A stretch of 64,000 nucleotides of DNA, from positions 62,001 through 126,000 of the forward strand of contig LADR01000008.1 of NCBI GenBank assembly GCA_000961655.1. Reading direction: 5' to 3'. This document shows positions 1-64,000 of the stretch, piece after piece. The notes beneath the pieces are model-generated. The model was not told where the DNA came from. It saw nothing but the letters and a program-made list of their open reading frames with translations, and searched no databases. The position numbers were made by a program, and so were the translations under genes. Source of the DNA: Desulfatitalea sp. BRH_c12. GTDB taxonomy: Bacteria; Desulfobacterota; Desulfobacteria; Desulfobacterales; Desulfosarcinaceae. How positions within the stretch are numbered: the first letter of the stretch is position 1; each line of letters opens with the position of its first letter.

Positions 1-945
1 TGCCCGCCATACCACCTGGCAGTCGTTGTGGGTGGGCTGTCGGCCGAAATGAATCTGAAAACGGTCAAGCTGGCTTCGGCCCGTTATCTGGATCATCTGC
101 CCACTCAGGGCAGTCCGGCCGGCCACGCTTTCCGCGATCTGGAGATCGAAGCCGAACTGCTTGCGCGTTCGCGCGAATTGGGCCTGGGCGCCCAGTTCGG
201 CGGCAAATATTTCTGTCATGACGTGCGCGTGATTCGTCTGCCGCGGCACGGTGCCTCATGCCCGATCGGCATCGGGGTGAGCTGCAGCGCCGATCGCAAC
301 ATCAAAGGTAAAATCACCGCCGATGGCATCTTTCTCGAACAGCTGGATACCGATCCGGCGCGCTATCTGCCCCAGCCCGGACAAGGCGATGAGGAGGCGG
401 TGCGCATCGACCTGAATATGCCGATGGATCGTATCCGCGCCACACTCAGCCAATATCCCGTGGCCACGCGCCTGCTGCTCAACGGCACCCTGATCGTCGC
501 GCGGGACATTGCCCATGCCAAGCTGAAAGAGCGGTTGGACAGCGGACAGGGATTGCCCCAATATTTTAAAGACCACATTGTTTACTATGCCGGACCGGCC
601 AAAATACCGCCTGGATATGCGTCGGGCGCATTCGGTCCCACAACTGCCGGTCGTATGGACTCGTATGTTCCTATTTTTCAGGCGCAGGGCGCTTCGATGG
701 TGATGTTGGCCAAGGGCAATCGCTCGGGGGTGGTCACCGACGCCTGCAAAAAATACGGGGGGTTTTACTTGGGATCGATTGGCGGGCCGGCGGCACGCCT
801 GGGCAAGGAGTGTATCACGCACATGGAACTGATCGAATTTCCGGAACTGGGCATGGAGGCGATCTACAAGATCACGGTCAAGGATTTTCCAGCCTTCATC
901 CTCGTGGATGACAAAGGCAACGATTTTTTCCAAAAATTAATGTAA
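1..945 (+). CDS. Class I fumarate hydratase, C-terminal part (cut by window edge)
   Basis: The reading frame is open from base 1, so the gene begins outside the window; the visible 314 codons are the C-terminal part. It should hydrate fumarate to malate reversibly in the TCA cycle using an oxygen-labile [4Fe-4S] cluster. The segment [12 protein letters not shown] at the left edge and the later motif [15 protein letters not shown] (built around bases 256-300) are typical of class I fumarases and probably hold two cluster-ligand cysteines. The C-terminal domain with AGPAKIPPG and [13 protein letters not shown]-like signatures (here [14 protein letters not shown]) is the beta-subunit domain, so this looks like the fused one-chain form. 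L(+)-tartrate dehydratase is a relative, but the close motif match favours fumarase. The stop TAA is at 943-945. Confidence 0.9.
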
Positions 946-1025
946 TTTCGTTAATTTGTTAATTTGGTGATCCAGTTCGCTCCAGTGGCTATTGGCGAAG
1001 TTTATTCGGGACTGGCACGGAGGCA

Positions 1026-1201
1026 GTGATCCGGGTGGGTGGTCCGCGCCGCGTCAGCCATGAGATTTAGTGAGGCATAAGGTGTGCGCAGGACATGGGG
1101 CCGCACTGTTTGAGCGCAGCTTAGTTTGCGGCCCGCCGGAGCATGCCTTATTGCCTCACTTAATCGAATGGATGGTGGCGCAGACCACCTGCCCGGATCA
1201 C
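1026..1201. repeat. Nested long inverted repeat (about 176 nt) in intergenic space
   Basis: The 523-base gap between the fumarase and the acetate-CoA ligase holds no credible gene but contains a nested palindrome. The outer arms 1026-1050 and 1177-1201 match at 22 of 25 positions when one is reverse-complemented. The middle arms near 1069-1087 and 1141-1160 (core GTGAGGCA/TGCCTCAC) pair with one indel and a mismatch. The inner arms GGGCCGCA (1098-1105) and TGCGGCCC (1127-1134) pair perfectly. This would fold into one long compound hairpin in DNA or RNA. It could be a REPIN-like mobile palindrome, an mRNA 3' structure of the fumarase transcript, or a small RNA; nothing in the sequence decides among these. 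Confidence 0.75.
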
Positions 1202-1383
1202 CGGGGTTTTTCTTCGTCACCCACGCCGTATCTAACTTAACAGAAGTGGATAACCAGATTTGTTAATTCCTCGAACAGGCGAGTCGTTAATGGGTCAAAT
1301 AATTGATTGGCGCTGTTACCGACTCACCGACTCGACGACTTATCAATCATCAATCAACGAATTAACGGATCAACAAAATGAAA

Positions 1384-1401
1384 ACGGCATGCGAATGCCG
1401 T
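1384..1401. repeat. Short hairpin upstream of the acetate-CoA ligase gene
   Basis: ACGGCAT (1384-1390) and ATGCCGT (1395-1401) form a perfect 7-bp stem with a GCGA loop, 68 bases before the ligase start codon. No T-tract follows, so it is not a standard terminator; it may be a leader structure or an operator. Confidence 0.35.
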
Positions 1402-1468
1402 ATCGATATACTTTATAAACTTTTTACCTGGCCGGCGAACACCGCCGAGCCACACAGAAAGTAGGCTT

Positions 1469-3619
1469 ATGAGAGATCTGGATGCGATTTTTGCGCCACA
1501 GTCCGTGGCGGTCGTCGGCGCCAGCACCATGCCTGGAAAGGTCGGCCACGACATTTTCGTGAACATCCTGAAAGGCGGTTATCAGGGGGTGCTTTACCCG
1601 GTCAATCCGGGCGCTGATTCCATTGCCAGTGTGCGGGCTTATCCGACCATCACGGATATTCCCTATCCGCTGGATCTGGCCATGATCATCGTGCCGCCCA
1701 AGGCAGCCGTTCAATCCGTGAAGAATGCCATTGCCAAGGGGGTCAAGGGCATCGTCATCGTGTCGGCCGGTTTCAAAGAGATCGGCGGCGAAGGGGTGGC
1801 CATCGAGCGCAGCATCGTGGAGATGTGCCGCGAAAGCAAAGTCCGTTTGGTGGGGCCCAACTGCCTGGGCGTCATCAACCCGCTGAACAACGTGCGGCTC
1901 AACGCCAGTTTTTCGACCCGCATGCCCAAAGCCGGCAATGTGTCGTTTATCTCCCAGAGCGGGGCCCTGTGCACGGCGGTGCTCGATTTTGCCGCCCACC
2001 GCGATTTTGGTTTTTCAAAGTTTATTTCAATCGGCAACAAGGCTGACGTGGACGAAGTCGATCTGTTGCGCTACTTCTACAGCGATCCCGATACCGAGGT
2101 GATCATGATCTACGTGGAAGAGTTGCAGCGCGGGCAGGAGTTCGTCCAACTCGCCAAGGAAATTACTGGCGGCAACCGGCCCAAACCCATTCTGGTGATC
2201 AAGTCCGGACGCACCAGCGCCGGCGCCCAGGCGGCGGCGTCGCATACCGGCTCGCTGGCGGGCTCGGAGGCCGTTTACGATGCCATTTTCGCCCAGTCCG
2301 GCATCATCCGGGTGCAGACCATCGACGAGCTCTTCGACTTTGCCATCGCATTCGCCTACAAGAACGAAAATGCCTTGGGCAAGATGCGCCGCAAGGTTCC
2401 CACCGGCAATCGCGTCGCCATCGTGACCAATGCCGGCGGTCCCGGCATCGTGGCCACCGACATGACAGTCGTCTCGGGTCTGGAACTGGCCAAGTTCGGG
2501 GAAGATACCGTGGAGGCCTTGATCAGCCATCTGCCGGCCACCGCCAATGTGCACAACCCGGTGGACATCATCGGCGATGCGGCCCAGGACCGATACGAAA
2601 AAGCTCTGAATACCGTGATCAAGGACGAGGAGGTCGATGGCGCCCTCGTGATTCTGACACCGCAGTCCATGACCAATGCCATTGGCACGGCCGAGGCGAT
2701 CGTGCGCATTGCCAAGCGGTCGCACAAACCGATCCTATGCTGCTTTATGGGCATTATCGACGTGTCGGCCGGCGTCAAATATCTTCAAGAAAACGGCGTC
2801 CCGGTCTATCCATTCCCTGAGCAGGCGGCCAAGGCGTTCGGCGCCATTTACCGCTATTCCAAGTGGCTCAACCGGCAAGAGCTGGCGCCCTTCAGCCTGA
2901 AGCACGACAAGGCGGCCGCCCGTGAAATTGTCGAAACAAACCTGGCGGCCGGGAAAACTTACCTGGGTGAGGTGGAGGGGCTCGATCTGCTCAAAGCCTA
3001 TGGTTTTAAAACATTGCCCACCATTTTGACCAAGACGGCCGAAGAAGCGGTCCGCGAAGCTGAAAAGATGGGCTACCCGGTGGTCATGAAGATCGTATCG
3101 CCGCAGATTATTCACAAATCGGATGCCGGCGGCGTGAAGATCAATCTCGGCAATGCTGAGAGCGTGACCCGGGCGTTCGAGGAGATCATGGCCAACGCCT
3201 TGGCCTATAAAGCCGATGCCGCCATCGACGGCGTACTGGTGCAAAAAATGGCGCCTAAAGGTTTGGAGGTGATTTTGGGCGCGAATCGGTATCCTAAGTT
3301 CGGCCATTTGGTGATGTTCGGTTCGGGCGGCGTGATGGTCGAGGTGTTCAAGGATGTTACGTTCCGCTTGGCGCCGTTTAAACGCAACAGTGCCCGCCTG
3401 ATGGTACGTGGCATCAAGGGGCACGCATTGCTGAACGGGTTCCGCGGCACCCCCAAGGCAGATATCCCCGTTCTGGAAAAATTGCTGGTCTCCCTATCGG
3501 ACCTGGTAACGGACAATCCGGAAATCAAGGAACTGGATATCAATCCACTGCTGGTGCATCCTGAAGGGCAGGGGGCCACTGTGGCGGACTGCCGGTTTAT
3601 TCTGGATCCTCTGGATTAG
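1469..3619 (+). CDS. Acetate-CoA ligase (ADP-forming), fused alpha and beta domains
   Basis: This 716-residue cytosolic enzyme should convert acetyl-CoA, ADP and phosphate to acetate, CoA and ATP, or run in reverse to activate acetate. The N-terminal CoA-binding domain opens with IFAPQSVAVVGAS (about residues 6-18). Two succinyl-CoA-synthetase-like domains follow, containing the phospho-histidine motif ASHTGSLAG with His at about residue 259. The C-terminal third is an ATP-grasp domain with the typical GYPVVMKIVSP and HKSDAGGVK stretches. The length fits the fused alpha-beta form. With the pyruvate oxidoreductase at 6028 it forms a pyruvate to acetyl-CoA to acetate plus ATP route. Substrate range (acetyl, propionyl or aryl acyl-CoA) cannot be read from the sequence. 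Confidence 0.9.
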   Translation: MRDLDAIFAPQSVAVVGASTMPGKVGHDIFVNILKGGYQGVLYPVNPGADSIASVRAYPTITDIPYPLDLAMIIVPPKAAVQSVKNAIAKGVKGIVIVSAGFKEIGGEGVAIERSIVEMCRESKVRLVGPNCLGVINPLNNVRLNASFSTRMPKAGNVSFISQSGALCTAVLDFAAHRDFGFSKFISIGNKADVDEVDLLRYFYSDPDTEVIMIYVEELQRGQEFVQLAKEITGGNRPKPILVIKSGRTSAGAQAAASHTGSLAGSEAVYDAIFAQSGIIRVQTIDELFDFAIAFAYKNENALGKMRRKVPTGNRVAIVTNAGGPGIVATDMTVVSGLELAKFGEDTVEALISHLPATANVHNPVDIIGDAAQDRYEKALNTVIKDEEVDGALVILTPQSMTNAIGTAEAIVRIAKRSHKPILCCFMGIIDVSAGVKYLQENGVPVYPFPEQAAKAFGAIYRYSKWLNRQELAPFSLKHDKAAAREIVETNLAAGKTYLGEVEGLDLLKAYGFKTLPTILTKTAEEAVREAEKMGYPVVMKIVSPQIIHKSDAGGVKINLGNAESVTRAFEEIMANALAYKADAAIDGVLVQKMAPKGLEVILGANRYPKFGHLVMFGSGGVMVEVFKDVTFRLAPFKRNSARLMVRGIKGHALLNGFRGTPKADIPVLEKLLVSLSDLVTDNPEIKELDINPLLVHPEGQGATVADCRFILDPLD

Positions 3620-3824
3620 TTGTGGTCGATTTCGCTGATTGGATGATTCGTCCATTCGTGAGCAGGACATCCTTTCTGATTTGCTTTCAAGTCTGTTGTG
3701 GACTACCTTGGTGATATTCGGAACGCGCCTGCTTGGTTGCTTATCCGGAGCTTGGATAGCATCTTAAGAAGAGTGAAGAAAATGCCTGAATGGGCGAATC
3801 GACGATCAAAATTCTGGAGGGGTC

Positions 3825-5702
3825 ATGACCAAATCGCTTTACTGGGCCGACGGGTATCTTGAAAAAAGGCAGACTGCAGAACAGGCCATCAAGCGAATCA
3901 GGCCAGGCCAGCGTGTTTTTATCGGCTCGGCCTGCGGCGAACCCCCGGCATTGGTGCAGGCCCTGGCCGAACATGCCCATCGTTTCACCGGTCTTGAAAT
4001 TGTGCGCATGATGAGCCTTGAATCAGTGCCTCTGACGGAGATCGCGAACAAAACGTCTGAAGCCAGTTTGAGCATCCGGCACATCTATCTAGGATCGGCC
4101 AGTTCGGACAGCTTTGCCCACAATTTGCGTTTTTTCATGCCGATGAACATGTCCGATGTTCCCCTGCTGTTCAAGAGCCGCAAGTTGCCGATCGATGTGG
4201 CGCTGATCCAGGTGTCGCCACCGGATGATTTCGGCTGGATGAGCCTGGGCGTGTCGGTGGATGTCACCCTGGCCGCGGCCACTTCGGCCACGCATGTGAT
4301 CGCGCAGGTCAACCCGCGTATGCCACGGGTGATGGGCCGCAGTTTTATCCACGTCAACGATGTGCACAGCATCGTAGAACACGAGAATGAACTGCTGACC
4401 GTCGAACCGCCGCCGCGTTCGGAAATATCCACCTGGATCGGGCGTCACATTGCCCGGTTGATCGAAGATGGCTCTACTTTGCAAGTGGGTCTGGACGCCA
4501 ATTCACAGGCGACGGTGCAGGCGCTTTCCCAGAAAAACGATCTGGGATTTCATTCCCAGTACCTGACCAACGATGCCATGAACCTGTATGCGACCGGTGT
4601 GATCAATAATCGTAAAAAGGGGTTCAACGAAGGCAAGCTGGTGGCCTCGGCTGCTCTGGGCACCAAAGAGTTGTATGAATTCTTACATGACAATCCAGCC
4701 ATCGAGTTTCATCCATCGGAATACGTGAATGATCCTTATATCATTTCGCGGCACAACCGCATGGTCTCCTTGAATGTGGCCAAAAGCGTTGATTTGACGG
4801 GTCAGGTGTCAGCCGATGCGGTGGCCCAGACGCTTTTTGCCGGAGTCAGCGGCATTGTCGATTTCGTGCGCGGCGCCCGCCGGAGTCCCGGCGGCAAATC
4901 GATCCTGATGCTACCGTCCACGGGCGCGGGCGGCAAAAAAAGTCGTATTGTGCTCAAGCTGCGTGACGAAGCCGTTGTGGTGCCGCGCGGCGATGTTCAC
5001 TATGTGGCCACCGAATACGGCGTGGTCAATCTTTTCGGCAAGAGCTTGCAGGAGCGGGTGATCGCCATGATCAGCATTGCCCATCCCAATTTCAGGGACG
5101 AGCTGTTCGAGGCAGCCAAGGAAGCCCGTCTGGTCGGCCCCGAACGGACCTTGGGCGAGGCCGCGCGGGCTGTTTACCCAGTCAACCTTGAAGAATCCAT
5201 TGAGGTCGAAGGCGAAACCATCATGGTTCGGCCGGCCAAACCGGTCGATGAACGCCGTATTCAAGAACATTACTACCATTTGGACAAAGAGGACGTCTTC
5301 CTGCGTTTTTTCCATGAAAAAACCAGCTTCGACCGCTGGGAAATCGAGAATAAATCCCAGATCGACTATATCAAGGATCTGACCTTGATCGGCGTGGTCG
5401 GTGAATCCGGTTTTGGAAAAGTGGTGGCGGTAGGCGAGTACCTGCTTCTGGTCGACCGCAACATGGCCGAGGTCGCCTTTACGGTGAGCAAAGAGTTCCA
5501 GGGCAAGGGGCTGGGTAAAATTTTCATCCGGAAAATGGCCCAGGCGGCTCGCGAGCAAGGCATCGCGGGACTGATGGCCTACACAGCCTCGCACAATCAG
5601 GCCATGATCCGGCTGTTTAAAACACTGCCTTATAAAGTGACCACCAGTTTCGACGGCGAAGCCTTGACCCTGAGCTGCAAGTTCGATGAATTGAAGGAAT
5701 GA
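3825..5702 (+). CDS. Acetyl-CoA hydrolase/CoA-transferase fused to a GNAT domain
   Basis: The protein has 625 residues. Residues 1 to about 440 are an acetyl-CoA hydrolase/CoA-transferase (4-hydroxybutyrate CoA-transferase type) domain, shown by the N-terminal IRPGQRVFIGSACGEP segment, by FGWMSLGVSVD and by the family motif TEYGVVNLFGKS. From about residue 465 the chain is a GNAT acetyltransferase, with the acetyl-CoA pyrophosphate-binding loop VSKEFQGKGLGK. A good ribosome site (GGAGG) lies just before the ATG. The first domain probably moves CoA between acetyl-CoA and another acid. The GNAT domain could acetylate a protein, or sense acetyl-CoA as in the fused Pat-type acyltransferases. Context (ADP-forming ligase before, pyruvate oxidoreductase after) supports acetyl-CoA/acetate metabolism; the exact acceptor is unknown. 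Confidence 0.85.
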   Translation: MTKSLYWADGYLEKRQTAEQAIKRIRPGQRVFIGSACGEPPALVQALAEHAHRFTGLEIVRMMSLESVPLTEIANKTSEASLSIRHIYLGSASSDSFAHNLRFFMPMNMSDVPLLFKSRKLPIDVALIQVSPPDDFGWMSLGVSVDVTLAAATSATHVIAQVNPRMPRVMGRSFIHVNDVHSIVEHENELLTVEPPPRSEISTWIGRHIARLIEDGSTLQVGLDANSQATVQALSQKNDLGFHSQYLTNDAMNLYATGVINNRKKGFNEGKLVASAALGTKELYEFLHDNPAIEFHPSEYVNDPYIISRHNRMVSLNVAKSVDLTGQVSADAVAQTLFAGVSGIVDFVRGARRSPGGKSILMLPSTGAGGKKSRIVLKLRDEAVVVPRGDVHYVATEYGVVNLFGKSLQERVIAMISIAHPNFRDELFEAAKEARLVGPERTLGEAARAVYPVNLEESIEVEGETIMVRPAKPVDERRIQEHYYHLDKEDVFLRFFHEKTSFDRWEIENKSQIDYIKDLTLIGVVGESGFGKVVAVGEYLLLVDRNMAEVAFTVSKEFQGKGLGKIFIRKMAQAAREQGIAGLMAYTASHNQAMIRLFKTLPYKVTTSFDGEALTLSCKFDELKE

Positions 5703-9684
<3,982 letters not shown>

Positions 9685-9702
9685 ATTCCATCGAATAAAA
9701 AC

Positions 9703-9737
9703 AAAGGCCGCTTCCTCGTGCGACGAGGCGGCCTTTT
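9703..9737 (+). terminator. Intrinsic terminator of the pyruvate oxidoreductase gene
   Basis: AAAGGCCG (9703-9710) pairs with CGGCCTTT (9728-9735) and CCTCGT pairs with ACGAGG inside it, with a 3-base bulge. A T-rich run (TTTTCATTTTTT) follows. It starts 18 bases after the stop codon. Confidence 0.85.
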
Positions 9738-9797
9738 CATTTTTTGATGCTGAAAGATCGTTGTCATTCTTCTAACTGGCTGGATATAGGAAAACCA

Positions 9798-10478
9798 ATG
9801 ATGAACGCGCACTCGACCCCGTCGGACGCACCGCTTCGTCACTGTCGGCGTTGCGGCACCTGTTGCTGCAAGGGTGGACCGGCCCTGCATCAGGAAGATC
9901 GTGAAAAAGTAGAGACAGGCAAAATTCCCCTCAAGGACCTTTTCACCATTCGCCAGGGGGAACCGGCCTATGACAACGTCCGCCGTATGGCCGCGCCAGC
10001 GGCTACGGACATCATAAAAATCAAAGGGACCGCGCCCAATGACGCTACTTGTTGCTATTTTGATCAGGAGCAGGTCGGATGCCGGATTTACGAGCTCCGG
10101 CCATTGGAGTGCCGCACATTGTCTTGCTGGGATACCAGCGCGATCATGGAAATTTACGATAAGGACCGTTTGACGCGCGCCGATCTTTTATCCCGTCTGC
10201 CCGGACTCAGCGATCTGGTGGTTGAACACCAGGCGCGTTGCAGCTATGAGCGCGTGGCCCGTTGCGCTGCCGATGTGCGCAAGGATGCTTCCAATGCGGC
10301 GGCAGTCGAGACACTTCTGGAGATCGTTCGTTACGACCAAAGCCTGCGCCAAGTGACCGTCGAACGCACGCGCCTGGACCCTGAGCTACTTGATTTCCTT
10401 TTCGGATGCCCCCTGTCTGAAACGATCAACAGGTATAAGGTCAAGCTGGATCGGTCGGGAGTTTCATTAATGCGTTGA
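9798..10478 (+). CDS. YkgJ-family cysteine cluster protein
   Basis: The protein has 226 residues from the chosen ATG. An upstream in-frame ATG at 9744 would begin just behind the preceding terminator and has no ribosome site, so the start at 9798 after TAGGAAAACC is preferred. It carries the CxxCGTCCC motif at its N-terminus (CRRCGTCC followed by CKGG), then a middle CCYF and a CRIYELRPLECR segment, the pattern of the YkgJ/UPF0153 zinc- or iron-chelating family. Members of this family are found next to many metabolic genes, and their biochemical role is not established. The gene is convergent with the nitrilase-family gene on the other strand. Confidence 0.8.
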   Translation: MMNAHSTPSDAPLRHCRRCGTCCCKGGPALHQEDREKVETGKIPLKDLFTIRQGEPAYDNVRRMAAPAATDIIKIKGTAPNDATCCYFDQEQVGCRIYELRPLECRTLSCWDTSAIMEIYDKDRLTRADLLSRLPGLSDLVVEHQARCSYERVARCAADVRKDASNAAAVETLLEIVRYDQSLRQVTVERTRLDPELLDFLFGCPLSETINRYKVKLDRSGVSLMR

Positions 10479-10512
10479 TTCGTCGATTGATTTATTCTTC
10501 AAAGAATCAACG
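10473..10512. terminator. Hairpin between two convergent genes
   Basis: CGTTGATTC (10473-10481) and GAATCAACG (10504-10512) form a 9-bp stem overlapping the stop codons of both convergent genes, with an AT-rich loop. A bidirectional terminator is plausible, but there is no clean T-tract. Confidence 0.35.
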
Positions 10513-11316
10513 AACATACAATTCAGGTCGGCGATTGGGGAAAAAGTGGCGCATGGCATGGGTGCGCACGGCTTCGAGGTCTTCGGCCTTCAGATCGACC
10601 ACCAGAATACCCTCCTCATCTTCCACGCGTTTGGCCAGGATGTTGCCCGAAGGGGCGACGACCAACGCATTGCCGGGGAATGCCAGGCCACGCCCATTGG
10701 TGCCCCACTGGTTGCACGCCACGACAAATACACTGTTGTCATAAGCGCGTGCCGGCAGATGGCGCAGCCAGGATTGATGCTTGGCAGCAGCATCTCCACG
10801 GGGGGAAGCATGGGGCATGAAAATGATCTGGACACCTTTCTGCGTCATGGTCGTGGCCAGTTCTGGAAAATGACCGTCGTAGCACAACTGGATACCGAAA
10901 GTGGCCTGGGTTGCTTCGAAAACCGGAACATCCTGCCCTGGTGAAAAGAAGGCTGATTCGTTCGGCGCCAGGTGCAGCTTGCGATACACATCTATTTTGC
11001 CATTGGGCCAGAATACGCCATGCGTGGCAAACGGGAGGCCTGTGGGATTGTATTCGGCCAATCCGGCCAGAATGATCAGACCGGATGCTTGCGCGAGCGC
11101 CGACAGGCGTGCGCCGGCAGGGCCGGATATCGGTTGGGCCAAAGCGGTGATATCCGTGTGATTGCAATATCCGGTCACGTTCAGTTCAGGAAAGCAGACC
11201 AGTTTGGCACCGGCTTGCGTGGCGCGTTCAACCCACAAGCCGGTCCGGACCAGATTATCCTCGATCTCCCCGAAAGGAGCCCGGCACACGACAACAGCGA
11301 CACGGAGATTTTGCAT
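10507..11316 (-). CDS. Carbon-nitrogen hydrolase (nitrilase superfamily)
   Basis: This 269-residue cytosolic amidase-type enzyme has the full catalytic triad of the nitrilase superfamily: Glu44 in the FPEL motif, Lys113 in YRKLHL and Cys145 in QLCYDGHFPE. The sandwich fold is complete, with the family's usual C-terminal VVDLKAEDLEAVR strand. It could hydrolyse an omega-amide, N-carbamoyl compound or simple aliphatic amide. The sequence does not give the substrate, and neighbouring genes (a YkgJ-family protein, an ahb-like protein) do not point to a pathway. The ATG is the only start giving a complete first strand (LRVAVVVC). Confidence 0.88.
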   Translation of the reverse strand: MQNLRVAVVVCRAPFGEIEDNLVRTGLWVERATQAGAKLVCFPELNVTGYCNHTDITALAQPISGPAGARLSALAQASGLIILAGLAEYNPTGLPFATHGVFWPNGKIDVYRKLHLAPNESAFFSPGQDVPVFEATQATFGIQLCYDGHFPELATTMTQKGVQIIFMPHASPRGDAAAKHQSWLRHLPARAYDNSVFVVACNQWGTNGRGLAFPGNALVVAPSGNILAKRVEDEEGILVVDLKAEDLEAVRTHAMRHFFPNRRPELYVR

Positions 11317-11486
11317 ATAGCCTCAATTTATGACAACACCGGATCCCTTTTATAAGAAAGAATCACGCAAGCATGCACGTAAGCTTGCAACACGGGGAGG
11401 TGAGCATGTCAAATCGACAGAATGCCTCCCTTTACACTTAACACTTCGCCCATAATCACTGGAGCGGAATGCATAGCCGGATTTTT

Positions 11487-11936
11487 TTATACCTCGAACT
11501 GTGCCCGAATTTTGAACACCTTGGTGGCAGGCAGATTCATAATATGGTCGACCCCGGTTTCCGCTCTGATCCGTGCCAGGTTCTCTTCGATTTCTTCGGT
11601 GGAGCGCGCAATAAAGGTGAACCAGATATTGATCGTGTTCTCGCGCTGATAATTGTGCGTGACACCGGGATAGCGGTTGACCACTTCGGAAAAAGAGTCG
11701 ATTTTTTCATCCGGTACACGGGCGGCGCACAAAGTGCTGACAAACCCGACTTTGCCCGGAACAAAATTGGCGCCGATGCGTCGGACAATGCCGCTATCCT
11801 TCATGGCTTTTACGCGTCGGATCACCTCATCTTCATTCAGGCCCAGTTCCATTGCAATACGCGCAAAGGGTCTGGAGTCGATAGGAAAATCGGCTTGAAT
11901 GCGATTAATAATGGATTTGTCAAACTCGTCCAGCAT
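11487..11936 (-). CDS. Siroheme decarboxylase subunit (AhbA/AhbB type, Lrp/AsnC-like)
   Basis: This 149-residue protein has an N-terminal winged-helix segment of AsnC type (FDKSIINRIQADFPIDSRPF, IARELG-like helix) and a C-terminal RAM-like fold. The stretch RYPGVTHNYQRENTINIWFT is typical of the AhbA/AhbB/NirD-L-G-H proteins, which decarboxylate siroheme or didecarboxysiroheme rather than bind DNA. In sulfate reducers AhbA and AhbB remove two acetate groups of siroheme on the alternative heme route. Start choice: an upstream in-frame ATG at 12005 adds 23 unconserved residues, whereas the ATG at 11936 follows AAAGGAG. Only one subunit gene is in the window. A plain Lrp-type regulator remains possible but is less likely given the C-terminal motifs. 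Confidence 0.75.
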   Translation of the reverse strand: MLDEFDKSIINRIQADFPIDSRPFARIAMELGLNEDEVIRRVKAMKDSGIVRRIGANFVPGKVGFVSTLCAARVPDEKIDSFSEVVNRYPGVTHNYQRENTINIWFTFIARSTEEIEENLARIRAETGVDHIMNLPATKVFKIRAQFEV

Positions 11937-12074
11937 ACCCCCCCGGGCTCCTTTATCTCTTTTCGCTTGACCACAACGTGCCAGATTATAAGTTGTCTCG
12001 TACATTTTTCTTTTTTAATGCTCAACGCTTTGAGCCCACCTGTCGTGGAAACGCACAGTCCAAGATAAGCAGTC

Positions 12075-12473
12075 TTACGCACCCACAATCGAAATATCAA
12101 GTTTTCGCACGCGCGGACCGTCGAATTCGCAGAAAAAGATGCCTTGCCAGGTCCCCAGCGCCAGGCGGCCCCCGACGACCTGGATCAATTCGGAGGCGCC
12201 CACCAGAGAAGCTTTGGCATGCGCGGCGGAGTTGCCCTCCAAATGGCGGTAGTCCGCTTGCCAGGGAATCAGACGATCGAGCACCGTCAGTATATCTTCA
12301 CGGACGCTGGGATCGGCGCTCTCGTTGATCGTCACCGCCGCAGTCGTGTGGGGGACAAACAGCATGCAGGTCCCCTGTGTAATGGTGTGATCGGTCAGGG
12401 CTTGTTGCACTTGCGCGGTGATGTCGATCATTTCGGATTTGGCGTGGGTTTTGACGGTTATGGTGGTCCGCAT
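12075..12473 (-). CDS. YjbQ-family protein (UPF0047, secondary thiamine-phosphate synthase)
   Basis: The protein has 132 residues from the ATG that follows GCGGAGAATGCC; a longer frame from 12512 is not needed. It shows the UPF0047/YjbQ signatures: CMLFVPHTTAAVTINESADP near residue 35-55, a central HLEGNSAAHAKASLVG, and LGTWQGIFFCEFDGPR at the end. The family forms small trimers with a conserved His/Asp/Glu pocket and has weak thiamine-phosphate-synthase activity in E. coli; its physiological job is uncertain. It is on the same strand as dsrC but lies beyond dsrC's terminator. Confidence 0.85.
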   Translation of the reverse strand: MRTTITVKTHAKSEMIDITAQVQQALTDHTITQGTCMLFVPHTTAAVTINESADPSVREDILTVLDRLIPWQADYRHLEGNSAAHAKASLVGASELIQVVGGRLALGTWQGIFFCEFDGPRVRKLDISIVGA

Positions 12474-12652
12474 GGCATTCTCCGCTTTAGGGCAGGCTGA
12501 TTGTTTGCGCATGTCTTACGACACTAAAAGCCTACAACAAGCCTGAATGAGTCGCAATAGCGGATCTCCTACAGGCAAGATTGAAATCCGCCTCCAAAGA
12601 CACCGGACAGTGGAGGCAGATGCTTAAGCGCCGCAAATCATCCCCCATAATG

Positions 12653-12683
12653 AAAAAAGGCTCTGCGGTAACGCAGAGCCTTT
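12653..12683 (-). terminator. Intrinsic terminator of dsrC
   Basis: A perfect 12-bp stem, AAAGGCTCTGCG (12656-12667) with CGCAGAGCCTTT (12672-12683), has a 4-base loop. Read on the minus strand it ends in a run of T (complement of A 12653-12658). It lies 24 bases after the dsrC stop. Confidence 0.92.
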
Positions 12684-12707
12684 GCAGTAACTATGAATCG
12701 CTTAAAA

Positions 12708-13025
12708 CTATACGCAGCCGGTCGGTTTGGGCAGGCCAGCCATTTTACAAGCTCCTTTGCCCGGTCCGGACGGGAACAGCTCGTAGATGTGTTTCAGTTT
12801 GAAGCCGGTCACTTTGGACAGAACGCGGACCATGGGGGCGATGCCATTTTTCTCATAGTACTCGCGGAGCACTTCGATAACTTTCTTGTGCTCGTCGTTC
12901 AGCTCATCAATGCCCTCCTGGGCTTTGACGTACTGCACCCACTCTTCGCTCCAGTTTTTGTAATCATCGATGAATCCGTCTTCGTCTACGCTAAAAGATT
13001 TTCCACTAAATTCAACTGTCGGCAT
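12708..13025 (-). CDS. dsrC: DsrC, sulfur-carrier partner of dissimilatory sulfite reductase
   Basis: This 105-residue cytosolic protein is the co-substrate of DsrAB: its C-terminal arm carries sulfite-derived sulfur as a trisulfide between two cysteines. Both are present, Cys93 in KGACKMAG and Cys104 as the penultimate residue in PTGCV. The body (EDGFIDDYKNWSEEW, LREYYEKNGIAPMVRVLSK) matches canonical DsrC rather than the TusE or RspA paralogues lacking one Cys. A strong ribosome site (AAAGGAGG) precedes the ATG. The gene has its own promoter (13103-13131) and terminator, so it is expressed alone and probably at high level. dsrAB is not in the window. The unit directly upstream on the same strand encodes an Hdr/Flx-type complex, a candidate partner for reduction of the DsrC trisulfide. 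Confidence 0.96.
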   Translation of the reverse strand: MPTVEFSGKSFSVDEDGFIDDYKNWSEEWVQYVKAQEGIDELNDEHKKVIEVLREYYEKNGIAPMVRVLSKVTGFKLKHIYELFPSGPGKGACKMAGLPKPTGCV

Positions 13026-13102
13026 TTACAATCCTCCTTTGCCAGAATTTTATGGTTCGCGGCTACTCAGCCATTGTAATTTCCCAAAGTGTGAAGTTAA
13101 AA

Positions 13103-13131
13103 CTAATATCCAATCACCCATTGGTTGTCAA
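13103..13131 (-). promoter_or_regulatory. Sigma-70-type promoter of dsrC
   Basis: On the minus strand a perfect -35 TTGACA (13126-13131) is followed after 17 bases by TATTAG (13103-13108), which matches TATAAT at 4 of 6 positions. It lies about 80 bases upstream of the dsrC start in the 148-base gap after the Flx/Hdr unit. Confidence 0.65.
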
Positions 13132-13173
13132 TTGAAAAAGGTGTCCGGCAGGAACTTTCGCCTGCGGCCACCG

Positions 13174-14073
13174 CTAATATTCACGCGGTGTACGGTTGAT
13201 CTGGGCCAGGGTGAACACAGGTCCATCCTTGCATACCAGTTCCCGGCCGATGCCGCAGCGGCCGCACATGCCGATGCCGCATTTCATCCGGTTTTCCAGT
13301 GACAGGATAATGTGGTCGTGATCGTAACCCAGCTTTTCGAGAACAGGCTGCGTGAACTTGATCATGATCGGTGGCCCGCACACGATGGCATAGCTGTCCG
13401 CATCGCCTTGGGGCGCTTTTTGCTCGGTGATGGGCGGCACGAAGCCGACATTGTATTTCCAACTGGGGTCGCTAGTGCCGTCCACAGTGATGTGCATATC
13501 GATGTCGTCGCGTTTTTCCCACGCGATCAACTCGTCTTTATACAGAAGCATACCGGGCGACCGCGCGCCGTATACGACGGTGATGTTCTTGAACTTTTTG
13601 CGGTTGGCCGGGTCGAGCAGGTAGATGATCGAAGATCGCAGTGTTGTAAAGGCAAAGCCACCGCCCACGATCAGAATGTTTTTACCTTCCAGTGTCTCCC
13701 AGGGATACCAGTTGCCCAGAGGCCCGCGCACGCCCATGATATCGCCCACTTTCATGTTGTGCAGGTGGGAGGTAACCAGGCCGGCTTTGTTAATGGTGAA
13801 CTTAATGAAGCCTTTTTCCACAGGCGATGAGGCGATGCCAATGGGGATTTCGCCGACCCCTGCAATGGACAGTTCGGCGAACTGGCCGGCCTTGTATGCG
13901 AATTTGGCTTCTTCGTCCGGATTGAGAAAGACGAATTTGAAGGTTTTCAGATTACGGTCTTCACTCTCGACCACGATATCGTCAATACGTACAGGGTATG
14001 GCAGATAAGGATTTTCCACGAGTTCCTCCCTTAATGGGGTGCGTCCGGTTTTGGCGTATGTCGAAGCGGGCAT
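13174..14073 (-). CDS. FAD/NAD(P)-binding oxidoreductase, FlxA/HdrF-like (AsrB-type)
   Basis: This 299-residue cytosolic flavoprotein probably takes electrons from NAD(P)H for the Hdr/Flx complex. The N-terminal FAD-binding barrel (KAGQFAELSIAGVGEIPIGIAS) is followed by a nucleotide-binding domain (NILIVGGGFAFTTLRS; VVYGARSPGMLLYKDEL). A C-terminal cysteine cluster in MKCGIGMCGRCGIGRELVC should bind [2Fe-2S], as in dihydroorotate dehydrogenase electron-transfer subunits and AsrB. It starts 13 bases after the FlxB-like gene, after GGGGGA. The FlxA assignment rests on order: FlxA/B/C/D-like genes behind hdrA match the Flx-Hdr arrangement known in sulfate reducers and fermenters. An anaerobic sulfite reductase subunit B is the main alternative, but no asrC is present. 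Confidence 0.82.
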   Translation of the reverse strand: MPASTYAKTGRTPLREELVENPYLPYPVRIDDIVVESEDRNLKTFKFVFLNPDEEAKFAYKAGQFAELSIAGVGEIPIGIASSPVEKGFIKFTINKAGLVTSHLHNMKVGDIMGVRGPLGNWYPWETLEGKNILIVGGGFAFTTLRSSIIYLLDPANRKKFKNITVVYGARSPGMLLYKDELIAWEKRDDIDMHITVDGTSDPSWKYNVGFVPPITEQKAPQGDADSYAIVCGPPIMIKFTQPVLEKLGYDHDHIILSLENRMKCGIGMCGRCGIGRELVCKDGPVFTLAQINRTPREY

Positions 14074-14086
14074 CTACCGGTCCCCC

Positions 14087-15142
14087 CTATACGGCGCATC
14101 GGGCCTGGACGCTCAGGGCGTTCATCAGCGCGCTCACCTTGCGGATGTCGATGTTGACAGGGCATTGGCGCACACAGCGACCGCAGCCCACGCACATGAT
14201 GCCCTGATCGTATTTATCCACGAAATACTTCAGCTTGTGCATGAATCGCTGGCGAACACGTTGGGTTTTGGTGTCCCTGGGATTATGGCCGGTGGTATGG
14301 ACGGTAAAAATGGGGAACATGCAACTGTCCCAATTGCGCATGCGCACGCCCTTTGTGCGGTAGGCTTCGTCTTGAATGTCGAAGCACCAGCAGGTCGGAC
14401 AACTGAAGGTGCAGGTGCCGCAATTGATGCAGGCAAATGCGACATCATCCCAGAAGCCGGCGTTGTACAAGGCCATGGTGTCGGCCGCGCGCAGGCCGTC
14501 GGTCTCGATTTTGGAGGTGACTTTGGCTTCCGCGGCCTGTTTGGCTTTTTCGATGATGGTGTCCGCGTCGGCTGCTTGGGTCCAACCGGCTTTTTCAAGC
14601 AACTGGGCGCCCTTGTCGGTCAGCGCTTTGGCCAGATAGTGGTCGTCGCGGTCCGTCAGCAGGACATCCAGGCCTTCCTCGTGATAGGGCCCGCAGCCGG
14701 CGCTGGTGCAAAAGCAGGTGCCGCACGGCGCATCGCAGGCCAGACCGACAAAGGTGGTGGCGTTGTAAAGGTTGAGCCAATATGGGTCCTGATACTCTTC
14801 AGTATCAAAATTCATCTTCACCAGGACCATGGCCTTGGCATCGCAAGGACGCAGGCCGATGACAGCGCGGGGCGCATAGTCCTTGGGAGCCTCTTTCATA
14901 ATATTGCGCTCGGGGTCGGCCGGATCCAGCGAGTAGTTCAGCATGGTTTCGGACTGGGGAAAAACCAGGCTCTTGGGCGACAGCCGGGTGTTCTGAAAGG
15001 ACAGGTCCGGGGCCTGACCGGCGGCCAGTTCCCGATAGTCGTAAAACCCCTTTTCTATCACCGGTCCGAAGAGCCGAAATGCATCCCTCAGGTTATCGAG
15101 ACCCTGGGACCATTGGCTTTTTTCGATTTTAATGACCTTCAT
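14087..15142 (-). CDS. 4Fe-4S dicluster protein, FlxB-like (AsrA-type)
   Basis: This 351-residue Fe-S protein has an N-terminal domain like sulfite reductase subunit A (YAPRAVIGLRPCDAKAM). A middle cysteine group CDAPCGTCFCTSAGCG precedes two 4Fe-4S-type motifs: CINCGTCTFSCPTCWCFD at about residue 240 and CVGCGRCVRQCPVNID near residue 320. It likely passes electrons between the flavin of the FlxA-like subunit and the rest of the complex. The gene is 18 bases behind the FlxC-like gene and 13 before the FlxA-like gene, indicating one transcript. No membrane segment or signal peptide is visible, so it acts in the cytosol. Confidence 0.78.
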   Translation of the reverse strand: MKVIKIEKSQWSQGLDNLRDAFRLFGPVIEKGFYDYRELAAGQAPDLSFQNTRLSPKSLVFPQSETMLNYSLDPADPERNIMKEAPKDYAPRAVIGLRPCDAKAMVLVKMNFDTEEYQDPYWLNLYNATTFVGLACDAPCGTCFCTSAGCGPYHEEGLDVLLTDRDDHYLAKALTDKGAQLLEKAGWTQAADADTIIEKAKQAAEAKVTSKIETDGLRAADTMALYNAGFWDDVAFACINCGTCTFSCPTCWCFDIQDEAYRTKGVRMRNWDSCMFPIFTVHTTGHNPRDTKTQRVRQRFMHKLKYFVDKYDQGIMCVGCGRCVRQCPVNIDIRKVSALMNALSVQARCAV

Positions 15143-15160
15143 AAATATGCCTTTTTATCG

Positions 15161-16108
15161 TTAATGGATAAAGTTTTCAGGATCGTTGGGCTGATAATCG
15201 TCCAGGGCCGGCCGTGTTTCAGTGGAAAGGCCGGCTTCCCAACCGTACAGTTCCAGGCAGTCCTTGTTCAGCTTTTTGGTTAGCAGCCGCATGTTGATGC
15301 CCACCGGACAGGCCCTTTGGCACGCGCCGCAGTCGGTGCAGCGACCGGCGCAGTGATAGGCGCGCAGGAAATGGAACGTGCGCACATCCGCGGGGTCCTG
15401 GCCTTTGCCAACCCACTGGGGTTTTGACTCGTCCACGAAGCAGGTGGGGCAGTAACACAGGGGGCAGGCGTTGCGGCAGGCATAGCAGCGGATGCACGGC
15501 GCCAGGAGCTCTTCGAAAAAAGCATGGCGCTGTTCCGGCGTCATAGCGTCTATTTCGGCGACGTCGGCGTAGGGATCCACATCGGTCTGCTCGGGCACCG
15601 GCTCGGCGATCATTTCGTCATGGATCACCGGGTTGCGATGGGTGCATACACTGCAGTTGCCCTGTAGCACGTCGGATTTAGCGAAGGTCTGCGTGGCTTG
15701 GGCGGTTTTCACCATTACCTGGCCATCCGCTTCGGTCACCGACAGGATTTCACCATCGGCGGCGGCGGCGATCTTGCGCTTGTCGATCATGCCCAGGCAG
15801 GGCACGCCGATAATGACCAACTGCTCGCGCGCTATTTTGTTTTCGACGATATGCGTCACGATGTTGCGCGAGTCGCAGCCTTTGGCCACGATGCCGATCT
15901 TTTCCTTGCGGTTGGTCAGGTAGTTGGCCAGGTTGATGCCGCAGTTGCTGTCCCAAATCAGTTGGTCGACCTCTTCGGGGCTGCGTACGACGCACGGCTC
16001 GTTCATCATGGGCTGGCTGCCCTTGCGAAAACCGATGACCATCTCGACCTTGCACTCTTTGAGCAATCGCTGGGCTGTTTCTCTGATTTTATCGGTATAT
16101 GTTGACAT
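15161..16108 (-). CDS. 4Fe-4S protein, FlxC-like (FrhB-like N-terminus)
   Basis: This 315-residue Fe-S protein has an N-terminal region resembling FrhB/coenzyme F420 hydrogenase beta-type proteins (VAKGCDSRNIVTHIVENKI, VIIGVPCLGMID), then GNCSVCTHRNPVIHDE. Two cysteine-rich cluster motifs follow: CIRCYACRNACPLCYCPTC near residue 212 and CTDCGACQRACPVGI near residue 275. The latter region resembles HdrC-type ferredoxin domains. It begins 2 bases after the mvhD-type stop codon, so the two are translationally coupled. It should be an electron-transfer subunit of the Hdr/Flx complex. Exact correspondence to FlxB or FlxC of other bacteria is uncertain. Confidence 0.72.
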   Translation of the reverse strand: MSTYTDKIRETAQRLLKECKVEMVIGFRKGSQPMMNEPCVVRSPEEVDQLIWDSNCGINLANYLTNRKEKIGIVAKGCDSRNIVTHIVENKIAREQLVIIGVPCLGMIDKRKIAAAADGEILSVTEADGQVMVKTAQATQTFAKSDVLQGNCSVCTHRNPVIHDEMIAEPVPEQTDVDPYADVAEIDAMTPEQRHAFFEELLAPCIRCYACRNACPLCYCPTCFVDESKPQWVGKGQDPADVRTFHFLRAYHCAGRCTDCGACQRACPVGINMRLLTKKLNKDCLELYGWEAGLSTETRPALDDYQPNDPENFIH

Positions 16109-16110
16109 AC

Positions 16111-16542
16111 TTAGGCTACCTTGGCCGCTTTTTTGACAAAGCGTTGATTGGGGCCTAAGGCTTTGACCTTGGCCGTGATTTGATTCACTACCGCGACGAA
16201 CTTGGTGGATTCGGCCGAAGAGATCCAGGAAAAGTGCAGGCGATCCGGCTCCATCCCCATGTGTTCGAGCAGGTTTTTCATCAATACGAATTTCCGACGG
16301 GCATAGTAATTACCTTCCAGGTAATGGCATTCGCCCGGATGTCAGCCGGATACCCAGACCGCGTCAGCGCCTTCGCGCAGTGCGGCCAGGGCAAACTTGG
16401 GGCTCATGCGGCCGGTACAGGGAATTCGTACCACCCGGATGTTCGGCGGATATTCCATGCGGCTGACGCCGGCCAGGTCGGCGGCGCCATAGCTGCACCA
16501 GTTGCACAGGAAGCTTACGATTTTAGGTTCCCATTCGCTCAT
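16111..16542 (-). CDS. MvhD/FlxD-type [2Fe-2S] subunit, predicted selenoprotein
   Basis: The gene encodes 143 residues if the in-frame UGA at 16342-16344 is read as selenocysteine at position 67. Upstream, [18 protein letters not shown] and [22 protein letters not shown] are the classic MvhD start. The UGA falls at the first Cys of the family's GCHPGDCHY motif, here G-U-HPGECHY, and the frame then continues through [17 protein letters not shown] to a TAA at 16111-16113, giving the normal family length. MvhD/FrhD proteins in methanogens and some bacteria are known selenoproteins at comparable positions. The protein links the electron donor module to HdrA. It lies 48 bases behind hdrA and 2 before the FlxC-like gene. 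Automatic annotation will truncate it to 66 residues. Confidence 0.88.
16309..16344 (-). promoter_or_regulatory. UGA (Sec) codon and candidate bacterial SECIS in mvhD/flxD
   Basis: The UGA is at 16342-16344. Sixteen bases downstream ATTACC (16320-16325) pairs perfectly with GGTAAT (16309-16314) around the loop TGGAA. A G among the first two loop bases and a loop starting 23 bases after the UGA satisfy the usual bacterial SECIS rules. There is no GU in the loop as in E. coli fdhF, so the match is good but not textbook. Confidence 0.65.
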
Positions 16543-16590
16543 ATAGTCACTCCATTTTGGAAGTTTTTAGACGCTTGTTCCATTTGTACA

Positions 16591-19500
16591 TCAATCCCAG
16601 TTGATTGCCGATATCTGGGCAAAGATCTGGTTGTTGTCGAACCCTTTCAAGTGAATGGCGCCCGAGCGGCAAGAGGCGACGCACAAACCGCATCCTTTGC
16701 ACAGAACCGGGTTGATCTGGGCTTTACCTGGGTGCATGCGGGCATCTTCGGCGATAAACGAAGGGGCCGAGTAGGGGCATATCGCAACGCACACGCCGCA
16801 ACGGCTGCACAGTGCCGGCTCGGTTTCGGCCACCTGTCCGCTGGTGAATATTTTTTTGCGGGCCAGCAGGGTAATGGCGCGTGAGGCGGCCGCTTTGCCC
16901 TGGGCGACTGACTCATCGATCGGTTTGGGATAATGCGCCAAACCGCACAGGAAGACTCCGTCAGTAGCGAATTCGGATGGCCCCAGTTTGGCATGCCGTT
17001 CGACGAAGAAGCCGTCTTCGTTGAGCGGTACCTTAAAAAAGGTCGCCAGTTGATCGTCGCGGTTGGGCAGAACGGCCGTGGCCAGCGTCAGCAGATCGGC
17101 CGCGATGACCATCGGCCGTCCAAGGATGTGATCGGTCACCTGCACATTGACTTTGGCACCGTCGATGCTCACCTGGGGTTTGTTGTCCACGGCGTAGCGG
17201 ATGAAAATGACCCCGGCCTGACGGGCCTCTTTGTAAAGCAGTTCTTTTTCGCCATAGGTGCGCACATCCCGGTAGAGGATGTAGACATTCATGTCCGGGC
17301 GGCGCTTTTTGAGTTGCAGGGCCGAATCTACTGAATGGGTGCAGCACACCCGCGAGCAGTAGGGGCGATCGGGTTCGCGCGATCCCACGCATTGGATGAA
17401 CACTGCGCACTCGGCCGTGTTCAGGGTCGGATCGTCGGCCATGAAACGGCGGTCCAGCTCCAGGCTGGTCATGATGCGCGGATCTTGGCCGTAACAGTAT
17501 TCGGTCGGGGTGAAGGCCTTGCCGCCCGTGGCGATGACGGCCACACCGTGCTCGATGGTTGCGGCGGTGCCGGCGGTGGTCAGTTCGCTCTTGAAGCTGC
17601 CCACGAAGCCATCGACCTGCGTCAATGCGGTGTTCAGGTGCACAGTGATGTTTTTGTCCTGCTCGACCGATTGCACCAGCTCCTGGAGTTTGTCAGCAAC
17701 GTTTTCGCCTTTGGCGGTCTGGAAGATGTTCAGGGCCTGACCGCCGAGTTGGGCGTCGCGCTCCACAATGTGGGTGGCATATCCCTGACGGGCGAGGCCC
17801 AGGGCCGCAGCCATGCCGGAGATGCCGCCGCCGATCACCATGGCGGTCTGATTGACGTTGAGTTCGGCTTCCTGCAGCGGGTTGGCCAAGGCGACCTTGG
17901 TCACGGCCGACCGCACCAGGTCTTTGGCTTTCTGGGTGGCCAGATCGGGATTGTTCTTGTGAACCCAGGAGTCGTGGTTACGGATGTTGGCCATTTCAAA
18001 CAGGTATTTGTTCAGGCCGGCAGCGATCAGGGTTTCCTGGAACAACGGCTCGTGGGTTTTTGGCGTACACGCAGCCACCACGACGCGGTTGAGGTTTTTG
18101 TCCCGGATGATCTGGGCCATGGCATCCTGCGTGTCTTGGGAACACGAGTACATGTTGTCGGTGGCGAACTCCACATAGGGCAGGGTGGATGCAAAATCGG
18201 CCACGGACGGTACATCCACCACGCCGGCGATATTGATGCCGCAGCGGCAGACGAAAACGCCGATGCGGGGCCGTTCCCCGGAAACGTTGGTTTCGGCAGC
18301 TTTTTCGGCCACCCTGGTCAGCGTATTGCGCGCCGGGGTGAGAATTTCACCGGCTGCTTGGGCAGCCGCGCTGGCATCGACCACGGCTTGGGGAATATCC
18401 TTGGGACCCTGGAAGGCGCCGCACACGAAAATGCCCGGACGCGACGAGGCCACCGGCGTGAAGGTATCGGTGGCGCAGAAGCGCCCCGCCGTCAGTTGCA
18501 CATCCAGGCGTTTGGCCAGATCGACCACTGCCGGATTGGTCTCCAGGCCCACCGAGAGTACGATCAGGTCGAAGTCTTCTTCCAGACTGTGACCGTCGTC
18601 ATCCATGTAGCGCACCTTCAGACTCTCATCGGGCAATGGGTCGATGGTGTGCACGCGGCTGCGTACAAACCGTACGCCCTTGTCCTTGGCGCGGTTGTAG
18701 AAGCGTTCGAAATCCTTGCCGTGGGTGCGCATGTCCATATAGAAAATGGTGCACTCCAGATTCGGGTCATGCTCTTTGGCAATGACCGCCTCTTTAATCG
18801 CATACATGCAGCACACCGAGGAGCAGTAGGCGTTGTCGCACTTGTTCAGATCGCGCGACCCTACGCATTGAAACCAGGCAATTTTTTTGGGCTCGCCATG
18901 GTCCTTTGAACGGCGGGTCACATGTCCGGCGGTAGGGCCCGAAGCCGACAAGATCCGCTCGAACTCCATCGAGGTGATCACGTTGGGCTGGTTGAGGTAT
19001 TGAAAATTGTCGAAACGGCCGGGATCGAACGGCGTGAATCCCGGCGACAGGATCACCGCGCCCACATTGAGCGATTCCGTCGATGGTTTTTGAGTAAAAT
19101 CAACAGCCTGCACTGGGCATATCTTCTGGCATACCCCGCATTTGCCCTTCGTCAGGAAAATGCAGCTTTCCGCATCGATGGCATACTTCAGCGGCACGGC
19201 TTGGGCATACTCCACGTAGGCGGCTTTGCGCTTGGCCAAGCCCATGTTGTAGCGGTCGTCGACCTTTTTGGGACACTTTTCAGCGCAGGCGCCGCAGGCG
19301 ATGCATTTGGTTTCGTCGATATAACGCGGGTGCTTGATCAATTCGACCGCAAAATTTCCCGCTTCTCCCTTGATCTCTTTAACTTCACTGAGTGTTCTCA
19401 GTTCGATGTTCAGATGCCGGCCGACCTCGACCAGTTTTGGGGAGATAATTCACATTGCGCAATCATTGGTGGGGAAGGTCTTGTCCAACTGGGACATCAC

Positions 19501-19629
19501 CCCACCAATAGATGCGGATTTTTCAACCAGATAGACATAGTATCCCGCATCGGCCATATCAATAGCGGCCTGCATACCGGCAATGCCTCCGCCGACGACC
19601 ATAGCGGAACCGATGATCTCTTTGGACAT
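16591..19629 (-). CDS. hdrA: HdrA, long form, predicted selenoprotein
   Basis: HdrA is the flavin-containing core of heterodisulfide-reductase-type complexes and the proposed site of flavin-based electron bifurcation. Reading UGA 19450-19452 as Sec60 gives 1012 residues. The N-terminus [18 protein letters not shown] binds FAD. The cluster-binding motif reads [19 protein letters not shown], where relatives have Cys. [14 protein letters not shown] follows, then the cysteine pair [15 protein letters not shown] second FAD-type segment ([20 protein letters not shown]) marks a second HdrA-like half with its own YCSRVCC, and the C-terminus carries two ferredoxin motifs ([30 protein letters not shown]). 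The start at 19629 follows AAGGAGAAG. The double-size form differs from the 650-residue methanogen HdrA. It is the first gene of the unit. Confidence 0.92.
19417..19452 (-). promoter_or_regulatory. UGA (Sec) codon and candidate bacterial SECIS in hdrA
   Basis: The UGA is at 19450-19452. Sixteen bases downstream CTGGTC (19429-19434) pairs with GGCCGG (19417-19422), with two G-U pairs, around the loop GAGGTC (19423-19428). The loop contains AGGUC, the same core as the E. coli fdhF SECIS loop, at a comparable distance from the UGA. Confidence 0.75.
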
Positions 19630-19724
19630 AAGATTCTTCTCCTTATTATAAGATACTGTCAACAACCGCGCGTGCGGTGCGCACAACGCCACGTCTGGAG
19701 GGCGTAAAGCGGCTGTTCGTTACT

Positions 19725-19753
19725 TTATTACAGATTACACAACAACCCAGCAA
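19725..19753 (-). promoter_or_regulatory. Possible promoter of the hdrA-flx unit
   Basis: On the minus strand TTGCTG (19748-19753), a 17-base spacer and TAATAA (19725-19730) lie about 95 bases before the hdrA start codon. The match is moderate. Confidence 0.4.
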
Positions 19754-20367
19754 ATTTCGTGCGAAATCGTACACTGTCAGGCATCATTTCATCGGCGGGT
19801 CGGTTCACTTCCGTGCGTGAGCCGCGGTCCGTTATCTTTCGGGGTTTTTTGTAGGCTTTTAGTCCTGGCAGGACCCATCCATTTACCCGCGCCTTCTTCA
19901 ATGCTCTGAAAATGAAAACCCATTCCGCCTGAATAACTCCTAAACGATTTTTTGTATCCGCTGCTTTGGGCGTTGTCAACAGAATTTCGTTTTTCGCACC
20001 CCTTTGAATGCAGGGTGGCCGAACGCTCAAAAATGAACGAATCCAAGAACATATTTCATCTTTTGGTCTCAATGTCAATCTGCCGCCCCTGTTTTTCGTG
20101 TCAGTGGCAGAACATTGTTACCGACATATTGAATTGAATATAAAATGAATATTTGGACATGCTCTGAACGGCTATAGTTCGTGTAACACGATTGCAGACG
20201 ACCGGTTTCCAACCTGGCATCCTATGCCCGTCATTGAATGGCGTTCAATGCCTGGCAAACATCCGCTTCAGAGAGGTGATCCCTGGCGCGCGACTCCCAA
20301 ACGCATGGAATCTGCCGCTGACATGCTGCATTCTGGTTCTCCCCCCCCAATCCTCCGGCAAATTTGA
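19754..20367. other. Gene-free divergent region between hdrA and the ferritin-like gene
   Basis: About 600 bases without a convincing gene. Short frames on both strands have no recognisable motifs or ribosome sites. It separates two divergently transcribed units and probably holds their control sites beyond the promoters listed separately. Confidence 0.5.
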
Positions 20368-20415
20368 TTGACTTGGAAGGCATTGACGCTATTATGAAGG
20401 TATTTTCGTACCTTC
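20368..20415 (+). promoter_or_regulatory. Promoter with adjoining palindromic operator
   Basis: TTGACT (20368-20373), a 16-base spacer and TATTAT (20390-20395) form a good sigma-70 promoter. Directly adjacent is the inverted repeat GAAGGTA (20396-20402) / TACCTTC (20409-20415) with a 6-base spacer, placed over the start of transcription, where a repressor would act. It drives the ferritin-like gene 73 bases downstream. Confidence 0.6.
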
Positions 20416-20487
20416 CGTGCTATTTTAGGTCAACAGGGTCATGTGCCCCAAGAGGTTAGACCCATACATGTCAGAGAAAGGGTAGGA

Positions 20488-20958
20488 ATGATGCAGTTTA
20501 AAAACCTTGATGAGATTATTGATTTCGCCATTGAAAAAGAGAAGGAAGCCGCTGACTTCTATGCCGTTGTAAGCGAACAAGAACGATTTTCCGGCAAAAA
20601 GGAAATGCTCATGGAGTTTTCGGGGCAGGAACGCAAGCATCAGGCGTTGCTGGAAGACCTCAAAGCCGGCAGGGTCGGCAAGCAGTTAGACGACTACAAA
20701 TTCAAATGGATCACAGATATCAAACGCAGCGATTATGTGGATGAGATCGCGTATCATCCGGGCATGAGCTACAACGAGTTGCTCATGCTGGCCATGAAAC
20801 GCGAGGAAAAAGCCCTCAAGCTTTATAACGAAATGCTCGCCAATGCGCAGGATGACGCGCAAAAGAAGGTCTTTAAAATGCTTTGCCAGGAAGAAGCCAA
20901 GCACAAGCTGTCGTTGGAAACCATGTACGATGATTTTATGGCCGCTCAGGGCGATTGA
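20488..20958 (+). CDS. Ferritin-like di-iron protein (rubrerythrin N-domain type)
   Basis: The protein has 156 residues from the ATG at 20488, which follows GGGTAGGA; an upstream in-frame start at 20443 would overlap the leader. It is a four-helix bundle with spaced iron-ligand patterns: EKEKEAADFY in helix 1, FSGQERKHQALLEDL in helix 2, MLAMKREEKALKLYNEM in helix 3 and LCQEEAKHKLSLETMYDDF in helix 4. There is no C-terminal rubredoxin domain, so it is the erythrin-only type seen in anaerobes, likely reducing peroxide or handling iron. The palindrome overlapping its promoter suggests stress or metal control. Confidence 0.85.
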   Translation: MMQFKNLDEIIDFAIEKEKEAADFYAVVSEQERFSGKKEMLMEFSGQERKHQALLEDLKAGRVGKQLDDYKFKWITDIKRSDYVDEIAYHPGMSYNELLMLAMKREEKALKLYNEMLANAQDDAQKKVFKMLCQEEAKHKLSLETMYDDFMAAQGD

Positions 20959-21045
20959 TGCCGCGGCCATCATATATCAGTATGTATTTTGCGCAGCGTC
21001 GGCGGGCGCCTGGCGCCCCGACGCGATCCCACTGGGCCGTGTGCC

Positions 21046-21981
21046 GTGCATCCTGACGTTCGTTCCCAGATCATTATCATCTGTGGGCCGACCGGTGTGG
21101 GCAAGACCTCTTTTGCCATCCGGTTGGCGCAGGAATTTGGCGGACACATTGTAGGTGCCGATTCCATGCAGATTTACCGGCATATGGACATCGGCACGGC
21201 CAAACCGACGGCCGAAGAAAAATCTGCCGTCCCCCATCACATGGTGGATATCGTCGACCCGGACCAATCCTTTGACGCGGCGGTCTACGGTGAACGGGCC
21301 GGTCTGATCATCCAAACATTGCTGGCAAATAAAATTGTCCCTTTCGTGGTCGGCGGGACCGGCCTGTACATCAAAGCGCTGCAGTACGGGCTATTCGAAA
21401 GCCGAACCTCCGACATGAAGGTCCGTACGCTCTTGAAAGCCCAGTTGGCCGAGCAGGGCGCGGCCGCCATGCATGCCCGTCTGACTGTACAGGACCCGCA
21501 GTCTGCCGCGCGCATCCACGTCAATGATGCCTACCGTATAGTGCGCGCACTGGAAGTCATTGCCCTGACCGGTCAGCCCATCAGCGCGCATCAGCAGGCA
21601 CACGGATTCAGGCAAGCGCGCTACCGTGCGCTATGCATCGGACTTGATATGCCGCGCCCGCAGCTCTATGCGCGTATAGATCTGCGGGTGAACGCCATGA
21701 TCGCCGAAGGATTGCTCGAAGAGGTGCGCGGATTGCTTGCCCGCGGGTATGATCCTGGCCTGAAATCGATGCAGTCGCTGGGCTACCGCCACATGATCGA
21801 TTTCATCCAGGGCCGCGCCGACTGGGAACAAACCATCGCCACCCTTAAACGCGACCATCGCCGATACGCCAAGCGCCAGCTTACCTGGTTTCGCGTCGAC
21901 CCGGCCATTCAGTGGCTGGCGCCGGATCAGACGGCGGATGCCACGGACATGGTAAAAGCGTTTACCCTTTCGTCTGATTGA
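21046..21981 (+). CDS. miaA: tRNA dimethylallyltransferase MiaA
   Basis: MiaA transfers a dimethylallyl group to N6 of A37 in tRNAs reading UNN codons. The P-loop IIIICGPTGVGKTSFAIRLA, the substrate motif GADSMQIYRHMDIGTAKPT, HHMVDIVDP and VVGGTGLYIKAL are all family hallmarks, and the tail carries RYAKRQLTWFR. The start is uncertain: no ATG precedes the P-loop in frame. The GTG at 21046 gives 311 residues, the usual size; a TTG at 20989 would add 19 unconserved residues. No clear ribosome site precedes either. It lies shortly after the ferritin-like gene and may be cotranscribed. Confidence 0.95.
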   Translation: MHPDVRSQIIIICGPTGVGKTSFAIRLAQEFGGHIVGADSMQIYRHMDIGTAKPTAEEKSAVPHHMVDIVDPDQSFDAAVYGERAGLIIQTLLANKIVPFVVGGTGLYIKALQYGLFESRTSDMKVRTLLKAQLAEQGAAAMHARLTVQDPQSAARIHVNDAYRIVRALEVIALTGQPISAHQQAHGFRQARYRALCIGLDMPRPQLYARIDLRVNAMIAEGLLEEVRGLLARGYDPGLKSMQSLGYRHMIDFIQGRADWEQTIATLKRDHRRYAKRQLTWFRVDPAIQWLAPDQTADATDMVKAFTLSSD

Positions 21982-22905
21982 AATAAAGATTGACATCCTG
22001 AATCGGACTTTGTATCACACACAAAATCTTCGAGACAAATTTTTCTCTACTTTCTCTTTCTTCTGTCCTTGGCGGAAGTCTCGACAATCTGAATTGAGTA
22101 ACGCCAAATCTTGCCAAAAAAGTCTAATTTCTCTGCGCCGAAGCGGAAGAGATTGCGGTATTTACTACTGTCATCATCAGGATGGCGGTAGCTATTCCTG
22201 CATATCCTCCAACAGACAACAAGATTGGCAATAGTAGTAACGGCCTGCAGAAATGTACTACCAGCAAATGCTGGTCCATATTTCTCCAACAATTTCTTTG
22301 CGTAAGAAAATGGATTGGTATGTTGTGCTCTCGGTGTTGGTGGTCCTTTGTATTGTCAGAAAAAGTGTGAATAAAAGTATATTTTTTGCGGGTAGTAACT
22401 TACACAGTTTCAAGGAATTCAGATAGTAAATGACATTCTGTTACGTGTAGTCCGCAAACGCAATAAGAAATAACACCTAATTATTTACTACTTTAATTTA
22501 ATGATCTCGGAAAAAAACATGAACTTGTGACGAAATGGCATACTGATTGCTCAGGCGCATAGATGATTGCCCGGTCCGTTCATTATTCAGGCTTCGATTA
22601 TTTGGTTTTCTTATACCGGACGGTGTAATTCGAATCTAAATAAATTTTCCTGATTGGAAAAAAGATAGTACTTTCGACCGGTGAGTTTCGCCTGGGTAAA
22701 GCTTGTATTCGTGTGCCGAATATCAGACGCATTAATATCATTTAAAGCTTTAACCGGGTACGACCCCTTCAACGGACTCTTTTATGGGATTATGCAATTG
22801 GAAGAATCCTTTAGATATTACGCCTGCGCGGTGTTTTGAAACTCGCATGCGATGGCGCCTTTATAAAAGCATCCAAGTAAAGTGAGAACTGCAAGGAGAG
22901 GGATT
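21982..22905. other. AT-rich gene-free region before the type VI secretion cluster
   Basis: Base composition drops below that of its neighbours and no complete gene is seen. On the minus strand around 22160-22370 a hydrophobic frame (KKLLEKYGPAFAGSTFLQAV) continues, after one frameshift, as GGYAGIATAILMMT, so this may be a decayed membrane-protein gene. A perfect palindrome TTAAAGCTTTAA lies near 22740-22752. The likely T6SS promoter is listed separately. Confidence 0.45.
22536..22551 (+). promoter_or_regulatory. Candidate sigma-54 promoter of the T6SS operon
   Basis: TGGCATACTGATTGCT matches the -24/-12 consensus TGGCACR-N4-TTGCW with the exact GG-to-GC spacing. It lies about 355 bases upstream of tssJ, leaving room for an enhancer-binding activator and a leader. 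T6SS clusters in several bacteria are sigma-54 dependent; no activator gene is seen in the window. Confidence 0.5.
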
Positions 22906-23475
22906 GTGAGAATATTTGCGCGATATTTAGGATTACTGGTGCTTGTTGTTTTAATTTCAGGATGTGCGGCTACTATAAAAAAGCCGAAATGGCATTTTGA
23001 AAAGGAGGCCGTGAGGGTTCATGTCAAAGCGGACAGCAAATTAAACCTGTACAATGGCAAAGAGCATACGTTGTACATGTGTATCTATCAATTACAGGAA
23101 CTGAACGGTTTCGACCAGTTGACCCAGGACCCCGAGGGCATTCGCCAGTTGCTGGAGTGCCGTCTTTTTGACGAAGCGGTGGCCCTGGCAAGCAGTAAAA
23201 TCATCCACGCCGGAGAGAATATCACGATCAAACTCGATCGCGCCGAAAAATCCAACTATCTTGCACTGGTTACTGGATATTCCGCAGAACTGACCAATGA
23301 CCGGATGGTGCGCAGGCACAAATTTCAAACCTACAAGAAAAAAGAGAGTTTCTTCAAGAATACCTACCAATGTATTCCCTGTGTATTGGATGTGGCACTT
23401 TCTTTAGGTCCCAACCAAATAGAATATAGTAAAATACTACCGAAAGAAGTGGTGTGCAGCGATGAATGCAACTAA
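22906..23475 (+). CDS. tssJ: TssJ, outer-membrane lipoprotein of the T6SS
   Basis: The protein has 189 residues from the GTG at 22906, chosen because AAGGAGAGGG sits directly before it; an earlier in-frame GTG at 22882 has none. The hydrophobic signal peptide ends in the lipobox LISGC (Cys20), so it is lipid-anchored. The mature part has the TssJ beta-sandwich pattern, with LYMCIYQLQELNGFDQL and a late VTGYSAEL strand. TssJ binds the periplasmic end of TssM to build the membrane complex. The gene overlaps tssK by 14 bases and is the first of the operon. Confidence 0.9.
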   Translation: MRIFARYLGLLVLVVLISGCAATIKKPKWHFEKEAVRVHVKADSKLNLYNGKEHTLYMCIYQLQELNGFDQLTQDPEGIRQLLECRLFDEAVALASSKIIHAGENITIKLDRAEKSNYLALVTGYSAELTNDRMVRRHKFQTYKKKESFFKNTYQCIPCVLDVALSLGPNQIEYSKILPKEVVCSDECN

Positions 23476-24892
23476 AAGCCAATCGAACATTCCGGAGCAT
23501 CCGGCCAAGCCCATCCACTGGCAGGAGGGTTTGTTTTTGCAGCCCCATCATTTTCAGTGGCAGGACCTTTACTTTCAGTCGCAAATAGATCCGCTGAATC
23601 GTTATCTGCAGCCTTCTTTCTGGGGCACCGGTCGAATGGAGATTCATGAAGAAGCATTATCGAATCATGTGTTCAGTGTGCTGAGAGGCGAATTCAGGTT
23701 TCGCGATCTGACGCATGCCATCTATCCTGGCAATGCCGTGCTCGAGTCTCGTAATTTCGAGAAGGCCTGGAAGGATAAGGGCAAGGCTTTCAATGTATAT
23801 CTTGGCATCCGCAAGCTCTCCCGAACCAGTGGCAATGTGTCCGATCCCGGCGATTTTGAATCGTTCTCTATGATTCCGACCCGCTATATGTCTGAAAGAG
23901 AGGGTGAAAACCTGGCCGATCTGTATGCGGGCGGCGAAGAACTGCCGATCGAACGGATGCGCTATGTATTGAAGTTGCTATGGGAAGATGAAAAGAGCAG
24001 CATCGGAGACTACGAAGTCATTCCCATTGCCAGGCTCGAGAACCGCAAGGGCGAGGTGGTTATGATGCCGGAATACGTTCCGCCCGTCTTGGCGCTTGCC
24101 TCATGCGATGAATTGATGCAGTCCATCAAGGCCATGAACGAGATGATCACGGCGACCTCCAACCGTCTCGAAATGCACAAAAAAGACCGTGGCGTGCACA
24201 CCGCGGCCTTCGGGACCAAAGATATGGTATTCTTGTTCACCCTGCGCACCTTGAATCGTTTCTCGCCGTTGCTGCGGCATATGCTCGGCAAAGCCGGTGC
24301 GGTGCACCCCTGGGCCTTTTACGGGGTGCTGTGCCAGTTGATTGGTGAATTGTCCACCTTTTCTTCCAAAATAAATCTGAATAATATCCGCAAGGACAGT
24401 CCTTTTTACCTGGTTGAATATGATCACGAGGCGTTGACCCACTGTATTAAACGGGCGCGGTACATCCTGTCGAGATTGATGTCGGATATCACTTCAGAGC
24501 CGGAATATGTCACGCCCTTCACTTATGATGGCCAAAACTTCAGCGCCGATCTGAACTCAAAGATGCTGCAGGGGCGCAAACGCTACTTCCTGGTGGTGGA
24601 AACGGAGATGGATCAGGGCCAGGTGGTGGTCGAATTGGAGAACCAGGCCAAAATGAGTTCCTCCAAACATATATCCATGCTGATCGTCCAGTCGTTGCGC
24701 GGCATCGAGCTCAAGCATATCCCGCATCCGCCTCAGGAACTGCCGCGTAGAAGCATGGGGATTTATTTTACCATCAATCATACCAACCGACTATGGACAA
24801 AGGTCATCGAAGATCAGAAGCTCGCGCTCGCCTGGGATACCCGGCCTAAGGATGCGCGAATGGAACTGATGGTCGCCGGAGGGGACGAATGA
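23462..24892 (+). CDS. tssK: TssK, T6SS baseplate subunit
   Basis: This 476-residue cytosolic trimeric protein links the baseplate to the TssJLM membrane complex. The N-terminal signature PIHWQEGLFLQPHHFQWQDL is diagnostic, and the C-terminal head domain (PRRSMGIYFTINHTNRLW) is present. It is slightly longer than the usual 440-450 residues. It overlaps tssJ by 14 bases and tssL by 4, indicating translational coupling. Confidence 0.95.
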   Translation: MNATKSQSNIPEHPAKPIHWQEGLFLQPHHFQWQDLYFQSQIDPLNRYLQPSFWGTGRMEIHEEALSNHVFSVLRGEFRFRDLTHAIYPGNAVLESRNFEKAWKDKGKAFNVYLGIRKLSRTSGNVSDPGDFESFSMIPTRYMSEREGENLADLYAGGEELPIERMRYVLKLLWEDEKSSIGDYEVIPIARLENRKGEVVMMPEYVPPVLALASCDELMQSIKAMNEMITATSNRLEMHKKDRGVHTAAFGTKDMVFLFTLRTLNRFSPLLRHMLGKAGAVHPWAFYGVLCQLIGELSTFSSKINLNNIRKDSPFYLVEYDHEALTHCIKRARYILSRLMSDITSEPEYVTPFTYDGQNFSADLNSKMLQGRKRYFLVVETEMDQGQVVVELENQAKMSSSKHISMLIVQSLRGIELKHIPHPPQELPRRSMGIYFTINHTNRLWTKVIEDQKLALAWDTRPKDARMELMVAGGDE

Positions 24893-25563
24893 CACGCCTC
24901 ATCGATTGTTTTATGGAGCTGATTGTTTATGTGGTGGCTACTGTCAAAGATATCCAAAAGAATCAACCGGACTTCGAGTCCGTTAAATCTGATATCGACC
25001 GGCTGCTCGATAAAAGTCACAAATGCCAGCAGGCCGCCTATATTTCCGATGAGGATTACAATTATGCCCGGTTATCCGTCTGCGTATGGATTGATGAGGC
25101 CTTGATGAATTCGGCCTGGGACCATGCGCGCGAATGGCGGCGCCAAATATTGCAGCGCCGTTACTACAACATTACGGATGGCGGTCAAGAGTTCTTCGAT
25201 CGTCTGGACAAACTGGGGCACGAAGACCGAGACCTGCGCGAGGTCGCTTATTACTGCCTGACGCTCGGTCTGGCTGGGCGTTACATCGAAAAAGGGGACG
25301 GCGCCGTACTGGATCACTTGAAGGCCGTCAACCTGAAGCGTCTTTTCGGAAGTTCGGCCGGGGAACCCACCCTCGAAAACCGGCAAATGTTTCCGGAGGC
25401 GTATCAGAAACAAAACGAAGTGCCTCATCCGCAAGAAAAGGTGTTTTCTTTCAAGGCACTGCCGGTTGTTATCGGTCTCATACCCATAGGTTTGTTTTTC
25501 GCCCTGTTCGCGATTTATCAGTATCTGCTGGAGCTGGATTTGGGCAAATTTGCATCTTTGTGA
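24889..25563 (+). CDS. tssL: TssL, inner-membrane T6SS protein (DotU/IcmH-like)
   Basis: This 224-residue protein has a cytoplasmic helical domain with the DotU pattern (ARLSVCVWIDEALMNS, GGQEFFDRLDKL, YYCLTLGLAGRY) and a single C-terminal membrane anchor (LPVVIGLIPIGLFFALFAIYQY, about residues 187-208). It lacks the periplasmic peptidoglycan-binding extension found in some TssL proteins, so wall anchoring must come from another protein. With TssJ and TssM it forms the membrane complex. Confidence 0.94.
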   Translation: MTRLIDCFMELIVYVVATVKDIQKNQPDFESVKSDIDRLLDKSHKCQQAAYISDEDYNYARLSVCVWIDEALMNSAWDHAREWRRQILQRRYYNITDGGQEFFDRLDKLGHEDRDLREVAYYCLTLGLAGRYIEKGDGAVLDHLKAVNLKRLFGSSAGEPTLENRQMFPEAYQKQNEVPHPQEKVFSFKALPVVIGLIPIGLFFALFAIYQYLLELDLGKFASL

Positions 25564-25618
25564 GAATGCAAGCGTCACCCAAGGCACACTTTGTGCCATG
25601 AACCCGGAATGATAAGCC

Positions 25619-28600
25619 ATGCGATCTTTTAAGATGTCCAAATTTTTGAAGCTGCTGCTGGTGGTGTTGTTGCTGACATTATGCGCTCTTCTCGGCTGGG
25701 CGCTGGTTATTTTTGTCATGAGCCTGAGTATCCAGTGGTGGGCTAAGGCCATGATTTTCACGTGCCTGGGCGCCACTGTCATCCTTATGGTTTTACTCCG
25801 GAAACTCTGGATAAAACGCAAGGAAATGAAATTTGTAGATGGCATTATCGGCAGCGATAAGGCCGGCAATCTCAATGCCATCGATGATGCTTCCCGGGAA
25901 TTGCGACGCCGTTTCAAAGAGGCGGTGACAACCTTGAAAAAGTCGCATTTGAAAGGAAAAGGCAATCCGCTCTATGTGCTCCCCTGGTATATGATCGTGG
26001 GCAAAAGCGGCTCAGGAAAATCCACGGCTGTCAAGAGCGCGAGGCTGCCTTCACCATTCGGCGACATCAACAGAATTTCGGGCGTGGAAGGGACGCGCAA
26101 TTGTGACTGGTGGTTTTTCGATGATTCGGTAGTGATCGATACTGCCGGGCGGTATTCTGTTCATCGCAATGAAGATCTGGATAAAAGCGAGTGGCTCTCT
26201 TTTCTTGAACATCTGGTCAAATACCGCAAAAAAGAGCCGATCAACGGCATCATCGTCACCGTCGAAGCTGATCAATTGCTTCAGGGCGATCTTGAAAAGG
26301 TAGAGGCGGAAGGCCGGACACTCCGGAAGCGCATCGATGAGGTCATCTATGTGATGGGCGCCAAGTTTCCGATTTATCTTTTGGTAACCAAATGCGACCT
26401 GATTTACGGAATGGACAGATTTTGTCGGCTGCTATCGGAAAGCACCCTGGATCAGGCGATGGGAATGATGAACCATGACGGCGAAACGGATATCGCGGTG
26501 CTGGTCGACAAAACCATCAACACCCTGGTCGACAAGCTCAAGGATATCCGCCTGTTGCTGGCAAACCGGGAAGAGGTGCGCGACCGTCACTATGTCAATC
26601 CTGAAGTATTGCTGTTTCCGGATGAACTGGCCCGTTTGCGCAAAGGATTGATGGTGTTTTGCAAAGGCGCCTTCAAAGATAATCCTTTCCAGGAGTTGCC
26701 GCCCCTGCGCGGGGTTTACTTTTGCAGCGGGCAGCAGGCCGGGCGGCCCGTCAGCACTCATGTCGACACCGCCGGCAAAATGATCCGCCATGAATTGCCT
26801 GGCACGGGCAACGGCTTTTTTCTGCACGACTTTTTCGCCAAGATACTCCCACTCGATCGCCCGCTGTATTCACTGACAAGGCAGGCCAGGGAATGGCACC
26901 GTTTGACCCATAACCTCTGGTTGACAGGGTTCGGGACGGTTGTCCTGATCTTTTGTATCCTGTTGACCCATTCGTGGAATGAAAACAGATCCGCCATCAA
27001 CACCGTATCTCCGGAGTTCAGGAAAACCCTTCTTTTTAAAAACGAGCCGGTCGCCGACATCGCCACAATGGCCGAGTTCAGGTCCCAGATCAAAAATCTG
27101 GAACGCATCAATGCCGATTGGCGTACGCCGCGTCTGGGGCTGAAGGCCAGCATCACCTTGGAGAAGGATCTCAAACAACGTTATTGCCAGCGTTTTTACG
27201 AGCATTTCGACGCCGACATCAATAATCAGATCGAAGGGCAGATTGCCGATGGCGGCTGGGAGAAAAACAATGCCGAACCTACGGTGCGGTACATCCCCTT
27301 CATTATTCGCCGGGTCAACCTGCTCAACGCTCTGTTTATGGGCGCTGACGAGCAGCAACTCGCCCAACTGCCCGACCCGGATTACGCCCTGATGATTCTC
27401 AATGACGATAAGCGGTCATCGGCCAGCGATACGCTCGATAGATATAAGGAAACATACATTACCTATCTTATCTGGCAGAAAGACCGCGTGGTGCTGAACA
27501 AAACAATGGCAGGTATGCAGCGCCTTTTGGCCAATTACTTTTCAGAAAGCCAGGGAAATCTGGGGTGGTTGACGGAATGGGTCAATCGACACCTGCGTGG
27601 CCAAGCGGTCACCATGAACAGCTTTTGGCGCGGCACCGCGCCGGATGACACGCTCGCATCGGTTAAGCCGGCGTATACCTTGGAAGGCCGTAAACTCATC
27701 GGCCATTTTGTCGCCGATGAACTGGATGCGGCAGTGGCGCATTCTTTGTCGATCGTGCAGCAAAAGGAATCGTTTGTGGCATCATACCAGGATGCCTATT
27801 ACGGTGCCTGGCTGGCCCTGTGCACGCAATTCGAAAAAGGCATGCTGCTGTTCAAAGAAGACACCGAATGGCTGAATGCACTGGAGAGACTTGCCAGTGA
27901 AAACAGTCCCTACATGCAACTCATTCAGAAAATGGCAGCTGAGCTGTTTCCGATAGCCTCGGATGACACCTGGCCCACACTGCGTCTTCTGGCTTCGCAT
28001 GAGGAAAAATACGATGCATGGCTCACGGCGGTACGCAATTTCACCGTCGTGCGACAAGCCGCCATCGGCGACGCCGCAATGGACAATAAAGCGGTAAAAC
28101 AGCTGGGGAACAAGATGGCCGGAAAGGTCAGCGGTAATACGGCGGTTGCCGCCAAACTTGTCTTGGGCACGTTGGATGACAGTAAACTGGCCAAAGCCCG
28201 CGAAGCGTTAATTCAATACCAAACGGCAATGACAGGATTTACGGGAATAACAACCTCCTTGGGTTACGCCCATCAGGTCGCCCTTTCAGGATTCGGTGAT
28301 AATCCGGCCGAGGCTAAATCCCATCTGTACGCGGCCGACAAGGCCAGCGCATCATTGCGTTCGATGCTGTCCCAACACGATGTACCTCTCAAAGATTCTA
28401 TCAAGGATCCCTTCTGGAGTTTGTTCCAGGAACCACTGGATGCCCTCTGGCGTTTCACCGTGTTGCAGGCCGGCTGTCGTTTGCAGGAGCTGTGGGATGA
28501 AGAAGTGATCGTCAGAACACAAGGTGTTCATGACCAGTACCAATTGACGGCACTGCTTTTCGGCGATCGCGGACTGGCAGACCAGTACATGTATACGCAT

Positions 28601-29203
28601 GCACGGCCTTTTGTTCAGCAAAGTTCGGCGCGTGGTTATCACGCAAGAGAGCGGCAAAATGCGCGGGTTCACTTTCAGCGCAGTTTCTTCGACTTTATAA
28701 AGCAGGGCAAACGGTGGAATTCCCGCTCCGGCGGCGTCAGTCAGCAGCAGAACTTCAATGTCACCGTGACGGCCTATCCCACCGATGTCAACGCCGAAGC
28801 CAGGGTCAAACCCTATATGACGCGCCTGATAGTCGACAGTCCGGAGGGTGCGGCAGTTCTTGAAAACAAACAATACCCTGTAGAAAAGAAATTTAATTGG
28901 TCGGCCGTCGGCGATGGGAGCGTTCTTCTGCAAATACATTTTGAAAATATCACTTTGACCCAACGATACACAGGCTACTGCGCCTTTGGTAAATTCTTGC
29001 GCGATTTTTCCGGTGGGCGCAAAACCTTCACGGCGGATCAGTTCCCGAACCAAGTGACGGATCTAAACCGTTTCGGTGTCAAGCAAATCGACGTGATTTT
29101 TCAGTTCGATCAAAGCCAGATCCAACCGGTGATGCGGCTGCTCGATACGGGGCCAGGACAGCCACCCAGAAAAATTATCAATTGCAAAAAATCTGCGGGA
29201 TAA
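25619..29203 (+). CDS. tssM: TssM, inner-membrane T6SS protein (IcmF-like)
   Basis: This 1194-residue protein spans the inner membrane. Two hydrophobic helices sit near residues 9-60. A cytosolic nucleotide-binding domain carries the P-loop GKSGSGKST (about residue 127) and the DTAGRY motif, so the ATP/GTP site is intact, unlike in many TssM proteins. A third membrane helix (TGFGTVVLIFCILLTH) lies near residues 432-448, followed by the long periplasmic part that binds TssJ. It begins 56 bases after tssL. Confidence 0.95.
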   Translation: MRSFKMSKFLKLLLVVLLLTLCALLGWALVIFVMSLSIQWWAKAMIFTCLGATVILMVLLRKLWIKRKEMKFVDGIIGSDKAGNLNAIDDASRELRRRFKEAVTTLKKSHLKGKGNPLYVLPWYMIVGKSGSGKSTAVKSARLPSPFGDINRISGVEGTRNCDWWFFDDSVVIDTAGRYSVHRNEDLDKSEWLSFLEHLVKYRKKEPINGIIVTVEADQLLQGDLEKVEAEGRTLRKRIDEVIYVMGAKFPIYLLVTKCDLIYGMDRFCRLLSESTLDQAMGMMNHDGETDIAVLVDKTINTLVDKLKDIRLLLANREEVRDRHYVNPEVLLFPDELARLRKGLMVFCKGAFKDNPFQELPPLRGVYFCSGQQAGRPVSTHVDTAGKMIRHELPGTGNGFFLHDFFAKILPLDRPLYSLTRQAREWHRLTHNLWLTGFGTVVLIFCILLTHSWNENRSAINTVSPEFRKTLLFKNEPVADIATMAEFRSQIKNLERINADWRTPRLGLKASITLEKDLKQRYCQRFYEHFDADINNQIEGQIADGGWEKNNAEPTVRYIPFIIRRVNLLNALFMGADEQQLAQLPDPDYALMILNDDKRSSASDTLDRYKETYITYLIWQKDRVVLNKTMAGMQRLLANYFSESQGNLGWLTEWVNRHLRGQAVTMNSFWRGTAPDDTLASVKPAYTLEGRKLIGHFVADELDAAVAHSLSIVQQKESFVASYQDAYYGAWLALCTQFEKGMLLFKEDTEWLNALERLASENSPYMQLIQKMAAELFPIASDDTWPTLRLLASHEEKYDAWLTAVRNFTVVRQAAIGDAAMDNKAVKQLGNKMAGKVSGNTAVAAKLVLGTLDDSKLAKAREALIQYQTAMTGFTGITTSLGYAHQVALSGFGDNPAEAKSHLYAADKASASLRSMLSQHDVPLKDSIKDPFWSLFQEPLDALWRFTVLQAGCRLQELWDEEVIVRTQGVHDQYQLTALLFGDRGLADQYMYTHARPFVQQSSARGYHARERQNARVHFQRSFFDFIKQGKRWNSRSGGVSQQQNFNVTVTAYPTDVNAEARVKPYMTRLIVDSPEGAAVLENKQYPVEKKFNWSAVGDGSVLLQIHFENITLTQRYTGYCAFGKFLRDFSGGRKTFTADQFPNQVTDLNRFGVKQIDVIFQFDQSQIQPVMRLLDTGPGQPPRKIINCKKSAG

Positions 29204-29279
29204 AGCGCCATGTTCACTCGAATGCAATGGGATTGGTTTGTTTGTCCGAAACCGTACCGTCAAAGACTAAGGATGTTAA

Positions 29280-30596
29280 ATGGATTCCGCACTGACGCTC
29301 GATGAACTTTTGCAGCCCATCTCGCACGCCAGTCCCTCTGGAGACGATTTGCGCTACGCGCCGATTTACGATCAGATCAAAGAAGCCCGGCGGGCCGATG
29401 ACGTGCTCGAACAAGGCGAGTGGCAGACAGAGGTCAAAAACTCGGACTGGCGACAGGTCATTAAGCTGTGCCGAGAAGCGCTGACAACCCAAACCAAAGA
29501 CCTTCAGATCGCTGTCTGGCTGACTGAGGCGATGATTCATCAATATGGTTTTGCAGGATTGGCGGAGGGACTGGAACTGATTCGAAGACTCATCCAGCAC
29601 TTTTGGCCAACTCTGTATCCGCCCATCGAAGACGGCGACCTCGATTATCGGATAGGGCCCCTGAGGTATTTAAACGAACGGTTACCTGGCAGTATCTACA
29701 AAGTGCCCCTCTGCGATCCAATCCAGACCAAGGGATATAATTATCGTCAATGGGAGGAATCCAGGCTGATTGGGTTCAACCAGAATTTGGACAGAGAACA
29801 GAGACAGAGGCGCGAGACATTGATCGGCGAAGGCAAGATCAGCCCCGAAGAATTCGCGGTATCGATCAATACCTGTTCCATGATGTTTTACAGTGACATA
29901 ACCGAGCAGTTGCGGGAATGCAGCACGGCAGCGCTGGATCTTGACACCGTTCTGAATGAAAAATTCGCCCCCGATCCGCCTGGTCTCACTCAGATGATCG
30001 CGGCCATCGAAGCTTGTGCGCGGGTCGTCGGCCGAATCTTCAAGGATAAGCACAAAAGCGAAATCGCGCCCCAAGAGGAGATCGAAGTCGGTCGAACCCC
30101 AGGTTTTCCCCAAGCTCATTTGGAGTCTTTCGCGGTTGATCCAGTTTCCTATCCAGATCAAGGTCGTGCCGAAATGCCCATGCCCGTGCGCAACGCCATC
30201 AGCGACATCAGCAGCTCTGAACGATGGCTGTGGAAGCAGGTTCTGGAGAAACTCGAACAAGGGCATTTAAAGAATGCGATGAACCAGTTGCTGTCCGCTG
30301 CGGCCCTGGCACCGTCGATCAGAGAGAAAACCAGATATCAGCTGCTGGTCGCCAAGCTATGTCTGAAAGCCGATCGTGTCGATCTGGCGGGTCCCATTGT
30401 CGAAGAGCTTTATAAGTTGATCGAAGCATTGAACCTGGAAAAATGGGAACACCCATCTTGGGTGGCCGAAGTGGTCGAAACGCTTTACCGCTGCCTGAGT
30501 GCCAACGGCACCGAAGAAACGGATCGGACCAAAACCCTTTTTGAAAAACTTTGCCTTTTAAATGTCACCAGGGCCGCGGCCTACCGGCGAACTTGA
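29280..30596 (+). CDS. tssA: TssA, T6SS assembly cap protein
   Basis: This 438-residue cytosolic protein starts with the ImpA_N domain (LLQPISHASPSGDDLRY, then VKNSDWRQVIKLCREAL and WLTEAMIHQYGFAGLAEGL). The C-terminal part is helical and holds a repeat-like LLSAAALAPSIREKTRYQLLVAKL region, typical of the class that caps and primes sheath polymerisation. The gap to tssM is 76 bases and the gap to tssB 114 bases. Confidence 0.9.
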   Translation: MDSALTLDELLQPISHASPSGDDLRYAPIYDQIKEARRADDVLEQGEWQTEVKNSDWRQVIKLCREALTTQTKDLQIAVWLTEAMIHQYGFAGLAEGLELIRRLIQHFWPTLYPPIEDGDLDYRIGPLRYLNERLPGSIYKVPLCDPIQTKGYNYRQWEESRLIGFNQNLDREQRQRRETLIGEGKISPEEFAVSINTCSMMFYSDITEQLRECSTAALDLDTVLNEKFAPDPPGLTQMIAAIEACARVVGRIFKDKHKSEIAPQEEIEVGRTPGFPQAHLESFAVDPVSYPDQGRAEMPMPVRNAISDISSSERWLWKQVLEKLEQGHLKNAMNQLLSAAALAPSIREKTRYQLLVAKLCLKADRVDLAGPIVEELYKLIEALNLEKWEHPSWVAEVVETLYRCLSANGTEETDRTKTLFEKLCLLNVTRAAAYRRT

Positions 30597-30710
30597 TTGG
30601 CGTGGAAGCGTTGGACAAAATGCCCCGCAGGTGGATCAAAGACAATTTAATCTGGCGCCGGCCGGCCCCAACAGAGCCGATTCGCCCATTCAAACCAATA
30701 GGAGGAAGAA

Positions 30711-31232
30711 ATGGCCGACAGTACCCAGGATAAACTCAAGCGTGTGCGTCCGCCGCGCGTCCATATCACCTATGACGTGGAGACCGGAGATGCGGCTGAA
30801 AAGAAGGAAATTCCCTTTGTGGTCGGTGTGCTTTCCGATCTGTCGGGGCAACCGGAACAGCCGCTGCCGCCGATCAAGGAACGCAAATACGTAGAAGTGG
30901 ATCGTGACAATTTTGACGAAATATTGGAAGGCATGAAGCCCAGATTGGCGTTTCAGGTCGAAAACAAGCTCGAAGAGGGAAGCGCAACCAACATGGGAGT
31001 TGAATTGACTTTCAAGAGCATGGACGATTTTCATCCTGAAAAAATTGCTGAACAGGTCGAACCTATCCGCAAGCTTGTTGAAGCACGAAAAAAACTTTAC
31101 AATCTAATGGCTAAACTGGACGGCAATGACAAGCTTGAATCCCTTCTTCAGGATGTGATTGCCAGCACGGATAAATTGGCTCGGATCAGTGAAGCGAAAG
31201 CCGACGTCAAAGATGATGGCGACCAGAAGTAA
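30711..31232 (+). CDS. tssB: TssB, small T6SS sheath subunit (VipA)
   Basis: This 173-residue protein is the small half of the contractile sheath, pairing with TssC. The motif RPPRVHITYDVETGDA followed by IPFVVGVLSDLSG is diagnostic, as is the downstream DDFHPEKIAEQVEPIRKLVE. A strong ribosome site (TAGGAGGAA) precedes the ATG, as expected for a highly produced subunit. Confidence 0.96.
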   Translation: MADSTQDKLKRVRPPRVHITYDVETGDAAEKKEIPFVVGVLSDLSGQPEQPLPPIKERKYVEVDRDNFDEILEGMKPRLAFQVENKLEEGSATNMGVELTFKSMDDFHPEKIAEQVEPIRKLVEARKKLYNLMAKLDGNDKLESLLQDVIASTDKLARISEAKADVKDDGDQK

Positions 31233-31259
31233 GAATAATAGTCTGAAAGGATGAAGACA

Positions 31260-32747
31260 ATGGCAGAGCACGCCTTACCCCAAGAGCCAGTTACCGACCA
31301 ACCGGTCCAGGAAGTTGATCTTCTGGATACCATCATCCGCGACAGCAACATGGTCCGCGAGGAAAGCCAACGGTCATGGGCTGAACAGTTGATTGTCGAA
31401 TTCGCCAAAGAGGTCATGGCTGGCCAGATGAAGATCTCCAAAAATACCGAGGCTATGATCAACGCGCGTATCTCCGAACTCGACCGCATGATTTCCAGGC
31501 AGCTCAATGTCATCATGCATCATGAATCCTTTCAAAGGATGGAAGCTTCCTGGCGCGGGCTTAACTACCTTATACAGCAGAGCGAGACCAGCGAAAAGTT
31601 GAAAGTAAAGGTGATGAACGTCACCAAAAAAGAGCTTTTTAAGGATATGGAAAAGGCGCCGGAATTCGACCAATCCGCCATTTTCAAAAAGGTGTACGAA
31701 GAGGAATTCGGCATGTTCGGGGGCAACTCATACGGCGTGATCCTCGGCGATTATGAATTCGGCTTCGCCCCGCAGGACATGTCGCTGTTGGAAAAAATTT
31801 CCGGCGTGGCCGCCGCCGCGCATGCGCCGTTCATCGCGGCTGCGTCACCTAAAATGTTTAATTGGGACAGCTTCACCGAACTTGGCGGGCCTCGCGATAT
31901 CGCCAAAATTTTTACGTCGGCCGAATATACCAAGTGGAAGTCTTTTCGGGAATCCGAAGACTCGCGTTACGTGGGCCTGACGCTGCCCCATATCTTGATG
32001 CGATTGCCCTACGGCAGCCGCACCATACCGGTCGAAGATTTTAACTTCGAAGAAGATGTGGACGGTACCGACCACAAAAAGTATCTATGGGGCAACGCAG
32101 CCTACGCCCTGGCCATGCGCATGACCGATGCTTTTGCGAAGTATGGCTGGTGCGCGGCCATTCGCGGCGTCGAAGGCGGCGGTCTGGTCAACGGGCTGCC
32201 AACCCACTCGTTCAAGACCGATGAAGGCGAAATTGCCCTGAAATGTCCTACCGAGATTGCCATCACCGATCGCAGGGAAAAAGAATTCGGGGATATGGGC
32301 TTTATTCCCTTGGTCCACTGTAAAGGCACGGACTATGCGGCATTTTTCAGTGCGCAAAGCGCCAATAAGCCCAAAATATACGATTCGGACCTGGCAAATG
32401 CCAATGCACGTCTGTCGTCTCAATTGCAGTATATCATGGCGGTAAGCCGATTCGCGCACTATCTGAAATCCATGATGCGGGACAAAATCGGCAGCTTCAT
32501 GTCGCGCAGTCAGGCCGAGCGCTTTTTGAACAACTGGATCAGCAATTACGTGGTGCTCGATGACAATGCCAGCCAGCAAATCAAGGCGCGCTATCCCTTG
32601 CGCGAGGCCCGCATCGAAGTGGCCGAGATTCCCGGCAAGCCGGGTGCTTATAAAGCCGTCGCTTTTTTACGGCCCCATTACCAGTTGGATGAACTGACCG
32701 TCTCCCTGCGCCTGGTTGCCGAACTACCGCCGCCGGCGAATGGTTGA
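31260..32747 (+). CDS. tssC: TssC, large T6SS sheath subunit (VipB)
   Basis: This 495-residue protein is the large sheath subunit. Family signatures include FQRMEASWRGLNYLI, the VYEEEFGMFGGNSYGVILGDYEF segment split over about residues 145-167, and EGGGLVNGLPTHSF. The ATG at 31260 is preferred to one 9 bases earlier because it leaves proper spacing from AAAGG. It lies 27 bases after tssB. The N-terminal extension contacting the neighbouring protomer (LLDTIIRDSNMVREE) is present. Confidence 0.96.
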   Translation: MAEHALPQEPVTDQPVQEVDLLDTIIRDSNMVREESQRSWAEQLIVEFAKEVMAGQMKISKNTEAMINARISELDRMISRQLNVIMHHESFQRMEASWRGLNYLIQQSETSEKLKVKVMNVTKKELFKDMEKAPEFDQSAIFKKVYEEEFGMFGGNSYGVILGDYEFGFAPQDMSLLEKISGVAAAAHAPFIAAASPKMFNWDSFTELGGPRDIAKIFTSAEYTKWKSFRESEDSRYVGLTLPHILMRLPYGSRTIPVEDFNFEEDVDGTDHKKYLWGNAAYALAMRMTDAFAKYGWCAAIRGVEGGGLVNGLPTHSFKTDEGEIALKCPTEIAITDRREKEFGDMGFIPLVHCKGTDYAAFFSAQSANKPKIYDSDLANANARLSSQLQYIMAVSRFAHYLKSMMRDKIGSFMSRSQAERFLNNWISNYVVLDDNASQQIKARYPLREARIEVAEIPGKPGAYKAVAFLRPHYQLDELTVSLRLVAELPPPANG

Positions 32748-32995
32748 TCGATGATCGGCCCAAAATAAACGCGCGGTATCACACTGCCGGATCCATTTGG
32801 ATTAAGGCGAATTACTGATCCCTCCCTCTTCGCTGAAGCGGGTTCTCATTCACCGCGCCGCCAGACCACTGCCTATTAATTGATTGGTTTTAATTTCGTC
32901 TGCACTTTGGAGACGAATGCAGGAGCCGACCGCGAACGCGTTTGCCAAGCGGTCCATCTCATTACCCGCTACCCATTTCATAGGAGGAAAGAGTT

Positions 32996-33487
32996 ATGGC
33001 GTTTGATGCGTTTATTAAAATCAAGGACATCAACGGTGAAAGCACGGATGAAAAACACAAAGACTGGATCGAAGTGATTTCTTATAATCACGGCGTTACT
33101 CAGAGCGTTTCGTCAACCGCAAGCAGTTCTGGCGGTGCCAGCGCCGAAAGAGCGAACTTTCAGGATTTTTCCTTCACCAAACAGCTCGATATCGCATCGC
33201 CGGCTTTGTCGCTGGCGTGTGCCGACGGCACCCATATTGATGAAATCATCGTGGAGCTGTGCCGCGCTGGAACAGATAAGGTCAAGTTTATGGAGTATAA
33301 ATTGACCAATTGCCTGATCAGCGGCGTGACCATCCAGGGTGCCGGAGAAGGAGACCTGCCGACTGAATCGGTGGCCATCGCTTATGGCAAAATCAGCTGG
33401 GCCTATACGAAACAAGACCGTCAGGGCGGCAAGGCCGCCGGAAACATGGCGGCCGGATGGGATCTGCAGAAAAACTGCAAAGCGTAA
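32996..33487 (+). CDS. hcp: Hcp, T6SS inner tube protein (TssD)
   Basis: This 163-residue protein forms the stacked hexameric tube expelled by the sheath. MAFDAFIKIKDINGES and ISYNHGVTQSVS are Hcp hallmarks, and the VKFMEYKLTNCLISGV segment forms the later beta strands. The ribosome site TAGGAGGAAA is near-perfect. A 248-base gap before it and a strong hairpin after it suggest separate, high expression. Hcp can also carry small effectors in its lumen. Confidence 0.94.
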   Translation: MAFDAFIKIKDINGESTDEKHKDWIEVISYNHGVTQSVSSTASSSGGASAERANFQDFSFTKQLDIASPALSLACADGTHIDEIIVELCRAGTDKVKFMEYKLTNCLISGVTIQGAGEGDLPTESVAIAYGKISWAYTKQDRQGGKAAGNMAAGWDLQKNCKA

Positions 33488-33512
33488 ACGTTACATCGCG
33501 CCCTTGAACTTT

Positions 33513-33541
33513 CCGGCAGAGAGAATTTTTCTCTCTGCCGG
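33513..33541 (+). terminator. Strong hairpin between hcp and tssE
   Basis: CCGGCAGAGAGAA (33513-33525) pairs perfectly over 13 bp with TTCTCTCTGCCGG (33529-33541) around a TTT loop, 25 bases behind the hcp stop. No T-tract follows, so it may be a partial terminator or an mRNA-stabilising structure that keeps Hcp in excess over the baseplate genes. Confidence 0.7.
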
Positions 33542-33574
33542 ATTCGAGGGTAAAAAATCCGGGGGAGGGCGGCA

Positions 33575-34060
33575 ATGGTTCAACGTGCGTTCGAGGAAAA
33601 GCAACATTTGCAGCTGTCACTATTTGACCGGCTCGCTTTAGATCTGAACGGCCGCGATCCGGGAGATGCCATCTCCGACGTGCAGATCGTGCGCAACGCC
33701 GTGTTGCGGGATGTGGAAAACCTGCTCAATACACGGTGTGCTCTTCAAAGACCATCGGCGCGGTACAAACATCTTAACTGTTCCGTCTACGTTTACGGAT
33801 TGGACGATTTCGCGGCGCGCAACCCCAAAAGCCCGCATGTTCAAAACGTATTGAAGACGATCATTGGACAGACCATCGCCACCTTTGAACCACGCCTGAA
33901 ACAGGTTCTGGTGCAGTTCCGTCCCGAAGAAGGCTACGGTCAAAACTTATGCTTCAGCGTCCAGGCCACTCTGCACGCGGATCCAATTAAAGAGCCGATC
34001 TGCTTCGATACCTGGTTTTCTTCCAGTCGCGGAGAGTACAAAATCGATAACGTTAAATAA
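33575..34060 (+). CDS. tssE: TssE, T6SS baseplate protein (gp25-like)
   Basis: This 161-residue protein is homologous to the T4 gp25 baseplate wedge protein that starts sheath assembly. The segment DAISDVQIVRNAVLRDVENLLNTR matches the conserved N-terminal stretch of TssE, and the C-terminal half has the LSVxVYG...IxxFEPRL pattern (NCSVYVYGLDDF, ATFEPRLKQVLVQF). It lies 11 bases before the tssF frame, in the same unit. Confidence 0.88.
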   Translation: MVQRAFEEKQHLQLSLFDRLALDLNGRDPGDAISDVQIVRNAVLRDVENLLNTRCALQRPSARYKHLNCSVYVYGLDDFAARNPKSPHVQNVLKTIIGQTIATFEPRLKQVLVQFRPEEGYGQNLCFSVQATLHADPIKEPICFDTWFSSSRGEYKIDNVK

Positions 34061-34107
34061 TTCGGCTATCGGTGGATTGTTGCCGCCATTACGATGAGAC
34101 TGATCCC

Positions 34108-35913
34108 ATGGATGACCCTTTGTTGGAATATTATGAGCGAGAGTTGACCTTTATTCGTGAGGCGGGGGCCCAATTCGCCGAAAAGTACCCCAAAATCGCC
34201 GGACGTTTGCAACTGCAGACCGATCGGTGTGAGGACCCGCATACGGAGCGGTTGCTCGAAGGATTCGCTTTTTTGACCGGGCGTATACAGAAAAAGATCG
34301 ATGATGCCTTCCCAGAATTGACCGAATCCCTGCTTCAGGTGATTTACCCGCACTACACGCGACCGCTGCCGTCGATGACCACCGTCAAATTCGCTCCGCG
34401 CCTTCTCAATGTGCCGCCCGCCGGACATGTGATTGCAAAGGGTGCGCGTCTGTTCACACCGCCTGTCCAGGATAGCAGAATACTCTTTACGACCACTCAG
34501 GCGGTGCGTCTGTTGCCTGTGGAGGTCGCCGGCGCTGAATTCATCTTGCCTTACAATCCCGGTATCGGTGCGGTCGCGGGATTGCGAATTGAACTGAATA
34601 TGGCGCCCAAGCTGACGCTTGACCGGATTGCGTGGCCGCACAGCTTGCGTTTATTTCTCAATGGTCACCAACAGCATATTTTCAAGCTGTACGAACTGAT
34701 CCTGAATAACACCGTCCAAGTGCGGATCGTTTCCTATTCACAGCAAAAGGGAACCCGGCGCCAAGAAGGGACGCTTTCCCTTACCCCCGATCACATTGTT
34801 CCGGTTGGGTTTGGTCCGGACGAGGCGTTGCTGCCATGGCCGCAACAATCCTTCGACGGTTACCGGTTGCTGTATGAATACTTCGCCTTCCCCGAAAAAT
34901 ACCTCTACTTCGATATCGCGGGGATGGATCAAGTGCGCGCCATGGCCGGCGACAGCCTCGAAATTATCATATACCTGAACCAAAAAGGCGTCGGATCTCT
35001 GCTGATCGACAACGACACTTTTTGCCTTTATGCCTCACCGGCCGTGAACCTTTTTCAACAGATCGCATTGCCCGTGCGGATCGAACACCAGCGGACACAA
35101 TACCCCATCTATCACGACGCGAACACCAAGAGCACCACCGAAGTGTTCAGCATTGACGAGGTGACCGGGGTTGCCGACAAAGGCGATAGTGAAATCGTCT
35201 ATCACCCTTTTTACTCGGTGGGGCATTATGGTCAAAAAGAAGATCAGGAGGCCTATTGGCATATCCAGCGCTCGCCTTCGCCGCGCAAGGGGGACCAGGG
35301 CATGGATGTCTCCCTGTCGTTCACCGATGCCGGTATGGCCGCTGCCCAGCCGCAATGTGCCACGTTGACTGTGCACACCACCTGTACCAATCGCGACTTG
35401 CCGGCGCGGCTGACACCCGGCGGTTTTGCCAGGGACTTTTTTCTTGAACAAGAGTGCCCGATTGAGGGCATCGGTTGCCTGATGAAGCCCACGCCCACAG
35501 TGCGACCCAAGCCGGGCAGCCGGATGCAATGGCGTCTCATTTCGCACCTGTCGCTTAACTATCTCTCTTTGCTGACGGAAAACGGACAGGGCCTCAAGGA
35601 ACTGCTCAAACTCTACGATATCCATGATTCTGCCATATCGCAGCAACAGATCGACGGCATTGCGTCCATCGCGTACTGCTATGAGACGATGCGCATTGGG
35701 CGTTCTTTCTGCCGGGGCGTGGAAGTGACCATTCAGTTCGATGAAGATAATTACGTCGGCTCCAGTGTCTATCTTTTCGCATCGGTTCTGGAGCACTTTC
35801 TGGCCCAGTATGTCTCAATCAATTCATTCACGCGTCTGATCGTAAAGAGTCTGCAGCGTACCGGCGACATCAAGGCTTGGCCGCCGCGGAATGGAAACCG
35901 GATTCTGATTTAA
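34108..35913 (+). CDS. tssF: TssF, T6SS baseplate wedge protein
   Basis: This 601-residue protein starts at the ATG at 34108, giving the diagnostic first segment MDDPLLEYYERELTFIREAG; a start 36 bases earlier only adds unconserved residues. It forms the baseplate wedge with TssG and TssE. Further signatures are FPELTESLLQVIYPHYTRPLP split over about residues 71-91, and the late GRSFCRGVEVTIQFDE. Its stop precedes the chosen tssG start by 20 bases. Confidence 0.94.
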   Translation: MDDPLLEYYERELTFIREAGAQFAEKYPKIAGRLQLQTDRCEDPHTERLLEGFAFLTGRIQKKIDDAFPELTESLLQVIYPHYTRPLPSMTTVKFAPRLLNVPPAGHVIAKGARLFTPPVQDSRILFTTTQAVRLLPVEVAGAEFILPYNPGIGAVAGLRIELNMAPKLTLDRIAWPHSLRLFLNGHQQHIFKLYELILNNTVQVRIVSYSQQKGTRRQEGTLSLTPDHIVPVGFGPDEALLPWPQQSFDGYRLLYEYFAFPEKYLYFDIAGMDQVRAMAGDSLEIIIYLNQKGVGSLLIDNDTFCLYASPAVNLFQQIALPVRIEHQRTQYPIYHDANTKSTTEVFSIDEVTGVADKGDSEIVYHPFYSVGHYGQKEDQEAYWHIQRSPSPRKGDQGMDVSLSFTDAGMAAAQPQCATLTVHTTCTNRDLPARLTPGGFARDFFLEQECPIEGIGCLMKPTPTVRPKPGSRMQWRLISHLSLNYLSLLTENGQGLKELLKLYDIHDSAISQQQIDGIASIAYCYETMRIGRSFCRGVEVTIQFDEDNYVGSSVYLFASVLEHFLAQYVSINSFTRLIVKSLQRTGDIKAWPPRNGNRILI

Positions 35914-35933
35914 CGCCTGATAAGGTCGCATGC

Positions 35934-36953
35934 ATGCAAGAACCCAATGAGGTCCAACAGCGGTTGTTCGAAAGCGCTTACCGCTTTAATTTTTTCAGGG
36001 CGGTACGCTTGATGGAGCTGTCTGCCGGTGGCAAAGCGCCAGGCATGGGCCTAAGTCCAGCGGATGACCCCGTTCATTTCAGGGTCAAGCCGGGTTTTTC
36101 GTTTGCGGCCAGTGACATCCAGCACATTAGCACCAACGGGCCGGATGCCCCGCCGCAAATGACCATCAACTTCATGGGGCTCATCGGACCCATGGGCGTG
36201 CTGCCTCACTGGTACAACAGCCATGCGCAGAACAGCAACTACAAGAAAGATCATGTCTTTACCGATTTTCTGGATCTTTTTCATCATCGCTTGGTCTCTT
36301 TGTTTTACCTGGCTTGGAAAAAAAACCGGCTGCCGGAAAACTACCGGTCTGATGGCCGCGATCCTTTTTCTATGATTTTTGGAAGTCTGGCGGGGGCAAC
36401 CGAGCGTGAAGCCGCGGTAGATCCCGCGTTTTTCAGCGCCGTCCGAAGGCGCTTGAGCTATTTTTGCGGTTTGGTTGCGCGCACGGTTCCGACCGTTGCG
36501 GCGATCGAAACTATCGTGGCCCACGCGACCGGCGCACCGGTTCGCATCGAGCAGTTTGTCGAACGCCTGATCCCCATTCACGCCAATGACCGCACGCGCC
36601 TGGGTAGCAAAAACAGCACTTTGCAAAAAGATGCCCTTTGCGGGCGAAGCATTCGCGATACCAGTTCCTTTTTCAGAGTCAACATCGGGCCCATGTCCTG
36701 GAAGCACTACATGGCTTTTGCGCCGCACAGCCGCAACTTGGAGCTGATCGAGAAGCTGATCGCTTACCTGGCTGGCATCGAGTACGAATTCGACGTCTGC
36801 CTGATCATCCTTGGCAAGGAAATCCCGGCAATAAGCCTGGGATCGAAGAGGCAACCTCCCATCCTGGGCCGTACGGTGATGCTGCGTAGCCCACTGATAC
36901 CTTATGAAGGCAATGTGGTCGTGAAAGCAACAAACAGCGCTCGGCCGCATTGA
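35934..36953 (+). CDS. tssG: TssG, T6SS baseplate wedge protein
   Basis: This 339-residue protein starts from the ATG at 35934; an in-frame TTG at 35877 overlapping tssF is possible. The N-terminal FFRAVRLMEL and VHFRVKPGFSFAASDI, then the FMGLIGPMGVLPHWY stretch, are typical of TssG. The tail has the RLGSKNSTL, then GRSIRDTSSFFRVNIGPM pattern. It is the second wedge subunit and sits between tssF and tssH, as in many T6SS operons. Confidence 0.92.
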   Translation: MQEPNEVQQRLFESAYRFNFFRAVRLMELSAGGKAPGMGLSPADDPVHFRVKPGFSFAASDIQHISTNGPDAPPQMTINFMGLIGPMGVLPHWYNSHAQNSNYKKDHVFTDFLDLFHHRLVSLFYLAWKKNRLPENYRSDGRDPFSMIFGSLAGATEREAAVDPAFFSAVRRRLSYFCGLVARTVPTVAAIETIVAHATGAPVRIEQFVERLIPIHANDRTRLGSKNSTLQKDALCGRSIRDTSSFFRVNIGPMSWKHYMAFAPHSRNLELIEKLIAYLAGIEYEFDVCLIILGKEIPAISLGSKRQPPILGRTVMLRSPLIPYEGNVVVKATNSARPH

Positions 36954-36966
36954 ACGAAAGGACCTC

Positions 36967-39711
36967 ATGACGCACCTGGATCTAAAATCGCTGGTCTCGA
37001 AACTTAACCCGGCCTGTCGCAAGGCGCTGGAAGCAGCCGCCGGCATGTGTCACTCCAACACCCACTACGAGGTGGAGATCGAGCATTTTTTCCTCAAACT
37101 GCTTGACGACGATGCCCTTGATATTCACTGCCTTTTGAAACGCTTCGAGATCGACCAGGGACGCGTTCAGGCTCAATTGACCGCTGCGATCGCCCGTTTC
37201 AAAACCGGCAACGGGCGCACGCCGGCTTTGTCTCCACGGATTCCCAAATTGCTGGCCGAGGCCTGGCTGTGCGCTTCGGTGGATTTTGGCGCGGGGGCGC
37301 TCTGTTCCGGGCACCTGATGCTGACCGCGCTGCGCGTGCCCTACTTTGCCGAGACGTTGCGCTCCAATGTGCCGGAACTAATGGCCATTTCGCTGGAAAC
37401 GCTGCGTAATCATTTCGGGGACATCACCGCCGGCTCGGCCGAGCAGCGTTTCGCCGCGTCCTTATCGCAAACCACGGCCATCTCAGGATCCATGGACGGC
37501 GGAGCACTGGATCAGTACACCATCAATTTGACCGACCGCGCGCGCGCCGGGCAGATCGATCCGGTGATCGGCCGGGACGCCGAGATCCGCCAGATGGCCG
37601 ATATCCTGATTCGGCGACGGCAGAACAACCCCATTCTCACTGGCGAGGCGGGTGTCGGCAAAACTGTGGTGGTGGAAGGGTTTGCATTGCGGATCGTGCA
37701 AGGCGATGTGCCCGGGCCGCTTAAGTGCGTTGAAATCCGCACCTTGGACATTGGATTGTTGCAGGCCGGCGCCGGCGTCAAAGGCGAATTCGAAAACCGG
37801 CTCAAGGAGGTCATCAAAGAGGTTAAAGCCTCGCCGGTGCCCATTATCCTATTTATAGACGAGGCCCACACCATGATCGGCGCTGGTGGCGCCCAAGGCG
37901 CAGGCGATGCCGCCAACCTGCTCAAGCCGGCGCTGGCCAAAGGCGAACTGCGCACCATTGCCGCCACCACCTGGGCGGAATATAAAAAGTACTTTGAAAA
38001 AGATGCGGCCCTGTCGCGCCGCTTTCAGGTCATCAAAATCGAAGAGCCCGATGAAACCCAGGCCCTGCTGATGATGCGTGCCATCTGTCCGCTCTTCGAG
38101 CAGCACCACCAGGTCAGCGTCACAGACGAGGCCCTGGTGGATGCCGTGCGCCTCTCCAACCGCTACATTTCAGGGCGCAAACTGCCCGATAAATCGGTCA
38201 GCGTCCTCGACACCGCCTGCGCTCGCATCGCCATGGAGGCCGACGCGGTGGCCCAACCGATCGAAGCCGCGCAACGTCGCCTCGAACACATTGCCCGCGA
38301 AATTGAACGACTGAGCGATGAACAGCGGATCGGCCGCGATCACGGTGAACGCATTGCCGTGCTTGAGACGGAAGGCCGCCAGACCGCAGCCGAGTTGGCC
38401 ACGCTGAACGCGCGCTGGTTGAAAGAAAAGGAGATAGTGATGCGGATCCGGCAGGCGCGTGCCGACATCCGGCAGGCGCATGACGACGATTTACCGAATC
38501 AGGATATGATCGCGGCCTGCCGGCTCACGCTGCGGGATCTGGAGGCCGAGTTATGTAAGATCCAGCAAAACGAGCCGCTGATCAAGGTAGAGGTCGACCC
38601 CCAAACGATCAGCGAAGTGGTTTCCGGCTGGACCGGCATCCCCACCGGCCGCATGCTAACCGATGAAATTCCCATGGTCCTGAACCTTGAAAACGAGTTG
38701 GGCAAACGCATCATCGGCCAAGATCACGCCCTGGGTGCCATCGCCCGCGTGGTCCGCACGGCCCATGCCGGCATTGAAGACCCCGCCAAGCCCACCGGCG
38801 TCTTCATGCTGGTCGGCCCTTCCGGCGTGGGCAAGACCGAGACAGCCCTGGCCCTGGCCGAACTGCTGTATGGCGGCGAACAGAACATGGTGACCATCAA
38901 CATGTCGGAGTACCAGGAATCCCACACCGTATCCGGACTCAAGGGCTCGCCGCCCGGCTACGTGGGCTACGGCGAAGGCGGCGTGCTCACCGAAGCCGTG
39001 CGCCGGCGGCCCTACAGCGTCGTGCTGCTCGACGAAATCGAAAAAGCCCACCCGGACGTCACCGAACTGTTCTACCAGGTGTTCGACAAGGGCGTGCTCG
39101 AAGATGGCGAAGGCCGCCGGATCGATTTTAAAAACACACTGATCATTTTGACCTCCAATATCGGCACCGACCTGATCATGCACCATTGCCACAACAAGCA
39201 GGATGCCCCGGACATGGAAACCTTGAAAACCATGCTCACTCCGGCCTTGCAGAAGCGCTTCAAACCGGCCTTTCTGGGGCGGCTGCAGGTGGTGCCCTAC
39301 TATCCGATCCACGACGGCATCATGCGCCTGATCATCCGGATCAAACTCGACCGCATCCAAGCGCGCATGCAGCGCAACCGCAAAATGGCCTTCAGCTACG
39401 ACGAAGCGCTGGTCGAGAGCATTGCCGCGCGCTGCACCGAAGTGGACTCGGGCGCGCGCAATGTGGATCACATCCTGAGCGACGCGCTGCTGCCCGAACT
39501 GTCGCGCAAAATCCTGGAAAAAATGGCCAAGGATATCCCCATCGAAACCATTGCCGTGCACATGGGCGCGCAAGGGTTTGAATTCGAATTTAACCGCCGC
39601 CGGTGCCAGGCCGAACCGGCTGCCGCGAAGATCATGACGGCCAAAAAGAAGAAGAAATCACCGAAACCAGCAAAACAAGAAAAGCCGAAAATCGATGAGC
39701 CGCTACAGTAA
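36967..39711 (+). CDS. tssH: TssH (ClpV), AAA+ ATPase recycling the T6SS sheath
   Basis: This 914-residue Clp/Hsp100-class ATPase disassembles contracted sheaths. It has an N-terminal helical domain (CHSNTHYEVEIEHFFLKLLDD), a first AAA+ domain with Walker A GEAGVGKT (about residue 226) and Walker B IILFIDEAH, a coiled middle domain (about 415-540) and a second AAA+ domain with Walker A GPSGVGKT (about residue 617) and VVLLDEIEKAH. The N-terminal domain and lack of ClpB disaggregase features fit ClpV. The C-terminus is Lys-rich (AKKKKKSPKPAK). It overlaps the next gene by 17 bases, tying the effector to the core operon. Confidence 0.94.
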   Translation: MTHLDLKSLVSKLNPACRKALEAAAGMCHSNTHYEVEIEHFFLKLLDDDALDIHCLLKRFEIDQGRVQAQLTAAIARFKTGNGRTPALSPRIPKLLAEAWLCASVDFGAGALCSGHLMLTALRVPYFAETLRSNVPELMAISLETLRNHFGDITAGSAEQRFAASLSQTTAISGSMDGGALDQYTINLTDRARAGQIDPVIGRDAEIRQMADILIRRRQNNPILTGEAGVGKTVVVEGFALRIVQGDVPGPLKCVEIRTLDIGLLQAGAGVKGEFENRLKEVIKEVKASPVPIILFIDEAHTMIGAGGAQGAGDAANLLKPALAKGELRTIAATTWAEYKKYFEKDAALSRRFQVIKIEEPDETQALLMMRAICPLFEQHHQVSVTDEALVDAVRLSNRYISGRKLPDKSVSVLDTACARIAMEADAVAQPIEAAQRRLEHIAREIERLSDEQRIGRDHGERIAVLETEGRQTAAELATLNARWLKEKEIVMRIRQARADIRQAHDDDLPNQDMIAACRLTLRDLEAELCKIQQNEPLIKVEVDPQTISEVVSGWTGIPTGRMLTDEIPMVLNLENELGKRIIGQDHALGAIARVVRTAHAGIEDPAKPTGVFMLVGPSGVGKTETALALAELLYGGEQNMVTINMSEYQESHTVSGLKGSPPGYVGYGEGGVLTEAVRRRPYSVVLLDEIEKAHPDVTELFYQVFDKGVLEDGEGRRIDFKNTLIILTSNIGTDLIMHHCHNKQDAPDMETLKTMLTPALQKRFKPAFLGRLQVVPYYPIHDGIMRLIIRIKLDRIQARMQRNRKMAFSYDEALVESIAARCTEVDSGARNVDHILSDALLPELSRKILEKMAKDIPIETIAVHMGAQGFEFEFNRRRCQAEPAAAKIMTAKKKKKSPKPAKQEKPKIDEPLQ

Positions 39712-41677
39712 ATACTTTCTCCAACACGTATTGTGGCTGGATGATGGTTATTGCCGCTACTACGTGCAGGACAGACTCTGGAGCCACCAGGACATTGCGG
39801 ACGTCGAGACTGTGGTCTATAACCATGAACGCGATGCCGAGCAGATGTTGTGGGCCTGCGTCGAGCGCAACGCATCTTTTACCATCGGTCAACTGCGCTC
39901 CTTTCTGGCCGAGGATTGCCTGGGCCACTATCTGGTCTACAAAATGGAGGACCATGAGGTCATCCAAGCGGCAGCCGGTGAATTGACCCAATGGGCGTAT
40001 AAAGTGGTCATCGAACCGGGATTCGGCTGGGCCGTGCAGGTCGAACCGATGACCCAGAAGCCGGTCATCCCCATCTGCGTTGCACCCGTTCCCGATATCG
40101 ATGCGGCCCAGATAGACATTCAGGCGGATCTGGACGACCTGGTCGCCGAGCAGCAAAACAAGTACGACCAATGCGAAGCCATGCTGGCCAAGATGAGCCC
40201 TGCCGAACGAGCCGCGGCGTACGGCAAAAGGGCAGGCAAGGGCCTGTTCACCGATCCCATCGAGGATCTTGTCGGCTTTGCCAAGAAAGCACCGGCCTTT
40301 TACCTGACGATGTTGAAAAAAGAGTGGCGCGTCATCACGTTTCCGGCACGCGTGACGATCGCCGCCACCCGCTCGGCGCTGTCCTTGTGCATGGAACCGC
40401 TCCAGCAAGAGATCACCCAAGCGATCCGCCCATTTACACAGACCCGCGAACAAGCCCTGGCCATAGGATCGACCCTGTACATTCTGGCGACCGATGAACA
40501 AACCAACGCCATGCTGATGGATTTTGTCCGCCGCTACTGGGACGCCACTCACGCTTTGGAAAAAACCCATATGGGCGCCGCCCTATGCTCCGACACCACC
40601 ATGACCATCCTGTTCGCATTGATCAGCGGCGGCGTGGGCGCAGCGGCCAACATCATCACCAAGTCCCATCGCCTGACCCGCGTGGCCGACCGGCTGCAAA
40701 AACTGGCGTCGGCGCTCAAAAAAGTCGGCGCCCGATCCAAACTGCCCAAAGAAGAGATCCCCGGTACAAGCGCCGCCGCAAGTACGGGAAAAGCATCCCG
40801 CAAGAACGCCAAAGCCGATATGCCAGAGCCGGAACCGCCCAAGACGACCTCCACGGACACGAACGCGCCTGCTGCAAAGAAGCGCAAACCACCCGCCAGT
40901 TTGGACGAGGCCGTGGGCCGGCTCAAGCAAGCACGAAAGCGGCTGGAAATTGAAGGCTACAAACCCAAGTACACGGACGATCAACTCAAGGCCATGGCGG
41001 CAAAAGGAACTCTAAATGATCGTTTTGTAGTACGCTTTTTCGAAGATACATTCGCTAACGATAGAAATGGTCATTTAGGGCTGAAAACAGATGGCAAGGT
41101 TCGGTATTGGTCGACCACCTTCGATCAACTCGAAAACGCGGACACCGATCCCAAGCGTATTTCACAATGCCTGGGTTTGAAATACGATCCGAGCAAAAAC
41201 TATAAATTGGCGGTGATCGATACCACCGATGCCGCCAAATACAGCGACAGTTACACCATTATTCCAACCCATGAAAAGCTTGGGGCTTTTGCCATATCGG
41301 AATTGAAAGATATTCCCGCGGATAACATCCCCAAGGTCCTGAATGATGACTATGCCAAAGTGTATGCGAAGGCGTATGAGACGGCGAAAAACAAAGGGGT
41401 AGATATTAAAGATTCAATAGAAATAGATGCTTTTAGCAATAATTATTTTAGCGATCAGGATGCAAGTGATCTTTTTAAGGCACGAGTAGAAATCCAAACT
41501 CGTCTTGGCGCCAATGAATATTTTACCGGCAATGGGATTACAGCTTATACAGGTAAAGAGTGCAGCAACACTTACGGGGTAGTAGAGTCCTTCACCTATG
41601 ATAAAAACCCTCAAACAATCGGCATAATGCTGGCTGATGGCCGCATGAAAATGCTTGATACCAGTGTAGTTAAGTAA
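39695..41677 (+). CDS. Putative T6SS effector with C-terminal toxin module
   Basis: The 660-residue protein matches no family I can name. Residues 1 to about 150 form a conserved-looking domain without known motifs. A helical region with a glycine-rich hydrophobic segment (TILFALISGGVGAAANII, about residues 308-325) follows, as seen in membrane-crossing parts of T6SS effectors, then a Pro/Lys-rich linker (about 355-410). Residues about 465-660 are the toxin candidate. Evidence for this role: the gene overlaps tssH, the C-terminal part alone is duplicated twice downstream, and each copy is followed by a related small gene of immunity type. The toxin activity is not recognisable. The codon use of the last 200 codons is more AT-rich than the N-terminal part. 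Confidence 0.7.
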   Translation: MSRYSKYFLQHVLWLDDGYCRYYVQDRLWSHQDIADVETVVYNHERDAEQMLWACVERNASFTIGQLRSFLAEDCLGHYLVYKMEDHEVIQAAAGELTQWAYKVVIEPGFGWAVQVEPMTQKPVIPICVAPVPDIDAAQIDIQADLDDLVAEQQNKYDQCEAMLAKMSPAERAAAYGKRAGKGLFTDPIEDLVGFAKKAPAFYLTMLKKEWRVITFPARVTIAATRSALSLCMEPLQQEITQAIRPFTQTREQALAIGSTLYILATDEQTNAMLMDFVRRYWDATHALEKTHMGAALCSDTTMTILFALISGGVGAAANIITKSHRLTRVADRLQKLASALKKVGARSKLPKEEIPGTSAAASTGKASRKNAKADMPEPEPPKTTSTDTNAPAAKKRKPPASLDEAVGRLKQARKRLEIEGYKPKYTDDQLKAMAAKGTLNDRFVVRFFEDTFANDRNGHLGLKTDGKVRYWSTTFDQLENADTDPKRISQCLGLKYDPSKNYKLAVIDTTDAAKYSDSYTIIPTHEKLGAFAISELKDIPADNIPKVLNDDYAKVYAKAYETAKNKGVDIKDSIEIDAFSNNYFSDQDASDLFKARVEIQTRLGANEYFTGNGITAYTGKECSNTYGVVESFTYDKNPQTIGIMLADGRMKMLDTSVVK

Positions 41678-41689
41678 GGGAGTAATATA

Positions 41690-42196
41690 ATGATAGAGAA
41701 ATTCAGCCTAATCAATCCGGATCACCTGACCCCCGGTACCCGTTTTTTAAAAAAATTTGAAAATCCGTGTTTTAAGGGCAAAGAAGAATTTTATTTTAAA
41801 AAGGCTAACCACCTCATCATTTACATCCGAAAATTAGTAACCTGGAAAAAACCTGGTATAATTGAAACCCAAATCGAAATTCCGGCCTCAGCCATACAAT
41901 GGATTGTAGACACCATTGAGATCAAGTTTTTCAAACCTCACGCGCAAGGTGGATTGCCGATAGATAAATTCCACTACATCGAAAAAATCGAAGGTGAAGA
42001 ATTGATGATAGCCCGTGGCGTCTCTATTGGCGGTGAAAATATCGCTGGGTATAAGCTCATCAATTTGAGCCGAAATAGTTATATTTTAACTACTTCAAAA
42101 CAAGAATTTGCCATGCCCGATCCCTTTTTGTTCGAGCATGGCTTGATGGACTTTTTAAAAGACCTTGGCGCAAAAATCAGCGAAGGTAAAATATAG
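41690..42196 (+). CDS. Candidate immunity protein 1
   Basis: This 168-residue cytosolic-looking protein starts 12 bases after the putative effector, with ribosome site AAGGGAG. It is unlike any family I can name. Its C-terminal two-thirds (from IQWIVDTIEIKFF) is almost identical to the two later copies, whereas the first 65 residues differ markedly (for example GIIETQIEIP against TGVTELLADQIEIP). A conserved body with a variable N-terminus fits an immunity protein matched to a changing toxin. AT-rich composition points to transfer. Confidence 0.65.
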   Translation: MIEKFSLINPDHLTPGTRFLKKFENPCFKGKEEFYFKKANHLIIYIRKLVTWKKPGIIETQIEIPASAIQWIVDTIEIKFFKPHAQGGLPIDKFHYIEKIEGEELMIARGVSIGGENIAGYKLINLSRNSYILTTSKQEFAMPDPFLFEHGLMDFLKDLGAKISEGKI

Positions 42197-42254
42197 ATCT
42201 GCATTATCAGTGATTTCAATTGCGCCAAGCGAAAATTCTTAACGGAGAAAAACC

Positions 42255-42530
42255 ATGGCCCTTTCGCAACAGCACCGGATGATAAGAATTGCCACCCCAC
42301 TGGGTGAAGACGCTTTCATCGTATTATCGTTTAGCGGCGTTGAAGGAATTTCGCGGTACGTTAACTTCGCCCTTATGCTGGCCTCGGGAAAAAACGACAT
42401 CACCTTTGACCAGCTTGCCGGCAAAAATGTGACCGTGGGCATTGCTTCCTCGGATGGAAAGAACGCTTTCTCAACGGGATCATCGTGGAATTCATGCCCA
42501 TGGAGACCTCCGTCAAAGGCGGCACCAGTT
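42255..42530 (+). pseudogene. vgrG 5' stub 1 (frameshifted and truncated)
   Basis: The first 90 or so codons copy the start of the intact vgrG at 45143, including the ribosome site CGGAGAAAAACC before the ATG. A missing A in the GGAAAAGAACG stretch (here GGAAAGAACG near 42458) shifts the frame, and the vgrG similarity stops at the REP element starting 42531. The stub lacks the gp27/gp5 body and cannot make a spike. Confidence 0.85.
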
Positions 42531-42637
42531 GTAGGGTGGGCACTGCCCACCACCATAGGCGCAAACTATTAAACAACATCATAGGTTTCCCGGCCAAGCG
42601 GCGGCCAATTGGAGATGGTGGGCGATGCCCACCCTAC
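42531..42637. repeat. REP/BIME palindrome pair 1
   Basis: GTAGGGTGGGCACTGCCCAC (from 42531) and its inverted partner, ending GCCCACCCTAC at 42637, enclose a 60-base spacer. Each half is itself a palindrome (GTGGGC/GCCCAC), the layout of a bacterial interspersed mosaic element. It sits exactly at the junction between the vgrG stub and the duplicated effector C-terminus. Confidence 0.85.
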
Positions 42638-42969
42638 CTGGCTATGCCAAAGTGTATGCGAAGGCGTATGAGACGGCGAAAAACAAAGGGGTAGATATTA
42701 AAGATTCAATAGAAATAGATGCTTTTAGCAATAGTTATATTAGCGATCAGGATGCAAGTGATCTTTTTAAAGCGCGAGTAAAAATCCAAACTCGTCTTTG
42801 CGCCAATGAATATGTTACCGGCAACGGGATCACAGCCTATACAGGTAAAGAGTTCAGCAACGCTTACGGGGTAGTAGAGACTTTCACCTATGACAAAAAC
42901 CCTCAAACAATCGGCAAAATGCTGGCAGATGGCCGCATGAAAATGCTTGATACCCATCCGGTGCAATGA
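42638..42969 (+). pseudogene. Orphan effector C-terminus 1
   Basis: About 109 codons match residues 551-660 of the effector at 39695 (starting at YAKVYAKAYETAKNKG) with few changes. There is no delivery domain. The only ATG in frame (42625) lies inside the REP element, so translation is doubtful; it is probably a silent cassette or remnant. The last residues read DTHPVQ instead of DTSVVK, as in the third copy. An immunity-type gene follows 9 bases later. Confidence 0.75.
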
Positions 42970-42978
42970 AGGTGCAAG

Positions 42979-43497
42979 ATGATGAAAAAAAAATTTAGCC
43001 TCATTAATCCTGACAATCTCGTCCCAGACACAACATTTTTAAGAAGGTTTGATCATCCCCTATTTAAGGGAAAAGAGATCGATTTTTTTAAAAAAAACAA
43101 CCATATCATTATCTATAATCAGGAATGGTTTACCTGGAAAACGACTGGAGTCACCGAATTGCTTGCTGACCAGATAGAAATACCTGCTCCGGCAATACAA
43201 TGGATTGTAGACACCATTGAGATCAAGTTTTTCAAGCCTCCCGCGCAAGGTGGATTGCCAATAGATAAATTCCACCACATCGAAAAAATTGAAGGTGAAG
43301 AATTGATGATAGCCCGTGGCGTCTCCATTGGCGGTGAGAATATTGGTGGATATGAGCTCATCAATTTGAGCCGAAATAGTTATATTTTAACTACTTCAAA
43401 ACAAGAATTTGCCATGCCCGATCCCTTTTTGTTCGAGCATGGCTTGATGGACTTTTTAAAAGACCTTGGCGCAAAAATCAGCGAAGGTACAATATAG
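42979..43497 (+). CDS. Candidate immunity protein 2
   Basis: This 172-residue protein is nearly identical to candidate immunity protein 3 (44566) and shares only its C-terminal two-thirds with candidate 1. It begins MMKKKFSLINPDNLVP, 9 bases after the orphan effector end. It remains intact although its toxin partner is only a fragment, the pattern expected when immunity to a former or sibling toxin is kept. Confidence 0.65.
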   Translation: MMKKKFSLINPDNLVPDTTFLRRFDHPLFKGKEIDFFKKNNHIIIYNQEWFTWKTTGVTELLADQIEIPAPAIQWIVDTIEIKFFKPPAQGGLPIDKFHHIEKIEGEELMIARGVSIGGENIGGYELINLSRNSYILTTSKQEFAMPDPFLFEHGLMDFLKDLGAKISEGTI

Positions 43498-43555
43498 ATC
43501 TGCATTATCAGTGATTTCAATTGCGCCAAGCGAAAATTCTTAACGGAGAAAAACC

Positions 43556-43831
43556 ATGGCCCTTTTGCAACAGCACCGGATGATAAGAATTGCCACCCCA
43601 CTGGGTGAAGACGCTTTTATCGTATTATCGTTAAGCGGCGTTGAAGGAATTTCGCGGGACGTTAACTTCGCCCTTACGCTGGCCTCGGAAAAAAACGACA
43701 TCACCTTTGACCAACTTGCCGGCAAAAATGTGACCGTGGGCATTGCTTCCTCGGATGGAAAGAACGCTTTCTCAACGGGATCATCGTGGAATTCATATCC
43801 ATGGAGACATCCGTCCAAGGCGGCATCAGTT
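43556..43831 (+). pseudogene. vgrG 5' stub 2 (frameshifted and truncated)
   Basis: A second copy of the vgrG start, closer to the intact gene than stub 1 (MALLQQHRMIRIATPLGED). It carries the same one-base deletion as stub 1 and is likewise cut at a REP element (43832). The shared deletion shows that the two stubs descend from one another or from one broken ancestor. Confidence 0.85.
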
Positions 43832-43955
43832 GTAGGGTGGGCACTGCCCACCACCATAGGCGCAACTATTAAAACAACATCATCGGTTCCTGACACTAAT
43901 CCTGCCCAAGCGGCGGCCAAGTGGAGAATCACATGGTGGGCGATGCCCACCCTAC
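43832..43955. repeat. REP/BIME palindrome pair 2
   Basis: The same two inverted REP halves as at 42531-42637, with a longer spacer of the same sequence type (extra bases TGACACTAATCCTG). It again joins a vgrG stub to a copy of the effector C-terminus, here at an earlier effector position. Confidence 0.85.
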
Positions 43956-44556
43956 CTGGCTGAAAACAGATGGCAAGGTTCGGTATTGGTCGACCACCTT
44001 CGATCAACTCGAAAACGCGGACACCGATCCCAAGCGTATTTCACAATGCCTGGGTTTGAAATACGATCCGAGCAAAAACTATAAATTGGCGGTGATCGAT
44101 ACCACCGATGCCGCCAAATACAGCGACAGTTATACCATTATCCCCACCCATGAAAAACTTGGAATGTTTGCTGCATCAGAATTAAAAGATATTCCTCAAG
44201 ATAAAATAGCCAAAGTTCTGAACAATGAATACTCGGGCGAGTACGCTCGGGCTGTGGGAGCCGCTAAAAAGGATGGCCTAGACATTAGAAATACGGAGCA
44301 CCTAAAGCGTTTTTCAAATAAATACTTTGATGATTATTATTCACGTGTTTTATTTAAGACTCGCGCAAAAATTCAAACTCGTCTTGGTGCCAATGAATAT
44401 TTTACTGGCAATGGGATTACAACTTATACAGGTAAAGAGTGCAGCAACGCTTACGGGGTAGTAGAGACTTTCACCTATGACAAAAACCCTCAAACAATCG
44501 GCAAAATGCTGGCAGATGGCCGCATGAAAATGCTTGATACCCATCCGGTGCAATGA
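43956..44556 (+). pseudogene. Orphan effector C-terminus 2 (mosaic)
   Basis: About 199 codons match effector residues from about 465 (LKTDGKVRYWSTTFDQLEN) to the end. The first 80 and the last 65 codons are nearly identical to the parent, but the middle (from EKLGMFAASELKDIPQDK to KYFDDYYSRVLFKTRAK) differs at most positions. No delivery domain and no proper start are seen; a GTG at 43921 in the REP spacer would be required. This is a tip cassette with a changed central section. Confidence 0.75.
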
Positions 44557-44565
44557 AGGTGCAAG

Positions 44566-45084
44566 ATGATGAAAAAAAAATTTAGCCTCATTAATCCTGA
44601 CAATCTCGTCCCAGACACAACATTTTTAAGAAGGTTTGATCATCCCCTATTTAAGGGAAAAGAGATCGATTTTTTTAAAAAAAACAACCATATCATTATC
44701 TATAATCAGGAATGGTTTACCTGGAAAACGACTGGAGTCACCGAATTGCTTGCTGACCAGATAGAAATACCTGCTCCGGCAATACAATGGATTGTAGACA
44801 CCATTGAGATAAAGTTTTTCAAATCTCCCGCGCAAGGGGGATTGCAGATAGATAAATTCCACCACATCGAAAAAATTGAAGGTGAAGAATTGATGATAGC
44901 CCGTGGCGTCTCCATTGGCGGTGAGAATATTGGTGGATATGAGCTCATCAATTTGAGCCGAAATAGTTATATTTTAACTACTTCAAAACAAGAATTTGCC
45001 ATGCCCGATCCCTTTTTGTTCGAGCATGGCTTGATGGACTTTTTAAAAGACCTTGGCGCAAAAATCAGCGAAGGTACAATATAG
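44566..45084 (+). CDS. Candidate immunity protein 3
   Basis: The 172 residues are identical to candidate immunity protein 2 except near residues 79-87 (KSPAQGGLQ instead of KPPAQGGLP). It lies 9 bases after orphan effector end 2 and 58 before the intact vgrG. Near-identity with copy 2 over the gene and both flanks indicates a recent duplication. Confidence 0.65.
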   Translation: MMKKKFSLINPDNLVPDTTFLRRFDHPLFKGKEIDFFKKNNHIIIYNQEWFTWKTTGVTELLADQIEIPAPAIQWIVDTIEIKFFKSPAQGGLQIDKFHHIEKIEGEELMIARGVSIGGENIGGYELINLSRNSYILTTSKQEFAMPDPFLFEHGLMDFLKDLGAKISEGTI

Positions 45085-45142
45085 ATCTGCATTATCAGTG
45101 ATTTCAATTGCGCCAAGCGAAAATTCTTAACGGAGAAAAACC

Positions 45143-46978
45143 ATGGCCCTTTTGCAACAGCACCGGATGATAAGAATTGCCACCCCACTGGGTGAAGACG
45201 CTTTTATCGTATTATCGTTAAGCGGCGTTGAAGGAATTTCGCGGGACGTTAACTTCGCCCTTACGCTGGCCTCGGAAAAAAACGACATCACCTTTGACCA
45301 ACTTGCCGGCAAAAATGTGACCGTGGGCATTGCTTCCTCGAATGGAAAAGAACGTTTTTTCAATGGGATCATCGTGGAATTCATGCCCATGGAGACCTCC
45401 GTCAAAGGCGGCATCAGCAAATACCACGCCGTGATGGTTCCGGCCTTGTGGGTTTTGAACAAGTGCGTGGATTGCAGAATTTTTCAAGACACCTCTGTGC
45501 CGGATATTATCAAACAGGTGTTGGCCGCCTTGCCCGGCAAGGGCGTTTCGCAAACGATCGACTACCGCATGGAACTTACCGGCACTTACGCGCCCAAGGC
45601 GTATTGCGTGCAGTACAATGAAACCGATCTGAATTTCATCAATCGCTTGTGCGAGTACGAAGGCATCTTCTACTTTTTCGAACATGAAAACAAAAAACAC
45701 ACCCTGGTTTTTGCCGATAAAGCCGATAAGCATAAGCCGTTTATGGCAGGGAGTACACCGAAAGTGATTTTTCAAAGTCCACGGGGCGGCCATCTGGACA
45801 AGGAGGTCATCACGGCCCTTCACTCCATCAACCGCCTGATGACGGGCAAATACATGGCCAGGGATTACAATTTTACCATACCCAACAATGACATGACCGT
45901 GAAGTACACCACGGTAGCCGCAAAACCCACCTGCGAAGGCGAAATTTATGAGTATCCAGGTGGTTATGCCGTTACCGAAGGCGAAGGCAATACGCTGGCC
46001 CACATCCGCATGCAGGCAAACGATGCGCAGACGATTATGCTGCACGGTCAAAGCACTATCCGCGGCTTTGTGCCGGGCTGCAAATTTATACTTTCGGACC
46101 ACCCCCTGGAAGATATGAATGGCAAGGAATACGTTTTAACCAAGGTGCGCCATGAGGCCAAACAGGATATCAGCACCGGCGCACCCGACGGTGATGTGTA
46201 TTATAACCTTTTTTCGTGCATTCCTTATGACTCGCAATTTCGTCCCCAATGCCGTCACCGCCGGCCGACGATCCCCGGCAGCCAGACCGCCATCGTGACC
46301 GGTCCCAAGGACGAGGAGATTCACACCGACGAACATGGGCGCGTCAAAGTAAAATTTCACTGGGACCGGCGCGGTGATCACAATAACGACGGCAATATGT
46401 CCTGCTGGATACGGGTTTCCCAGAACTGGGCCGGGGCGCGATGGGGCGCCATTCACATTCCGCGGGTGGGACAGGAAGTAATTGTCAACTTCCTGGACGG
46501 CGATCCGGATCGGCCCATCATCACCGGCCGGGTCTATCACGGCTTGAACCTGCCGCCCTACGATCTTCCCGCCGAAAAGACCAAAAGCACGATCAAATCC
46601 AACTCCACCAAAGGAGGCGATGGCAACGCCAACGAAATCCGCTTCGAGGATCTCAAGGGCTCGGAAGAGTTCTTCACCCACGCGGCCAAGGACCGTAACG
46701 AAGTCGTGGAAAACGACATGCGCACCGAAGTCAAACGCAACCAGTTCATAGTCGTGGAAAAAAACCGCAGCGTTACCGTTGCCAGCGGCAACGAAACCGT
46801 GGCTGTCCAAAACGGCACGCGCGATGTGTCCGTCACGTCCAACGAAACGCATGCCAACGCAGCCAACTATAACCACAAGGTGAGCGGCAATTACACCTTG
46901 AAAGTAAACGGCAACATTAAAATCGATGCCTCGGGCCTGGTTACCATATCCGGATCTAAAATCATCTTGAATGGCTGA
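45143..46978 (+). CDS. vgrG: VgrG, T6SS spike protein (TssI)
   Basis: This 611-residue trimeric spike tip of the Hcp tube has a gp27-like part (residues 1 to about 380, with YCVQYNETDLNFINRLCEYEG and IFYFFEH), then the gp5 OB-fold (IVTGPKDEEIHTDEHGRVKVKFHWDR; SQNWAGARWGAIHIPRVGQEV) and a needle of repeated beta strands ending in VTISGSKIILNG. There is no C-terminal effector extension, so cargo must bind separately or via PAAR. It is the only complete vgrG here; two broken 5' copies precede it. Confidence 0.96.
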   Translation: MALLQQHRMIRIATPLGEDAFIVLSLSGVEGISRDVNFALTLASEKNDITFDQLAGKNVTVGIASSNGKERFFNGIIVEFMPMETSVKGGISKYHAVMVPALWVLNKCVDCRIFQDTSVPDIIKQVLAALPGKGVSQTIDYRMELTGTYAPKAYCVQYNETDLNFINRLCEYEGIFYFFEHENKKHTLVFADKADKHKPFMAGSTPKVIFQSPRGGHLDKEVITALHSINRLMTGKYMARDYNFTIPNNDMTVKYTTVAAKPTCEGEIYEYPGGYAVTEGEGNTLAHIRMQANDAQTIMLHGQSTIRGFVPGCKFILSDHPLEDMNGKEYVLTKVRHEAKQDISTGAPDGDVYYNLFSCIPYDSQFRPQCRHRRPTIPGSQTAIVTGPKDEEIHTDEHGRVKVKFHWDRRGDHNNDGNMSCWIRVSQNWAGARWGAIHIPRVGQEVIVNFLDGDPDRPIITGRVYHGLNLPPYDLPAEKTKSTIKSNSTKGGDGNANEIRFEDLKGSEEFFTHAAKDRNEVVENDMRTEVKRNQFIVVEKNRSVTVASGNETVAVQNGTRDVSVTSNETHANAANYNHKVSGNYTLKVNGNIKIDASGLVTISGSKIILNG

Positions 46979-47088
46979 GCCCGGCACACTGGGATCAAGC
47001 GAGGGGCTCGATCCCTCCTTGCGTTGCTTTGATCGGCAATGAGAATCAACGCATTTTCGACGACACCATCAACCTTAAAGGACAGCGT

Positions 47089-47901
47089 ATGCCGGCCCCC
47101 TTACCCACAGCCCTTAGCAACACCGCCAAACGGATCTTCTCCGGACAAGGGATTAAACTTCCCGTGAACTGGCACGACATGGGACCGAACTATCCGCAAG
47201 CGTTCACGCCATCCGAGTTGACCACCCAGAGCAATGCGCCCACCAACTTGTTTCAGGAACCCACGCTGAACCGTTACCATACCAGCTCGGCACGCACGGT
47301 CGGCCGCGCCATGGAAAAGTATATCGATGGCGTTTGCGCCGCCATCGCCGATGGCATCGATAAGTGGATGCGCATGGCCTCGGTGGTCGCGGTCACCATC
47401 AACGGTCCGATCGGCACCTTGCTGCCCGGTGGCGTAACCGGCCCGTTGCTGACGCCCTTGATTTTTGCAAAAGCGCCGCGCAAAACCGAACTTGAAACAG
47501 AATACAGCAACGCCATCGCCGTGGCGGTCGGCAACGGCTGGTTGCATTGGCAACAAGGCTTATGCGGTGTGCTCACCTATCCTTTGTTTGCCGCCGCTCC
47601 CATGCCCATGGCGCCGCCGACGCCCAATGTGCCCTCGGCGCTGATTACGTGCGGATCCTCGGGAGAAGGCCAGCTGTCCCCGGGGGCGCTTAAAAATGCC
47701 ATGGCCGCGGCCATGAAAGACGACGGCCAGCATGCCGCCACGCTCTTTGATGCTGTGGCCCAATCGTTTTACGCCCATTTTCAAACCTTCAAAACCAGTA
47801 CGCTGCTGACCAACATCATCGGCACCGGTCCGGTGACCCTGCCGCCCAGCGGGCCGGTGACCGGGGGAAGCGTTATCCCGACACCGGGGAATTTCATTTA
47901 A
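47089..47901 (+). CDS. Unknown protein of the VgrG/PAAR locus
   Basis: This 270-residue protein starts at the ATG at 47089 after AAAGGACAG; an upstream in-frame start at 47029 is less likely. I recognise no family. It contains a hydrophobic Gly/Pro-rich stretch (VVAVTINGPIGTLLPGGVTG) and a Pro-rich section (APMPMAPPTPNVPSA). It is followed without a gap by the DUF2169 gene (TAA directly followed by ATG). Placement between vgrG and the PAAR/DUF2169/Rhs genes suggests a spike- or cargo-loading role. Confidence 0.6.
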   Translation: MPAPLPTALSNTAKRIFSGQGIKLPVNWHDMGPNYPQAFTPSELTTQSNAPTNLFQEPTLNRYHTSSARTVGRAMEKYIDGVCAAIADGIDKWMRMASVVAVTINGPIGTLLPGGVTGPLLTPLIFAKAPRKTELETEYSNAIAVAVGNGWLHWQQGLCGVLTYPLFAAAPMPMAPPTPNVPSALITCGSSGEGQLSPGALKNAMAAAMKDDGQHAATLFDAVAQSFYAHFQTFKTSTLLTNIIGTGPVTLPPSGPVTGGSVIPTPGNFI

Positions 47902-48921
47902 ATGAAACTCGATCACCCAGCCCTTATTGATTCCGCGGCCTTGCCTTTGATTGGCCCGAACGGCGATAACCTGCTTGTGGTTATTGCAAAAGGCACGTTT
48001 ACGTTTCATTCCGGCCGCAGCGAACCGGCCGAAGAAGTCATTCCGATCGCCTACGGCGATCTCTTCGATGATGATATCGGCGCCATCCGGTATGAATCCG
48101 ATATCCTGCCGCCTAAGCCGCGCACCGATATCATTTTATGCGCAAGCGCCTATGCGCCGGGCGGCAAACCGACGCAATCGGTAGCGGTGGCCCTTAAAGT
48201 CGGCAAAGTAGAAAAACGGATCATGGTTTTTGGCGACCGCTTCTGGAATTATGCCGGTGTCTTAAGCCGCACCTATGCCATCACCGCAACCAAACCGTTT
48301 ACGCAGCGGCCGATCGTTTACGAAGACGCCTTCGGGGGCATCGATGCGATCACCGGTCAATACTGCGCCGAAAACCTGGTTGGCAAAGGTTTTTATACCG
48401 TCACATCCAAGCATCATCTGGCCGGCAAGCCCCTGCCTTGCATCGAGGACCCGCGCCATTTGATCCGCCATATTAACGATCGGCCACCACCGGTTGGCTT
48501 TGGCGTATACAACCGCGCCTGGCAACCGCGCGCTGCCTATGCGGGCACCTATGATCAAAGCTGGCGCAAGGGCCGTTGCCCCCTGCCTCCCAAGGATTTC
48601 GATGCCCGCTTTTACAACAGCGCCCATCCGGATTTACAAGCCGACGGCTACCTTCAGGGCAACGAAGCAGTAGTCTTAAGCAATCTGACACCCGAGGGCA
48701 GCACCGTTTTTCATTTACCCAACGTGACGCTTTTCTGCCAAATCGCCCACAGAACCGATCACAAGCACGAAGAAAACAAAATCCGCAGGATGAACCTGGA
48801 TACCTTGTTCATCGAACCGGATAAAAAGCACTTCTGCATCGTCTGGCGAACCGCAGTCAGTTTAATCGGATTCGCCACAACCGATATCGTCCAAGTAACC
48901 ATTGGCTTAAAACAAGGATAA
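47902..48921 (+). CDS. DUF2169 protein, T6SS-associated
   Basis: This 339-residue cytosolic protein has the DUF2169 signatures PPKPRTDIILCASAYAPGG and MVFGDRFWNYAGV, plus FGGIDAITGQYCAENLVGKG-type loops. DUF2169 genes commonly accompany PAAR and effector genes in T6SS loci and are thought to be adaptors or chaperones for loading. It sits directly behind the unknown gene and 118 bases before the PAAR gene. Confidence 0.82.
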   Translation: MKLDHPALIDSAALPLIGPNGDNLLVVIAKGTFTFHSGRSEPAEEVIPIAYGDLFDDDIGAIRYESDILPPKPRTDIILCASAYAPGGKPTQSVAVALKVGKVEKRIMVFGDRFWNYAGVLSRTYAITATKPFTQRPIVYEDAFGGIDAITGQYCAENLVGKGFYTVTSKHHLAGKPLPCIEDPRHLIRHINDRPPPVGFGVYNRAWQPRAAYAGTYDQSWRKGRCPLPPKDFDARFYNSAHPDLQADGYLQGNEAVVLSNLTPEGSTVFHLPNVTLFCQIAHRTDHKHEENKIRRMNLDTLFIEPDKKHFCIVWRTAVSLIGFATTDIVQVTIGLKQG

Positions 48922-49039
48922 GACCAGGAAACGTGAACCAATACCGCGTTCAAAACACCAAACTGCAAAAAATAGCACGCAAGAACTCCCCCTTCCGCAA
49001 CGGGAAGGAGAGGAGAAATTTGGAAAAGGAGCATTTCCC

Positions 49040-49423
49040 ATGCCCGGACAAGCAAGGATAGGAGATAAGGCGCGCGGCATTGACGCACACCGCTGCAATG
49101 CCTGCCCGCACATCGTATCAGGCCCCGCCACGCAAGGCTCGGCTGATGTGATCGTCAACGGCAAACCCGCAGTACGCAAAGGCGATGGTGGCGTGCATTC
49201 AGCCTGCTGCGGCTCAAACCGATGGACCGCCCAGGGAAGCAGCAACACGGTCATCATCAACGGCAAACCGGCCTTCCGCCTGCGCGACAGCACCAATCAC
49301 TGCGGCGGCAAAGGCGTGCTGGTCGAAGCCAGTGGCAATGTGATCGTAGGCAATTCGCAAGCCAGCGGATTTAAGAATGCCGCCAAAACCCATGCGCCGT
49401 TCGTATGCAATTGTTACAAATAA
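49040..49423 (+). CDS. PAAR-domain spike tip protein (DUF4150 type)
   Basis: This 127-residue protein should sharpen the VgrG trimer and carry cargo. It has the repeated PAAR-like pattern GSADVIVNGKPAVRKGDGG, SSNTVIINGKPAFRLRDS and GSGNVIVG-like (here ASGNVIVG), with His and Cys at metal-binding positions (AHRCNACPH, HSACCG, NHCGGKG). The ribosome site GGAAAAGGAGC lies upstream. It is 13 bases from the start of the DUF4123-Rhs gene, which implies joint loading. Confidence 0.9.
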   Translation: MPGQARIGDKARGIDAHRCNACPHIVSGPATQGSADVIVNGKPAVRKGDGGVHSACCGSNRWTAQGSSNTVIINGKPAFRLRDSTNHCGGKGVLVEASGNVIVGNSQASGFKNAAKTHAPFVCNCYK

Positions 49424-49436
49424 CTGGAAAATCATT

Positions 49437-52400
49437 ATGACCCAGAACACAGTAAAGAAACTGCTCGGCAAGGATTTAGCGGCAGCACACTATGCGCTGA
49501 TAGATTGTGCGGTCACCGCCGCGGTCACCGATGGGGACGATATCTTCTTGCGCTTGAGCGACCCCGGTATCCGCAAATTCAGCCTGTTTACCGGTGAGAA
49601 CACCATTGTCGCCGAGCAAACCGCACCCTACCTGGTGCCCTTGGATGATCAGCCCGATATCCAGGACTGGCTCATGGACAACGGCTGGGGCCGATCCTGG
49701 TCCATTTTCTTTACCAGCGAGGCCGACAATAAAACGTTGCTGGCCCATCTGCGGCGTTTTTTCCAGGTGCGGGCCGAAAACGGCCGCGATCTGTTCTTCC
49801 GGTTTTTCGACCCTGTTATTCTGCGCGATTTTCTGCCCATGCTGACGGCCGACGAATCGGCCTGCTTCTTTGGACCGGTTACGCGCTATGTGCTCGAAGA
49901 TGAAAACGGCCGGCCACTCTCCTTTGATCGACCGGCCGGCCCACCGGCAGCGGACATGGATCCCTCCCGGCTGATAACCGCCAAACGGCATCTGTTTGCA
50001 GCTGCCTGGAACCTGCGACTGCTCCAGGCGCACAAAAAAGCCTATGAAGCCATGGGCGTTGATGTGGCCATCGATCCCGAGCAAAACGCCCTGACCATCA
50101 AAGAAAAAGACGGGACCCAGGCCGCCTTGCAAAAGACCCCCGCAGGCGTTGCCGTGACCACCGGCGAAGGCAGGCTTTTTCAATACGAACTGAGCACTTG
50201 CAAAAACCCCACCGCCATCATCGACCCGGCCGGCAACCGCATCGATTACGACCTGCAGGAAAGAGAAAATGTCGTCAGCACGCATAGGCAAAGCTTGCTT
50301 AGCGCCATCCGCATGGAAAACAATCGCAAGACGTGGGTCTTTGATTACGACGAGGACAATCATCTTGCGCGCATCGACTACCCCGACGGCACAAGCGCTC
50401 TGCCCGTTCATGACGCCTATGGCAACCTGTGCGCCCATACGGACCGCAACGGCCATGTCACGCGCATGGAACGCGACGCGCACGAGCGACTGACCCGCAT
50501 GATCGATACCAACGGGCAGGCCACCACCTTTGACTACGAAGATCGCAAGGCCCCATCGCGCATCCGCTTTGCCGACGGCGCCGCCTTTGAATTTGCCTAT
50601 ACCGAGCAAGGCAGCCTGCAAGCCTTTCTGGCCAACAATGAAAAAGTGGCCGATTACACCGTGGACCGGGAAAACGGCAGTTGGTCCGCCCGCTACACCG
50701 ACGGCACCTGGGCACACTTTACAGTTCAAAACGACAAAGTCGTTCGCGCCCAAAACCCGGCCGGCACCCTTGTGCTGGACTATGACGAAAACGGCCGCCT
50801 GTGCTCGGAAACCTTTAACAACCAAACCGTTGCCTACCAGCGCAATGAAAGCGGCCTGTTAACCGGTATCATTGCCCCGAGCGGGCAAACCATTGTCTTT
50901 GAGCGCGACGGCGAGCAACGCATCAGCCAAATTACCGACTGGAACGATCGCACCATCGGCATCGGCTACAGCCTCAACGGTGCCCTTGAACGCATCGATT
51001 ACCCCAACGGCCTTAAACTTCTCCAGCACACCGCGCCCAGCGGGCTGCCCGAACGCATGACCCTGACCAGCCCCCTGGCCGAAGACCCCATCTTCGACCG
51101 CCGTTTCGAACGCGACCTGCTCGAGCGCGTCACGCAACTGCACGACGGCCAGCACACCATCCACTACGCCTACGATAACGAAGGCCGGCTGCTTGGCGTG
51201 CACAGCGATCAAGCCGATCGCTGCGAATCCTTTTCCATCGATGCCAAAGCCAACCGCCTGTCTGACGGCATCACCGATTACACCATCAACGCCGCCGACC
51301 GCATCGCCCAGCCCGGCTTTGACCACGACGCCCTGGGCAACCTGACCCAAAGCATCGGACCCGGCGGCAGCGCCGCCTACGACTGGCAATCGGCCAACCG
51401 GCTCACCCGCGCAACCCTTAAAGATACCCGGGCACACTACGCCTACGATGCCTTTGGCCGACGGGTGGAAAAACAGGTCAACGGCACCCGCACCCGCTAC
51501 ACCTGGGCCGGCGCCCAACTGCTTTGTGAAATCATCCTGAGTGCCGACGGCGACCGAACCATCGATTATCTCTTCTTTCCCGGCACACCAGCACTGCTGG
51601 CTCTGCGCGACAACCAGCAAAGCTACTACGCCGCCTTCGGCCACCGCTACGAGACCCTGTGCCTGACCGACCTGTCCGGCGCCACCGCCTGGCAAGCCGA
51701 CTACGACGCCTTCGGCAACGCCCGCATCATGATCGGCGCCGATCTGCACCAACCCATGCGCCTTGCCGGCCACTACCTGGATGCCGAGACCGGCCTGCAT
51801 TACAGCAGCGCACGTTACTACGATCCGCACTTGGGCCGCTATCTGTCGCTCGACCCTTTGTTTTTGGAAGGCGGCGGCGACAACTTTTACGCCTATTGCA
51901 ACGGCGATCCCATCAACGGCATTGATCCCACTGGAGAATTTATCTTTTGCGCTATATTGATCGGCGCAGCCATCGGTGCGGCCATCGGCGGCGGAATCGA
52001 ATATTATCGACAGAAGCAAACCGGTAAAGCGGTGGACGGCTTCAAGGTGGCCAAAGCCGCCCTGATCGGTGGGGCTATCGGCGTCATCGGCGGCGGGGTA
52101 GGGGCCGTGGTCGAAGCCGGCGTCGCTGCGGGAACAGCAGGGACCATCCTGGGCAAATCGGCCTTGGGCACCATGGCCGCCACGGGCTTTTTATCCGGCG
52201 CGGCCGGATCAGTCGCCGAACAGTGCACCGGCGCGGCCATGGTCGACAATGCGCTACCGCCACTAGAAATCGCCACTCAGGCGGCCACCGATGGTGTGAT
52301 AGGCGCGGTCATCGGGCTTACGGGTTTTGGGGTTCTGGGGGTATTGGCACCGCGTGTCAGAAAAGGGTATCGGGCAGCTAAAGGCACGCTAACTGAACGA

Positions 52401-55400
52401 AAAGTCCAGCTGGCCCGAAAGGCAACCGATAATAGAGCCAAAACCACCATAACTCGCGCCGGAGATAAAAGTGTCCAGGTTACCGACGCCACGGCCATCT
52501 CGGCGGCCGGAGATCCGGTCAACTCCGTGACAGGGGAAGTGATCCTGACCCAAACCGATTTTACCCTGCCCGGGCGCATCCCGCTATCGTGGACACGCCA
52601 TTATGGCTCGCGGGTCAGCTATAGCGGCTATTTGGGCACCGGCTGGCAAACCCCGGCCGATGCACGCCTTGAGCTCGAAGATGACATGGTCCTTTTCTAC
52701 GACGGCAGCCCCGGCGGCGCGGTTTTTGAGTCGCTGCCCACCGATACACCAATCATGGAAGTGGCCAATGGCGCCATGCTGTCAGCCGACCCGGCTGGCT
52801 ATCAGGTCAAACTAAAGTCCGGCGTCAGCTTTCATTTTGGACGCGATTTTGAAAAACAGATTTCTTCGGTCACCCGCATCAGCGACATCAACGGCAATAA
52901 TCTTACCTTCATCCGCCGGGATGGCATTTTAAGTGCCATTAACGACAGCAGTGGCCGCACCATTGAGATCGTCTGCGAAAACGGCCGCATCGTGCAAATG
53001 ACCTGCAACAAGCAATTGCTTGTAAGCTACCAGTACCAGGACGGCGCGCTTACCGCAGTTATCGATGCATTCGGCCATGGCAAGCGCTACGCCTATCAAG
53101 ACGGGCGCATGATCCGCCACAGCAGCCGCAACCATCTGTCCTTTCACTACCAATACGATCACAAGGGCCGCTGTATTCACGGCTTTGGGGACCACGGCCT
53201 ATATGACTACCATTTTGAGTACCTGCCCTATGACCGCTGCACCCGGGTAACGGACTCGTTGGATCATCTTTGGCACTACCATTACAACACCGGCCGACTG
53301 CCCACAAAAGTGGTTGATCCCACCGGCGCGGCCACCATCTACAGCTACGATGACGTCGGACGGGTCATCGCGGTGACCGATCCGCTTGAGCGTACCACGC
53401 GCTATGACTACGATGCAGCCGGCAACGTCATTGAAATCACCCAACCCGACGACAGCCGCATGGTATTTGTCTACGATGACAATCACCGGCCCATCCAGAT
53501 CATGGATCCCAATGATCATATCAGCGAATACCGTTTCGATGATCACGGCCGGCTGATCGAAAAAATAAGCCCGCTGGGCCACGGCACCCGCTACACCTAT
53601 CATCGCACGGGCGAACTTGCCGCCATCAGCGATCCCCAGGATCGCACCACCAGCTTTGAATGGGACGACAGCGGGCTGATCGCCACCGTGATCAGCCCAT
53701 CGGGCAACCGCACCCATTACCAGCACGATCTTTTCGGCAATATCACCGCCATCATCGATCCGACCGGCCAAACTACCCGTTACAGCTATGATGAAAAATC
53801 ACGCTTGAACGCCGCCGTATCGCTCACCGGACGGCGCCAAAGCTTTGAATGGGACCCGGAAGACAACCTGCTGCGCTACACCGCCGCCGACGGTACCCAA
53901 ACCCGCTTTGAATACACCGGCATCAACGAAATGGCACGGCGCATCAACGCCGACGGCACCAGCGTTTCTTACAGCTACGACACCGAAGAGCGTTTGACCT
54001 GCGTCACCAACGAAAAGGGTCAAACCCATCGGTTCACCTACGATCCAGCCAGCCGCGTGACCACTCAGACCGATTACCACGGCCAAAGCCACCACTACCA
54101 CTATGACCCGGCCGGCCAATTGATCCAAAGCATCGACCCGCTGCAACAATCGATCGCCTTTACCTATGATCCGGCCGGGCGCATGGTCACCAAGTTGTTT
54201 GAAAACGAAGAACGAGAAACCTTTTCCTGGGACCCGGCCGGCCACCTGATCGCCTTTGAATCCCCGGACATCCGCGTCGAGCGCACCTTTGACCCCGACG
54301 GGCGAATGATTGCCGAACAAAGCGGCGGCTTCGAAGTAAAATACGACTACGATGCCAGCGGGCTACGCACCGGCCGCACCACCAATCACGGCAACCGCAT
54401 CGTCTATGACTACGACGCCGACGGCCAAGTTGCGGCTATTACCATCAACGACCAACCGTCCGTATGCTTTGACCGCAACCGGTTGGGCCAAATTACTGTC
54501 GAAAAGCTCAGCGAGCGCCTGACTCGCACCTACGGTTACGACACTGACGGCCGGCTCATCCATCAACGCATATCATCTAACTTGAATCAGATCGACCGCA
54601 GCTACCAATACGATCCTGTCGGTAACCTGATCGCCAAACAAGACAGTGGCAAGGGCAATTGGCGCTTTTCTTATGATCCCATGGGCCGCATCATCGGTTT
54701 CATCGATCCCATGGAACAGGTCAGAAATTACGCTTATGATCCGGCCGGTGACCTGCTAAGCCATCTTCCTGACACCCAATCCGGACTGCGCACGGCCACC
54801 CACGAAGGCACGACCTACTGTTTTGATGCCGCCGGCAACCTTGTCAAACGCGCCGGGGCCAAAAAAAATGCACCCCAGATCCGCCTGGAATGGGACGAAC
54901 AAAACCGCCTGCGCACCGTCCGCACCGCCGACGACAACACCATCCGCATGGCCTGCGACGCCCTGGGACGGCGCGTTAGAAAGAGCGTCAATGGCGTGCG
55001 CACGACCTTTGCCTGGGACGGCGACGTCCTGCTGTCCGAGCAGTTCGATGACCAACCGGCCCGCGAATACGTCTATTACCCGGGTACCTTCGAACCCCTG
55101 GCCGTCATTGACGGCAACGGCCAAGTCTATTACTATCATAACGATCCAAACGGGCTACCCCAGGAGCTGACCCGTCCCAACGGCGAAATCGTATGGTCGG
55201 CCACCTACGACGCCCTGGGCCGGGTCGAACAGGTCCTGGCGGATGAGATCGCCCAACCCCTGCGCATGCAGGGTCAGTACTGGGACGAAGAAATCGGGCT
55301 GTGCTACAACCGCCACCGGTACTTTGACCCGCACATTTGCTCTTTCATAAGTCAAGATCCACTCGGGCTTGCTGCCGGGGAGAATGTTTATGCTTATGCC

Positions 55401-55874
55401 CCGAATATTTGGGGGTGGGTGGATCCGTTGGGGTTGTGTCCTAAAGCAAACGAGTCGTCTTTTACTCAGCGTCAAAATCAAATGCTACAGGATGATGTTG
55501 GCTACAATGTTTCTCCAGACAGTTTTTATAGAGGCTACCCTGCGATTGGTAGAAACGGCACTTTCGTTACAGATGCCCAAGCCTTCAACACTCTTGGACC
55601 GATAAATGGCAGCCAACAGTACTCTGTCGGGCTTTTTTCAAACGCGTCAAAAGATCAGATCAGCTATTACAAAGCTTGGAAAATTGAAAAAGAACTTGGT
55701 TTAGAAAGAAGAAGTTTATGGAAAGGCTTCAGGCTTAAAGAAATATATGGTATTGGCGGAATGTCTCCGAGGTCGCCTTTGGAAGGAAATCAATATTTTC
55801 TTGGTCCTGGTAAGGGACTTCCTAATGGTGCACCCGAGATGGTTATAGACTCTGTACCAACTACATGGCCTTAA
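49437..55874 (+). CDS. DUF4123-Rhs-Rhs polymorphic toxin with two Rhs cores
   Basis: The protein has 2145 residues from the ATG at 49437. Residues about 15-160 are a DUF4123 adaptor-like domain (HYALIDCAV; GWGRSWSIFFTS; FFRFFDPVILRDFLP). A first YD-repeat Rhs core follows, ending at about 834 in the closing motif (GLHYSSARYYDPHLGRYLS, then GIDPTGE). A glycine-rich hydrophobic linker (about 835-995) leads to a second start (DPVNSVTGEVILTQTDFTLP, about 1026) and a second core to about 2000, closing with ICSFISQDPLGL and VDPLGLCP. The 145-residue tip is AT-rich, with FYRGYPAIGRNGTFVTD and PEMVIDSV, weakly recalling ADP-ribosyltransferases. Most Rhs toxins have one core. Delivery is presumably by VgrG/PAAR, with the DUF4123 adaptor built in. 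Confidence 0.93.
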   Translation: MTQNTVKKLLGKDLAAAHYALIDCAVTAAVTDGDDIFLRLSDPGIRKFSLFTGENTIVAEQTAPYLVPLDDQPDIQDWLMDNGWGRSWSIFFTSEADNKTLLAHLRRFFQVRAENGRDLFFRFFDPVILRDFLPMLTADESACFFGPVTRYVLEDENGRPLSFDRPAGPPAADMDPSRLITAKRHLFAAAWNLRLLQAHKKAYEAMGVDVAIDPEQNALTIKEKDGTQAALQKTPAGVAVTTGEGRLFQYELSTCKNPTAIIDPAGNRIDYDLQERENVVSTHRQSLLSAIRMENNRKTWVFDYDEDNHLARIDYPDGTSALPVHDAYGNLCAHTDRNGHVTRMERDAHERLTRMIDTNGQATTFDYEDRKAPSRIRFADGAAFEFAYTEQGSLQAFLANNEKVADYTVDRENGSWSARYTDGTWAHFTVQNDKVVRAQNPAGTLVLDYDENGRLCSETFNNQTVAYQRNESGLLTGIIAPSGQTIVFERDGEQRISQITDWNDRTIGIGYSLNGALERIDYPNGLKLLQHTAPSGLPERMTLTSPLAEDPIFDRRFERDLLERVTQLHDGQHTIHYAYDNEGRLLGVHSDQADRCESFSIDAKANRLSDGITDYTINAADRIAQPGFDHDALGNLTQSIGPGGSAAYDWQSANRLTRATLKDTRAHYAYDAFGRRVEKQVNGTRTRYTWAGAQLLCEIILSADGDRTIDYLFFPGTPALLALRDNQQSYYAAFGHRYETLCLTDLSGATAWQADYDAFGNARIMIGADLHQPMRLAGHYLDAETGLHYSSARYYDPHLGRYLSLDPLFLEGGGDNFYAYCNGDPINGIDPTGEFIFCAILIGAAIGAAIGGGIEYYRQKQTGKAVDGFKVAKAALIGGAIGVIGGGVGAVVEAGVAAGTAGTILGKSALGTMAATGFLSGAAGSVAEQCTGAAMVDNALPPLEIATQAATDGVIGAVIGLTGFGVLGVLAPRVRKGYRAAKGTLTERKVQLARKATDNRAKTTITRAGDKSVQVTDATAISAAGDPVNSVTGEVILTQTDFTLPGRIPLSWTRHYGSRVSYSGYLGTGWQTPADARLELEDDMVLFYDGSPGGAVFESLPTDTPIMEVANGAMLSADPAGYQVKLKSGVSFHFGRDFEKQISSVTRISDINGNNLTFIRRDGILSAINDSSGRTIEIVCENGRIVQMTCNKQLLVSYQYQDGALTAVIDAFGHGKRYAYQDGRMIRHSSRNHLSFHYQYDHKGRCIHGFGDHGLYDYHFEYLPYDRCTRVTDSLDHLWHYHYNTGRLPTKVVDPTGAATIYSYDDVGRVIAVTDPLERTTRYDYDAAGNVIEITQPDDSRMVFVYDDNHRPIQIMDPNDHISEYRFDDHGRLIEKISPLGHGTRYTYHRTGELAAISDPQDRTTSFEWDDSGLIATVISPSGNRTHYQHDLFGNITAIIDPTGQTTRYSYDEKSRLNAAVSLTGRRQSFEWDPEDNLLRYTAADGTQTRFEYTGINEMARRINADGTSVSYSYDTEERLTCVTNEKGQTHRFTYDPASRVTTQTDYHGQSHHYHYDPAGQLIQSIDPLQQSIAFTYDPAGRMVTKLFENEERETFSWDPAGHLIAFESPDIRVERTFDPDGRMIAEQSGGFEVKYDYDASGLRTGRTTNHGNRIVYDYDADGQVAAITINDQPSVCFDRNRLGQITVEKLSERLTRTYGYDTDGRLIHQRISSNLNQIDRSYQYDPVGNLIAKQDSGKGNWRFSYDPMGRIIGFIDPMEQVRNYAYDPAGDLLSHLPDTQSGLRTATHEGTTYCFDAAGNLVKRAGAKKNAPQIRLEWDEQNRLRTVRTADDNTIRMACDALGRRVRKSVNGVRTTFAWDGDVLLSEQFDDQPAREYVYYPGTFEPLAVIDGNGQVYYYHNDPNGLPQELTRPNGEIVWSATYDALGRVEQVLADEIAQPLRMQGQYWDEEIGLCYNRHRYFDPHICSFISQDPLGLAAGENVYAYAPNIWGWVDPLGLCPKANESSFTQRQNQMLQDDVGYNVSPDSFYRGYPAIGRNGTFVTDAQAFNTLGPINGSQQYSVGLFSNASKDQISYYKAWKIEKELGLERRSLWKGFRLKEIYGIGGMSPRSPLEGNQYFLGPGKGLPNGAPEMVIDSVPTTWP

Positions 55875-55881
55875 TTTGACA

Positions 55882-56211
55882 ATGAAACCTATATCTTACG
55901 TTTCAAACATACAAGATTCTATTATTAGGTTGCGACTATTTGATAATGATAAGGCCAACAGGATTAAGGCATTAGGTGGCAGAAAACCACTATTCTCTAT
56001 ATTTTGGACTATTCCATATCATAACAAAAATGATTTGGCCCAAATTATAAAATCGTTAATTGAATTAGGAGTTTGTTTTGTTGGATCTACTCATGGTTGG
56101 CCCCCATCAGAAATATTAGCAAAGCTTAAAGACGATGGAATTTTAGATATAGGTTGGAAAGAAATTGTTTGGGTTAAAAAAGAAAAGTTTATAGTGAGAG
56201 ATCGGGAGTGA
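55882..56211 (+). CDS. Candidate immunity protein of the Rhs tip
   Basis: This 109-residue soluble protein begins 7 bases after the Rhs stop, at the ATG at 55882. It is AT-rich like the Rhs tip, and no family is recognised. A WTIPYHNKNDLAQIIKSLIELG segment predicts an alpha/beta fold. Position and shared composition are the basis for the immunity call. Confidence 0.6.
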   Translation: MKPISYVSNIQDSIIRLRLFDNDKANRIKALGGRKPLFSIFWTIPYHNKNDLAQIIKSLIELGVCFVGSTHGWPPSEILAKLKDDGILDIGWKEIVWVKKEKFIVRDRE

Positions 56212-56257
56212 AATCCAAGGAAATAGGGAAATGGTAACAACCGGTAGTAACCGGGGG

Positions 56258-56320
56258 GAATTCGGGGGACACCATGGAATTCGGGGGACAGGAATTGGAG
56301 GAATTCGGGGGACACCATAC
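56258..56320. repeat. REP repeats left of RAYT copy 1
   Basis: Three direct units of GAATTCGGGGGACA, two of them extended by CCAT, start at 56258, 56277 and 56301. Inverted forms lie behind the transposase gene, so the pair brackets it. Confidence 0.8.
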
Positions 56321-56366
56321 TTATTCCCAAGCATCACTTTAACAACTCAATCCCTCAAGAAATAAG

Positions 56367-56987
56367 ATGCCCAGAATAGCCAGAATCATTGCATCAGGTT
56401 TTCCTCATCACATCATCCAGAGAGGCAATAGGCGGCAACGGACGTTTTTCTCGGATGACGATTATGCCGCTTATGCCTACTGTCTGATGCCCAATCACGT
56501 ACATCTCATCGTGGTCCCGCAGACCGCAGACAACCTCCGGCTCGCCATTGGAGAAGCGCACCGCCGGTATACCCGCATGATCAATTTCCGAGAAGGATGG
56601 CGCGGCCATCTGTGGCAGGGCCGCTTTGCCTCCTACGTTCTCGTTGAATCCTATCTTATCGCCTGTGTACGCTACATAGAAATGAATTCGGTGCGTGCCG
56701 GACTTGTCAGCAGACCGGAAGAATGGCGGTGGAGCAGCACATCGGCTCACATCAACAAAAAAGATGATCGCCTGGTCAAGGTCGCCCCCCTGCTTCAGAT
56801 GATCACCGGGGATTGGAACAAATTCCTGGCGTCTGGTCCGGCAAGCAAAGATGCAGAGCTGAAAAAACATGAACGGACCGGCCGGCCTTTGGGGAGTGAA
56901 ATTTTCCTGAATCATCTGGAAAAAACACTTGATTGCAGGCTCAAACCTCGGAAACCCGGGCCGAAGCCGAAAAAGGGATTGGCCTGA
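56367..56987 (+). mobile_element. REP-associated tyrosine transposase (RAYT), copy 1
   Basis: The 206-residue protein belongs to the IS200-like Y1 transposase superfamily: MPRIARIIASGFPHHIIQRGN start, HUH motif in YCLMPNHVHLIV and the RYIEMNSVRAGLV stretch, with WRWSSTSAH behind it. Between FFSDDDYAAY and AYCLMPNHVH about 25 residues usually present are missing, so the protein is internally deleted and possibly inactive. It is bracketed by inverted GAATTCGGGGGACA repeats. Confidence 0.85.
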
Positions 56988-57002
56988 TATCTTTGAATTA
57001 AG

Positions 57003-57037
57003 TATGGTGTCCCCCGAACTCCTCGTCCCCCGAACTC
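57003..57037. repeat. REP repeats right of RAYT copy 1
   Basis: TATGGTGTCCCCCGAACTC (57003-57021) and a shorter GTCCCCCGAACTC (57025-57037) are inverted relative to the left repeats. They are followed at once by Rhs core sequence. Confidence 0.8.
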
Positions 57038-57049
57038 CTCGGAACTCCT

Positions 57050-57852
57050 CGGCCGGGCGCATGGTCACCAAGTTGTTTGAAAACGAAGAACGAGAAACCT
57101 TTTCCTGGGACCCGGCCGGCCACCTGATCGCCTTTGAATCCCCGGACATCCGCGTCGAGCGCACCTTTGACCCCGACGGGCGAATGATTGCCGAACAAAG
57201 CGGCGGCTTCGAAGTAAAATACGACTACGATGCCAGCGGGCTGCGCACCGGCCGCACCACCAATCACGGCAACCGCATCGTCTATGACTACGACGCCGAC
57301 GGCATTGTATCGGCCATCGGCATCAACGATCACATGCCCCTCCGCTTTTATCGCAACCCGCTGGGGCAAATCACCACCGAACAGCTCAGCGACCAGCTGG
57401 TCAGAACTTACGGTTACGATGAAGAAGGGCGGCTGATCCACCAGCGCATTTCATCAAACATCCACCAGATCGACCGTAGCTTTCAATATGATCTGTCAGG
57501 CCACCTGATTGGCAAACACGACAGCAGCAAAGGCAACTGGCGCTTTAGCTACGATCCCATGGGCCGTATCATCGAATCGATCGACCCGTTGGAGCAGGTT
57601 AAACAATACAATTACGATCCGGCCGGCAATCTGCTCAGCCACTGCCCGAAACCCAATCCGACCTGCGCACCGCCACCCACCAGGGGGTCACCTACCGTTT
57701 CGATGCCGCCGGCAACGTCGTCGAGCGCAACGCAAACCAAAATGATTCACCCCACATCCGCCTTGCCTGGGACGAGCAAAACCGACTGCGCACCGTCCGC
57801 ACCGCCGACAATAAAACCATCCGTATGGCCTACGACGCCCTGGGCCGGCGCG
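57050..57852 (+). pseudogene. Displaced Rhs core fragment
   Basis: About 265 codons match the second core of the large Rhs gene from GRMVTKLFENEERE (parent bases from 54171). The first 250 bases are almost identical to the parent; the rest is clearly diverged (GIVSAIGINDHMPLRFYRN against GQVAAITINDQPSVCFDRN). A frameshift lies near 57650, and the core breaks off inside a conserved YDALGRR segment, joining RAYT copy 2. No start and no tip remain. It looks like an older core end pushed aside when the present tip arrived. Confidence 0.85.
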
Positions 57853-58306
57853 GCTCCGGCTCGCCATTGGAGAAGCGCACCGCCGGTATACCCGCATGAT
57901 CAATTTTCGAGAAGGATGGCGCGGCCATCTGTGGCAGGGCCGCTTTGCCTCCTACGTTCTCGATGAATCCTATCTTGTCGCCTGTGTACGCTACATAGAA
58001 ATGAATTCGGTGCGTGCCGGACTTGTCAGCAGACCGGAAGAATGGCGGTGGAGCAGCACATCGGCTCACATCAACAAAAAAGATGATCGCCTGGTCAAGG
58101 TCGCCCCCCTGCTTCAGATGATCACCGGGGATTGGAACAAATTCCTGGCGTCTGGTCCGGCAAGCAAAGATGCAGAGCTGAAAAAACATGAACGGGCCGG
58201 CCGGCCTTTGGGGAGTGAAATTTTCCTGAATCATCTGGAAAAAACACTTGATTGCAGGCTCAAACCTCGGAAACCCGGGCCGAAGCCGAAAAAGGGATTG
58301 GCCTGA
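57853..58306 (+). pseudogene. RAYT copy 2, 5'-truncated
   Basis: About 150 codons are virtually identical to RAYT copy 1 from RLAIGEAHRRYTRM to the end (one change, LDES for LVES, and R-to-A and I-to-V changes). The HUH motif is missing, so it cannot act as a transposase. It is fused to the Rhs fragment at the short shared string CGGCTC. Confidence 0.85.
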
Positions 58307-58320
58307 TATCTTTGAATTAA

Positions 58321-58395
58321 GTATGGTGTCCCCCGAACTCAGTCCCCCGAACTCTAAGTATGGTGTCCCCCGAACTCTTGGTGTCCCCCGAACTC
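58321..58395. repeat. REP array right of RAYT copy 2
   Basis: Four units of (TATGGT)GTCCCCCGAACTC in the same orientation start at about 58322, 58341, 58359 and 58379. The first is preceded by the same TTGAATTAAG sequence as after RAYT copy 1. Confidence 0.8.
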
Positions 58396-58551
58396 GCAAC
58401 GAAGGCGATTTTGTGAAAGTCATACATACAGTAAGTTTTTAAAGAGTATGCAGTGTAATTGGGCCAATAGGTAACCACTTGCGTTAGCAGGAGAAGGGGG
58501 GCAAACATTGCTGAGGGAAAAATTTCCCATGCATTATGTTCGACAACAAAA

Positions 58552-59373
58552 ATGAATGCCATGTTTCGCCCCTCACGAATGGTGGCCGGATGTTTGATGG
58601 CCGGCCTGCTCTTGTCGGGTCTGGCGACCTTCGTGGTGACGGGCTGCCGCTCGGCGGAGCATCGTGAACCTATTGCCGCCGCGGCGGCAACTGACGAACA
58701 GCCCGGCAAAACAGACGACCCGATCAAAGGAAAAATGGAAGTGCCGCCCTATACCGTTATCGAGCATGGTGTATTTGGAACGCCCAGCCGCATCAAGGGA
58801 GAGAACCTGGCCGGCCAGATAAGTTTGCGAACCGCATACCAGGCCGCATTAAAGCACGAGGACCATCGGGAGATGACCTTTTTGTGGCTTGAGCGTTACA
58901 GGCACTTGTTAAAGCTGAGCGATCCGCGCAGCCAGTTGCGTATTGAAAGCGTCCAGACCGACCGCCTGGGCAGCACGCATGTCAAGTTGCGCCAGGTTGT
59001 CGATGCCGTTCCGGTTTGGAACAGAACCGTCGCGGTCCATTACAATCAAGACCATGCCCTTTATCTTTTTCAGGGTGATTATGTGCCCAGTTCAACGCTG
59101 CTGAACGTGGACACGAGCCGTGCCATACCCGTGTCCGAGGCCGCCGCCCTCGCGCTGGCGGCAGTTTCGGAAGATACCTCCCAATGGAAGGTGGAAGACA
59201 GTTTCATGGCGATCCATACCGCCGAAAGCCGATCGCCGCGCCTGGTTCACGTGTTGATCCTGGGCAAGGGGTTAGTGGAACGCTATCGATATATCGTGGA
59301 TGCCCTGAACGGCGACATCCTGGACAAATCCACCCTGGTGCGAACAGGCATGCAACCCATGCAATTGAAATAG
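58552..59373 (+). CDS. Lipoprotein with FTP/PepSY-like propeptide domain
   Basis: The protein has 273 residues. The signal peptide ends at the lipobox VVTGC (Cys32), so it is lipid-anchored. LRQVVDAVPVWNRTVAVHYN and DHALYLFQGDYVPS match the FTP (fungalysin/thermolysin propeptide) motif, followed by a PepSY-like part (EAAALALAAVSED; RYRYIVDALNGDILDKS). No peptidase domain is attached, so it may be a free-standing protease inhibitor or chaperone of a secreted metalloprotease. It could serve the HExxH lipoprotein at 60114, but that is inference. Confidence 0.7.
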   Translation: MNAMFRPSRMVAGCLMAGLLLSGLATFVVTGCRSAEHREPIAAAAATDEQPGKTDDPIKGKMEVPPYTVIEHGVFGTPSRIKGENLAGQISLRTAYQAALKHEDHREMTFLWLERYRHLLKLSDPRSQLRIESVQTDRLGSTHVKLRQVVDAVPVWNRTVAVHYNQDHALYLFQGDYVPSSTLLNVDTSRAIPVSEAAALALAAVSEDTSQWKVEDSFMAIHTAESRSPRLVHVLILGKGLVERYRYIVDALNGDILDKSTLVRTGMQPMQLK

Positions 59374-59509
59374 GCCTTTTTTTTCAGCGCCGGGTCGATG
59401 ATAGCTTGCCGGTGGCAAACCATAGATTTCTGGTGTCCTCCTGCATTGCTCTATAAATCTCAGTGCTATATTTTTGGCAACCTACCTGAATGCATGAACG
59501 GAGGTAAAG

Positions 59510-60007
59510 ATGAACCACAATTCAAATCGCCGCTATTGGCTCATGAAGTCCGAGCCCGGGACGTTTTCTCTTGAGGACCTCGGAAATTCAGAAAACGGGG
59601 TGACCGCATGGGACGGGGTGCGTAGCTATCAGGCCAGGAATCTGCTGCGCGATGAACTCAAGGTGGGAGACGGGGTGTTGTTTTATCACAGCAATATCGT
59701 CCATCCCGCTATAGTGGGCCTGGCACGGGTAACCCGCGAGGGGTATCCCGATGAAACGGCCATGGACCCGGATTCGGATCATTACGATCCGCGCGCAAGC
59801 CGGGAAAAACCCATATGGTACATGGTGGATATCCAGTATCTTGCCAAACTGCCCGCACCGCTCACCCGCGACCGGCTGAGCAGCCACCCGGTGCTTTCGG
59901 CAATGGACGTTCTGAAAAAAGGGAACCGGCTTTCGGTGCAGCCGGTGACGCGGGAGCAGTGGCAAGCGGTCCTGGATCTGTGTCGCATGACCGATCCGCT
60001 TGTATGA
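59510..60007 (+). CDS. EVE-domain protein
   Basis: This 165-residue cytosolic protein has the EVE (PUA-like) fold with the family pattern YWLMKSEPGTFSLEDL, TAWDGVRSYQARNLLRDELKVGDGVLFYHSN split over about residues 34-64, and WYMVDIQYLAKLP. EVE domains bind modified bases in DNA or RNA and occur in restriction and RNA-modification contexts; no such partner gene is nearby. The ribosome site ACGGAGG precedes the ATG. Confidence 0.92.
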   Translation: MNHNSNRRYWLMKSEPGTFSLEDLGNSENGVTAWDGVRSYQARNLLRDELKVGDGVLFYHSNIVHPAIVGLARVTREGYPDETAMDPDSDHYDPRASREKPIWYMVDIQYLAKLPAPLTRDRLSSHPVLSAMDVLKKGNRLSVQPVTREQWQAVLDLCRMTDPLV

Positions 60008-60075
60008 AACAAATAATCATTTGAAAAAAGCAGCCTTCGTCCAACATACAATTCCCCCAGCGCTTGAAATGTCTC

Positions 60076-60110
60076 CAGCGGGGAGAGGCATGCCAAGCCT
60101 CTCCCCGCTG
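60076..60110. terminator. Bidirectional hairpin between convergent genes
   Basis: CAGCGGGGAGAGGC (60076-60089) pairs perfectly over 14 bp with GCCTCTCCCCGCTG (60097-60110). It lies between the stop of the EVE gene and the stop of the minus-strand lipoprotein gene. T-tracts are poor on both sides. Confidence 0.65.
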
Positions 60111-60113
60111 ATA

Positions 60114-62384
60114 TTAGGGCACGACCTGCAGTTGCCAGTTCCCTGATACCGAAGTACCGATAGCATCCGCGCCGGTGCCGGAAATTTGCAAGCCGTTGCT
60201 GCTCATCGCCGAGGATGAATCTCCCGGAATGGCGGACAGCCAGAAGGTTGCAAGTCCCCAAGAATCTACATCCGTTGTACTGCCGCCTTGACCATCGGGG
60301 CAAGTGACTGTCACCGGAAATTCTGCGGGAGGGTTTTGGTCAAAGCCATTCAATATAAAACCATGAACCGCCGGTCCGCTTCGAATGAAGGAATACAGCA
60401 TCAACTGATTGGGAAATAATCCAGTCGCTAACGGCGTGGCGCCACTGCCGTCGTAAGAGCATCCATTGCTGTCCGTCCCGCTGATATCCCAGATAGCGGA
60501 TCCTGCCGTCAACTGATAAGGGATCATTTGCAGATCGGCATCCGGGTCCGGTGCTTCGAGCAATGGCTGAAGTTGAGGCATTGACAGCTCGAATCTGAGA
60601 TCGGTGGCCCGAAAATTTTCGACCACGCCGTCATCCGTAGACCTGAAATCTGCCGAGCCCTTCCAGGAAGAAGCCCAGGGCATGTTCGTCAGCCAGAAGT
60701 GGGATGGTAAGCCGGTATACTGAACTGAAGAATCGATATCGCTGCTGCTGTTGGTAAAAACAAGCAGTACTTCCTGGACTTTCGGCCCTGGCAGGTCAAT
60801 GGGGAAAAGGACGTAAGGGACATCAGTCCAGTCGCGAAGCGTGTTTTCCCAAACGCCATCGATTTTTACCAGAGCGTGGAGGTGAGCCCCGAGGCGTTGC
60901 TCCGGGGTAAGTTCAGCGGCTTTGACGATTTGTCCGAGTTCGGGAACATCTTCGAATGCGAGCCGGTAGGTAAAGCCATTGAAGAACCCAGCCGTACGGA
61001 TGCTGGGGTCGTGAAAGACCACATGAAAGATGTGGGCGGAGAGACCGGACAAGTCATCCGGCGTCACAATCCATTCTTCGTACTGCTTGCCCGCAAGATC
61101 AAGGTTGATAGTGTCCATCCCGCTCCGGACCTGTTTGGATATCCCGTCCCATTGGCTGAATTTATCCAGGGGCGGTTGATTCCACAAGCGGGCCGCAAAC
61201 TGCGGCCATACACGATCGAGATCCGTCACGTTCTCGATAACCTGGGATTGCGAGTAGCTGGCTGCCAGGCTCCAGGCCTGTTTTACGGCATCAGGCGATT
61301 CTGCCTCGGTAAGGTACAAGGGGAACAAGTAGGCCCCGTAAGGACGGATTGGGGGAGCCTCGTAGAGCAGTGGCACGGTGATATCATCCGTGTAGGCGTA
61401 AATGTGTTGATGTTCCCACTGATTGCTTGTGCCGAAGATCCGGTTCACAGCCCAGTTTGCGGTCGATTCCATCAAAGTCTTGTAGTCAGTGGTAAGGCAT
61501 TCATGGACATCGAGGGAGAACTGAATCGAATGCATGAACTCGTGCACCACGGTGGGGCCCACATCCGCGGTTCGGTTGAGCAGGATGTAAGTGGAGGCAT
61601 TGCCGCAACTTTTGAGCGCAAAGGAAGGATATGTCGTTCCGAGCGGCCCCATATCCACAAGGGCAATGTCGAGTTTGGTGTCAGGACCTTCATAGGCGAT
61701 CAAGGATCCTCCTCGGTCAGGCAGGGGCGCTGCGCCCATGTAGGCGGTCAAATCGGGCCATACAGCCTCCATCAGGGTCACCACCTGCATCGCCTTGACC
61801 AAATCTGCGGATTCGTACCTTTCCTGATACCAGACATTGACATTCGTTCCCGCAATGTACTTCCATGTGGTGAGCAACGGACAATTCGACCTGAGCGGAT
61901 TGCAGGGGGCGTCGGTCGCGGCCGCATTCAAAGTAGCAGTGCCCTGCATATTCTGCTGCAAGTCCCACCAACTGCCGCTGTACATGGGAGGAATGAGGAA
62001 GGGCGCAAGGGTTTCCTGGGTCTCGACAGAAAGGGTGTCGAAGTTATCATTGGCTTCCCACAAAAAATCGGGATCGACAACTCCTGACACGTCCCCCGTA
62101 AACTCGGCGGGAAGGCGTGGATCATTAAAGGTCGCAAAGGCCTTATAGAGCAGGGCCGATTCGGGATCCAGCCGGCCATCGGCCAGGGCCTGGTCGATCA
62201 ATTCGGTGCTAGTCGTTATATTGCCGCTCCCGTCATCCGTGCTGTCAGGGGGTGTTTGGCCGGCGTCACCGCCACCGCCGCCCCCACATGCCGCAAAAAT
62301 AAACGTGATTATCATAAGCAGCGCAAGTTGTGAAAAATCGCGGGCAAAAGAGCGTCTGATATGGGCATTATTCATTCTTTTCAT
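60114..62384 (-). CDS. Large lipoprotein with HExxH metalloprotease-like motif
   Basis: The protein has 756 residues from the ATG at 62384 (after AGGAGATG); a longer frame upstream is unlikely. The signal peptide ends in FIFAAC followed by a glycine run, a lipobox, so it is anchored outside the cytoplasm. HEFMH near residue 278 with ESTANW about 25 residues later is a gluzincin-like zinc site (His, His, Glu). The C-terminal 200 residues are beta-rich with paired cysteines (CSYDGSG, VTCPDGQGG). It resembles putative extracellular metallopeptidases of Myxococcus type; activity and substrate are unknown. Confidence 0.72.
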   Translation of the reverse strand: MKRMNNAHIRRSFARDFSQLALLMIITFIFAACGGGGGGDAGQTPPDSTDDGSGNITTSTELIDQALADGRLDPESALLYKAFATFNDPRLPAEFTGDVSGVVDPDFLWEANDNFDTLSVETQETLAPFLIPPMYSGSWWDLQQNMQGTATLNAAATDAPCNPLRSNCPLLTTWKYIAGTNVNVWYQERYESADLVKAMQVVTLMEAVWPDLTAYMGAAPLPDRGGSLIAYEGPDTKLDIALVDMGPLGTTYPSFALKSCGNASTYILLNRTADVGPTVVHEFMHSIQFSLDVHECLTTDYKTLMESTANWAVNRIFGTSNQWEHQHIYAYTDDITVPLLYEAPPIRPYGAYLFPLYLTEAESPDAVKQAWSLAASYSQSQVIENVTDLDRVWPQFAARLWNQPPLDKFSQWDGISKQVRSGMDTINLDLAGKQYEEWIVTPDDLSGLSAHIFHVVFHDPSIRTAGFFNGFTYRLAFEDVPELGQIVKAAELTPEQRLGAHLHALVKIDGVWENTLRDWTDVPYVLFPIDLPGPKVQEVLLVFTNSSSDIDSSVQYTGLPSHFWLTNMPWASSWKGSADFRSTDDGVVENFRATDLRFELSMPQLQPLLEAPDPDADLQMIPYQLTAGSAIWDISGTDSNGCSYDGSGATPLATGLFPNQLMLYSFIRSGPAVHGFILNGFDQNPPAEFPVTVTCPDGQGGSTTDVDSWGLATFWLSAIPGDSSSAMSSNGLQISGTGADAIGTSVSGNWQLQVVP

Positions 62385-62424
62385 TAGGGCATCTCCTGAA
62401 TTCCGGATATAATATCTCTCCAGT

Positions 62425-62940
62425 TTATCGGTCGGTGCTGTAATAAATATCGATGGTGGTTTTGGAGGTCGGCATGAGCTTGCGGGCTCTGAATTCCGGG
62501 GCGATGACAATCCGGGGAGTGGTCATGTCTTCCATCGGCTTGAATTCGCCTTCTTTTTTATAAAATGTGGGCGCGCCGTATATTTTTTTGTACTTCCAGC
62601 CATTCAAATGCTGCTTATAAAAATCCGTCACTTGTTGGACCGAATCGGATGTTCCCATGTAGATACGTTTGGGCAGATCGACCGAAGTGCCGTTTTCATT
62701 ACTGCGGTTGTTCATCTGGGTAAAAAGTATCTTCGCTCCGGGATAGGCGGGAAAGCCAACTTCTTGCAAAGAGGGAATCATACTTTTCTTGGCTGTCATC
62801 GCATTCAGATACTCGCCGTGGGATTCTTCGGTCATTTCATCGGGGATGTCCACCAGGGTTGCAAAAGGCTCGGCCATGACAACCGTTGTTGTAAGGAAAA
62901 ATAGAAAAATTGCGCCTGCCAAAATGGATGAATGCTTCAT
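62425..62940 (-). CDS. Small exported protein of unknown function
   Basis: The protein has 171 residues from the ATG at 62940, which follows AAGGAGATGAC; a frame reaching 63126 would overlap the upstream gene. The signal peptide HSSILAGAIFLFFLTTTVVMA is clear. The mature part has the pattern FPAYPGAKI followed by VQQVTDFYKQHLNGWKYKK, a small alpha/beta unit. The same YPGA...FYK arrangement occurs in the next gene, so they may be paralogous partners. No function is recognised. Confidence 0.7.
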   Translation of the reverse strand: MKHSSILAGAIFLFFLTTTVVMAEPFATLVDIPDEMTEESHGEYLNAMTAKKSMIPSLQEVGFPAYPGAKILFTQMNNRSNENGTSVDLPKRIYMGTSDSVQQVTDFYKQHLNGWKYKKIYGAPTFYKKEGEFKPMEDMTTPRIVIAPEFRARKLMPTSKTTIDIYYSTDR

Positions 62941-62953
62941 TGTCATCTCCTTA

Positions 62954-63760
62954 TCAATTAGATTGAGAGCTTCGGTGTGAGGGATCCAGGGCGATCTCGA
63001 TTTGCGTCGGATAACCATGTTCCTTGAGTTGCTCAAGGCATGCTTTCCATTTTTCAATACCATCGCTGCCGGTGGCACGGGCATATTCGTTCTGGGCCGC
63101 TTGCCCCACGTTCTGTAATATTTCAAGTGCTTCGCGCTGCCTGCCTTGCATCATCAGATCTTCGGCCTTCTTGGTCATGGCTTCCATGGCGTGACGCGAC
63201 GTTTCCTCGGAAGGTCCTTGCTCACAAAGGGCGACGACCACTTTGTCCATAGACATGAGCCTGCCGGATGCATCCCGCTTATCCGACAGCGGAAAATACC
63301 AACCGGATAGATGTCGATATTGATTCACCAGTTTATGATATGCGTCCATATTGGGATTGTTCTGACGCATCATCAGCATTTTTATACGGCCGAGGATATC
63401 GCCAACCACAGGCAGGGAAGATTCCGGTTCACCCGCAAGCATTTCAGTGCTTTTGACGGTAACATGCACCCCGATCGCGGAGCCCACGGGATCGTACTTG
63501 TGAACATCAGCGGCGCTCATATATTGGAAAAAGACGCTGCGCCCGAGTTCTTTATGATTTTTTTCCGAAGTTGCGGGTCCTTTGTCTCCGGCATAAAACT
63601 TCTTGACCTGCTCAAAGGAATCCTTGGTGAGAAAATGGCCGGGTCTGTCCGAACCAAAAGAGACAGCCCCGGGATAAATCGGCGCAAGAAGATCGCCAGC
63701 GCTTGACGAAGTGACACCCATCAAAGAAAGGATTACGAAAAGAATCATTTTTCGGCGCAT
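62954..63760 (-). CDS. Exported protein of unknown function
   Basis: The protein has 268 residues; the ATG at 63760 after TTGGAG gives MRRKMILFVILSLMGVTSSSAG, a signal peptide. The mature start PIYPGAVSF and FEQVKKFYAGDKG repeat the YPGA...FYK layout of the downstream gene. The C-terminal third is helical (AMEAMTKKAEDLMMQGRQRE). It lies 13 bases before the next gene on the same strand and is presumably cotranscribed with it. Confidence 0.68.
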   Translation of the reverse strand: MRRKMILFVILSLMGVTSSSAGDLLAPIYPGAVSFGSDRPGHFLTKDSFEQVKKFYAGDKGPATSEKNHKELGRSVFFQYMSAADVHKYDPVGSAIGVHVTVKSTEMLAGEPESSLPVVGDILGRIKMLMMRQNNPNMDAYHKLVNQYRHLSGWYFPLSDKRDASGRLMSMDKVVVALCEQGPSEETSRHAMEAMTKKAEDLMMQGRQREALEILQNVGQAAQNEYARATGSDGIEKWKACLEQLKEHGYPTQIEIALDPSHRSSQSN

Positions 63761-63988
63761 TTTCAACTCCAATTCGCTGGTGGCATGGCAACGTGAGCTT
63801 TGGGCTATCTACAACGTATACATCTACTGCAAATTCCTTAAATCGGCTATCTACTTTCGGTCAAGCGACATACAGGCATGGGGTCGAACATCATGAAAAA
63901 GTAAAGGAATATCAAAATGGTAGAATTCCACCTTTTACTCTTCACGGTTCGTATATAGAAATGATTTCATATTAAAGGAAGATATGTA

Positions 63989-64000
63989 ATGAATCAACCA
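63989..64000 (+). CDS. Possible gene start at the right edge
   Basis: An ATG at 63989 behind AAAGGAAG starts an open frame of only four codons inside the window. The 216 bases before it hold no clear gene. Product unknown. Confidence 0.3.

What the first reader, a model, noticed from the sequence alone, without database searches (positions are those of the whole stretch)
49437..55874. One polypeptide with a DUF4123 domain and two successive Rhs cores
The first core ends in a normal closing motif (DPTGE), then a glycine-rich hydrophobic stretch of about 160 residues takes the place of a toxin and a second complete Rhs start and core follow, ending in an AT-rich tip. The two cores are clearly different in sequence, so this is not a simple duplication. 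A tandem double shell with a built-in adaptor would be a new Rhs layout: the first shell might hold the linker or be a relic of gene fusion with loss of the first toxin.
Basis: seen in the sequence. Interest (0 to 1): 0.8.

Follow-up and report, generated by a model that had tools for sequence, protein, structure and literature searches.

The report
Adaptor-fused double-Rhs type VI effector
A sulfate-reducer-related bacterium makes one giant toxin-delivery protein that joins a type VI secretion adaptor, a short Rhs shell, a glycine-rich hydrophobic stretch and a second, full Rhs shell carrying an exchangeable toxin; related species keep the same layout, so it is a real, maintained variant of a known weapon and not a sequencing error.

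Summary
Window 49437-55874 (+) is one uninterrupted frame of 2145 aa: DUF4123, Rhs core 1 with its own closing (RAC) domain, a glycine-rich linker, DUF6531, Rhs core 2 with its own RAC domain, and an AT-rich tip. It lies behind a T6SS cluster in vgrG-DUF2169-PAAR order. It is not an error: two other species of the genus encode the same layout in one frame (64% and 59% identity) and a third is cut by a contig end. Identity stays high through both cores, then collapses right after the second DPLGL, so only the last tip is exchanged. Both cores and the linker are under purifying selection.

Core 1 is not a complete shell: sequence and a good AlphaFold model match only the C-terminal ~60% of a canonical shell, a TcC-sized half. 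The glycine-rich stretch is an ordinary Rhs pre-toxin segment. A single-core DUF4123-Rhs protein exists (Sphingomonas), so a second Rhs effector was probably fused in place of the first toxin.

Proposed mechanism (inferred): built-in adaptor loads it on VgrG/PAAR; the half-shell carries the glycine-zipper translocation segment; core 2 delivers the toxin. Verdict: new variant of a known kind.

The parts
49437..55874 (+). DUF4123 - Rhs core 1 - linker - DUF6531 - Rhs core 2 - tip, one 2145-aa protein
   Evidence: orthologs
49488..49859 (+). DUF4123 domain (residues 18-141), T6SS adaptor/chaperone family; the only DUF4123 found in this genome
50049..51935 (+). Rhs core 1 (residues 205-833): partial shell matching the C-terminal ~60% of canonical shells, with its own RAC end
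51852..51935 (+). core 1 closing/aspartyl-protease-like motif (residues 806-833); both Asp kept in three species, DPLF and spacing 24
51936..52466 (+). glycine-rich hydrophobic linker (residues 834-1010), 8 GxxxG motifs, three hydrophobic peaks; ordinary Rhs pre-toxin type at its start; inferred fusion joint about residues 925-1005
52509..52706 (+). DUF6531, the N-terminal plug of core 2 (residues 1025-1090)
52707..55433 (+). Rhs core 2 (residues 1091-1999), full canonical shell; with DUF6531 it aligns to RhsA 7q97 237-1294
55356..55433 (+). core 2 canonical closing motif DPLG...DPLG, Asp-Asp spacing 22
55437..55871 (+). exchangeable C-terminal tip (residues 2001-2145), no family match; putative antibacterial toxin
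55876..56211 (+). putative immunity gene, 111 aa, no family match; assigned by position only
49040..49423 (+). PAAR spike-tip protein
47902..48921 (+). DUF2169 accessory protein
47029..47901 (+). 290-aa protein without family match, between vgrG and DUF2169
45143..46978 (+). VgrG (TssI) spike protein
23462..39711 (+). T6SS core cluster: TssK, TssL/DotU, TssM, TssA, TssB, TssC, Hcp, TssF and ClpV-type ATPase identified

Best explanation
It is a T6SS-delivered polymorphic (Rhs) antibacterial effector made by fusing two effectors. The first was a DUF4123-Rhs effector whose toxin was replaced by a whole second Rhs effector (DUF6531-shell-toxin). Proposed working: (1) the fused DUF4123 domain loads the protein on the VgrG/PAAR spike encoded just upstream, doing in cis what Tap/Tec adaptors do in trans; (2) core 1, a half-length shell with a closed C-terminal end, carries or shields the glycine-zipper linker, in place of an Eag chaperone, which was not found in this genome; (3) on injection the linker inserts in the target inner membrane and helps core 2 or its cargo across; (4) core 2 self-cleaves at its canonical DPLGL site and releases the tip toxin, which the neighbouring gene neutralises in the producer. 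Shown by sequence: the single chain, its conservation, its T6SS setting, tip exchange; the half-shell fold is shown by sequence and a model. Inferred: the order of the fusion and steps 1-4. I hold the identity (fused two-core T6SS effector) at about 0.93 and the full mechanism at about 0.35.
For: Same layout in single frames in two more species of the genus, with unrelated tips and, where seen, DUF2169 and PAAR upstream; T6SS cluster in the window and on the same contig in G009. Purifying selection on DUF4123, core 1, linker and core 2. A single-core DUF4123-Rhs gene directly behind a PAAR gene in Sphingomonas hankookensis shows that the first half exists as a protein of its own. Single-core Rhs with the same glycine-rich stretch and single-core DUF6531-Rhs in the same order supply both halves. 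The only DUF4123 found in the genome is this one, and no DUF1795/DcrB (Eag) family member was found. The core 1 model (pLDDT 80, pTM 0.77) matches the C-terminal part of Tse5, RhsP and Tse15 and nearly the whole of TcC-type YenC2. Literature: the DUF4123 adaptor Tap1 binds a glycine-zipper N-terminus that permeabilises the target membrane (PMC10240207); RAC Asp dyad and release of toxin (PMC8765631).
Against: No experiment. Core 1 is only a partial shell, so it may be unable to enclose the linker; what caps its open end is unknown. The model of core 1 used core 2 rows in its alignment and so leans towards the canonical fold. The joint model of DUF4123, core 1 and linker failed (pLDDT 41), so the place of the linker is untested. 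If core 1 cleaves itself, adaptor and core 2 would be held only non-covalently. DUF4123 adaptors are described as not secreted (PMC10673891), which fits badly with one fused to the cargo.
Confidence: 0.5

Rival explanations
1. Sequencing or assembly error: two neighbouring rhs genes joined by a missed stop or frameshift.
For: The joint region is the least conserved part of the two halves (32-48% identity at 951-1050), as expected of a joint.
Against: Three assemblies of different species are open in the same frame across the joint; no start codon with a Shine-Dalgarno motif lies in the joint in any of them.
Confidence: 0.02
2. Core 1 is a non-functional relic of the fusion, carried along passively.
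For: The first toxin is missing; the core 1 closing motif is altered (DPLF, spacing 24).
Against: Core 1 identity (61-68%) equals that of core 2 (61-66%) and dN/dS is 0.26-0.52 against 0.25-0.46; both Asp and the altered motif are the same in three species.
Confidence: 0.13
3. Double-blade effector: the glycine-rich linker is itself a pore-forming first toxin held by core 1, and the tip is the second.
For: Glycine-zipper segments can permeabilise membranes (PMC10240207); Rhs shells can carry pore-forming toxins (Tse5, PMC10684867); double-toxin T6SS effectors exist (WHIX, PMC12135965); weak SseC-like match.
Against: The linker is conserved between species while the true tip is exchanged; only one putative immunity gene follows; the same kind of glycine-rich stretch stands after the closing motif in single-core Rhs proteins.
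Confidence: 0.15
4. Core 1 and core 2 together build one continuous barrel, as modelled for the two Rhs domains of Streptococcus suis WapA.
For: WapA-CT1 has two Rhs domains modelled as one column with a DUF6531 lid and one RAC bottom (PMC12704120).
Against: Here DUF6531 stands in front of core 2, not core 1, and each core has its own RAC end, so two compartments are more likely.
Confidence: 0.12

Closest known systems
DUF4123-Rhs protein of Sphingomonas hankookensis plasmid pSZ.B2R2_2 (WP_272815879.1)
   Same: DUF4123 at the N-terminus, Rhs core of the same length (28.6% identity over 822 aa), hydrophobic stretch after the RAC end, PAAR gene just upstream
   Different: One core only; the hydrophobic stretch is followed by a ~100-aa tip, not by a second Rhs; annotated but, as far as searched, not studied
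Canonical T6SS Rhs effectors RhsA (7q97), Tse5 (8cp6), RhsP (8h8b), Tse15 (8uy4)
   Same: DUF6531-type plug, shell, Asp-dyad RAC end and exchangeable tip, as in core 2
   Different: One shell; no DUF4123; RhsA-type proteins carry PAAR and an Eag-dependent TMD in the same chain
WapA-CT1 of Streptococcus suis (PMC12704120)
   Same: One polypeptide with two Rhs domains, each with a C-terminal cleavage site, and exchangeable tips
   Different: Sec-exported Gram-positive wall protein; DUF6531 before the first domain; modelled as one long barrel with one RAC end; no DUF4123
TcC subunit of Tc toxins (YenC2 4igl_D, TccC2 6l7i_G)
   Same: The core 1 model aligns over almost the whole TcC shell half (Z 30)
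   Different: TcC is completed by a separate TcB; no DUF4123 or second shell
Tap/Tec DUF4123 adaptors, e.g. Tap1 of Tde1 (PMC10240207)
   Same: DUF4123 paired with a glycine-zipper effector segment
   Different: Separate, reportedly non-secreted proteins; here fused in one chain

Membership tests
Rhs polymorphic toxin (T6SS type) | YD/RHS repeat shell ending in the RAC (TIGR03696) domain | tested here: met
   RHS_repeat in 13 stretches, TIGR03696 in two
Rhs polymorphic toxin (T6SS type) | DPxG-x18-DPxG aspartyl protease motif | tested here: met
   Core 2 canonical with spacing 22; core 1 is a variant (DPLF, spacing 24) with both Asp kept
Rhs polymorphic toxin (T6SS type) | Exchangeable C-terminal tip with immunity gene behind it | tested here: met
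   Identity collapses at residue ~2001 among orthologs; one tip is Stv, followed by a DUF7919 gene; the immunity role is by position only
Rhs polymorphic toxin (T6SS type) | Linked to vgrG/PAAR and a T6SS | tested here: met
Rhs polymorphic toxin (T6SS type) | Secretion by T6SS and killing of competitors | not testable with these tools
   Needs bench work
DUF4123 (Tap/Tec) adaptor | PF13503 domain above the gathering score | tested here: met
   80.4 bits against cut-off 25.8; orthologs 65-75 bits
DUF4123 (Tap/Tec) adaptor | Stand-alone adaptor protein, not part of the cargo | tested here: not met
   Fused here; in 7 other genomes of the phylum sample DUF4123 sits in 181-227-aa frames
prePAAR / Eag-dependent Rhs effector | N-terminal PAAR/TMD in the same chain and a DUF1795 chaperone | tested here: not met
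   PAAR is a separate gene; no PF08786 match in the genome
Full Rhs cocoon (core 1) | N-terminal plug plus the whole set of shell turns | tested here: not met
   No DUF6531 before core 1; model and sequence match only the C-terminal ~60% of canonical shells
WapA double-Rhs proteins | Sec signal, wall-binding NCWB region, DUF6531 before Rhs1 | tested here: not met
   DUF4123 at the N-terminus and DUF6531 only before core 2; feature list from PMC12704120

The most novel reading that the evidence does not exclude
A two-compartment effector in which an adaptor-tipped half-shell serves as a built-in chaperone for a membrane-translocation segment, so that one Rhs shell is used to deliver another: an Rhs effector whose cargo is a complete Rhs effector.
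Probability: 0.3. Interest if true: 0.72.

Novelty: new variant of a known kind. Interest (0 to 1): 0.5.

Why it matters
Two known T6SS effector types occur here as one chain with two RAC ends, and the adaptor that is normally separate and reported as not secreted is covalently part of the cargo. That gives a natural test of open questions: whether DUF4123 leaves before firing, whether an Rhs shell enters the target cell, how a half-shell of the TcC type is closed in T6SS effectors, and whether glycine-zipper segments replace Eag-chaperoned TMDs. The layout appears limited, in what could be searched, to one genus of Desulfobacterota; WapA of S. suis shows that two Rhs domains in one chain are not unique as such.

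Tried and rejected
AlphaFold of residues 1-1105 with four rows gave pLDDT 41 and was not used. A second job on core 1 alone, with core 2 and viral-contig Rhs rows, gave a usable model. Large open frames in other genomes (G458 2074 aa, G597 1679 aa) looked like possible two-core proteins but hold a single core. Plasmid hits covering about 80% of the query (Rahnella, Caballeronia, Burkholderia glumae) are single-core Rhs genes or such genes plus neighbouring pieces. Burkholderia H41 is a single RHS gene next to a DUF1795 gene. Viral contigs hold no relative of the N-terminal half. The weak SseC match is far below its cut-off and is treated as a sign of hydrophobic composition only. Papers: no T6SS two-core Rhs or DUF4123-Rhs fusion found; subscription papers and preprints are not held.
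Full report
WHAT IS THERE. The plus strand holds one open frame from 49377 to 55874; the start at 49437 gives 2145 aa and matches the starts of the orthologs. The other five frames over the same stretch are full of stops. Pfam and NCBIfam give, in order, DUF4123 (residues 18-141), RHS repeats, a first Rhs_assc_core end, DUF6531 (1025-1090), further RHS repeats and a second Rhs_assc_core end. GC drops from about 0.6 to 0.4 over the last 145 residues.

SETTING. The window contains a T6SS cluster (TssK, TssL, TssM, TssA, TssB, TssC, Hcp, TssF, ClpV-type ATPase). Further on come vgrG (45143-46978), a 290-aa protein without family, DUF2169, PAAR, the two-core gene and a 111-aa putative immunity gene. 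The genome is a Desulfobacterota member: relatives of the gene lie in MAGs named Desulfatitalea sp., Desulfobacterales bacterium and Deltaproteobacteria bacterium.

NOT AN ERROR. Two further species of the same genus encode the same layout in one frame of 2128 and 2139 aa (64% and 59% identity), and a third is cut by a contig end after residue 697. Upstream DUF2169 and PAAR are kept in G009 and G010. In windows of 50 residues, identity runs at 32-84% through DUF4123, core 1, linker and core 2, and falls to 10-18% over residues 2001-2100. The tips are unrelated: one is an Stv domain followed by a DUF7919 gene, the window's has no match. dN/dS (Nei-Gojobori, saturated in places, so rough) is 0.25-0.53 in core 1, linker and core 2. 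No start codon with a Shine-Dalgarno motif lies in the joint in any of the three.

HOW FAR IT SPREADS. A profile of the N-terminal half found no second example in 395 genomes of the phylum. A profile of the joint found only the same three in 389 genomes of the class and in 30 of the family. In 72,556 plasmids no place covers 80% of the joint. The scan of 84,980 species genomes returned only the three congeners, but it used short patterns from close relatives and would miss distant cases. In the genus, the gene is seen in 4 of 11 genomes, one of them cut short; all ten tested congeners have a T6SS.

WHERE THE TWO HALVES COME FROM. Core 1 is 29% identical to the C-terminal ~60% of core 2 over 618 aligned positions, so it is not a recent duplicate. 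A single-core DUF4123-Rhs protein of 1092 aa lies directly behind a PAAR gene on a Sphingomonas hankookensis plasmid. It has a core of the same length, a hydrophobic stretch and a short tip. The glycine-rich stretch also follows the closing motif of single Rhs cores in the same class: about a dozen joint-profile matches run from the closing motif into it. Single-core DUF6531-Rhs relatives of core 2 occur in the same order. Outside the three orthologs no listed match bridges the stretch between about residues 925 and 1005, which is also the least conserved between orthologs. I place the fusion there: a second Rhs effector took the place of the first one's toxin. This is inference from the pattern of matches.

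FOLD. Core 2 with its DUF6531 plug aligns over its whole length to RhsA. Core 1 (residues 205-845) was modelled with 16 rows at pLDDT 80, pTM 0.77. It superposes on the C-terminal ~60% of Tse5 (500-1168, Z 37, rmsd 2.5 over 534), RhsP (558-1164, Z 37, rmsd 2.9 over 535) and Tse15 (748-1395, Z 38, rmsd 2.9 over 545), and on nearly the whole TcC half of Tc toxins (7-690 of YenC2, Z 30, rmsd 4.6 over 497). So core 1 is a partial shell with a closed C-terminal end and no N-terminal plug of the DUF6531 kind. What closes its other end (DUF4123, a partner, nothing) is unknown. The model leans on core 2 rows and is not independent proof of a canonical fold.

CLEAVAGE MOTIFS. Core 2 has the canonical pair D1974/D1996 with spacing 22, as D1324/D1346 of RhsA (PMC8765631). 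Core 1 keeps two Asp (D806/D830) but with DPLF and spacing 24, the same in all three species. Viral-contig Rhs proteins show DPVF, DPVK and DPLN in this place too, so activity cannot be judged from the motif.

MECHANISM. DUF4123 proteins load cargo on VgrG (PMC5471719) and are described as not secreted (PMC10673891). In Tde1, the partner of a DUF4123 adaptor, a glycine-zipper N-terminus is needed to enter the target cell (PMC10240207). Here both elements are in one chain, this is the only DUF4123 found in the genome, and no DUF1795/DcrB family member was found. The linker has 8 GxxxG motifs in 170 residues, ten times the density of the rest, and there are three hydrophobic peaks. I therefore propose loading by the fused adaptor, carriage of the glycine-zipper segment by the half-shell, membrane entry by that segment, and toxin release from core 2. 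None of these steps is shown.

COMPARISON. The nearest published two-Rhs protein is WapA-CT1 of S. suis, Sec-exported and modelled as a single barrel with one RAC end (PMC12704120). In the papers searched I found no T6SS effector with two RAC-ended cores and no study of a DUF4123-Rhs fusion. I rate it a new variant of a known kind.

Noticed in passing
window 56367-58354: Two IS200-type (Y1) transposase copies, 98.6% identical over 503 bp (56535-57037 and 57854-58354), flank an 805-bp fragment of an Rhs core 2 (57050-57852) that is only 83.6% identical to the gene next to it, so it came from another allele.
   Followed up: partly
window 41079-45417: Imperfect direct repeats of about 1.1-1.5 kb (85-97% identical): fragments of the vgrG start alternate with small genes (172-aa frames at 42979-43497 and 44566-45084), as if vgrG-linked toxin/immunity cassettes had been duplicated.
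   Followed up: partly
L029 14998-15384 and L009 705-1091 (-): The tip of the G009 ortholog is an Stv 'putative adhesin' domain followed by a DUF7919 gene, which suggests Stv as a toxin domain and DUF7919 as its immunity partner.
   Followed up: no
G000:C23:9011-12208 (L003, L005): The same genome has a 4142-aa open YD-repeat frame near a contig end; several relatives have frames of 4000-7000 aa with an Rhs end.
   Followed up: no
window 39695-41674: 660-aa protein between the ClpV-type gene and the repeated region with no Pfam family above cut-off, where a T6SS accessory protein would be expected.
   Followed up: no
L067 7845-11123 (Sphingomonas hankookensis plasmid): Single-core DUF4123-Rhs protein with half-length core and a tip without family match, followed by a suppressor-of-fused domain gene; looks like an unstudied effector class.
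   Followed up: partly
L118 3-5312 (-) (G458): Single-core DUF6531-Rhs protein with a long Ser/Thr/Pro-rich N-terminus and a C-terminal stretch of several hundred residues after the closing motif that continues beyond the fetched piece.
   Followed up: no
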